A stretch of 36,272 bases of DNA from a virus: positions 1 to 36,272 of IMG/VR virus record IMGVR_UViG_3300021959_000162. One strand, written 5' to 3'. Positions 1-36,272 of the stretch are shown here, in pieces (the first letter of the stretch is position 1; each line of letters opens with the position of its first letter). The notes beneath the pieces are model-generated. The model made no database searches. It saw nothing but the letters and a program-made list of their open reading frames with translations, and was not told where the DNA came from. Position numbers and translations under genes: made by a program.

Positions 1-1
1 A

Positions 2-250
2 GACGGCTCCAACCTATCTTTAGAGTGTCAACAAGCTCTAACAGTTTTAAATGCTCTTCCTGATATATTCGAAGGTATGAATGGTACATGGATGGGAAAA
101 GACTATAGTGGTCTAAGTGCTATTATGGATATTTATGAAATTGATGATAGACGTTCGGTATTTGAATTATTAAAAGAAGCTGAGTCGCTGTTAGGAAAAT
201 ACTATTCACAGCAATCTAAGCAACAAAGCAGAAGTCTAAAAAAGGGGTAA
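2..250 (+). CDS. 3' end of a protein encoded just upstream of the tape measure (partial)
   Basis: An open frame runs in from the left edge and stops at TAA 248-250, giving 83 C-terminal residues. They include a motif 'GMNGTWMGKDYSGL' and an acidic helix-forming stretch, and end in a Lys/Arg/Gln-rich tail. I do not recognise the family with confidence. In lambda-type tails the genes directly before the tape measure encode tail assembly chaperones (G and GT), so that role is an inference from position only. The last codons contain an A-AAA-AAG heptamer in the reading frame, but a -1 shift would meet a stop after seven codons. The tape measure lies in the same frame, one codon after this stop, and its ribosome-binding site (AAGGGG) overlaps the end of this gene. 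Confidence 0.6.
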   Translation, partial: DGSNLSLECQQALTVLNALPDIFEGMNGTWMGKDYSGLSAIMDIYEIDDRRSVFELLKEAESLLGKYYSQQSKQQSRSLKKG

Positions 251-253
251 TCG

Positions 254-3200
254 TTGGCAACTATTAAAAATACTATTGATACACAGTTTACAAGTAGAGG
301 TGCTAGAAAAGTTAGAGAAGAGACTGAGTCTATTGGTAAGGCTCAGACTCGACTTGGCCAAGGTTCTGCCTCTGCTGGACGTTCTTTTTCATCCCAGGCT
401 CAAGGACTAGGTGGATTAGTTGGTGTATATGCAGCTGCTGCTGCAAACGTATTTGCTATTAGTGCCGCTTTTGAGGCACTGAATGCTGCAGCAAAATTTC
501 AAACAACTATTAGAGGTACTGAACAACTTGCTGCTGCGCTTGGCACAAGTGCTCAAGCTATTATAAAAGATCTTCAAACAGTGACTGACGGGCAGCTTTC
601 TATAGTAGAAGCTGCTCGATCAGCTAACATTGCTCTTTCAGCCGGCTTTGGAAGAGAACAGTTGAGAGGATTAGCAGAAGTAGCTACAAAAGCTTCTAAA
701 ACATTAGGTAGAGATTTAAATGATTCTTTTCAACGTATAACTAGAGGTGTTATTAAACTTGAACCAGAACTTTTAGATGAATTAGGTATTTTTACTCGTA
801 TAGAGCCTGCTGTAAATGATTATGCTATTGCTATAGGTAAATCTGCTTCTCAATTAACAAATTATGAAAAAAGACAAGCTTTTGCAAATGGAGTTTTGAA
901 AGACGGTACTCAAGCTTTTAAAGATATTACTTTAGCGGGAGACTCCACTCAAAAATCTTTTGAACAGTTAGTTGCTACTTTTACTAATATAGCCGTTGTT
1001 GCTGGAGGATTAATAGCTGATGCTTTAGCTCCTTTAGCAGATTTTTTAAATGATAGTTTAGGTAACCAATTAATTTTAGTAGGATCTATAGGAGCTTTAG
1101 TATTTGGAAAACTAACAACCGCTGTAACTGTTTTTGTTACAGGAGGTTTGACAACTCTTACAGCAAGTTTAAATGGGGTAGCAGCTTCAATGGCTGCTGT
1201 TAGTACTAGTGCTACTGCTATGCAGGCAAGAACTGCAGCAGCTTCCAAAGCTTTTGTAGGAGCAGGAGCATTAACTGGTAGTAATAGGGCTTTTGGTTCT
1301 CAGTTTAAAAAAGATATAGCTGCTGGTCCCTTAAGTTTAGGTCAGGCTCAACAGGCTCAACCCAAAATTGTAAAAGCATTACAAGCTGAAAAGAAAGAAA
1401 GAAAAGATATAAAATTGCTTATGAAGCAAGCAAATGCAGATGCAACTAGTCTAAATAGAAAATTAAGACAATCTGCAGCAAGAAGCAGAGCTTTAGGTAT
1501 GAGCCTTAGAGTAGTTAAAGATCAAATTGCTTTAGCAGGTAAAGGAGCAAATATTCTAACTCTAGGATTAAGAGGTGCCGCTACTGCTGCCGGTTTTCTT
1601 GCTGGATTTGTTAACCTTGCATTAGCTGGTATAAACTATTTAATTATAGCAGCTGTTGCTTTACAAGCAGCTTTTAAATTTTTCTTTGATATAGATTTAT
1701 ATCAAAAGGTATTAGATTTTTACAGAGACATTACTGCAGAATCAAGACAGCAAAAAGCTGGACTAGAAGAAATAAATGGTTTAATAGATCTTCAAGGCAG
1801 TAAATATGCAGAAATGGGTAGAATATTAGATGAAGCTGGATTAGATCCTAGTGAAAGAACTGCTGGCAATGTAGCATCAACTTTAGATGATTTACAGGAA
1901 GATGCTTTAGAGGCGTCTCGAACTATAGGCTTTTTAAATTCACAAATTGCAAAAGGTGTGTTCAGTACTTTGAATAATCCAGTTAATTTTGGTTTTTTTA
2001 CTCAAGGAGGTCTTAATGATGCTAAAGATGAGGTAGATGCACTCAAAGATAAACTTATTGCTTTAAACGCTCAAATAGCTGCTCTTGCAGGTATTCAAAC
2101 TTTAAGTGTAGATTTTACAAACTTTTCTAAATTTATAGGAAAAGCAAAAGAAGAAGTAGAAGGTTTAACCACTGCATTATCTAAAGCATTTATTAAAGGT
2201 CAGTTTAATATAGATGATGATGAGTTTATAGCACAAGAGCTGTTTAGAAAAGTAGACTCAAGTACGACAGCCTCACAGTTAACAAGTCCTTTTTCTGATT
2301 TAAGTAATCAGTTTGAGGTAGACGGCGCTATATATGCAAGGCAACTACAAGGTCTTCAGCTAGTTAGAGATGAGTTTGATAAATATACTAAAGGTAGTAA
2401 AGCTTTTATACAAGCTGCAGACGCTTCATCAGATTCTTTTAATAAGGTACAAGAAATATTTACTGGATTGGCTACTGACACTATCAGCCAAGAAAACGCT
2501 GGTGAGCTCTTAGGCATAATTACTGATCGTATAAAACAGGCACAGACTATAATTAAGGAGGCACAAGCGGAGAACAATCAGTTAATTAGTAGTGGACAGG
2601 TTGGAATATTTACTGAAGAACAGGCAGAACAGGCAGCACAATATGTAATTGCTATAGGTAACGGCTTAGAATATATTGAAGAAAGATTAAAAAACACAAC
2701 TGAACTGTTCATAGCACAAGAAAAATTATTTCTTTCGTTAAATAAACAGTTCTCAGGTGTTAGCACTTTTATAGACGAGATGGGAAATACGGGTGCAATT
2801 GATGTGGCGAGTAATAAGATTGCTACAAGTCAAATGGAGCAACTAAAATTTCAAAGAGCTAATTTTTTAATATTACAAGAAAGATTTGAAGTACTTGAAA
2901 GGATGGGTGAAACCGAACGAAAAAGAGAAGCTAGAGAATCAGAGTTTAAATCATTAGGGCAAAATCTATTATTAATAGCTAAATCTTCTTTTCAAGAGTC
3001 TGTAAAACTGTTATTGACTAGTAAAGAACGACTTGCCCAAGAACAACAAAGAACTACAGTTATGGGAGCTCAACTTACAATATTAAAAGCGCAAAATGCA
3101 GAAGTAGTAAGACAATCTGGCTTACGTAAGAAAAATGCTGCCCAACAACTTGGACTACAAGTTGGTACTGCTGCTAAGGGAGAAATGGCCGGTGATTTTA

Positions 3201-5017
3201 TAAAAGAACCTGTTTTAACAAATAGACTATCAACTGAAGGTCAAAACTTAGGATTTGCTGGAGGTGATGTAGGCATTAGTCGTATGAAACAAGCTCAAAC
3301 TGCTCTTGACGCCTTAATAAGTCAAGAACAACGTCGTGTAAAATTAGCAGAACAACGAGTAGCTCTTGAAAATGAGGCTGCTTCTATTGAAAGAGGTATG
3401 CGTATGGGTGCTGTGCAAGCTAAAGCAGATGCAGCATCGGGTGCAGGATCTCTTATGGTAATGAGAGCTGAAGAAGCTGCTACTATCATTGAAGAAAGAT
3501 CACTATCTACTACACAAGAAATATTAGATGGTAGAATAGCAGTAATGAAAGCTGAAAGAGATGCAGAGTTAGCCTCTATAGGAGGTAGAGCCGCCGTGGC
3601 AGCAGAAGAGTTTAAACAAGCAAAAGAAGAGATACAAGAACGCAGAGATGCTCTGCTTGCAGAAAAATCAAATCAAGAAGCTATGGAGACTCTTAGACGA
3701 TTGCGTAGAGCAGATAATTTAGAAATTATAAGAGCTGAAAGACAACAGGCTATAGCAAGAAAAGCTTTAGAAATTCAAAAAGTTGCAGACGAAAAACAGG
3801 CTATTATAAGTAGAAAAGCTATTGCAATTGAGCAAGCAAGATTGGAAAAAGATTCTAAGATATTTGCAATTGATCAACAGGAAAAAGAATTTGCTCTATT
3901 AAAATTTAGAATAGAAGCTGATGACAAATTTTTAACAAGATATGCTGAGATAACTGAAGGATTAGCTAAAGCACTAGATATTACTTATAAGCCTGTTGAA
4001 GGTAGTAAAATAGACCCTACTAAAGATGCTTTAACATTTATTGATAAAATGTTAAATGAAGAATCAGGATTTTTTGCCAAACAAAGATCAATTGTATCAC
4101 AAACTGAAGAAAGCAAGAGAACTACTGCGTCAACAGTCGCAACTGATGACGAAGCCGCTCGTCTATCTAATCAAAAAAGATTAGAGAGTCAGTTTGCACA
4201 GCTTAAAAACCTTGACGCATTAAAAACGTCTATGGAAGATGCAGAAACTACGTTTTTAGAGCAGGAAGCACAAAAACAAGCCGAGATGATTGCCAAAAAA
4301 TTAGAGAACTTAGACCTTGAAGATCAAGCGGTAAAACAAGCTTTTGATGAAAAAATGGGTGCTTTAGGTGTTGAAGCAGCAGTAGCTAAAGAAGCATATA
4401 GATTAGCTAAAGAAGCTGCTGAGTTTGACATAAGCCAGAAAAAACGCATGGTTCAACTAGGAAAAGATCTGGCCTTTGGTATATCTGACACTTTAGGTAA
4501 TGCTATGATGAAGTTTCTAACCAATTTACAAGAAGGCAAACCACTTATAGAAGGTATTGGTGATTTATTTATCAATATGTTATTTGATATTCAACAAAAA
4601 ATACTTAAAGCAAGTGTTATTGATCCTATAACCGATTCTGTAACTGACTCTTTAATGGGTAGCTTTGGTAAGATGGCTTTCTTTGGCGGTGTTACAGGTG
4701 GTACTGTTCGTAATATGGCTGCCGGTGGTGAAGTAAATGCACTTCGTGATCGTGTACCTGCTATGTTAGAGCCTGGTGAGTTTGTAATTCGTAAAACAGC
4801 TGCTAAATCTATAGGGGGTTCTGCATTAGGAAAAATGAATGCTACTGGAGCTGCAGGTATGGGCAATGTAGAATTTAATATTGTTAATAATGGAGCACCC
4901 AAAGAAGCAGCACAACAGGGGCCACCTAAAATAGATACAGATAAAATTGTAATTGATGTTGTAATGAGAGATTTAAGTACTAATGGTCCTATTAGAAAAG
5001 CTCTTAGAAGTGGATAA
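254..5017 (+). CDS. Tail tape measure protein
   Basis: At 1587 residues this is the long, Ala/Gln/Lys-rich, largely helical protein expected to fix tail length and travel into the host with the DNA. It begins with TTG preceded by AAGGGG. The N-terminal 250 residues match the usual tape-measure start (helical, with a 'RITRGVIKLEPELLDELGI' stretch). Hydrophobic segments lie near residues 272-297 and 449-479. Long charged coiled coils follow from about 830 to 1440. The C-terminus has the typical 'RDRVPAMLEPGEFVIRK' region near 1500, after a Gly-rich stretch. By the usual rule of about 0.15 nm per residue, the tail could reach roughly 240 nm, as for a long-tailed siphovirus. It heads the tail cassette and is followed after 9 nt by the M-like gene. 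Confidence 0.93.
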   Translation: MATIKNTIDTQFTSRGARKVREETESIGKAQTRLGQGSASAGRSFSSQAQGLGGLVGVYAAAAANVFAISAAFEALNAAAKFQTTIRGTEQLAAALGTSAQAIIKDLQTVTDGQLSIVEAARSANIALSAGFGREQLRGLAEVATKASKTLGRDLNDSFQRITRGVIKLEPELLDELGIFTRIEPAVNDYAIAIGKSASQLTNYEKRQAFANGVLKDGTQAFKDITLAGDSTQKSFEQLVATFTNIAVVAGGLIADALAPLADFLNDSLGNQLILVGSIGALVFGKLTTAVTVFVTGGLTTLTASLNGVAASMAAVSTSATAMQARTAAASKAFVGAGALTGSNRAFGSQFKKDIAAGPLSLGQAQQAQPKIVKALQAEKKERKDIKLLMKQANADATSLNRKLRQSAARSRALGMSLRVVKDQIALAGKGANILTLGLRGAATAAGFLAGFVNLALAGINYLIIAAVALQAAFKFFFDIDLYQKVLDFYRDITAESRQQKAGLEEINGLIDLQGSKYAEMGRILDEAGLDPSERTAGNVASTLDDLQEDALEASRTIGFLNSQIAKGVFSTLNNPVNFGFFTQGGLNDAKDEVDALKDKLIALNAQIAALAGIQTLSVDFTNFSKFIGKAKEEVEGLTTALSKAFIKGQFNIDDDEFIAQELFRKVDSSTTASQLTSPFSDLSNQFEVDGAIYARQLQGLQLVRDEFDKYTKGSKAFIQAADASSDSFNKVQEIFTGLATDTISQENAGELLGIITDRIKQAQTIIKEAQAENNQLISSGQVGIFTEEQAEQAAQYVIAIGNGLEYIEERLKNTTELFIAQEKLFLSLNKQFSGVSTFIDEMGNTGAIDVASNKIATSQMEQLKFQRANFLILQERFEVLERMGETERKREARESEFKSLGQNLLLIAKSSFQESVKLLLTSKERLAQEQQRTTVMGAQLTILKAQNAEVVRQSGLRKKNAAQQLGLQVGTAAKGEMAGDFIKEPVLTNRLSTEGQNLGFAGGDVGISRMKQAQTALDALISQEQRRVKLAEQRVALENEAASIERGMRMGAVQAKADAASGAGSLMVMRAEEAATIIEERSLSTTQEILDGRIAVMKAERDAELASIGGRAAVAAEEFKQAKEEIQERRDALLAEKSNQEAMETLRRLRRADNLEIIRAERQQAIARKALEIQKVADEKQAIISRKAIAIEQARLEKDSKIFAIDQQEKEFALLKFRIEADDKFLTRYAEITEGLAKALDITYKPVEGSKIDPTKDALTFIDKMLNEESGFFAKQRSIVSQTEESKRTTASTVATDDEAARLSNQKRLESQFAQLKNLDALKTSMEDAETTFLEQEAQKQAEMIAKKLENLDLEDQAVKQAFDEKMGALGVEAAVAKEAYRLAKEAAEFDISQKKRMVQLGKDLAFGISDTLGNAMMKFLTNLQEGKPLIEGIGDLFINMLFDIQQKILKASVIDPITDSVTDSLMGSFGKMAFFGGVTGGTVRNMAAGGEVNALRDRVPAMLEPGEFVIRKTAAKSIGGSALGKMNATGAAGMGNVEFNIVNNGAPKEAAQQGPPKIDTDKIVIDVVMRDLSTNGPIRKALRSG

Positions 5018-5026
5018 GGAAATAGA

Positions 5027-6628
5027 ATGGCTACATACCCATCAGACGCTACTGCAGATATAACTGCTTTTTCTGTTATAGGTACAACTACTTATAACAA
5101 TACAGGAAGTACTGTAGAATTTGCATTACCCAGTACTATAACTACTAAAGCAGCAGCTGTGGTAACTCAAGATGGTGTTACACAAGATACTACTGCGTAT
5201 AATTTATCCAGTGATGGTACTAAAATAACTTTTGGAGTAGCTCCTAATGCTACTACCTTAGTTGTAAAAACTATTAGTCTTCCTAGTAGATTTAGAGTAC
5301 TTAGAAGTTTTCCAAGTGTAAAAGTAGTTGATTATAATAGTTCTGCTTTAGCTGTTAATGGTAATACATATACTGTTAATGGTTCGCAAGAATTTTGGTC
5401 TCTTCCTTTTAACTCTAATGTAGATAATACCAGTGACTTTATGGTTTACGTAGGGGGTGTATTTCAACAACCTGGAGCGTATACTTATCCTTCTGTTACA
5501 TTAGGTAATGACGGGATAGATATAGGTGATAATGCTGCTGTTAAGTTATTAGCTAATTTTGCAGATAATTTAACAGATAGTTCAGATAATCCTCATACCA
5601 TTGGTTTAAATACAGGTTCTGCCAGTTATAGTGGTAGTAATATAGTATTAGCGGGGGCTACACAACTTAGTATACCTGCAAGTACTGATTTTAATGTAGG
5701 AGAAGAAACATCTTTTACTTTTGAAACTATTATAACTCCTGATGCAGGAACTCAGATGAGTGCTAATCAAACTTTACTTGCCTGTCAACAAAATAGTGAT
5801 GAGTACTACTTTTTAAGAACCGTAGGTACTAATGCTACTATAGGCTTTATAGTAAATCATGGTGGTTCTATAGTTGAAGCATATGGTGGTAACTGCAATG
5901 GAGGAAGTAGTTATAATGTTGCTGTATCTTATGATAAGACTACTGCTAATTTAAGACTTTATGTAGCTGATACTTTAGTAAAATCAGTTAACTATAATCC
6001 TCCTGTCTCAGCTTTTAATAGTCGTTTAAATATAGGAGCAAACAACAATGTCACAGGAGGGTCTCAAGCCAGTCAAGAAAGATATAAAGGTAAGATAGAA
6101 TATCTTAGAATATCAAAGGTAGCTAAATTTAGAACTGCAACTATACCGGTCCCTGCTACTACTGCAACTATTATAGGAGGAGCTCCTTTAGGCGCTGCTG
6201 ATGTTAATGATACTTTATCTATTAGAGTATTTGAACAAGCTACTTCTGAGCAAGGAAGATTTACTTCTATGGCAGATAGAAAACCTGATAGTGGATTTAA
6301 CTTTTCTAAGAAATTTGATGTAGCAAAATTTAAATCTACTGCTGGGTATGAGAAAAGAAGATTAAAATCTAGAAGACCTCTTAGATCTTATACTTTACAA
6401 TATACTAATGTCTCTGGAGTAGAAAGAACTGCAATTGAAAACTTTTATAATGCACGAAGTGGAGAATTTGAATCTTTTAGTTTTGACTTGTCACACCTAA
6501 ATGAAAGTGGTACAATTACTACAAGATTTGATGGAGACTTAGCTATAACTCAAGTTTTATCATCAGGTACTCAGTTAATTGATAATTTTTTTACTGTTTC
6601 CTTTAAATTGCAAGAGACATATGACTAA
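5027..6628 (+). CDS. Minor tail protein M-like with inserted LamG/concanavalin-like domain
   Basis: The last 120 of 533 residues resemble lambda minor tail protein M. They contain 'GYEKRRLKSRRPLRSYTL', then 'IENFYNARSGEFESFSFDL', and end in a beta-rich 'FFTVSFKLQETYD'. This family joins the tail tube to the tip. The N-terminal 160 residues are Thr/Val/Asn-rich and beta-predicted. Residues about 165-375 look like a LamG/concanavalin A-type jelly roll: 'LSIPASTDFNVGEETSFTFETII', then 'GTNATIGFIVNHGG', 'YNVAVSYDKTTANLRLYVADTLV' and 'YKGKIEYLRISKVAKF'. Lambda M is only about 110 residues, so most of this protein is added material and may bind a carbohydrate on the host surface. A GGATAAGGAA site precedes the ATG. 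The stop overlaps the next start as TAATG. Confidence 0.8.
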   Translation: MATYPSDATADITAFSVIGTTTYNNTGSTVEFALPSTITTKAAAVVTQDGVTQDTTAYNLSSDGTKITFGVAPNATTLVVKTISLPSRFRVLRSFPSVKVVDYNSSALAVNGNTYTVNGSQEFWSLPFNSNVDNTSDFMVYVGGVFQQPGAYTYPSVTLGNDGIDIGDNAAVKLLANFADNLTDSSDNPHTIGLNTGSASYSGSNIVLAGATQLSIPASTDFNVGEETSFTFETIITPDAGTQMSANQTLLACQQNSDEYYFLRTVGTNATIGFIVNHGGSIVEAYGGNCNGGSSYNVAVSYDKTTANLRLYVADTLVKSVNYNPPVSAFNSRLNIGANNNVTGGSQASQERYKGKIEYLRISKVAKFRTATIPVPATTATIIGGAPLGAADVNDTLSIRVFEQATSEQGRFTSMADRKPDSGFNFSKKFDVAKFKSTAGYEKRRLKSRRPLRSYTLQYTNVSGVERTAIENFYNARSGEFESFSFDLSHLNESGTITTRFDGDLAITQVLSSGTQLIDNFFTVSFKLQETYD

Positions 6629-8202
6629 TGACTGCTAGAAATTATGATACTATTCTTACAGTAGCTGATGCTACTAATTTTGTACCTGGCAACTCTATAG
6701 TAGGTTCTACAAGTGCTACTGTAGGTTTTATTGCTAATGTAGATGTTGTTAGTAAACAGATAAAAGTAAAATTAAATAATGTTATGCAAGAGTTTCATAA
6801 TAGCGAAACTATTACCTCTAAATCTGCTGTTATAAGTGGTACTGCAAACGGATCAATAAACACTCTTAGTCTTCCTTTTCAATCAAATATATTTGCCAGT
6901 TTAACTACTACTGCTACTACTACTATAGCATCCCAAGCTCCAAGTTCTTTTATTGCTGCAAAAAATGCTTTTACCCAAAATCCTATTATTAGAATGTATG
7001 AAGTATACTATCCTGGTGAGTGGTTTCCTCCTGATCCTAATGGTAATCCTACAGAAAATGGAGAAGGTAGGGCTTGGCCTGTAGATTTTCCTTTAAGATT
7101 TGCAGATATAGCAGGAGATTTAGTATCAGATCTAAATTATAATGTAACTTATGGTGGAACTTCTTTTGTACCTTATCCTGTTGATATATCAAGTATTAGT
7201 CAAGGTACTGATGGTAAAATTAATGAACTTACCTTAACAGTATTTAACGTAGATAATATCATAAGCACTTTAGTTGAAAATCCTTATCTATTAGGAAATA
7301 ACATATCTAACTCTTGTATAGCTTATGTAAATAGTGCTCCTGTACATGGTATAGATCCAAGAACTATAAATGCTGATCCTGCAGATGTGGGTAGCATAGG
7401 TGATGTAGCTTTTGATACTTTAACAAGAGCGAGAGCAAATGGGTTAGCATTTAGTACTACTGTGGTAGGTGCTTATGGACAAGCTAATGCTTCTTTTACA
7501 AAAGAACAGACAGAATTTGTTAATGGCACTTGGCAGATACAAAAAAATGATACCAGAGATTTATCTGGAGCAGTAGTAAACATAACAACTACCTTTGCTA
7601 ATTTTTTAGATGTTTGGCCGGAGCATAGTTCTGTTAGATATGTAAGTTCAAATGTGGTAGAAGTATATAATGCTATGCCTTATAGAGTAGGAGATGTTGT
7701 CAGATCCTCAAAAGGATCTACTTCTGGTACTATACAAAGTATACAAGAAAATAGATTTTTATTTCTTAACAACGCCTTAGAAGCTAATACTGTTGTAGGA
7801 GATCAAATTTTTATTATTAATGCAGAGGCAGATAGTGAGTCTTATATTGAAGATAGATTTAAAATAGATCAACTTGAATCCTTAAATGATGTTACAGGCA
7901 CTTTTGGATTAGTATCTTGGTTACAATATTTTAAACAAGTAACTCCCAGACGTAAATACTATAAAAATACGTGTCAATGGAAATATAAAGGTGAAGAGTG
8001 TCAGTACCCAGGACCAGCAGGTGGTACTATACCTGGTACCTCTCTTACTGCTAATACAAATCCTATAGGTGTAGACAATAAAACTGCTTCAGGACCAGAA
8101 GGTGACATATGCGGTAAAAACATATTAGCTTGTACCTTAAGAAATAATTCTATACATTTTGGAGGTTTCCCTGCAACAGGACGTACCATTCCAAAACAAT
8201 AA
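6628..8202 (+). CDS. Minor tail protein L-like (Fe-S cluster type)
   Basis: The C-terminal part matches lambda minor tail protein L. Four cysteines at about residues 449, 458, 495 and 502 are arranged C-x8-C ... C-x6-C, and the chain ends with 'IHFGGFPATG', as lambda L ends in a closely similar 'FGGFPG' sequence. Lambda L is known to bind an iron-sulfur cluster through such cysteines, so this protein probably does too. Residues 1-110 are a beta-rich extension not seen in lambda L (which is about 230 residues). The protein sits at the tail tip, between M and the peptidase genes. It starts at the ATG overlapping the M-like stop (TAATG). The end of the coding sequence overlaps the possible start region of the radical SAM gene. 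Confidence 0.82.
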   Translation: MTARNYDTILTVADATNFVPGNSIVGSTSATVGFIANVDVVSKQIKVKLNNVMQEFHNSETITSKSAVISGTANGSINTLSLPFQSNIFASLTTTATTTIASQAPSSFIAAKNAFTQNPIIRMYEVYYPGEWFPPDPNGNPTENGEGRAWPVDFPLRFADIAGDLVSDLNYNVTYGGTSFVPYPVDISSISQGTDGKINELTLTVFNVDNIISTLVENPYLLGNNISNSCIAYVNSAPVHGIDPRTINADPADVGSIGDVAFDTLTRARANGLAFSTTVVGAYGQANASFTKEQTEFVNGTWQIQKNDTRDLSGAVVNITTTFANFLDVWPEHSSVRYVSSNVVEVYNAMPYRVGDVVRSSKGSTSGTIQSIQENRFLFLNNALEANTVVGDQIFIINAEADSESYIEDRFKIDQLESLNDVTGTFGLVSWLQYFKQVTPRRKYYKNTCQWKYKGEECQYPGPAGGTIPGTSLTANTNPIGVDNKTASGPEGDICGKNILACTLRNNSIHFGGFPATGRTIPKQ

Positions 8203-9370
8203 AATAAAAGGTTGTATACTACCTTGGATACATTTATTCGGTAGTATAAGTGGAAACTTTTATCTTTGTTGTCATGCTGAGTATACACCCATAACTACTA
8301 TAGTTGGTACGCATAACGAATCTTTAGGTGACATTTGGAATGGTGATGCCTACAAAAAAGCACGACTTGATTTTATAAAAAATAAGATACCTCCAGAATG
8401 TATATCTGCTTGTTATAAAAAAGAAAAACAAGGTAGTGATAGTAACAGATTAAAAGCTAATCAACGATTTAATAAATTAGCTCCATTACAATATAAAACA
8501 AATAAAGATGGTAGTTTAGATTCTAATCCTACTTATTTAGATATTAGATTTGGAAACTTATGCAATTTTAAATGTAGAATGTGTGGGCCAGGAGCTTCTA
8601 CAAGTTGGTATGCAGATACTACTTCGTCTGGGTGGTCTAAAACAATTGATCATTATAGCAATAATGATAATTTTTGGGTAGATGTGCCTAAATTTATTCC
8701 TGAGCTACAAGATGTATATTTTGCTGGAGGAGAGCCTTTTGTGCAGCAAGGTCACTATAAAATGCTTGAACTTATTATAGATTCTGGTTATGCAGCAAAT
8801 GTAAATCTTAGTTATAACACTAATCTTAGTTATTCTAAGTTTAAAAAATATGATTTAAAAACTCTCTGGTCTAATTTTAAAAAAGTATCTGTATGGCCAA
8901 GTGTAGAAGGATATGGTAAACGTGCTGAATATGCAAGAAAAGGTTTATCATGGTCTAAGTTTGAGGAGCATACTAAACTTTTTAAAGATAATATAACTAC
9001 TGTAAGTTCTGTTATAAATATTTATAGTATTAGTTCTATGCCTGATCTTATTCTATGGTGTAAACGTAATAACATTCATTTCTATGGAACTACTCAGTCT
9101 GAGCCGCCACATCAAAAAATTACTTGTTTACCTAAAGAATCTAAACAACAAATGATTTCTATGTATAAAAAATTTGTTAATGAATACTCTTCTATACTGA
9201 CTTTTGAAGATTTACAACAAATTAAACATTGGCTATCTTATATGACCAGTAGCGATGACAGTAATTTATTGCACGATTTTAAAATAGAAACAGAAAGACT
9301 TGATTCTCTACGTAGAGAATCTTTTACTGATACTTTTCCGGAATTTGCTACATGGTACAAGACTTTATAG
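8159..9370 (+). CDS. Twitch-domain radical SAM protein inserted in the tail cassette
   Basis: The radical SAM cysteine motif C-x3-C-x2-C is present as CNFKCRMC (Cys135, 139, 142), followed by a SAM-binding GGEP at about 190-193. Before it are four further cysteines or pairs (C19, C37/C38, C81, C85) in the layout of a twitch-type auxiliary Fe-S domain, here at the N-terminus. The reaction and substrate are unknown. It lies between the L-like gene and the NlpC/P60 genes, where lambda has nothing comparable. The start is uncertain. TTG at 8159 is the most upstream option and overlaps the L-like gene by 44 nt. There is no ATG between it and Cys19, and a GGAGG at 8161-8165 might instead serve a non-AUG start slightly downstream. 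A perfect 20-bp palindrome lies near its 3' end. Confidence 0.85.
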   Translation: MEVSLQQDVPFQNNKIKGCILPWIHLFGSISGNFYLCCHAEYTPITTIVGTHNESLGDIWNGDAYKKARLDFIKNKIPPECISACYKKEKQGSDSNRLKANQRFNKLAPLQYKTNKDGSLDSNPTYLDIRFGNLCNFKCRMCGPGASTSWYADTTSSGWSKTIDHYSNNDNFWVDVPKFIPELQDVYFAGGEPFVQQGHYKMLELIIDSGYAANVNLSYNTNLSYSKFKKYDLKTLWSNFKKVSVWPSVEGYGKRAEYARKGLSWSKFEEHTKLFKDNITTVSSVINIYSISSMPDLILWCKRNNIHFYGTTQSEPPHQKITCLPKESKQQMISMYKKFVNEYSSILTFEDLQQIKHWLSYMTSSDDSNLLHDFKIETERLDSLRRESFTDTFPEFATWYKTL

Positions 9371-9750
9371 GCTTACGTCATTCATATGATGACATAAATT
9401 GCATAACATTAATTAAGAGATTTTACGATAGTAAGTTAAATTTACAATTTTCTTTACCAGAATACCCCCTATCTAAACATTGGATTAAAGAATTTACTAC
9501 AGTTAGTATTGATAATTGGGCAGCTCAATGTGCTAAAAAAGTAAGTTTGACAAATGCTAAAGATTATGATGTAATAGCATTTAGATCAGAAAAAACAAAT
9601 TTAATAATTCATTTTGGTATGTATTTAATGGCTTCCAAAATGCTACACATCGAAGAAGGGGGAATTTCGCGTGTGGAAACTTTATCCGATTATTGGGTAG
9701 AGAGCATACATGCGATTTATAGACATGACAATTTGGTACAACAAATATAA
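9352..9750 (+). CDS. NlpC/P60-like tail peptidase, first of two
   Basis: This is a 132-residue protein. A Cys in 'DDINCITLIKRFY' (Cys17) sits where the NlpC/P60 nucleophile occurs, and a His in 'IIHFGMYL' (His87) sits where the catalytic His occurs, with a second His at 99 ('MLHIEEGG'). It ends in 'IYRH', like many phage members. In lambda the NlpC/P60 domain is the C-terminal half of K, thought to cut peptidoglycan or process tail parts. The gene overlaps the radical SAM end by 19 nt and the next gene by about 40 nt. The family call rests on motif spacing rather than strong similarity, because the usual 'DCWGL' around the Cys is replaced by 'NCITL'. Confidence 0.55.
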   Translation: MVQDFIGLRHSYDDINCITLIKRFYDSKLNLQFSLPEYPLSKHWIKEFTTVSIDNWAAQCAKKVSLTNAKDYDVIAFRSEKTNLIIHFGMYLMASKMLHIEEGGISRVETLSDYWVESIHAIYRHDNLVQQI

Positions 9751-10156
9751 AGATTTTCCATATTTACATTTAGGTAATGATATAGAAACAGGGATTGATT
9801 GTTTTAATCTCTGTAAATTAGTGTACTTAGAAGAACTAAATATTAATATTCCCTATACTACAGATTATTTTTGTAAAATTATAGATGAAGATTGGTACAG
9901 CAAAACACAAGAAAAACTTTTTGAACGCGCAGCAACGGATGAATACGGCTGGATAAAAGTAAAAGATCCTAAACCGTTTGATGTTATAACCATGAGTTTA
10001 GGATCTACTAATGTTACTAATCATTGTGCTTTATATGTAGATAGAGGTAAAATTTTACAAACTATGATAAAACATAAAAGTTGGATTGCTCCTTATGGAA
10101 ACTACTATAAACAATATACTACAGGGATATATAGATGGAAAGATTTACAAAACTAA
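9710..10156 (+). CDS. NlpC/P60-like tail peptidase, second of two (lambda K C-terminal-like)
   Basis: The motif 'ETGIDCFNLCKLVY' (Cys31) matches the family's nucleophile region (G-x-DC-x-x-L). 'VTNHCALYVDRGKILQTM' (His105) matches its catalytic His segment, preceded by 'KPFDVITM', the usual 'GDvv.f' strand. The C-terminal 'TGIYRW' is also typical. At 148 residues it is the length of a free-standing NlpC/P60 domain and probably acts at the tail tip. The start could be ATG 9710 or ATG 9725; the second gives a shorter overlap with the upstream gene. The stop lies 22 nt into the following JAB gene, indicating translational coupling. Confidence 0.72.
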   Translation: MRFIDMTIWYNKYKDFPYLHLGNDIETGIDCFNLCKLVYLEELNINIPYTTDYFCKIIDEDWYSKTQEKLFERAATDEYGWIKVKDPKPFDVITMSLGSTNVTNHCALYVDRGKILQTMIKHKSWIAPYGNYYKQYTTGIYRWKDLQN

Positions 10157-10506
10157 AAGAAGATATGAACGCACATAGTATGCAAGATTATCCTAGAGAG
10201 TGTGTAGGTATTATAACGAATGACTTTACTTATATACCATGTAAGAACACCTCTCCTTTTCCAAAGGATACTTTTATATTAGATCCTGCAGCTTTAGTTA
10301 AATATGATGAAAATATATGGGGAATCTTTCATTCACACCCAGGAGACGAAAATCCCCTACCAAGTAAAGAAGATAAAGTAAGTGCTGCTTTCCAAGAATA
10401 TAAATTTCTGGTAGGATTTAATAATAAATTTTTTCTATATTGGCTAGACTCTAATGTAGATGCACTCATGTTTGATGAGTTTAAGGAAGAACATCTTGTT
10501 AATTAA
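10135..10506 (+). CDS. JAB/MPN (Mov34) metallopeptidase-like tail protein (lambda K N-terminal-like)
   Basis: This 123-residue protein carries the JAMM zinc motif: a Glu in 'PRECVGIIT', then 'HSHP' and eight residues after the second His a Ser-x-x-Asp ('SKED'). These are the zinc ligands and catalytic Glu of Mov34/MPN/PAD-1 peptidases. In lambda this domain is the N-terminal half of K, fused to NlpC/P60. Here it is a separate gene placed after the NlpC/P60 genes, so the domain order is reversed. It overlaps the upstream gene by 22 nt and the I-like gene by about 11 nt. Confidence 0.82.
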   Translation: MERFTKLKEDMNAHSMQDYPRECVGIITNDFTYIPCKNTSPFPKDTFILDPAALVKYDENIWGIFHSHPGDENPLPSKEDKVSAAFQEYKFLVGFNNKFFLYWLDSNVDALMFDEFKEEHLVN

Positions 10507-11230
10507 TCTTAAGATACACTCAGCTTATAATAAATTTTTTAGTGAAAAGATATATACTTTTGATGCTTATAGTGCTTTAGACATTATAGGCTATCTTAGA
10601 GGTGTGCATCATAAATTTTCCAAACATATGGTGGATATAGCATCAGGAAAGTCTGATGATTGTTTTAATTTATTAGACGGTAATTTACAAGAAATTACTG
10701 ATGAAATGCTATATATTAAAAAATTTAAAGAAGGTGAGACTGTACATTTAGTGCCTACTATATGTGGTGGAGGTGGTAAATCTGGTAGAAAAATGTTTAT
10801 GATATTTGCTATAGCTGTTGTAGTTATGAATCCTGCTCTTTTAGGTTCAGTAGGCAGCAGTCTTGGATCTATGTTTAGCGCTGGTGCTCCTTTAAATGCT
10901 ATACCCCAATTGGGCGCAGTAAATGTAGGTGCAAGTGCAGCTACTGGTTTAAGTTTTATGCAAACTATGGGCCTTAATTTAGCTATGGCTGCTGTTACTT
11001 CTTTGATGACTAAATCTCCTGCAAAAAGAGCAAGTAAACAGACTGAATCTACAGTAAGAGAAAATGGTATGTTTGGAGGACTTACTAATAGTTCTACAAG
11101 CGGTACTCCTATTGCTTTAATATATGGACAAACACGAGTAGGTGGTCAGTTTTTAAGTGGTTATATAAGTTCTATTGATCATGGTAGTGGTGACCCTATT
11201 AGTGTAGGAGGACAATTCGATGGCGTTTAG
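10496..11230 (+). CDS. Tail assembly protein I-like
   Basis: About 90 residues resemble the beta-grasp (ubiquitin-like) start of lambda tail assembly protein I ('INLKIHSAYNKFF', 'AYSALDIIGYL', 'LVPTICGGGGKSGRKM'). A hydrophobic Gly/Ala-rich segment follows ('MFMIFAIAVVVMNPALLGSVG'), and the C-terminus reads 'GTPIALIYGQTRVGGQFLSGYI', a segment usual in proteins that precede J. I chose TTG at 10496, which has AAGGAAG seven nucleotides upstream. An in-frame ATG at 10460 lies deeper inside the JAB gene and would add 12 residues without an obvious ribosome-binding site. The stop overlaps the J-like start by 11 nt. I-type proteins act in tail tip assembly together with J. Confidence 0.78.
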   Translation: MLINLKIHSAYNKFFSEKIYTFDAYSALDIIGYLRGVHHKFSKHMVDIASGKSDDCFNLLDGNLQEITDEMLYIKKFKEGETVHLVPTICGGGGKSGRKMFMIFAIAVVVMNPALLGSVGSSLGSMFSAGAPLNAIPQLGAVNVGASAATGLSFMQTMGLNLAMAAVTSLMTKSPAKRASKQTESTVRENGMFGGLTNSSTSGTPIALIYGQTRVGGQFLSGYISSIDHGSGDPISVGGQFDGV

Positions 11231-14200
11231 AAACTTTACTAATTATTCTACTTTTTCTGTTCCACAGATACAAGGAGCTAAAGGCGGTAAAGGTGGAGGA
11301 GCTGAACCGCATACTCCTATCGAGCATCCACAAAGTTTATTTTCTACTGATATTTTATTTGTAGTAGTGGGGTTAGGTGAGGGTCCGTTATACAGAATTA
11401 ATCCTAATGGTCCTCAAGATGTAGAATTAGGTGATAATACTATTGATGATCTAATAAATTTAGATGGGAATGGTTTAGAAAATACGTCTAAGTTTAAAAT
11501 ATTATCTAATACAGGTACTACAACACAAAATAGATTAGATGTATTTGGTGAGACAGTTACTACTCCTCAAAATTTTGCTTCTCCTGTTACTTTGAGAAGT
11601 GGTGGCGGAGGTATACCTGCATCTCAGGTAACTTTACAAGAAACATCCTCAAAAGATTGGGATGCTATATCTTTTAATTTTGCTATTGGAGGTTTACAAA
11701 GAATAACTGATAAAGGTGATGTATTAAGCCATAGTTTATCAGTAGCTATAACTGTATTTGACCATACAGGTACTACTACTATAGCTACTGCCAGTAGAAC
11801 TATTAGCGGTAAAACTACTGTAGCATTTAAATTTAGCATTAAAATACAAATACCTGAAGCTAGTAAGAATGTAAATGGTTACAGATTTTCTATTAGAAAA
11901 ACTTCTGGAGATGGTACAAGTTCAGGTACTACTGATGATGTAAGTATACAGGGTTGGAATGAAATAGAAAATTCTCCACAATCTTATCCAAGAACTGCTC
12001 ATATAGGTTATGCATTAAAAGCAACAGATGAGCATAATGGTATACCTACTTTTACATCTTTAGTTAAAGGTTTAATACATAAAGTACCTTCTAATTATAA
12101 TCAACCTACTTTATCAACCGGAGAAATTGATTGGAGACATATAGAAGTACCTGCTACAGGAGCAGAAAGTTCAGCTACTGCTGGTTACTATATGCAACAA
12201 ACAGGATCTTCTGTACAAACTAGTTCTACTATTAACATATATAATGGTACTTGGGACGGTACTTTTGTATATTCATGGTCACAAAATCCTGTATGGATTA
12301 TATATGATCTACTTACAAACAAAACTTATGGTCTAGGAGTACCTGAAGAAAATATAGATAAGTATAGGTTTTATCAGATAGCACAATTCTGTGATGCTTG
12401 TGACTACACTACGGGTAATTTCATAGGAGTAGATGGTTTAGCTGACGGAACTTTTAGAAGTAAAGCCAGAGGTACTTTTACATCAAATAGAGAAAGACAG
12501 TTAGGAGTTGCCCAAGGTACAGTTATTAAAGAAAGAAGATTTACTTTAGATCTTATTATTGCTGATCAAGCTGAATCTTTTGATACTATTAATAGCTTAG
12601 CAGCAAGTTTTAGAGGAGCAGTATTATATGCTCATGGTAAAATTACTCTTGCTTGTGATCTTCCTGATGAAACTCCTGTTATGGTATTTAATGAAGCTAC
12701 TATGAAAGAAAATACTTTTATTATTTCCGGTAATAAAGAGAGCGATATTTTAACTGGTGTAGATGTAAGCTATGTTGATCCTACTAATCACTATAAACGA
12801 GAAACTGTACGTATTGATCAGTTAGGTAGTAATGATGGAATAACACAAACTGAAATAGAAAATATAACTTCCTTAGACTTAGTAGGTGTAACTCGAAGAA
12901 GTCAAGCTCTACGATTTGCTCAATATCAGATAGCTGCTTCAAGATATTTAAAAAGAACAACTACTTTTACTACAGGTACAGATGCTTTGCAATTAGTTCC
13001 TGGTGACGTAATCTCCGTAGCACAACAAGCTTCTGGAGTAGCTTATGGTTTTGGAGGTAAGGTAAGAGCTGATTCAGTTGTGACACCTAATAATACTAAT
13101 GTATTCTTAGAACACTATACTGTACCGTCTCTTAGTGCAAGTAATTTTGGATCATCTAACACCAGTCCTTTAGCTCTTCGTATTATAAAAGTAAAAAGCG
13201 ACAGAATAGACTTATACTTAGTATCTAATTCTAATTTTACACTAAGTACTACTGATAATGTTACCTCTGGGTTTGACCAAGCTATTGTTAATCCTATTGA
13301 AAGATTTAATCCAATTACTAAAAGTTGGGATGCTTATACAGCTTTTACTGCAAATAATAAACCAGAAGCCGGAGATCTATGGACATTTGGTGAAATAGAT
13401 AATCCTGATAATTTTTATACTTCTAAGAGCGATAAATTATTTAAAGTTACGCAACTTACAAGAGAAACAGATGATGAAGAAGTATCTATATCTGCCGTTG
13501 AATACATATCTAATGTGTACGTAGACTCAGATAAATTTATTGATTATAAACCTACTGCATATACAGATATTCAATCCTCACTAACTGTTCCTCCTGTACC
13601 TCAATTTAAGTTTATTGCAAGTCCTAGGACAAGATCTGACGGTTCTGTAGCTGTAGACGGATTAATACAAGTAAATACTGATAGATTAGGTTTTGGTATT
13701 AGTTATGTAACTGAATATGAAATATCTAAACCTACTGGAGGATCTTTAGTAGCAAATAATATAGTAGTAGGTGATGTTAATACTATACAAGTAGTAGATG
13801 CAAATGTATTAGTAGGTGCTCCTGCTACTGCTACACTTGTAGGTAAAAACGGTTTTACAAGTCCTGCAGGAGAGATAAAACTACTATGCACTGCTATTGA
13901 AAATACAGATACTATTGGTGGTACCGTTGATGGTAACATATCTCTAACAGTACAAGGTTTTGGACAAGTATTTGATGATAATTTTCAATGTAATGTATTA
14001 GATGCTAATGATAATAGTGTGTTTGGTGCTCTAAAAGGTGAAGACCAAATTAGTATACCTGTTAATCAGAATGTATCTGCACAAGGATTATTAAATTTTG
14101 TAGGTTTTGCGCCAATTGTCACAGCACTTAGTCGTACTATAGTAGGCCATACAGTAGCTACTGATACTATAAAAATTGATAATACTAGAACTGATGATGA

Positions 14201-17200
14201 AACCCTTCTTAGTAAGATACCTCCAGCTCCTTTTTACGTAACAATAAATCAACTACTTGACTCTAGACATTATAATAATAATACTTTTTATGTATCAGGT
14301 TCTGAGTTTACTCATGTACAATCTGGAGAAATAAATGATAGTGTTTCTGATAGTATTACAATTGATTTACCTGTTAGGCCTCGTGACGCAGCTTTTGTTA
14401 GACTATTTATTGATGGAGAACAAAAAACTGCGGGACAATTTACAGTTAATCACACTAATCCTGCAGTAAATGCTACAATAGTTTATACTAAAGGTTCTAC
14501 AGACACTGCATTCAGAGCTGAAGTAGATTACTATAGTGTCCCTATTATTGAGAGAGGTGATAATGTACAAGCAGCTACTTCTAATGTATTTAGTGTAATA
14601 GAATGTACTTATGATCCTGCATCCAGTTTGTCTAATACAGCACTAACTGCTAATAATATATATAAAATAAAATTAGCTGCTTCTCCTAAAGCTAATTTAG
14701 GTGGTTTATTCTTTACTAACATATCTTCTGATCCCACAGGATTTTTAGGCAATATATCAGGAGGTACAGCTACTTTAGACTATGATAGAGATACTTTTCC
14801 TGGCAAATTTAGTTTAGCAAATAACCGAGTATATAATTTACAAATCGGTTCAGATTTTGAACAACTATTCTTAACTAAGGATCAAATTATACCTGGCTTA
14901 CTACAAGGTACTACAGCACTAAGAGCTAGAAACAAAACAAGAGGTGGTAGAACCAGTGCTTTTAATACTAAGTTTATTCATATAGACAATATACCTATAC
15001 AAAAAGTAAGAAATGCTACTATAGTAGAATCTTTATATAGGGAACAGACAGGTGGTGTTGCTGTAAGAGCTACTATACAATTTGACCATATTTTTCAACA
15101 GAATGTAACTGACTACGAAATATCTTATAGAATGGATTCAGTAGATGATGTGGGTGTAGATGATGGTGGTACAGATTTAACATCTTTTAATACTGTTAAA
15201 GTTCCTGCATCTGGGTTAGATAGTGATAATAAAATTAGATTTACAGTAAATGGAATAAACAGAGGTTTAACAAGTGATACCAGAAATATAATATTTAGAA
15301 TTGTACCTTTAAATAAAGATATAAGAGGTTTACAAGCTACTGTAACTAAATCTATTATAGGTAAAACTGCTAAACCTGCAAATATATTTAACTTTACTGG
15401 AGGTCAGCAAATTGACCAAATTACTTTGTTATGGTCTTATGCACGTACCACTGATGGAGAATTAGCAGATCTTGATCTTAAAGAAGTAATTGTAAAACGC
15501 TTACCAGGCGCTATTGACGCAACTATAGATAATTTTGTTGCAGCGGCGGACTTAGTTACTATTTCAGCAGGTACTGCCCGTAAGTCAATACCTATTGATA
15601 CTTATGGAGAATTTACTTACTTAGCAAGAACCAGAGATACAAGTGGTAATTTTAGTGAGTCTGTTGTAGGTATTACTCTCACTACCAGTCGTCCTATTAG
15701 AAGTACCGTAGTTGCTGCTTATAATGAAGATGATCCTTCAACTAACTTTACTAATATAGTAAATACTAATAATGGAGAAACTAACTTTCCTTCTTTTTCT
15801 CAAAGTACTACAGGAGGATTAGCTTTTGCTGTTAGACCTTCTCCTTTAAGTGGTCCGAGTACTGCTACTGACAACGCTAATGGTACTTCCAGTGGTTGGT
15901 CTGCTACGTCTTCTGCTTCTGACTTATTAGCAGCAGGCTCTGGAGAATATATAACTCAAATTAGAGATTTTGGTAGTACTGTGACAGGTGCTATATACGT
16001 AGAAATTGAAGGTACTCAATCTGTTCAAACAAATTACAATAGTGCTAAAGAATCTATATTAACAGGTGTTACTGATGCTTCCGGTACTGTTGGTGTTCTA
16101 AAAGATGCAAGTTTTGGTGGTATAGGTACTGTATTAGGTTTTTCTAATAGTTCTGTAGTAAGTCCTCGATTTGATTCTAATAATCAGACTTGGATGAGTG
16201 GTGGTGAGTCTGGTAATGTCTATGCTATATGGAATGATGGTCAGTATGTAGGTAATGTTATAAGTATCTCTGCTATAACAAAAGCCAGTCCTGCAGTAGT
16301 TACTACTTCAGGTAGCGAGCATGGACTGGTTAATGGCAATAGAATTATTATTCATGATGTAGAAGGCATGACTGAAATAAATAATAGAGAACTATATGTT
16401 AATCGAGTAAACGCTACCAGTGTACAATTATATACTGATGCATCAACAACCGCTGCTCTTAACTCTGGTGGTTTTGGTACTTATACTTCTTCAGGTGTAT
16501 TAGATCAAGGTGATTATGCTAATTCCAATTCTTATTCGTTAATTGCAGGTTTGATAGATGCTGATGAAATTAGATTAGGCCAAACCTTTCATTCAAATGG
16601 TGATAGTACTGGAAGTAATGCTCTTGGTAATGTAACTACTGCAGCCAGTAATTATAAATTAGTTAATCTTAGACAGTATTCTGATTCAGGTACTGGTGAT
16701 ACATATGCCGGTAGTTTAGGTGCAATAAAAGCTCAAACACAAATTAGAACTACAACTGCCGCTAACGCACAACTTTATGCTGCAAATATTAATGGATCTA
16801 CAGGTGCATCGGAAGGTAACGCAGATATTTCTCAGTTTGTAGGTTCTGCAGTAAATGATGGTTTTCAAACTTATCAAGCTGGTAGTAGAACTTTTAGACA
16901 ATTTCAATTAAAATTTATTGTGCAAAATGATCTGCCTGATGAATTTGACTTTACAATTGATAAATTTAGGTATACTATAGAGAAAGATACAGTTACCTTT
17001 ACAGATACTACAGCATATAATGCAACTACTAAAACTATTAGTATGGTTGACTCAGGGTTTTTAACCAGACCCGTAATAAGTTATGCAATGTTAAATGAGG
17101 ATATACATGCACCTCACACTGTAGTTACTACCGCAGCGTCTAATCAGTCAGTTACTTATAAAGTATTAAGAAGTGATGGTTCTACTGGCGACACATCAAA

Positions 17201-17237
17201 TGGTATGTCTGTAATGATGACAGCAACAGGAGTATAA
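11220..17237 (+). CDS. Host-specificity / central tail tip protein J-like
   Basis: At 2005 residues this is a giant J-type tail tip protein, compared with 1132 in lambda. It opens with 'GAKGGKGGGAEPHTPIEHPQSLFSTDILFVVVGLGEGPLYRI', the Gly-rich entry plus 'LxST' and 'EGP' signature of the family. The J core with 'NPVWIIYDLLTNKTYGLG' lies near residue 360 and 'SLAASFRGAVLYAHGKI' near 460. Long beta-rich repeats follow, including fibronectin-III-like stretches from about 1250 to 1480. The C-terminal third is Ser/Thr/Asn-rich and likely holds receptor-binding parts. The ATG is preceded by GGAGG and overlaps the I-like stop. It is expected at the distal end of the tail, contacting the host. Confidence 0.9.
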   Translation: MAFRNFTNYSTFSVPQIQGAKGGKGGGAEPHTPIEHPQSLFSTDILFVVVGLGEGPLYRINPNGPQDVELGDNTIDDLINLDGNGLENTSKFKILSNTGTTTQNRLDVFGETVTTPQNFASPVTLRSGGGGIPASQVTLQETSSKDWDAISFNFAIGGLQRITDKGDVLSHSLSVAITVFDHTGTTTIATASRTISGKTTVAFKFSIKIQIPEASKNVNGYRFSIRKTSGDGTSSGTTDDVSIQGWNEIENSPQSYPRTAHIGYALKATDEHNGIPTFTSLVKGLIHKVPSNYNQPTLSTGEIDWRHIEVPATGAESSATAGYYMQQTGSSVQTSSTINIYNGTWDGTFVYSWSQNPVWIIYDLLTNKTYGLGVPEENIDKYRFYQIAQFCDACDYTTGNFIGVDGLADGTFRSKARGTFTSNRERQLGVAQGTVIKERRFTLDLIIADQAESFDTINSLAASFRGAVLYAHGKITLACDLPDETPVMVFNEATMKENTFIISGNKESDILTGVDVSYVDPTNHYKRETVRIDQLGSNDGITQTEIENITSLDLVGVTRRSQALRFAQYQIAASRYLKRTTTFTTGTDALQLVPGDVISVAQQASGVAYGFGGKVRADSVVTPNNTNVFLEHYTVPSLSASNFGSSNTSPLALRIIKVKSDRIDLYLVSNSNFTLSTTDNVTSGFDQAIVNPIERFNPITKSWDAYTAFTANNKPEAGDLWTFGEIDNPDNFYTSKSDKLFKVTQLTRETDDEEVSISAVEYISNVYVDSDKFIDYKPTAYTDIQSSLTVPPVPQFKFIASPRTRSDGSVAVDGLIQVNTDRLGFGISYVTEYEISKPTGGSLVANNIVVGDVNTIQVVDANVLVGAPATATLVGKNGFTSPAGEIKLLCTAIENTDTIGGTVDGNISLTVQGFGQVFDDNFQCNVLDANDNSVFGALKGEDQISIPVNQNVSAQGLLNFVGFAPIVTALSRTIVGHTVATDTIKIDNTRTDDETLLSKIPPAPFYVTINQLLDSRHYNNNTFYVSGSEFTHVQSGEINDSVSDSITIDLPVRPRDAAFVRLFIDGEQKTAGQFTVNHTNPAVNATIVYTKGSTDTAFRAEVDYYSVPIIERGDNVQAATSNVFSVIECTYDPASSLSNTALTANNIYKIKLAASPKANLGGLFFTNISSDPTGFLGNISGGTATLDYDRDTFPGKFSLANNRVYNLQIGSDFEQLFLTKDQIIPGLLQGTTALRARNKTRGGRTSAFNTKFIHIDNIPIQKVRNATIVESLYREQTGGVAVRATIQFDHIFQQNVTDYEISYRMDSVDDVGVDDGGTDLTSFNTVKVPASGLDSDNKIRFTVNGINRGLTSDTRNIIFRIVPLNKDIRGLQATVTKSIIGKTAKPANIFNFTGGQQIDQITLLWSYARTTDGELADLDLKEVIVKRLPGAIDATIDNFVAAADLVTISAGTARKSIPIDTYGEFTYLARTRDTSGNFSESVVGITLTTSRPIRSTVVAAYNEDDPSTNFTNIVNTNNGETNFPSFSQSTTGGLAFAVRPSPLSGPSTATDNANGTSSGWSATSSASDLLAAGSGEYITQIRDFGSTVTGAIYVEIEGTQSVQTNYNSAKESILTGVTDASGTVGVLKDASFGGIGTVLGFSNSSVVSPRFDSNNQTWMSGGESGNVYAIWNDGQYVGNVISISAITKASPAVVTTSGSEHGLVNGNRIIIHDVEGMTEINNRELYVNRVNATSVQLYTDASTTAALNSGGFGTYTSSGVLDQGDYANSNSYSLIAGLIDADEIRLGQTFHSNGDSTGSNALGNVTTAASNYKLVNLRQYSDSGTGDTYAGSLGAIKAQTQIRTTTAANAQLYAANINGSTGASEGNADISQFVGSAVNDGFQTYQAGSRTFRQFQLKFIVQNDLPDEFDFTIDKFRYTIEKDTVTFTDTTAYNATTKTISMVDSGFLTRPVISYAMLNEDIHAPHTVVTTAASNQSVTYKVLRSDGSTGDTSNGMSVMMTATGV

Positions 17238-18506
17238 ATGGCATTAACCGATTCAAACACCTATATTGAGCCAACTGCAGGTACATCACTTAATGCTGCT
17301 AGAACTCAATTTAATAACTCCATGCGCTCTTTGCTTACAAATTTTAGAAGCTCAGCAGCTCTTTCAACTGTAAATATTGTTGCAAGTGGTGTAGCTACTG
17401 ATATACCTGATGGTGCTATGATGCAATTTGCTAATGCAAATGTTAATGCATTATTTATCTCTGATTCTACCACTAAGAAGAGCTCTCATATTGGTGGTAA
17501 CTTTACTAGAGTAGGTATAGGACATCGCATAGAAAATGGCTTACCAGCGTTAACTTCTAATGTTTCACATTATGATATTGGAGAATTAGTAGTAACAGTA
17601 CAAGAAGGCGCTGCACAGTCAGCCAGTCGGTTATATTTAAAAACCAGTAATACTGCTTCTATAGGATCTTTTTTAGACATTGGTACTCCTGGTGCTTTAA
17701 GTATTGTAAATACTATGATAGCTACCTCTGGGGTTACTTCTGATAAAATCAATCTTGCTGTTCGTAATATTAAAACTAATGATATTGAGATAGTATCTAC
17801 TGCAGCTGGAGGTGGAGGTACATGGTTTCCAGAAGTTACAGGTGTACAACACGCACAACTTGCCATATCTGGTATAGGAGCAGGGTCTAATAGTGCTATA
17901 GTATTAGCAGGCTCTAATGCTACATCTAATCTGTCCTTAGCTTTTGAACCTAACCAAATTGGTAATGGTAGTCACAATCAATTACATCATTTAGGTCTCA
18001 GCATAGTAAAACAAAATGGGGGTTACGCTCCTATAGCTTCTAACGTACTGTTACAGTCTGCAATTTTAGGAGGCACAGATACTCCAGTACCTTTAGTACC
18101 TGCAGGTACTATAGTAGCTATGGCAGGAGCTGTACCTGCTGGTTGGTTAGAATGTGTTGGAACCGCTATTAGTAGAACCACATATTCTGAATTGTTTGCT
18201 ATATTAGGAACTACTTATGGTGCAGGAAATGGTTCTTCTACTTTTAATATACCTAACTTTGAGAATAAAGTTATGATAGGAGAGTCCTCCTCTCATGCAC
18301 TTGGACCAGGCGCAGGAACATTTGCTAGTGGGGGTACTATTACTACTGGATCAACTACTACAACTATAAATACTACTACAGCTTCTGCTTCAACAGGTGT
18401 TAAAGATGCTGGGGGTCTAACATGTGTGACAGGTGTTACAGCTGCCGCCCACACTCATACTGCAGTAATACCACATGCAGTAGCAAGATACATAATTAAA
18501 ACATAA
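17238..18506 (+). CDS. Tail fibre protein with phage tail-collar domain
   Basis: This is a 422-residue protein. Residues about 290-350 carry the phage tail-collar signature: 'GTIVAMAGAVPAGWLECVG' then 'YGAGNGSSTFNIPNFENKVMIG'. The C-terminus has 'AAHTHTAVIPHAVARYIIKT', with His-x-His pairs like those that bind metal in trimeric phage fibres. The N-terminal half is Ala/Ser/Asn-rich and may attach to J or to the fibre shaft. It starts at the ATG right after the J stop, with AGGAG inside the end of J, so the two are co-expressed. It probably forms a trimeric fibre or its tip. Confidence 0.85.
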   Translation: MALTDSNTYIEPTAGTSLNAARTQFNNSMRSLLTNFRSSAALSTVNIVASGVATDIPDGAMMQFANANVNALFISDSTTKKSSHIGGNFTRVGIGHRIENGLPALTSNVSHYDIGELVVTVQEGAAQSASRLYLKTSNTASIGSFLDIGTPGALSIVNTMIATSGVTSDKINLAVRNIKTNDIEIVSTAAGGGGTWFPEVTGVQHAQLAISGIGAGSNSAIVLAGSNATSNLSLAFEPNQIGNGSHNQLHHLGLSIVKQNGGYAPIASNVLLQSAILGGTDTPVPLVPAGTIVAMAGAVPAGWLECVGTAISRTTYSELFAILGTTYGAGNGSSTFNIPNFENKVMIGESSSHALGPGAGTFASGGTITTGSTTTTINTTTASASTGVKDAGGLTCVTGVTAAAHTHTAVIPHAVARYIIKT

Positions 18507-18516
18507 GAGGGAAAAT

Positions 18517-19092
18517 ATGGAATATATAAAATTTTACATAGATGAGATGGATCAAAGCTGTGTATTTTTTGAATACAGAAAAATAGAAGAAAATACGAAA
18601 GGCCCATTAATAACTAGGGCTTTTCCTTTTAGTAAAATAATTGAAAAAGAACCAAAAATAGAAGAACTGGTTTCGGGACCAATTATAGGTATTTATTATG
18701 AGCAGAGAGGTTTAAACTTTACAAGCGAGAGACAATGGATAGGTAAAATTGAACCACTCGATCAAGAATTAATTGACTGGATCAAAGACTTAACTGAAAA
18801 AGTATGTGTATTAGAGATATATGATGAACTACTAAAACCTCCTACAATTGATGAGCAGGTTGAGGATTTTATAAAAGAATTTTTTGAAGAAGGAGATTCA
18901 GAACCTCTTGAGCAAAAAGATTTCTTAGCAGAATTTTTTGAAGAAATATCAAATGATAATACTTCTAATGAAACTGTTGTAAGTAGTTCTGATAATACTC
19001 TGACAGGTAGAATAAAAGAAAAATTTAATAATACATCATTAGAAACAGTAGATTTTTTAACAGAATTTTTTGAGCAGCTTGACGATGATTAA
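18517..19092 (+). CDS. Acidic protein with three DF-x-x-EFFE repeats, unknown function
   Basis: I do not recognise this 191-residue acidic protein. Residues 1-110 look like a compact alpha/beta domain ('FYIDEMDQSCVFFEYRKIEEN', 'IIGIYYEQRGLNFTSERQW', 'LDQELIDWIKDLTEKVC'). The rest is acidic, low in complexity and holds three copies of a nine-residue motif: DFIKEFFEE at 117-125, DFLAEFFEE at 135-143 and DFLTEFFEQ at 179-187. These short amphipathic acidic helices could be peptide docking motifs. It lies between two fibre genes, starts with ATG after GAGGGAAAAT, and is followed by an AAGGAG site for the next fibre gene. A role as fibre adaptor or assembly chaperone is inference from position. 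Confidence 0.7.
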   Translation: MEYIKFYIDEMDQSCVFFEYRKIEENTKGPLITRAFPFSKIIEKEPKIEELVSGPIIGIYYEQRGLNFTSERQWIGKIEPLDQELIDWIKDLTEKVCVLEIYDELLKPPTIDEQVEDFIKEFFEEGDSEPLEQKDFLAEFFEEISNDNTSNETVVSSSDNTLTGRIKEKFNNTSLETVDFLTEFFEQLDDD

Positions 19093-19108
19093 TATTTAAG
19101 GAGTTAAT

Positions 19109-20860
19109 ATGGCGCTAACACGCATAACATCAACAGTTTTAGGGTCAAATGCGGTTACTACCGATAAAATGGCTAATGGATCTTTAACAGCACGCTTATA
19201 CGGAATAGCATCTATTCCTGCAAGTGCTTTAGATGCTACGGCCAGTGCAACAAGTTTAGTTGCAAATATAAATACAGTATCTGCTAATGTAACAGCCCTT
19301 GAAGCAAGACGAAATGCTAATCAAGCAGGTGCTGTATCTACTATAACTACTGCAGACCTTACTGCTGATAGAGCATTAATTAGTACTGGAGGCAAGGTAG
19401 CAGTAAGTGCTGTTAGTACTACTGTTTTAGAATATTTAGGTGGTACAACAGGTACTATACAAACTCAATTTGATTCAGTAAGCTCAAATGGTGCTGATAT
19501 TGTAGCAAACGTTACTTCTGTTGAAGCTAGAAGAGTAGCTAATATTGCTGGAGCAATATCTACAGTAGTTACTTCTGATTTAACAGCTTCAAGAGCTCTT
19601 GTATCTGATGGTAGTGGTAAAATAGCTGCATTAGCTTCTGTTACATCTACTGAATTAGGATATGTAGATGCTACCTCATCTATACAAACCCAACTTACTG
19701 CTGGTGTTACTAATACTAACTCTGTTAAAGCAAATGTAGATGCAGCCGAAGCTAATATAGCAGGTATAATAGCAGGTACTAAAAACTTTACTGGTCAAGT
19801 TACTATGGGTGATGACTTAGTAATTCAAGGTAATTTAGTTGTAAATGGTGATACTACTACTTCTAATACTATTAATGCCGTTATACAAGACAGATTTCTT
19901 ATGCTTGCTAACTCTGTTACCGGCACACCTAGTGCTGATGTAGGTATCTTTATGAATAGAGGAACTTCTGGTAATGCAGCTATTTATTATGATGAGTCTA
20001 CTAAATCATTTACCTTATCAGAAACCAGAGATCCTGATAGTAATGTTGTTATTAGTCCTACAGGTGCAGCTAATCTTATTACGGGTCAAATCACTGCTAC
20101 TTCTGTAAAATATAATGGCGCAGATTTGAATACAGCTATCACAGACAATCGTTCTGGTGCCGTATCTACTGTATATAAAGATGATCTTACTGCTTCCAGA
20201 GCTATAGTATCTGATGGAAGCGGTAAAATTGCTGTCTCAGACGTTACTTCAACAGAACTTGGTTATTTAGATGGCGTATCTTCCAGTGTCCAGACACAGC
20301 TTACTGCAGGAGTGACAGAGACTACAGCCCTTGAAGCAAGACGTGTGGCGAATATAGCAGGCGCAGTATCTACTATTACTACAGGTAACTTAACAGCTTC
20401 AAGAGCTCTTGTATCTGATGCCAGTGGTAAAGTAGCTGCATTAGCCTCAGTTACTTCTACTGAACTTGGATATTTAGATGCTACCAGTTCTATTCAGACA
20501 CAATTAGATTCTAAAGGAGGTACTGCAGATTTTCAATCTAATGACTTTATAACTTATACTCAGTTAAATGCTAATATTAATGTAGTATCTGGTAATGTTG
20601 CATTAGGTCTTAAACAACTTATAAACGTTTCGCCAAGCGCTGATGGTGAGGGTGCAGGTAATAATAATTTCTTTGTAGCTACTCCTGCTGGAGGTAATCC
20701 TACAGCTATTGATAATGTAACAGTTACTATAAACGGTGTTACACAAATTAAAACAAATGATTACTTATATGATAAGAACACAGGTAAGGTAACCTTTAAA
20801 GAGGCGTCTATACCGTCAGGTCTGACTGTTCAGATTGTAAGTCTTAATCCGCCAACCTAA
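19109..20860 (+). CDS. Repeat-containing tail fibre / structural protein
   Basis: This 583-residue Ala/Ser/Thr-rich protein has four copies of a roughly 47-residue repeat, at about residues 75-121, 149-196, 350-398 and 419-466. The core is 'LTASRALVSDGSGKIA' followed by 'SVTSTELGYLDATSSIQTQL'. Between copies 2 and 3 is a distinct domain (about 222-340: 'GTKNFTGQVTMGDDLVIQGNLVVNGDTTT', then 'IFMNRGTSGNAAIYYDESTKSFTLS'), a beta fold seen in many marine phage fibres. The C-terminal 80 residues form a short beta domain ('NVTVTINGVTQIKTNDYLYDKNTGKVTF'). AAGGAG precedes the ATG. The stop overlaps the start of the second radical SAM gene (TAATG). Confidence 0.8.
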   Translation: MALTRITSTVLGSNAVTTDKMANGSLTARLYGIASIPASALDATASATSLVANINTVSANVTALEARRNANQAGAVSTITTADLTADRALISTGGKVAVSAVSTTVLEYLGGTTGTIQTQFDSVSSNGADIVANVTSVEARRVANIAGAISTVVTSDLTASRALVSDGSGKIAALASVTSTELGYVDATSSIQTQLTAGVTNTNSVKANVDAAEANIAGIIAGTKNFTGQVTMGDDLVIQGNLVVNGDTTTSNTINAVIQDRFLMLANSVTGTPSADVGIFMNRGTSGNAAIYYDESTKSFTLSETRDPDSNVVISPTGAANLITGQITATSVKYNGADLNTAITDNRSGAVSTVYKDDLTASRAIVSDGSGKIAVSDVTSTELGYLDGVSSSVQTQLTAGVTETTALEARRVANIAGAVSTITTGNLTASRALVSDASGKVAALASVTSTELGYLDATSSIQTQLDSKGGTADFQSNDFITYTQLNANINVVSGNVALGLKQLINVSPSADGEGAGNNNFFVATPAGGNPTAIDNVTVTINGVTQIKTNDYLYDKNTGKVTFKEASIPSGLTVQIVSLNPPT

Positions 20861-21861
20861 TGAAAAAGTATAGACAACTTACAACAGAATTAACTTTTAG
20901 ATGTAATGCCAAGTGTCCTGCTTGTCATAGAGTTAAACCTCTTCGTATTAATTTAAATGATAAAAAATATACTATAACATTAGATAAATTTAAACAACTA
21001 TTTTACCCAGAATTACTTAAAAATTTAGAATGGTTAGTTATTAATGGTAATTTTGGTGACTCTGTAATGAATAAACAGTTTCGTGAAATTATATCATATG
21101 TTAAAGAGCATGATACTCGTATATTAATTCATACTAATGGCGGTATTCATGGACATGATTACTGGACAGATGTAGGAAATATATTAACAAATCGTGATAT
21201 TATTAATTTTGATATGGATGGTTTAGCAGATACACATTCTAAATATAGGATTAATACTAAATTTGAAGATGTATTTAGTAATGCTTGTTCAGTGATTAAA
21301 GCAAATACTGCACAAGTGCATTGGAAGTATATAGTATTTGAGCACAATAAACACCAAGTAGAAGAAGCTCGACAAATGGCTTTAGATTATAACTTTCATA
21401 CCTTTTCTACTGTTAAAACTTCAAGAGATGTATTTGCGCCTAAGAGTGGTAAATTTATACATTCTAAAAAGAATAAAGAAAATATGGATAAAGCTGAACG
21501 AGTTATTAAATGTGTGTGGGATAACTGGGGTAAGTGGTATGTGTCTCCAGAGGGATTAGTATTTAGATGTTGTTGGACAGGGGGGCATTATTATGATGAA
21601 AATCAATCTCGTTTTTACTATCCTCCTAAATTTGAAAATTTATTTAATGGATTACACGTTCCTTTGGAAAAGATTCTAAGTTATGATTATTGGACTAAGT
21701 TACAGAATTATTTAAAAGGGTATGATAGATCATTTAGCTTATGTAAGTCTCAGTGCGGTAAAATTGTATCATCAATAGAAAAAACAGAAGAAAATCTTAC
21801 TACAGGCAAGAAAGTTTTATTTGATTCACATAGTCAAAATGCCCAAGTAAGAGAAGCCTAA
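20860..21861 (+). CDS. Radical SAM protein with C-terminal SPASM-like cysteines
   Basis: CNAKCPAC (Cys15, 19, 22) is the radical SAM C-x3-C-x2-C motif, very near the N-terminus. The glycine-rich strand reads NGNFGD (62-67) in place of GGEP. At the C-terminus Cys218, Cys237/238 ('GLVFRCCWTGG'), Cys295 and Cys299 ('SLCKSQCG') resemble a SPASM/twitch auxiliary Fe-S domain, as in enzymes that modify peptides or proteins. The 333-residue length fits. It starts within the fibre stop (TAATG) with no clear ribosome-binding site, so translation is probably coupled to the fibre gene. The substrate is unknown. It differs in architecture from the first radical SAM protein in this window, whose auxiliary domain is N-terminal. 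Confidence 0.85.
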   Translation: MKKYRQLTTELTFRCNAKCPACHRVKPLRINLNDKKYTITLDKFKQLFYPELLKNLEWLVINGNFGDSVMNKQFREIISYVKEHDTRILIHTNGGIHGHDYWTDVGNILTNRDIINFDMDGLADTHSKYRINTKFEDVFSNACSVIKANTAQVHWKYIVFEHNKHQVEEARQMALDYNFHTFSTVKTSRDVFAPKSGKFIHSKKNKENMDKAERVIKCVWDNWGKWYVSPEGLVFRCCWTGGHYYDENQSRFYYPPKFENLFNGLHVPLEKILSYDYWTKLQNYLKGYDRSFSLCKSQCGKIVSSIEKTEENLTTGKKVLFDSHSQNAQVREA

Positions 21862-21871
21862 CTTTAAAAAT

Positions 21872-21900
21872 TTGCCATAACCATAAATTTAAAGTATTCT
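21872..21900 (+). promoter_or_regulatory. Candidate sigma70-type promoter
   Basis: TTGCCA (21872-21877) and TATTCT (21895-21900) are separated by exactly 17 nt, in the 71-nt gap before the small structural genes. It would drive the 21933 gene and those after it. Support is motif match and position only. Confidence 0.45.
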
Positions 21901-21932
21901 ACATATAAGAATTAATTTGTAAAGGATAAGCT

Positions 21933-22301
21933 ATGAACAAAGACGGACATACTGATGTTGCATCATCTAAACGTATGATGCAAACTATTATTGAAGATGC
22001 TAAAGATATACTTAATGCTCTTCCTTCAGATGAAGAAGCTGCATTACCTACTTGGTGGACAAACAAGTTAGCTGTATCTTCTGCTTATATTAATTCTGCT
22101 AGAGATTATTTAGTTTATGGTTCTGATACTGGTGATACTCCTGTAACATCAACTTGTGATGATTGTGATATGGAAGATTGCCAATGTGACGAAATAGAAG
22201 AAGTTATAGAAGATATAATGGATGAGTTTCAAGAAGTGACTGAAGTATTAGATGATGATATGATGCCTCCTTCTTACAGATATATAACTAATGCCTCTTA
22301 A
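21933..22301 (+). CDS. Acidic protein with Cys cluster, unknown function
   Basis: This 122-residue protein starts with 'GHTDVASSKRMMQTIIEDAKDIL' and 'LPTWWTNKLAVSSAYINSARDYL', a helical pattern I associate with small uncharacterised proteins of T4-like marine phages. A cysteine cluster C-x2-C-x4-C-x-C (Cys75, 78, 83, 85) follows, and then an acidic helix rich in Glu/Asp/Val. The cysteines could bind a metal. It is the first gene after a candidate promoter, with AAAGGA eight nucleotides before the ATG. Its 3' end overlaps the Lys-rich gene that follows by 11 nt. The function is unknown; a structural or internal virion role is possible from its location. Confidence 0.75.
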   Translation: MNKDGHTDVASSKRMMQTIIEDAKDILNALPSDEEAALPTWWTNKLAVSSAYINSARDYLVYGSDTGDTPVTSTCDDCDMEDCQCDEIEEVIEDIMDEFQEVTEVLDDDMMPPSYRYITNAS

Positions 22302-22485
22302 ACGAGGTAAGTCTAAAAAGACTATCTCAAAAAATGTAAAAGAGCTAATGAAAAAACCCTCAAAGGCTCGATCTAAAGGTATAAACACTTTAGCGAAAAA
22401 ATTGGGTGTAACTAAGAAAGAGGCTCAAAGACGTCAGGCAGTAGCAATAGCTCTAAGTGCGTCAGGCAAGTCTCGAAAAAAATAA
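22291..22485 (+). CDS. Small Lys/Arg-rich protein
   Basis: This 64-residue protein is very basic: it opens 'MPLKRGKSKKTISKN' and ends 'ASGKSRKK', with 'LAKKLGVTKKEAQRRQAVAIALSASG' in the middle, probably one or two helices. Such small basic proteins may bind nucleic acid or balance an acidic partner. The gene directly upstream encodes an acidic protein and is overlapped by 11 nt. A hairpin that looks like an intrinsic terminator follows the stop. No family recognised. Confidence 0.75.
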   Translation: MPLKRGKSKKTISKNVKELMKKPSKARSKGINTLAKKLGVTKKEAQRRQAVAIALSASGKSRKK

Positions 22486-22488
22486 TTT

Positions 22489-22514
22489 ATGTAGCAAATA
22501 GCTACATTTTCTTT
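22489..22514 (+). terminator. Candidate intrinsic terminator
   Basis: ATGTAGC (22489-22495), loop AAATA, then GCTACAT (22501-22507) forms a perfect 7-bp stem followed by TTTCTTT. It lies right after the Lys-rich gene and just before the ribosome-binding site of the next gene. The short, AT-leaning stem may terminate only partially, or may act on mRNA ends. Confidence 0.5.
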
Positions 22515-22528
22515 AAAGGAGAAACATT

Positions 22529-23155
22529 ATGGGAACTACTTATAGCGTTGGAGGTCCATTCTCTACATATAGCACAATCGCAGATATCGACTCAGGAGCA
22601 TTTGCCGCTGGCGGAAATACTCTTGAAATTTATCCAGGTACTCACACCTGGCCTTCTACTGCCAAAGAAATGAAAAATATGACTATCGTTGGCATTGGTG
22701 GAAAAAATGCTTGTATCATTTCAGGCTCTATTAATCTTAGCTCAGCTTCTAGTGGTGAGAACTACATTTCTGGTCTTACTATTAATGGTACAGCCTCTGT
22801 ACCTGCAATTGACGTACAGACACCTACTACTCGTTGTGGTATGCATGTAAGTGACTGTGTACTTACTACTAGCTCTTTAGCTATACAAAACCACACACCT
22901 ATTTCAGTTGTATCTGGCACTGATGGTCCTGCTACTACTATTAGGAATATTTGGTCTAGCTGTACTGCTGGTCTTGCCTGTAACTCAAATGTAACAGCTG
23001 TCAGCTCTACAATGGCAGGAGCATGGAATAATCCACCTGTTGACAATCAATCAGGTCAAGCTGCTGGTCTTATTGGTGTTGCTGACTTGTTGTATGCTGC
23101 TGCTAACTCAGGTAACATGACTGAAACAGTGACTGCAAGAACTATTGTCAGCTAA
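22529..23155 (+). CDS. Beta-helix-like structural protein
   Basis: This is a 208-residue Ser/Thr/Gly/Asn-rich protein. It starts 'GTTYSVGGPFSTYSTIADI' and continues with rung-like beta segments: 'NTLEIYPGTHTW', 'MKNMTIVGIGGKNACIISGSINL', 'SGLTINGTASVPAIDV', 'GMHVSDCVLTTSSLAIQN' and 'TIRNIWSSCTAGLACN'. This pattern is typical of right-handed parallel beta-helices (pectate-lyase-like fold). No catalytic residues are evident. The ribosome-binding site AAAGGAG is strong, and codons use C in the third position more often than neighbours (atc, gac, gcc, tac, ggc). Both suggest high expression, as for a virion protein. It could be a head decoration or fibre protein; which one cannot be told. Confidence 0.7.
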   Translation: MGTTYSVGGPFSTYSTIADIDSGAFAAGGNTLEIYPGTHTWPSTAKEMKNMTIVGIGGKNACIISGSINLSSASSGENYISGLTINGTASVPAIDVQTPTTRCGMHVSDCVLTTSSLAIQNHTPISVVSGTDGPATTIRNIWSSCTAGLACNSNVTAVSSTMAGAWNNPPVDNQSGQAAGLIGVADLLYAAANSGNMTETVTARTIVS

Positions 23156-23195
23156 TAGCTAATAATTAAAAAAATTTTATAAAGGAGAACGAATC

Positions 23196-23498
23196 ATGGG
23201 AATGATCAAAAAAGAGGTAACTGGTAATGCTAATGCATTGAAATATGTAAAAGCTGCTACTGGTGTCCAAGCTGGTGCTGATGGCGGAACTATCGTTAAA
23301 GGCACTAAAAAAGGTCTTGGTAAAGCCGCCGATCCTTATGCACCTATTAATTCAGCAATACCTGTTGAGTATAATCTTTCAAGACAGTTTATGGCTGAAG
23401 GTACAAAAATGCAAGAAAATGCAAATACTACTGGCGGACACAATGCAAAAGTACCTACTGGCGTATATAGTATTGCTAAAGGCCGGAGTAAGTTTTAA
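23196..23498 (+). CDS. Small protein, unknown function
   Basis: This 100-residue protein is Gly/Lys/Ala-rich ('GNANALKYVKAATGVQAGADGG', then 'KGTKKGLGKAADPYAPINSAIP') with a basic C-terminus ending 'GVYSIAKGRSKF'. No signal peptide, membrane segment or known motif is visible. A strong AAAGGAG precedes the ATG, and the next gene starts two nucleotides after its stop, so the two are probably made together. Its place among late genes suggests a small virion protein, but that is inference. Confidence 0.7.
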   Translation: MGMIKKEVTGNANALKYVKAATGVQAGADGGTIVKGTKKGLGKAADPYAPINSAIPVEYNLSRQFMAEGTKMQENANTTGGHNAKVPTGVYSIAKGRSKF

Positions 23499-23500
23499 TA

Positions 23501-23713
23501 ATGGCTAAATCACTTTCCGGTGTCGAAAATAGAGCAGGAAAAGCTGTAACGATTGGTGACAATCGTTATGGTCTTCGTGAAGTTTACGATGCTGAAGAGA
23601 TGCAAAAAACTTTAGCGTACTATAAAGCGGGCGGTCAACTTACTGTTAAAGAGGTAAAGAATCCTCTTACTCAAACAGTAAAGACAGTTAAACTAAATGC
23701 CAATCGTACCTGA
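23501..23713 (+). CDS. Small protein, unknown function
   Basis: This 70-residue protein ('GVENRAGKAVTIGDNRYGLREVYDAEEMQKTLAYYKAGGQLTV') looks alpha/beta, with a basic C-terminus. No family recognised. Its ATG follows the upstream stop by two nucleotides, and its last codons overlap the start of a 36-residue Lys-rich reading frame by 17 nt. Confidence 0.65.
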   Translation: MAKSLSGVENRAGKAVTIGDNRYGLREVYDAEEMQKTLAYYKAGGQLTVKEVKNPLTQTVKTVKLNANRT

Positions 23714-23807
23714 AGTTTTTCAAAGGTCTAAGGTAAAATACACTAAACCAAAAAAACGTAAGAGTGTTAAGTCTAAAAAGAAAAAAATTAATCGGCGTAA
23801 AAAATAA
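23697..23807 (+). CDS. 36-residue Lys/Arg-rich protein at the convergent junction
   Basis: ATG at 23697 lies inside the end of the 70-residue gene. It opens a frame of 36 codons, of which about half encode Lys or Arg ('KPKKRKSVKSKKKK', ending 'NRRKK'), with stop TAA at 23805-23807. It overlaps the stop of the leftward gene by 20 nt. An A-rich sequence gives many Lys codons by chance, so this could be spurious. The coupled start, and a similar 64-residue basic protein 1.2 kb upstream, argue for a real gene. It may bind nucleic acid or be packaged with DNA. Confidence 0.45.
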   Translation: MPIVPEVFQRSKVKYTKPKKRKSVKSKKKKINRRKK

Positions 23808-24531
23808 CTCCGTGATGTTTACTAACTTTTATACTTTGCACTAAAGCTCTTAACCAAGTTTTTTCATAAGGCGCACATATAAACATGTGCGCCTTACACG
23901 TTTCCATGATCTTACTCATCATATTTTTATTATCTACATCACAAGATATAAATACTAAATCATCTTCTAATAAATAGCTATAATCATAATCATAACCGTC
24001 ACAAGTTACTATATGTATATGGTCTTTTGCAGGAGACTTAGTGACTATTTCTCTTCCTACTGAAGCTCTTTTTTCATCTATTTCTATACCTACTTGTTGT
24101 ATATGTTTATACTTTTTCTGTATATCAAACATAGAATATGGATACATTCCTGAGCCTACTAATACTAAGTTTTTACATGTTTTAAATAATGAGGTTCTTT
24201 TTTTATCTAATAAAGTTTTATATATCCAAGCATTTGTTTCTGCTCTACGATATGCTAATAAGGCTCTATGCTTACTTACACTACTTGGATTTGCCCATCC
24301 AGTCATTACAGTATTAATTGTTTCTTCATCTGTATTATAAGTTTTATCTCTAAATATAAAACTTGTGTTACCTGATGCAATAGCTTGTTTTCTAGCTATT
24401 AGAAAATTAGCTATTTTTCTCTCTAACTCTTTTTTAGCGTCTTCTGTTAGTAGTCTGAGGTTAACCATTTCACTCTTAGCTACCAAGTCTTTCCAAGCAA
24501 TTTCTTGTTTTTTTATATCTTCAAAATTCAT
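23788..24531 (-). CDS. Nicotianamine-synthase-like SAM-binding protein
   Basis: This 247-residue protein has a helical N-terminal domain and a Rossmann-type SAM-binding core. 'NLVLVGSGMYPYSM' matches the Gly-rich loop of nicotianamine synthases (VGSGPLPLT type), 'QVGIEIDEKRASVGREIV' the acidic end of strand 2, and 'IVTCDGYDYDY' then 'DLVFISCDVDNKNMMSKIM' the later strands. That family joins aminocarboxypropyl groups from SAM into metal-binding amino acids; an ordinary methyltransferase is the alternative. I chose ATG 24531, which overlaps the upstream stop by 11 nt. An upstream ATG at 24582 would add 17 residues inside the glycosyltransferase gene. It is the last gene of the leftward block and overlaps a convergent small gene. 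A strong hairpin lies inside its 3' end. Confidence 0.6.
   Translation of the reverse strand: MNFEDIKKQEIAWKDLVAKSEMVNLRLLTEDAKKELERKIANFLIARKQAIASGNTSFIFRDKTYNTDEETINTVMTGWANPSSVSKHRALLAYRRAETNAWIYKTLLDKKRTSLFKTCKNLVLVGSGMYPYSMFDIQKKYKHIQQVGIEIDEKRASVGREIVTKSPAKDHIHIVTCDGYDYDYSYLLEDDLVFISCDVDNKNMMSKIMETCKAHMFICAPYEKTWLRALVQSIKVSKHHGVIFYAD
23867..23896. repeat. Perfect 12-bp inverted repeat near the convergent junction
   Basis: TAAGGCGCACAT (23867-23878), a 6-nt loop, then ATGTGCGCCTTA (23885-23896). The stem is much richer in GC than its surroundings. It lies inside the 3' end of the leftward nicotianamine-synthase-like gene, 60 nt beyond the last rightward stop. It lacks a clear U-run on either strand. 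It could still slow or end rightward transcription, or protect mRNA ends. Confidence 0.55.
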
Positions 24532-25642
24532 TATATATATCCGATAATATTTGGGCGCTATTAGATGTACCTTGTATATCATATTTAAAACGTTGTGGCT
24601 TATATCCGCCCACTACTTCATCTAATACTGTCTTAATAGTACCAAATTCAGGCATAGTAAGTACTTTATAGTAGTCATAAGGCTCAAACGTAAAAGCTCT
24701 TACAAATTGTTCCATTTTCCTTCCACTCTGTCTTGGTACCACTATAGAGGGTATCTGACTTTTTAGTATTTCTACTGTTGCATTATATCCCCCATAAGTT
24801 ACATACCCAGCACAATCTATTAACTTATTACGTAGTTCTGGTACATATTCTACAAGATATATATTTTTATTTTTTCTACCGCCAATAGAATTATATTTAT
24901 TAGCTATAGGCATAATAAATTTATGATTAGGATATAGATGTGCTATCTCTGCAATTTTTTTAAATATTATTACTGCTTCATCTTTGTTAAGACCAGTACT
25001 AATATAAATATTATTATTTTTTTGTTTATGTAAAGGTTGAGATTCATCACATACATAACCTGTATATTTAAGCATATGTTTAATATCATTTATAATTTGT
25101 ACAGAGTTAGACTGTCTAGTTCTATCACTAATAAGTGGTAGTATATCTTTATCCCCATGAACTAATATACAATCTGCATAATATTTACATACTATATTTT
25201 GAGTGTATAATACCCAATCTTGTAATTGGGTACTATGCGGCTCATCCCATGGGAAATCTCTAACAGATATAACAATTTTTATACCTCTTTTTTTACATTC
25301 TTCAAGGTATCTAAAGTATTCATGTGCAAATTGTTGTCTACAAAAAGGAAAACCTTCACATACTAATACTTTAACTTTATATTTTTCTATAGTTTTTATA
25401 AATTGATTGATACGAAAATTTATGATAGTAGCCTGTTGTATAAATTGAAATACTTTATTTATATCAGGTATTTTATAATTACCAAGAAAAGCTGTATGAG
25501 GTACTTTATACTCTAAAGGGGGTTGAAATAGCTGATCCATAATAATTACATCATGATATTCGGCTGTTTTCTCTGCTATAAATTTAATTCTTTGGGAGTG
25601 CCCTAATCCTCTATAATATTGAGTTAAAAATCCTACGGACAT
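24521..25642 (-). CDS. MurG/GT28-like glycosyltransferase
   Basis: This 373-residue protein has the layout of a GT-B glycosyltransferase. The N-terminal 'MSVGFLTQYYRGLGHSQRIK' holds a Gly-rich loop near residues 11-16. The C-terminal half has 'NNIYISTGLNKDEAVIIFKKI', 'NIYLVEYVPELRNKLIDCAGYVTYGGYNATVEIL' (about 265-295) and 'IPSIVVPR', then Glu-Gln ('MEQFVRA'). These are the sugar-nucleotide-binding elements of MurG and related enzymes. The acceptor and donor are unknown. The ATG overlaps the ThyX stop as TAATG. It belongs to the leftward run ending with the nicotianamine-synthase-like gene. Confidence 0.75.
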   Translation of the reverse strand: MSVGFLTQYYRGLGHSQRIKFIAEKTAEYHDVIIMDQLFQPPLEYKVPHTAFLGNYKIPDINKVFQFIQQATIINFRINQFIKTIEKYKVKVLVCEGFPFCRQQFAHEYFRYLEECKKRGIKIVISVRDFPWDEPHSTQLQDWVLYTQNIVCKYYADCILVHGDKDILPLISDRTRQSNSVQIINDIKHMLKYTGYVCDESQPLHKQKNNNIYISTGLNKDEAVIIFKKIAEIAHLYPNHKFIMPIANKYNSIGGRKNKNIYLVEYVPELRNKLIDCAGYVTYGGYNATVEILKSQIPSIVVPRQSGRKMEQFVRAFTFEPYDYYKVLTMPEFGTIKTVLDEVVGGYKPQRFKYDIQGTSNSAQILSDIYNEF

Positions 25643-26304
25643 TACAGATCCTTAGCTAAGGGAAATACCTCTGCTATAGCTTGTCCACATGCTTGTGCTA
25701 ATTCCATATGTTCTTTTTGTGTACCATTAGCACTTCTTAATTCAATATAATGAACCCAAGAGCGTAGAGTACCATTTACGTATAGTCTGGATAAAGTTAA
25801 ACCTTCTGGTAATACTTTTCTTGCCTGCTCTTTAGCAATACCATTTTCTATAGCCCAATCATATGCTCTTTCTACTTCTTGCATTACAGCACGCTGTTTT
25901 ACGTTCCACATATTTTGAAGTTCTTCATCATTAGTTTCGATTGAATTTTGACGATTCTTTGTATCTTGTAATCTAGCTTCTGATGTTTCAAAATAATCAG
26001 CGCCCATATCCGCAGGATCAGCGTATCGTTGTGAAAATTCTTGAAAAGAGAATGAGCGATGTCTCAAAAGCTGTCGTGCAATATCTCTTGTAGTTTCAAT
26101 TTCCATTGTAGCTGATACCATTTCAAGAGGAGACCAATGTTTATGTTTGATTAGATACTTAATTAATTTTTCGGTTGTTTCACTATTCATTTGATTTGTA
26201 GGATTTGATACTCTTGCGCAGTATGCTACAAAATCTTGCAAATTATCTATACCTATAAAGGTTCCAGGCATAACTTGTGTATACCCCATTAGTTTAGCTT
26301 TCAC
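25642..26304 (-). CDS. thyX: Flavin-dependent thymidylate synthase ThyX
   Basis: ThyX makes dTMP from dUMP using FAD and methylene-tetrahydrofolate. The diagnostic motif RHR-x2-S-x4-S-x-R is complete at residues 81-93 (RHRSFSFQEFSQR). It is preceded by 'HWSPLEMVSATMEIETTRDIARQLL' and followed by the C-terminal 'TLRSWVHYIELRSANGTQKEHMELAQACGQAIAEVFP', both family-typical. The 220-residue length is normal. It overlaps the dUTPase-like gene by 11 nt and the glycosyltransferase by one base. Next to an exonuclease, it would supply thymidine nucleotides for phage replication. Confidence 0.95.
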   Translation of the reverse strand: MKAKLMGYTQVMPGTFIGIDNLQDFVAYCARVSNPTNQMNSETTEKLIKYLIKHKHWSPLEMVSATMEIETTRDIARQLLRHRSFSFQEFSQRYADPADMGADYFETSEARLQDTKNRQNSIETNDEELQNMWNVKQRAVMQEVERAYDWAIENGIAKEQARKVLPEGLTLSRLYVNGTLRSWVHYIELRSANGTQKEHMELAQACGQAIAEVFPLAKDL

Positions 26305-26998
26305 TTGGTTTTACTCCTGTTGGTTCTTCAAGATCTTCTACTTGTTCTATTTTTCTTTTATGAGTGGCTGTTAACGTACCATCAATATCTATCTCATCTA
26401 CTAAGTAAGTACTTATACCTCCTTGAGTATATTGTTCTACTATAGCTCTTCCATATTCTACATCAGGTTCAAATTTTTTAATATCATGTACTTCTGGATT
26501 AAGTTTCTTTTTTAATTTTTGAATATAACTTTTAGCTGATGAATTTTTCCAAGCAATATCTTCTATCTGATCAACATAATTTATTACCATTCGAGGACGA
26601 TAGTTTACAGAAAAAGTTGCAATTTTTTGAGTAGGCTGTATAGTCTGTGCTTGTTCAAAATTATTTTTAATCAGTAACCATATTTCATTTCTAAACGTAT
26701 ATTCAAAAGTAGATACACCATCTGCCAATGACAATCCTTGCTCATATACTAAGTCAGTAAACGAATTAACTTCAATGCGAAAATTAGGATTTTTTAAAGC
26801 AGGGTATATTCCTGTAGGTATAGGTATAATCTTATTTGCAGGAATTTTTACAGGCTTAGTTATACATGCTCTAAGATGAAAGAAGGGATCAAGATTAGTA
26901 TCTTGATTGAATCCCCACTCACAGCTATATGTTTTTTCTAAATACTTAGCAGTAGAACTTTTCTCAATATCAATCTCACAGATTCGATAGTCGGTCAA
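26294..26998 (-). CDS. Divergent dUTPase-like protein
   Basis: The central region aligns with trimeric dUTPases: 'FHLRACITKPVKIP' for motif 1 ('DLRAC'), 'IPIPTGIYPAL', 'RIEVNSFTDLVYEQGLSLADGVSTFEYTFRNEIWLLI' for motifs 2-3, and 'TIQPTQKIATFSV' for motif 4. Key positions are changed. The motif-2 'RSS/RSG' reads 'NSF', and the motif-3 catalytic Asp in 'GTID' is Glu in 'STFE'. It may hydrolyse dUTP weakly or do another job. A C-terminal extension of about 80 residues is extra. I chose TTG 26998 because AAGGAG lies nine nucleotides upstream. ATG 27034 would overlap the exonuclease by 59 nt and has no ribosome-binding site. Confidence 0.65.
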   Translation of the reverse strand: MTDYRICEIDIEKSSTAKYLEKTYSCEWGFNQDTNLDPFFHLRACITKPVKIPANKIIPIPTGIYPALKNPNFRIEVNSFTDLVYEQGLSLADGVSTFEYTFRNEIWLLIKNNFEQAQTIQPTQKIATFSVNYRPRMVINYVDQIEDIAWKNSSAKSYIQKLKKKLNPEVHDIKKFEPDVEYGRAIVEQYTQGGISTYLVDEIDIDGTLTATHKRKIEQVEDLEEPTGVKPSES

Positions 26999-27815
26999 GA
27001 GCTTCTTCTCCTTCTTTACCGGCCATAATAGCATCGGTACAGTACTTTAGATTAATTAGATTTTCATTTCTAATTAGTCTTTCTTTACCCGCATTTAGAT
27101 TTTGTATATACTTAGCACGACCTTTTAATGGCAAAGCTGCCAATAGATTATCCAGAGTATGATACTCTTTAGCAAGTCCTTGTGCTCTCTTAGGTCCGAT
27201 ACCTTCAATACCTATAATGTTATCACCTTTATCTCCTTCAATAATTCTGGACATCATAAACTGTGCGGGTGTAAGTTCTAGATCTTCTTGTAGTGATTCA
27301 AGAGTAACTTCTTTGCGCCCAAATATATTGAATACCGATACATCTTCTTTGATTAGTTGTAATAAATCCTTATCTGATGACACAACCCAAGTATGGTTAT
27401 AGTTTTGTGATAGATTTTGAGTAATCCATGCAAGAGTATCATCAGCCTCTACTCCTCTAAACTTTACTACTTCTTCATCAATATCATCAGGAAGAGCATT
27501 AAGAACAGCAAAGAACTCTTCAAAACGTTTTACTTCATCTGGATCATCAGATTTTGTACGAGTGCCTTTATAGTCTTCAAGCATTTCCATTCGATAATAG
27601 CTCTTACCAAAGTCAAAACATACAATAGTACGTTTAGCTTGATAAGATTTTGCAAGTGATTGTATAGTACGAATAAAATCATCAGCAAAAGAATCATGAT
27701 TAGGTCTGCGAAGCCATCTGTATGATAGATTGTTTGCATCAACAATTAGTAGATTATTATAGTCAGAGTAGTCAGTTTCTTGCACATCTGCAAGATCATT
27801 CCATGATTTAGTCAT
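26976..27815 (-). CDS. 5'-3' exonuclease / FEN-like nuclease
   Basis: This is a 279-residue member of the T5 D15/T4 RNase H/Pol I exonuclease family. It has 'NLLIVDANNLSYR' with the first metal-binding Asp (about 26), 'IVCFDFGKSYYRMEMLEDYKGTR', and 'GVEADDTLAWI' and 'VVSSDKDLLQLI' with the acidic metal ligands. 'IEGDKGDNIIGIEGIGPKRAQGLA' is the helix-hairpin-helix of the family. It would remove RNA primers or degrade DNA 5' ends during phage replication. It is the first gene after a candidate promoter and has AGGAG six nucleotides before the ATG. Confidence 0.93.
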   Translation of the reverse strand: MTKSWNDLADVQETDYSDYNNLLIVDANNLSYRWLRRPNHDSFADDFIRTIQSLAKSYQAKRTIVCFDFGKSYYRMEMLEDYKGTRTKSDDPDEVKRFEEFFAVLNALPDDIDEEVVKFRGVEADDTLAWITQNLSQNYNHTWVVSSDKDLLQLIKEDVSVFNIFGRKEVTLESLQEDLELTPAQFMMSRIIEGDKGDNIIGIEGIGPKRAQGLAKEYHTLDNLLAALPLKGRAKYIQNLNAGKERLIRNENLINLKYCTDAIMAGKEGEEALDRLSNL

Positions 27816-27839
27816 ATTTATCTCCTGTGTTTATAAATA

Positions 27840-27868
27840 AATATAACAAATATAAAAGAAGTTAGCAA
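27840..27868 (-). promoter_or_regulatory. Candidate sigma70-type promoter for the exonuclease-thyX genes
   Basis: Read on the minus strand, TTGCTA (27863-27868) and TATATT (27840-27845) are separated by exactly 17 nt. They lie in the only clear gap of the central leftward block, 25 nt before the exonuclease start. This resembles the rightward candidate at 21872 (TTGCCA-17-TATTCT). Confidence 0.45.
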
Positions 27869-27884
27869 TAGCTATATCACTTCT
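27857..27884 (-). terminator. Candidate bulged hairpin terminator
   Basis: On the minus strand AGAAGT, a 4-nt bulge, TAGC, loop TATT, GCTA and ACTTCT fold into a stem of 6 plus 4 pairs, followed by TTTTAT. It overlaps the stop of the nuclease gene and the -35 of the promoter candidate. It may separate the upstream cluster from the exonuclease-thyX group. The bulge makes it weak. Confidence 0.35.
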
Positions 27885-28347
27885 CTTCCCTATACTTAGG
27901 TAACTTATCAGCTTTCTTTACTGCTTTAATCCACTCATCTAATCTAGATATTTTAAACTTGTGCCCAAAAGATGAAATCTCTACGTAGTCATCCACTTCT
28001 GTGTCATCATCATATGCTGCAAAATCTTTAGATCTGTCCCATCTAAATAGTAATAGAGGTTTCTTCTTCATTACTTCTGCTTCTCGTACTGCTTGTTCCC
28101 AAAACCCAAATATATTAGTAGTTTTAGAAGTTAATAGATTATTCCATTGAATCTCTTTATAATGTTTACACTCAATACAATAAGGCCACCATGCAGTATC
28201 ATGTGGTGTCCATATATCTCCTTTTAAATAATCTATTGCCCCAGATAATGGAACCCTTCTAAACTCTACATCAAATTCTTTACTTAATAGTGTAGCTATT
28301 TTTTGCTCATAAGCTGAACCTTTAGCCTTACTTTTATTATATGCCAT
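27877..28347 (-). CDS. PD-(D/E)XK nuclease, Holliday-junction-resolvase-like
   Basis: A 156-residue protein with the order of a PD-(D/E)XK nuclease: a helix with Glu14 ('GSAYEQKIATLL'), then 'FRRVPLSGAIDYLKGDIW' with Asp44, then 'WPYCIECKHYKE' with Glu59-x-Lys61. The 'R-x-P-x-SGA ... GD' spacing is common in archaeal-type Holliday junction resolvases and related phage nucleases. It could resolve branched DNA before packaging. It starts three nucleotides after the amidinotransferase stop. A candidate terminator lies at its 3' end. Confidence 0.75.
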   Translation of the reverse strand: MAYNKSKAKGSAYEQKIATLLSKEFDVEFRRVPLSGAIDYLKGDIWTPHDTAWWPYCIECKHYKEIQWNNLLTSKTTNIFGFWEQAVREAEVMKKKPLLLFRWDRSKDFAAYDDDTEVDDYVEISSFGHKFKISRLDEWIKAVKKADKLPKYREEK

Positions 28348-28350
28348 CTA

Positions 28351-29379
28351 CTATGAGGCTCTCTTTCTTTTTAGATCTAAAGTAACACAATGAAATCCGC
28401 CTGCTAAAAGTCTATCATGCCTTAGTTCTAAAGGTATAGTTTCGATACCTACAGCATTAAGTTTTTCATGAATTTCTATTTGTTTTTTATCTACAATAGC
28501 AAGATTTGGGTTTACACTAAGAAAATTCATACCAATCCATTCACTTGCTCCCCAAGGTAATCCAGCTGGTGCTGTTGTTTCTCCAACACATTCATTTATC
28601 CAAATCTTATCCCAAGATTTAAATAATTCAGGTTCATTATCTATATTTACTCTACTTGCGTTATATAATACTAAACCTTCTCTTACTGGTACAATAGTAC
28701 TATCTAAATGTGCATATGAATATAAACCTTCTACTATATGAACTTTATATTTACTGCCTAATATACGCTGTAACCATTCACCACCGAGTCTATTTCCTGT
28801 ATTAGATATTTGATATAATATATCATCGTTTACACGTACACAATTAGCTGCCTCAAATAAGATCTCTTCATTATTTAATGCAGGGACTCCGTTTGTATCT
28901 TCTTTGTAGTTTTTATCAAATAGTAAAGGTATAGGAGCCTTTAACCATGTACATCCTTCACGAAACATTTGTGTAAAAATATCTCTATATCCCCAGGTTT
29001 CAAATTGTCTATTCCATATAGGAGAAGGTGTCTCTATAATTTTATCATCTATAATAAGTGTAAGATCTCTGGGAGAGTAATAATGCCAGTTTTTACCCTT
29101 CCATGTAGGTGATTGCGTATTGGCTTCTGCATATTGTGTATTTGGTCTATGTACTTTTACACCTAAAGACTTTAATGTATTACTCAGTACTTCAAGATCT
29201 TCATTTTGTTCATCTATAATTTGTTGAGGATAAAATCCTGCTACGGATTTAATATACTCTTCTTCGAACTCTGGGTACTGACATTTTAACGTACTAATAT
29301 TAGGTATAGGTATATTACAATAATCAGCTGTACCTACTATAATTTCTTGTAGTTCATCCCAATCATTATTACAAGTCAT
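28351..29379 (-). CDS. Glycine/inosamine amidinotransferase-like protein
   Basis: Clear homolog of arginine:X amidinotransferases, which move the amidino group of arginine to an amine. It has 'NDWDELQEIIVGTAD' at the start, 'EILFEAANCVRV' with Glu176 where human AGAT has catalytic Asp254, 'YSYAHLDSTIVPV' with His224 (His303), and 'LAGGFHCVTLDLKR' with the nucleophile Cys331 (Cys407). 'WGASEWIGMNFLSVNP' and the Tyr/Leu/Gly-rich 'NRLGGEWLQRIL' are also conserved. The Asp-to-Glu change is conservative. The 342-residue length is usual for bacterial members such as StrB-type enzymes. It overlaps the aminotransferase-like gene by 11 nt, so an amine made by that enzyme could be its acceptor; this is inference. 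Confidence 0.9.
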   Translation of the reverse strand: MTCNNDWDELQEIIVGTADYCNIPIPNISTLKCQYPEFEEEYIKSVAGFYPQQIIDEQNEDLEVLSNTLKSLGVKVHRPNTQYAEANTQSPTWKGKNWHYYSPRDLTLIIDDKIIETPSPIWNRQFETWGYRDIFTQMFREGCTWLKAPIPLLFDKNYKEDTNGVPALNNEEILFEAANCVRVNDDILYQISNTGNRLGGEWLQRILGSKYKVHIVEGLYSYAHLDSTIVPVREGLVLYNASRVNIDNEPELFKSWDKIWINECVGETTAPAGLPWGASEWIGMNFLSVNPNLAIVDKKQIEIHEKLNAVGIETIPLELRHDRLLAGGFHCVTLDLKRKRAS

Positions 29380-30307
29380 ACTTCATTCTTCCATCCCATA
29401 TTCTTGAGAAACATAGCCTATTTCCATTACCGCCTCTGTTATATTCTCTAAAGCGTCCAGAATAGTCTATACCAAAATATACACAATAGGAAGGTACTAA
29501 ATCAAGTTTTTGACAAAATGCAAGTTGTTTACTATGGTATTTCTCAAATACATAATTAGCTGGAAATTTCTTCATCATAGCAGTACCAAGATATGCACTT
29601 AGTAAATTAATATAATTATAGTTATATTCATTTATTACATATATTTGATCTTCAAAAGGTTCTTTTTGTAAACGTATACCAACTCTATGATTCTCTATAG
29701 GAAATACTTTAGATAGGGATGACACTACATACTCTATACAAGGATGAGATAAATCAAATGACATGTCTACTCCTAGGTTAAGATACGCTAAATCTAACAT
29801 AACAGGAACTTTTAGTCTATCACAATCACACAATATTTTTTCAAGACTACTAGGCACTGCACCTGTATCAGCAAAAGGAACACTCAATAATACTACATCA
29901 CCTTCTTTAATAGGTTCATCATCTAACCAAGCAAAGTTATCGCTATACCATAATGATTTCATCATTTGATTATAGAAATACTCACCTTTTGCTATTCGTA
30001 GTCTATGATTATCTCTATATCTAATATAAAACTGTGCAAAAGATTCTGTGGTTCCTTGTGTAAAACACATATGAGTATAGTGTTCTACTCCATTAACTCT
30101 TGGAAAGCAGCTAAACATCCATTGTTTATATGTTTGTAAAAAGTCTTGTTTTATTATTTCTGCATTTTTCTCTGTATAGTTATTATTAACAGTAAACATT
30201 CTTATAGTTTCATCTCTATAAGATGTTAGCTCTCTATCATGCACACTGTATGCTCCACCAAAAGGTTTACTTTTATTATCTGGTAGATTTGTATATCTAA
30301 TTGCCAT
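29369..30307 (-). CDS. PLP-dependent aminotransferase-like protein (fold type I)
   Basis: A 312-residue protein with aminotransferase landmarks: 'CFTQGTTESF' (about 81-90) for the phosphate-binding turn, 'VPVMLDLAYLNLG' with Asp172 and Tyr175 for the pyridine ring, 'VSSLSKVFPIENHRVGIR' with Lys200 as the likely Schiff-base lysine, and 'GNGNRLCFSR' (Arg) near the C-terminus. It is shorter than typical class I/II enzymes (about 400), mostly through loss at the N-terminus and C-terminal small domain, so the substrate pocket may be unusual. It overlaps the oxygenase upstream by one base (TAATG) and the amidinotransferase downstream by 11 nt. The likely role is supply of an amino group for the cluster's product. 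Confidence 0.75.
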   Translation of the reverse strand: MAIRYTNLPDNKSKPFGGAYSVHDRELTSYRDETIRMFTVNNNYTEKNAEIIKQDFLQTYKQWMFSCFPRVNGVEHYTHMCFTQGTTESFAQFYIRYRDNHRLRIAKGEYFYNQMMKSLWYSDNFAWLDDEPIKEGDVVLLSVPFADTGAVPSSLEKILCDCDRLKVPVMLDLAYLNLGVDMSFDLSHPCIEYVVSSLSKVFPIENHRVGIRLQKEPFEDQIYVINEYNYNYINLLSAYLGTAMMKKFPANYVFEKYHSKQLAFCQKLDLVPSYCVYFGIDYSGRFREYNRGGNGNRLCFSRIWDGRMKYDL

Positions 30308-30825
30308 TATTTAAAAAATCCTGATAGTTGTAAGGTATATTTATCTTTCATACCACAATTGCCCGATAAATGAGGAACATGTTCATTAAATATCCATCCT
30401 GTGTTCTTTTCCCAATTCCATTTTATCTCGTCTCCAAACTGAAGTATATGCCCATCTTTCCAATCTTCTATAAAGATATTAGCTCTAACAGGTTCTCCAT
30501 CTGGTTTAATCTGTCTTAATTTATAGAATCTATCTATATGTAGAGGTATACAGTTTCCTGGTCTTTGTCTTATTACTGATATAGTATGTATATCTATATT
30601 TGTTTGTTGACTTAAAATTTCATAATCTATTTCTGACTTATCTAAAAACTTTTGATATATGATAGTATTTTCATCAGTATAACTTGAAGGCATACCTCCA
30701 TAAGGTTTATGCAGATCTTTTAATTGGTGAGTCATAATATCTTTTAAAGGATCTTTATAGTTAAACCATTCAATATTATATATAAAAGATAAATCATAGT
30801 CTATACTAGTTTCTTGTAATATCAT
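30307..30825 (-). CDS. 2OG-Fe(II) oxygenase-like protein
   Basis: This 172-residue protein has an iron-binding triad of the 2-oxoglutarate oxygenase fold: His96-x-Asp98 in 'CIPLHIDRF' and His152 in 'EHVPHLSGN'. Intervening beta strands read 'VRANIFIEDW' and 'GHILQFGDEIKWNW'. The basic residue that would hold 2-oxoglutarate seems to be Lys rather than Arg ('MKDKYTLQLSG'). Related proteins (aspartyl/asparaginyl hydroxylase-like) are common in marine phages. I chose ATG 30825 because it forms an ATGA overlap with the upstream stop. ATG 30843 would add six residues but has its AAAGG directly against the ATG. The target is unknown. Confidence 0.8.
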   Translation of the reverse strand: MILQETSIDYDLSFIYNIEWFNYKDPLKDIMTHQLKDLHKPYGGMPSSYTDENTIIYQKFLDKSEIDYEILSQQTNIDIHTISVIRQRPGNCIPLHIDRFYKLRQIKPDGEPVRANIFIEDWKDGHILQFGDEIKWNWEKNTGWIFNEHVPHLSGNCGMKDKYTLQLSGFFK

Positions 30826-31937
30826 GTTTCCCACGGCATCCATCCTTTCTGTTTATACCCAAAGTTTAAATATGTATTAATTTTTTGTTTCTCAGACTCA
30901 TTGCTTAAACAAAACTCTTCATTAGCAAACCACATAGTAATATTATTTGTTAAAGCTAAATTTATTAAATACTCTCTTCTAACTATTTCATCAGGTAAAG
31001 AATATATACTATGCATAACTATAACATCTACTTCTGATACTATTAGATCTTCTAATATAGGCATCCAGTGTAAATATTCATTTTCAACTTGCATCATATT
31101 GTTAGGTATATTATGCGTTTTACAAAAAGTGCGTAGTGCATCTCTCTGTAGATTAAGTGGTATATCTCTATCATATTCAGTATTATTACCTATATATCCT
31201 ACGCAAGTATCATTTGTGTGATCTATTACTCTATACTCTGTATCATTAGGTAATCTAAAAAACCCTCCAGGAAGTCTGCCACCAAATTCTTCTCCCTCTA
31301 CTAATACATGCCAATCTATAGCCATTCTGGTAATATTAGTTTCATTATTTACATTACCGTGTAATATTTCTTGATGAAATAGGTGTGCCTGACCTACCTC
31401 TAAATCTACTGGATAAGCAGTATCTAGACATGCATCTTCAAATGTTTTCTGATCCCACTCATTTATGATAAGCTGGGCAGTAATTCTTCTTGATTCTCTG
31501 GTTGATACTACATACATAGAGTTAGTATCATATGCTTTTGTTAATGGCATCCATATAGTACCTTGTCCTCTACCATTTTTATAAAATATACCTTGATGAA
31601 AGGGTAATTTTCTACCAAGTCTTTCTTGATTAGGTATTACTAAATTAAGGGTTGGGCGCCTCTTAATTAAATATCTTTTACCATCTAATAGGGGTGATAT
31701 ATAAGTTTCTGCAAAAGCATCAAACTCTTTAGAGTATTTATCAGAGCTTAGTCTACTTTGTACCATATCTGTTATATGTATAAGTTCTCTGGTTGGTACT
31801 TCGTTATGTATATTTTCAAGACTGGTTACATAAGGATATAGCTCTTGTATTATTTCCAACACCCATGTATCCCAAGGATAACAATCATGGTCATAGTTTA
31901 GCGTGTTATTATTAAAGTTTTTATATATGCTATTCAT
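30822..31937 (-). CDS. Fusion of 2OG-oxygenase-like and LIC12192-like 'sporadic carbohydrate cluster' domains
   Basis: This is a 371-residue protein of two parts. Residues 1-240 match phytanoyl-CoA-dioxygenase-type proteins of the 'sporadic carbohydrate cluster' 2OG-Fe(II) oxygenase family: 'RRPTLNLVIPNQERLG', 'WMPLTKAYDTNSMYVVS', and 'FHQEILHGNVNNETNITRMAIDWH' with His193 and Arg204. Residues about 246-360 match the companion family of unknown function (LIC12192-like): 'CVGYIG', 'IPLNLQRDALRTFCKTHNI', 'DVIVMHSIYSLP' and 'FANEEFCLSNESE'. These are usually separate adjacent genes in polysaccharide loci. Where a His-x-Asp is expected, the sequence reads His114-Gln-Gly116, so the iron carboxylate ligand may be missing. 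The family names come from memory and the exact family should be verified. Confidence 0.75.
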   Translation of the reverse strand: MNSIYKNFNNNTLNYDHDCYPWDTWVLEIIQELYPYVTSLENIHNEVPTRELIHITDMVQSRLSSDKYSKEFDAFAETYISPLLDGKRYLIKRRPTLNLVIPNQERLGRKLPFHQGIFYKNGRGQGTIWMPLTKAYDTNSMYVVSTRESRRITAQLIINEWDQKTFEDACLDTAYPVDLEVGQAHLFHQEILHGNVNNETNITRMAIDWHVLVEGEEFGGRLPGGFFRLPNDTEYRVIDHTNDTCVGYIGNNTEYDRDIPLNLQRDALRTFCKTHNIPNNMMQVENEYLHWMPILEDLIVSEVDVIVMHSIYSLPDEIVRREYLINLALTNNITMWFANEEFCLSNESEKQKINTYLNFGYKQKGWMPWET

Positions 31938-33162
31938 TTAGTTTATTCACCAATGTTTTTTGTAATTTATTTTTATTATCATAATATACTTTATAATTAT
32001 GTTCTAAAATATCATCTAATTCTATAATTATTTTTTCTAATTCTTCTATACTTTTATTGCATAGTTGTTTCATTTGCTCCATAACCATATAAAATCTTTT
32101 TGAAGAATCTGTACAGTCATCATAGGATTCATCTATTATAGGAGAAAATGTTTTATACCCTAATTCTCTTATAAATTTTAACTGACCTGCTTGACCTAAT
32201 ATTATAAAAGGTTTTTTGTAAATAAAATTTCTATATGTTTTTTCTGTAATATGAAGTACTGCTCCAGCTACATCACTATATATTCTTTTAACAGGCTTAT
32301 CATAAGAACCTTCAATAACAAAATTAAATAAAGATTTATGTAGTATTTCTTCTATGTCTAACATATCAAATACTTTATCCGTTGCTGTAAATTCTAATTC
32401 AGTAAATTCTTCATTTATTAACGCGGATACAGCCTTTAAATGCTTAGAAGTTAACAATGAAGTATCTAAAGTTTCTTTAAAGTCTTGTCCATAGTTTTTT
32501 AAAGATACAAAACCTTCATCAAGTAAATTAGTTTTTTCCAAAGTACAGGCAGTTAAACCCCTAATATATCTTTCGTGATAATTACTTAAAAAACAACAAA
32601 ATTTTCTTTTAGTTAACGTACTGGTATTATCATAAAAACTAAGATCTTTTTTATACTCTCTATTTTCAGATAATCCTATATCATGTTCTTCATCATATAT
32701 TGTTGCTTGAGGATTTACGTCTGTAGTATAAAAATGAGGATGATTTAATATATGCGGAGTTATAAATATAAAATTTTCTTGATCATCAGACATAACTCTA
32801 TTTCTAAGTATAAAACTTTCTATGTAAGTAACAGCTTCTAACTGCATTCCTTCTACTATAATAAATAATAATTTTCCTTGCTTATTATCTATGCCTTTTT
32901 TAACGAATTTAGGTAAGTGTGCATGTATTGGATGACCACTATTACCTTCACTAAAACTAGTCATAAAAAATTGATAAATTACAACAGGATAAAACCATTT
33001 ATAAGATACTTTGTCTGCATAATAAGATGGCACGTACTTTACTTTATAGTTTGAAAAAATAGATTCTATGAATAAGCAATGATTACTGACACCTAATAGA
33101 TTAGGACGTGGACCTTTAATTTTATCTATATCATCTATCATAAAATGTAAATTATTAGTCAT
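31930..33162 (-). CDS. Putative glycosyltransferase-like protein, copy A
   Basis: A 410-residue protein paralogous to the next gene upstream. Its C-terminal half contains 'ITEKTYRNFIYKKPFIILGQ' and 'LKFIRELGYKTFSPIIDESYD' (the last at about 328-348), plus a C-terminal helix. I associate this pattern with GT-B-like glycosyltransferases (fucosyltransferase-type C-terminal domain) in phages and large viruses. The middle has 'KRKFCCFLSNYHERYIRGL'. The N-terminus contains 'MIDDIDKIKGPRPNLLG'. The donor and acceptor are unknown. It is coupled to its neighbours by 8-nt overlaps on both sides. Glycosyltransferase is my best reading; I would not be surprised by another nucleotide-sugar-related function. 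Confidence 0.5.
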   Translation of the reverse strand: MTNNLHFMIDDIDKIKGPRPNLLGVSNHCLFIESIFSNYKVKYVPSYYADKVSYKWFYPVVIYQFFMTSFSEGNSGHPIHAHLPKFVKKGIDNKQGKLLFIIVEGMQLEAVTYIESFILRNRVMSDDQENFIFITPHILNHPHFYTTDVNPQATIYDEEHDIGLSENREYKKDLSFYDNTSTLTKRKFCCFLSNYHERYIRGLTACTLEKTNLLDEGFVSLKNYGQDFKETLDTSLLTSKHLKAVSALINEEFTELEFTATDKVFDMLDIEEILHKSLFNFVIEGSYDKPVKRIYSDVAGAVLHITEKTYRNFIYKKPFIILGQAGQLKFIRELGYKTFSPIIDESYDDCTDSSKRFYMVMEQMKQLCNKSIEELEKIIIELDDILEHNYKVYYDNKNKLQKTLVNKLNE

Positions 33163-34261
33163 CAGATAAATTATTTATCCTTGTATATAATTTTTGTTTA
33201 CTTTTTTTCTGATAATTTATATATAAATTATAGTTGTATTTACATATTTCAGTTAATTTATCCATATCGCTATTAAATTCTTCTATAGGTTTAGACATAA
33301 GTCTTTCTAACTCTTTACACAATACAACAAGTCTTCTCTTATTATCATGAATATAATCATAGCTTTCATCTATGATAGGAGAAAATGTCTTATAACCAAT
33401 ACTTCTTATATACTCAAGACTTTTGTATTGTCCTACGTATATAAAAGGTTTTTTAAATAAAAAAGATCTATAAATCTTTTCACTCATAAATGGTTCTGCT
33501 TTTCTATCCCAGTTACCTTCAGGTACTATATTAATAGACACTTTATTTAGTGTACTTTCAATATCTAAATTATTAAATAATTCTTTATTAGGATAGTCTC
33601 TTGCAGATATAAAACCTTTTGTTGTTATATTACTTTTTATAAAATACTCTAGTAATACTGTTCTTTCTAAACTTTCTTCATAGTTCATTAAAAAACAACA
33701 GAAACGTCTGTTATCAAAATTTTCTAATTTATTATACTTATCACCTTGTATATAGTTATTAGGACCCCACTCTTTCATAGTATCTTCTAATATATTAACG
33801 CACATAAAATTAGGAGAATCAATATAGTGTAAAGTAAGAAATAAAACATTTTTATATCTCGGATTATTTTCTACCATTCGTATAAGTACCTCTTTTTCAG
33901 TACTTCTGTAACCGCCCATAGGTTCTAATATTATAATTAATATAGTACCTCTACCTCTATCATATTGTTCTTTTACTTCTGGCGGTAATAATCCTATAAC
34001 GTCATAGTTTGTATCTCCCCAATCAAATAAAAAATTAATAAAAGTTAGATTATGTATTACAACTGGGTAAATCCAATTTCTTAGTTTTCTACAAACGTTA
34101 CCTTGTATAATACTACCAGAAGCATAATATTCAAGATCTACTTCATCCTTAAGAAATACTGCTCTCAGAGCATGGTCTGTATGATCTGTTTTAGTAATAT
34201 TTCCCAGTACACCTTCAATAGGATCTATATGATCTATTAATACTTTAATAGTTTCCGTCAT
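33155..34261 (-). CDS. Putative glycosyltransferase-like protein, copy B
   Basis: A 368-residue paralog of copy A, sharing order and several identical stretches: 'KIYRSFLFKKPFIYVGQ', the 14-residue 'GYKTFSPIIDESYD' at 289-302, and 'RRFCCFLMNYEESLERTVLL'. 'VLIDHIDPIEGVLGNIT' at the start parallels 'MIDDIDKIKGPRPN' in copy A. 'VPEGNWDRKAEPFMSEKIYRS' is the part that in fucosyltransferase-like enzymes binds the nucleotide sugar. The two genes probably arose by tandem duplication. It begins 17 nt inside the end of phoH. Confidence 0.5.
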   Translation of the reverse strand: MTETIKVLIDHIDPIEGVLGNITKTDHTDHALRAVFLKDEVDLEYYASGSIIQGNVCRKLRNWIYPVVIHNLTFINFLFDWGDTNYDVIGLLPPEVKEQYDRGRGTILIIILEPMGGYRSTEKEVLIRMVENNPRYKNVLFLTLHYIDSPNFMCVNILEDTMKEWGPNNYIQGDKYNKLENFDNRRFCCFLMNYEESLERTVLLEYFIKSNITTKGFISARDYPNKELFNNLDIESTLNKVSINIVPEGNWDRKAEPFMSEKIYRSFLFKKPFIYVGQYKSLEYIRSIGYKTFSPIIDESYDYIHDNKRRLVVLCKELERLMSKPIEEFNSDMDKLTEICKYNYNLYINYQKKSKQKLYTRINNLSDD

Positions 34262-34970
34262 TTTGCATATTATACTTTGCTATGATATACTGTTTAAGAA
34301 AGTCACTTCTTACTATATCTTCAATTCCAAATTCAATAGCAGTAAACTCCTTTAGACATTTAAGGATTCTCATAAAATGTTGAATACCTTTTTTATCATT
34401 TTCTTTAGTAAGATCAGATTGTGTGTAATCTCCAGAAAATATAATTTTACTGTTTTTACCTATTCTTGTAATTATACTATCAAGTTCATGAAAATTCAAG
34501 TTCTGACATTCATCCACAATCACTACAGCGTTATTTATAGTTATGCCCCTGATAAAAGATGTGCTCATAAACTTTACATTGTTTTGTTGTTTTAGTGCAT
34601 CATAAGCATCTTTTATACCAAAAAGCTCCCCACAGACAGATCTGTAAGGAGCTTCATATAAAGATACCTTTTCTTGTTCATCACCCGGTAAGAATCCTAT
34701 ATCTCTTGTGGATACTACAGATCTTACTATAAATATATCATTATAATCTGATGAAGGATCTAATACTTCTTCTAGAGCTAAATATAAAGATAAAAATGTT
34801 TTACCAGTTCCTGCTATGCCATGAAGTAGTAAGTGTTGATTTTCTCTATATGCTTCGTATGTTTTTCTTTGGTTATCTGTAATAGGTGAGAATGTCAGTA
34901 GATCGTCTATTCTCACCTTTTTAAGTGGTTGTGTCTTGCCGTTATTTCCGTTATTATTTCCGTTACCCAA
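34245..34970 (-). CDS. phoH: PhoH-like P-loop ATPase
   Basis: A 241-residue PhoH-family protein, widespread in marine phages and of uncertain function (ATPase, possibly acting on RNA). The Walker A motif is at residues 51-58 (GIAGTGKT) and Walker B is 'NAVVIVDECQNL' near 147-158. 'TFSPITDNQRKTYEAY' and 'NSKIIFSGDYTQSDL' are also typical. It starts with TTG at 34970, with AAAGGAG nine nucleotides upstream overlapping the glutaredoxin stop. The first ten residues are a Gly/Asn-rich stretch (GNGNNNGNNG), unusual for the family. Confidence 0.93.
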   Translation of the reverse strand: MGNGNNNGNNGKTQPLKKVRIDDLLTFSPITDNQRKTYEAYRENQHLLLHGIAGTGKTFLSLYLALEEVLDPSSDYNDIFIVRSVVSTRDIGFLPGDEQEKVSLYEAPYRSVCGELFGIKDAYDALKQQNNVKFMSTSFIRGITINNAVVIVDECQNLNFHELDSIITRIGKNSKIIFSGDYTQSDLTKENDKKGIQHFMRILKCLKEFTAIEFGIEDIVRSDFLKQYIIAKYNMQNDGNY

Positions 34971-34984
34971 GTAGTGAGTCTCCT

Positions 34985-35218
34985 TTAATTAGTATCAGAT
35001 TCTAAAAAATCTAATAACTCATTATAGCCTCCTACATACTTATCATCAATAAAAATTTGTGGAACAGTACGGGCATTGGGCACTGCTTCTAAAAATTGCT
35101 CTTTGGTATACTCTTTTCCAATTATCTTTTCTTCGTAATCAATTTTAAGTATGTTTAGAGTTGTTTTAGCTTTAACACAGAAATTACAAGTTGGTGTGCT
35201 CCAAATAGTTGCTTTCAT
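34985..35218 (-). CDS. Glutaredoxin
   Basis: A 77-residue protein with the glutaredoxin fold: active site Cys-x-x-Cys at 11-14 (CNFC), 'RTVPQIFIDDKYVGGYNEL' with the cis-Pro and the Gly-Gly glutathione-binding turn, and normal length. In phages it is thought to reduce ribonucleotide reductase or other thiol enzymes in the cytoplasm. Its ATG overlaps the stop of a possible 18-residue peptide (TAATG), so translation may be coupled to it and to the MazG-like gene upstream. Confidence 0.93.
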   Translation of the reverse strand: MKATIWSTPTCNFCVKAKTTLNILKIDYEEKIIGKEYTKEQFLEAVPNARTVPQIFIDDKYVGGYNELLDFLESDTN

Positions 35219-35274
35219 TATTTTGTACCTTTATCAATCAATTTCATAACTTCTTCAAATGAGTTATATTCCAC
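35218..35274 (-). CDS. Possible 18-residue peptide between mazG-like gene and glutaredoxin
   Basis: GTG at 35274 has AGGAG nine nucleotides upstream and opens an 18-codon frame (MEYNSFEEVMKLIDKGTK with GTG read as Met). Its TAA overlaps the glutaredoxin ATG as TAATG, and its start lies inside the MazG-like gene's last codons. It looks helical. It fills the gap exactly and would couple translation of the two flanking genes. A frame this short can arise by chance. Confidence 0.35.
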   Translation of the reverse strand: MEYNSFEEVMKLIDKGTK

Positions 35275-35683
35275 TTATACTAACTCCTGAATCAGACACA
35301 TATCGGGGATTAAACTCTCCATCTGGATGACGATCTTTTAATTTTTCAAAGTTTTTTGCTATCACTTCATTAGGATCTAAATGTAATGCTAAACAGTTTT
35401 GAATCCAGTACCACATAATATCTCCTAGTTCACTTTCTAGTCGATCTTTAAACTCTTGATTAAATGGTTTACCATGAAACATTAGTTTTTTAACTAATTC
35501 ATTGTATTCACCAACTTCTCCACTAATTCCGATAGCACCTGTTAAAATTCTGGAAGGATGTGGAAGCCCCATATCTTCTAATTCAGTGAGTCTATCTCTT
35601 GTATCATTTAATGACTTAGACGTTTCTGATGTTACACCGTCTACAAACTCTTTATATTTATTTAAATCAATCATGCTCGCCAT
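35264..35683 (-). CDS. MazG-like nucleotide pyrophosphohydrolase
   Basis: A 139-residue protein with the MazG metal-binding helices: 'GISGEVGEYNELVKKLMF' (Glu-x-x-Glu pattern) and 'RLESELGDIMWYW' (Glu-x-x-x-Asp type), then 'VIAKNFEKLKDRHPDGEF', a common C-terminal segment. Phage MazG-like proteins hydrolyse nucleoside triphosphates, with dUTP/dCTP or ppGpp discussed as targets. Here it sits by glutaredoxin and PhoH. GGAGG lies four nucleotides before ATG 35683, which I took as start. An in-frame ATG at 35674 is possible. It overlaps the upstream membrane-protein gene by 17 nt. Confidence 0.85.
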   Translation of the reverse strand: MASMIDLNKYKEFVDGVTSETSKSLNDTRDRLTELEDMGLPHPSRILTGAIGISGEVGEYNELVKKLMFHGKPFNQEFKDRLESELGDIMWYWIQNCLALHLDPNEVIAKNFEKLKDRHPDGEFNPRYVSDSGVSISGI

Positions 35684-36107
35684 TCAACCTCCGGCCATTA
35701 TAACCATCAATACGCTTAAACACATCAGGGTTACGACGTGCAGTATCAAAAGTGCCAACAGTGATTACGATTGCTGCAAGTAGTAGTGTGTGGGCAATAG
35801 CATTAATACCCCAGAACATGATACTACCCATATACATAGAGCATACAGATACCCACATCCACGCAAGAATCTGCATAATTAGATGTCTAACTTGTAAGTT
35901 AGGAATGTTCTTAAGTGGGTTAATATTAGCATCCATAACGCTATTCCACGATTCGTAAATATATTCTCTCATATCTTTTACCTTTTCAAATGTTACTTTA
36001 ATAGGATAGTTAGCATCAGCACTATCTCTGTAATCTATAGCATCATATAAATCATAAAATTTTTGTGCAACTTTATGATCTTTAAAATATGCTGTTACTT
36101 TATACAT
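35667..36107 (-). CDS. Two-helix membrane protein, unknown function
   Basis: A 146-residue protein. Residues 1-50 form a soluble alpha/beta stretch ('VTAYFKDHKVAQKFYDLYDAID', 'YPIKVTFEKVKDM'). Two hydrophobic helices lie at about 74-95 ('LIMQILAWMWVSVCSMYMGS') and 98-120 ('FWGINAIAHTLLLAAIVITVG'), followed by a basic tail. No holin family recognised, and it sits in the early block, so lysis is not implied. It starts eight nucleotides inside the DUF1289 gene and overlaps the MazG-like start. Confidence 0.75.
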   Translation of the reverse strand: MYKVTAYFKDHKVAQKFYDLYDAIDYRDSADANYPIKVTFEKVKDMREYIYESWNSVMDANINPLKNIPNLQVRHLIMQILAWMWVSVCSMYMGSIMFWGINAIAHTLLLAAIVITVGTFDTARRNPDVFKRIDGYNGRRLNGEHD

Positions 36108-36252
36108 TTTTTATCCTATCTAATATTTCTAATTTTCTATTATCTGTGGCTATAAACCACTCTCTAATTTCGTCTTGAGTTCTTCCGCAGCCAGTGCATA
36201 CTCCCTTTACGAGAGCACACACTTTTTGGCATGGAGAAGTTACACCAGACAA
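36100..36252 (-). CDS. DUF1289 family small Cys-rich protein
   Basis: A 50-residue protein starting at TTG 36252. It has the DUF1289 pattern: 'SPCQKVC' then 'GVCTGCGRTQDEIREW', then a helix to the end ('DNRKLEILDRIKNV'). The four cysteines probably bind a metal or Fe-S cluster. The function of this family is unknown; it is best known in Proteobacteria, and its presence here suggests a proteobacterial host. No good ribosome-binding site is seen, but the TTG overlaps the end of the preceding gene. Its stop overlaps the membrane-protein start by eight nucleotides. Confidence 0.75.
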   Translation of the reverse strand: MSGVTSPCQKVCALVKGVCTGCGRTQDEIREWFIATDNRKLEILDRIKNV

Positions 36253-36272
36253 GCATCACCGTCACAGAACTT
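36240..36272 (-). CDS. C-terminal end of a gene cut by the window edge
   Basis: The minus strand from 36272 reads KFCDGDACLV and then TAA (36240-36242). It overlaps the DUF1289 start by 13 nt, as neighbouring genes in this block do. A Cys-x4-Cys near a C-terminus would suit a redox enzyme, but ten residues are too few for a call. Confidence 0.35.
   Translation of the reverse strand, partial: KFCDGDACLV

Follow-up and report, generated by a model that had tools for sequence, protein, structure and literature searches.

A four-gene module shared by marine phages resembles a pathway to a guanidino compound and includes a putative iron enzyme with a halogenase-like site

In streptidine formation, the aminotransferase StsC, which is of the DegT/DnrJ/EryC1 type, acts before StrB, the inosamine-phosphate amidinotransferase of streptomycin biosynthesis, and the phage cassette described here likewise pairs an aminotransferase with an amidinotransferase. 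The cassette, however, lacks a dehydrogenase and has two Fe/2OG-type proteins instead, and no inositol dehydrogenase or kinase partner was found among the cassette genes scanned, the phage genome being incomplete. Two other described systems concern iron- or flavin-dependent chemistry. The Fe/2OG halogenases CurA Hal, SyrB2, WelO5 and BesD have a two-His iron site of the form HxG or HxA, which one of the phage proteins shares, whereas VirX1, which comes from a cyanophage, is a flavin-dependent halogenase of a class unrelated to that protein. VirX1 nevertheless sets a precedent for halogenases in marine phages (PMC8407142 and other papers). Exchangeable modules in which an amidinotransferase lies close to sugar-transferase-like genes, as in our case, are also carried by Campylobacter phages CP220 and CPt10 (PMC2853527) and by Synechococcus phage S-SCSM2R, but their amidinotransferases are distant (22-39% identity), and radical SAM or DegT enzymes replace the aminotransferase and the fused oxygenase. 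Our literature searches found no published description of the four-gene module.

The window, that is, the whole stretch of 36,272 nucleotides analysed (IMG/VR record IMGVR_UViG_3300021959_000162), is a genome fragment, as are nearly all of its relatives. Six ORFs occupy positions 28351-34261, all on the minus strand and as first described. Reading leftward, they encode variable accessory proteins a (33155-34261, 368 aa) and b (31930-33162, 410 aa), followed by the four core proteins: a PhyH-type Fe/2OG domain fused to a LIC12192/TIGR04323 domain (30822-31937, 371 aa), a second, small Fe/2OG-type oxygenase (30307-30843, 178 aa), a compact class I/II (fold type I) PLP aminotransferase-like protein (29369-30307, 312 aa) and a StrB/AGAT-type amidinotransferase (28351-29379, 342 aa). 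Most neighbours overlap within the 1-17 nt reported in the first-pass annotation (17 nt with the PhoH gene, then 8, 8, 1 and 11 nt), but this range depends on the choice of start, because the overlap of the two oxygenase genes is 22 nt if the longest start is taken and 4 nt if an internal ATG is used. Leftward of 28351, a 3-nt gap precedes a nuclease gene, beyond which lie genes for a 5'-3' exonuclease, a dUTPase-like protein, ThyX, a MurG-like GT-B glycosyltransferase with a GT28/GT1-like C-terminal half (24521-25642, minus strand) and a CntL/nicotianamine-synthase (NAS)-like SAM-dependent protein (23788-24582, minus strand).

We found that the four core genes recur jointly, in differing orders, in other phages, and because the arrangement is shared by tens of contigs that come from different metagenomes and represent several phage backbones, its recurrence is beyond chance. 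Among loci in which the flanking sequence reached at least 2.5 kb on each side, those anchored on the aminotransferase contained the amidinotransferase in 27 of 28 cases and the small oxygenase in 28 of 28; those anchored on the amidinotransferase always contained both the aminotransferase and the small oxygenase (17/17); and those anchored on the fused protein contained the amidinotransferase in 32 and the aminotransferase in 29 of 34 cases. By these counts the genes co-occur in relatives and are not mostly single. The module was found in at least five flanking contexts, and its amidinotransferases fall to 42-45% identity whereas the aminotransferases are still near 62%; the linkage therefore outlasts divergence. 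The set is not strictly obligatory, because a few phages have partial sets, with the amidinotransferase lacking the aminotransferase (L046, L240, L242 and L255) or the aminotransferase lacking a nearby amidinotransferase (L092). Other phage versions have additional genes, for a sulfotransferase, a UDP-sugar dehydrogenase or NDP-sugar epimerase, or an SGNH-like protein. We give about an even chance to the reading that the four core genes (28351-31937) encode one phage-borne pathway making a guanidino compound, the scaffold of which would most likely be a sugar or a sugar-like glycan unit.

Since the cassette sits among dUTPase-like, ThyX and exonuclease genes, and amine-bearing DNA modifications are known in phages, the product might instead be a hypermodified DNA base or its precursor. 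We consider this very unlikely, because genes for ThyX, dUTPase, PhoH and exonuclease are commonplace in phages, the four genes have different neighbours in other backbones, and a PF01702 base-exchange enzyme was found in 0 of 24 relatives, which are partial records in which divergent enzymes would escape. In L235/L236, inspection by eye suggested a base-exchange (TGT/DpdA-like) neighbour for a stand-alone fused gene, but there was no Pfam, NCBIfam or PF01702 match and the candidate was dropped.

Returning to the guanidino pathway, homology makes the StrB/AGAT family identity of the predicted amidinotransferase unambiguous. Its closest solved structure is StrB (1BWD; 277 bits, E 3e-81, residues 3-339), with full-length homology and a common Cys/His/Asp set, and it scored lower with SxtG (174 bits), HsvA (167 bits) and AGAT (about 155 bits). 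Residues C331, H224, D226 and D105 are conserved in 95 phage homologues. The window branch differs from StrB in having Glu176 at the position of Asp179, the triad acid being Glu in 69 and Asp in 26 of the 95, and no inositol pathway adjoins the phage gene. The phage enzymes formed a monophyletic clade (support 1.0) in a tree for which, as for the residue counts, L114, titled as a Chloroflexi genome but reading as a phage contig, was not treated as bacterial. Amidinotransferases liberate ornithine from arginine, and the module might thus reroute host arginine or amines, for example for ornithine and polyamine supply, without a dedicated product. Although viral glycine amidinotransferase-type genes have been interpreted as auxiliary metabolism (PMC11360552), such rerouting is most improbable in our view, since it leaves two conserved Fe/2OG-type enzymes and a fused carbohydrate-cluster domain unexplained and the best solved match is StrB, not AGAT.

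The similarity to StrB is no proof of a sugar substrate, and the inference of a sugar from it is weakened, because bacterial relatives of the amidinotransferase adjoin adenylation or NRPS-type genes in many loci. These neighbours favour a rival in which the same four enzymes would yield a free guanidino amino acid or a small secondary-metabolite-like compound, starting with hydroxylation or halogenation of an amino acid and continuing with its transamination and amidination; the compound would then be released or joined to a peptide or lipid. The rival also gains from further large phage clusters in which an amidinotransferase occurs together with radical SAM, DegT, halogenase-like and adenylating genes. 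We regard such a product as possible but rather unlikely, as the window cassette has no adenylation or carrier-protein gene and the TIGR04324/TIGR04323 pair belongs, in bacteria, to polysaccharide clusters.

The aminotransferase bears on the same choice. It matched Aminotran_1_2 (PF00155) with E 6e-4 and 19.5 bits, just under the curated cut-off of 19.7, and NF006967 with E 6e-5, and the best PDB matches of its AF2 model (pLDDT 84) were class I/II aminotransferases (E ~1e-8). The predicted Schiff-base lysine K200, the PLP aspartate D172, and R208 and R297, among which is the substrate arginine, were conserved in 96 of 96 sequences. Thus, neither Lys200 nor Cys331/His224 of the amidinotransferase, singled out earlier as key residues, was lost in homologues. 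By these profiles and the model, the protein is a predicted aminotransferase of class I/II, fold type I. The analogy first drawn with StsC followed by StrB is not supported: only class I/II models and folds were matched, no cassette gene matched DegT_DnrJ_EryC1, and PF01041 was present in just 4 of 24 relatives, never as a cassette gene. Sugar aminotransferases are mostly DegT-type; class I/II enzymes usually act on amino or keto acids or small amino-alcohol phosphates. This class favours the amino-acid product, as does the presence of two arginine enzymes, MppP and Plu4, among the many Foldseek neighbours.

Comparisons of families, profiles and structures bore out the two oxygenase-type proteins, as they did the aminotransferase and the amidinotransferase. 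The small oxygenase has the motif H102-x-D104...H158 with R120, all four residues being invariant in 98 homologues; it matched no curated family in Pfam, NCBIfam or PHROG, and a weak homologue, annotated as a 2OG-Fe(II) oxygenase, adjoins the amidinotransferase of S-SCSM2R. In the fused protein, the PhyH-type domain spans about residues 1-230 and the LIC12192/TIGR04323 domain about 245-358. Both domains of the bacterial "sporadic carbohydrate cluster" proteins are recognisable in it, although TIGR04324 (E 3e-19, 69 bits against 150) and TIGR04323 (E 5e-8, 33 bits against 55) score below their curated cut-offs; the PhyH family matched with E 0.002. A profile broadened with bacterial relatives matched human PhyH (2A1X, E 7e-6), whereas the profile without them matched no solved structure. 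In most bacterial loci examined the two domains are adjacent separate genes, with neighbours encoding sugar nucleotidyltransferase, NDP-sugar dehydratase/epimerases, GHMP kinase and ABC-2 type transporters, and this polysaccharide context strengthens the link to sugars.

New here is that the phage fused proteins have HxG where the bacterial relatives have HxD. The site reads H114-Q-G116...H193 with R204, and G116 falls on the iron-binding Asp of PhyH in the alignment, so that Gly replaces the facial-triad Asp and the PhyH-type HxD/E...H triad is absent. HxG was present in 63 of 63 phage fused proteins tested and HxD in 26 of 26 bacterial relatives, the fused-protein-anchored scan, with its FHQG-containing patterns, being kept out of this count; H114, G116, H193 and R204 were conserved in 62 of 62. 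Gly or Ala for the carboxylate, a distal His and a 2OG-binding Arg are the residue pattern of Fe/2OG halogenases, and CurA halogenase was the top Foldseek match, from a low-confidence model. Those halogenases lack the LIC12192 fusion. We think it doubtful, though worth considering, that the fused protein is a phage Fe/2OG radical halogenase that arose when an HxD oxygenase of polysaccharide clusters lost its iron carboxylate, and that it acts in a pathway, widespread among phages, whose guanidino product would be halogenated or formed via a cryptic halogenated intermediate. Free amino acids are the substrates of BesD-type HxG halogenases (PMC8407142), which would also suit an amino-acid product. 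HxG alone is no proof of halogenation, because AspH, a hydroxylase, has HxG, and FIH with Asp changed to Gly retains some activity (PMC10947486). For this step only, the chances are evenly divided for and against an AspH-like hydroxylase site or a non-catalytic domain acting as a binding subunit; loss of function is hard to square with the invariant distal His, 2OG-binding Arg and Gly across phage branches about 30% identical, and the best fold match, though from a weak model, is a halogenase.

Three glycosyltransferase-like proteins were described in the first-pass annotation, of which only the MurG-like one was upheld (TIGR00661, E 1.5e-4; GT1 enzyme 8h5d, E 6e-11 by profile). Variable proteins a and b are paralogues (32% identical) without a match in Pfam, NCBIfam, PHROG or PDB profiles, and their identity as glycosyltransferases is unsupported by any GT family or solved structure. 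Their family is present in 50 loci, those aligned being 16-42% identical to the window member, and has the conserved motif TEKTxR..YKKPFI..GQ...L...R..GYKTFxPIIDESYD. The NAS-like protein matched CntL (NF033601, E 1e-6; structure, E 3e-6 by profile, in the SAM-binding region only). The MurG-like gene was found in 10 of 10 PhoH-lineage records and in 0 of 4 other backbones searched. The coupling first proposed for the whole cluster holds for the four core genes but not for the MurG-like and NAS-like genes, which are confined to one phage lineage and were rejected as core members.

The amidinotransferase and aminotransferase families, the PhyH relationship, the conserved catalytic residues and the repeated co-occurrence in shuffled orders all come from comparison. 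From these we infer a reaction order for the guanidino pathway in which the two Fe/2OG-type enzymes would act on a C-H position of the presumed sugar scaffold, oxidising it or functionalising it in some other way, the PLP enzyme would transaminate the resulting carbonyl to an amine, and the amidinotransferase would transfer the amidino group of arginine to that amine, releasing ornithine. The variable proteins and the MurG-like glycosyltransferase may handle or attach the scaffold unit in a phage-specific manner during infection. The class I/II aminotransferase, the NRPS-type neighbours and variable proteins that are not demonstrable glycosyltransferases are points against a guanidino sugar.

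Many unrelated marine phages thus share four genes that together look like an amine-then-guanidine pathway with arginine as donor and with iron enzymes, one of which has a halogenase-like site. Metabolic genes are common in phages, and this module is small enough for direct expression and testing. Because phages have HxG where bacteria have HxD, and a fusion where bacteria usually have two neighbouring genes, the chemistry can be predicted clearly and the prediction tested; the fusion also ties the little-studied LIC12192 family to the oxygenase. Retention of a compact multi-enzyme pathway across unrelated backbones suggests that its product is useful to many marine phages.

The window, a virus record of 36,272 bases, belongs to a tailed phage in which genes for the tape measure, minor tail protein L, NlpC/P60, tail assembly and fibre proteins run forward up to about 23.7 kb and all genes beyond that point lie on the minus strand. 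In transcription order, the minus-strand genes begin with MazG-like and glutaredoxin-like genes (named from sequence only) and PhoH, followed by two paralogous genes (33155-34261 and 31930-33162), a core encoding a fused oxygenase-LIC12192 protein (30822-31937), a small oxygenase (30307-30843), an aminotransferase (29369-30307) and an amidinotransferase (28351-29379), and then nuclease, 5'-3' exonuclease, dUTPase-like, ThyX, MurG-like and CntL-like genes. The gene overlaps described by the first-pass annotation are present, their exact lengths varying with the start chosen. Two tail-module proteins (8159-9370 and 20860-21861) matched PHROGs named radical SAM; the former also matched SPASM and radical SAM in Pfam, and the latter is without a radical SAM domain by Pfam. 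The exonuclease (26976-27815) most resembles T5-like phage flap endonucleases (about 40%); a short stretch of the tape measure protein likewise matched T5-like tail proteins.

Scans anchored on the amidinotransferase, the aminotransferase and the fused protein, which overlap one another, yielded 52, 80 and 80 viral loci, respectively. When counts were restricted to loci flanked on each side by 2.5 kb or more, the amidinotransferase was accompanied by the aminotransferase in 17/17, the small oxygenase in 17/17 and the fused protein in 14/17; the aminotransferase by the amidinotransferase in 27/28, the small oxygenase in 28/28 and the fused protein in 21/28; and the fused protein by these three enzymes in 32 (amidinotransferase), 29 (aminotransferase) and 28 (small oxygenase) of 34. 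These loci are not independent, many being close relatives and a few contigs being shared between scans; a stronger argument for linkage is that the core set recurs in at least five distinct gene surroundings and several gene orders. In one group, amidinotransferase identity falls to 42-45% and that of the aminotransferase is still about 62%. The proposal of a coupled cluster thus withstood the check for genes occurring only singly in relatives, as in the 17/17 and 27/28 counts. Exceptions were one locus without the aminotransferase (L046), three with only the fused protein and amidinotransferase (L240, L242, L255), one with no amidinotransferase nearby (L092) and two with the fused protein alone. 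In the last two (L235:5968-7089 and L236:4754-5875), the solitary HxG gene, with the other core genes absent nearby, adjoins membrane-type, transferase-like and epimerase-like genes. A conserved protein of about 228 residues, with SGNH/GDSL-like motifs and a single weak Pfam match, is encoded immediately 3' of the amidinotransferase in 24 loci (L066:7921-8616, L034:10990-11676 and relatives).

The amidinotransferase best matched StrB (1BWD, E 3e-81), followed by SxtG, HsvA and human AGAT, and its family is beyond doubt. Phage amidinotransferases formed one clade (support 1.0) in a tree that left out the distant copies of S-SCSM2R, the Campylobacter phages and the contig L114. In sequence the aminotransferase is a weak match (19.5 bits; cut-off 19.7). 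Its model (pLDDT 84), in contrast, fits many class I/II PLP enzymes equally well (E about 1e-8), which makes the fold, though not the reaction, clear. Loss of key residues was likewise sought and not found: the aminotransferase keeps Lys200, Asp172, Arg208 and Arg297 in 96/96 phage homologues, and the amidinotransferase keeps His224, Asp226 and Asp105 in 95/95, with Cys331 in all 92 extending to that position. The small oxygenase had no match among curated families, and an HxD...H motif and an Arg are kept in 98/98 homologues. Of the three glycosyltransferase-like proteins claimed earlier, the MurG-like one is a GT-B enzyme, but no family was detectable for the two paralogues, and their assignment as glycosyltransferases is unproven.

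The fused protein matched TIGR04324 (PhyH-type Fe/2OG) and TIGR04323 (LIC12192), both under cut-off, and its profile, built with bacterial relatives, found human PhyH at E 7e-6. TIGR04324 matches over cut-off were present in 28 of 385 alphaproteobacterial genomes, and in most loci examined a LIC12192-type gene lies directly 3'; in phages the two parts are fused. HxD was found in all 26 bacterial relatives from fetched loci alignable at the active site, and HxG in 63/63 phage fused proteins recovered with the amidinotransferase or the aminotransferase as anchor (57 HQG and 6 HTG), with Gly116 aligning to the iron-binding Asp of the PhyH HQD motif. HxG also occurs in a phage branch just about 30% identical to the window protein, and the distal His and Arg are retained. 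Fe/2OG halogenases usually have Ala or Gly in place of the carboxylate, so that halide can bind (PMC8407142), and the fused-protein model, although poor (pLDDT 67), has the CurA halogenase as its best fold match. Halogenation is treated here as an open prediction only, because AspH has an HxG site yet hydroxylates, and FIH with Asp changed to Gly keeps some activity (PMC10947486).

We lean towards a sugar or glycan unit as the product. The nearest solved relative of the amidinotransferase is StrB, bacterial TIGR04324/TIGR04323 genes occur in polysaccharide context (in two loci checked, with sugar nucleotidyltransferase, dehydratase/epimerases, GHMP kinase, carbamoyltransferase and ABC-2 transporters), and some phage versions add sulfotransferase, UDP-sugar dehydrogenase or epimerase genes. 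Against a sugar, and in favour of the main rival, a free guanidino amino acid-type compound, the aminotransferase is of class I/II, and bacterial amidinotransferase relatives often precede a gene of about 1,400 residues or lie within NRPS clusters. The former arrangement, with a StrB-type amidinotransferase, was seen in L121, L124, L126, L129-L131, L134, L138, L140, L142 and L155; both of the two long genes scanned have AMP-binding/adenylation domains, and one also weakly matches a Pls/PosA NRPS model. Cargo around the core in relatives includes a sulfotransferase (L033:4455-5081), a DoxX-type membrane protein (L007:5182-5610) and a UDP-sugar dehydrogenase with epimerase (L049:4510-6119). Even where the aminotransferase shares 95% or more identity with that of the window, the paralogue-family neighbours vary in number and are anywhere from about 30% to 100% identical, and the G+C minimum of the window (0.26) falls at the paralogue stretch, together suggesting frequent exchange. 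Such a pattern would fit parts that tailor the product to individual hosts or partners.

This aminotransferase was found in just one (G002) of 30 amidinotransferase-bearing genomes searched, and in that genome the amidinotransferase is carried on a contig (L114; PAAV01000010.1, titled Chloroflexi bacterium) that is filed as bacterial and reads as phage. There the amidinotransferase lies alongside SGNH-like, radical SAM-like, carbamoyltransferase-like, flavin halogenase-like, nitroreductase-like and adenylating genes, all but the amidinotransferase named by eye. A viral flavin-dependent halogenase is already known (PMC8407142). Campylobacter phages CP220 and CPt10 carry exchangeable modules in which an amidinotransferase accompanies radical SAM proteins (PMC2853527), and in Synechococcus phage S-SCSM2R the genes for an amidinotransferase and a small 2OG oxygenase lie side by side among those for glycosyltransferases; the four-gene core with a fused HxG protein was not described in the literature searched. 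The observation of the first-pass annotation is confirmed and extended, and its interpretation is partly supported. The core module adds to the phage-carried biosynthetic modules already known, as a variant with one sharp chemical prediction.
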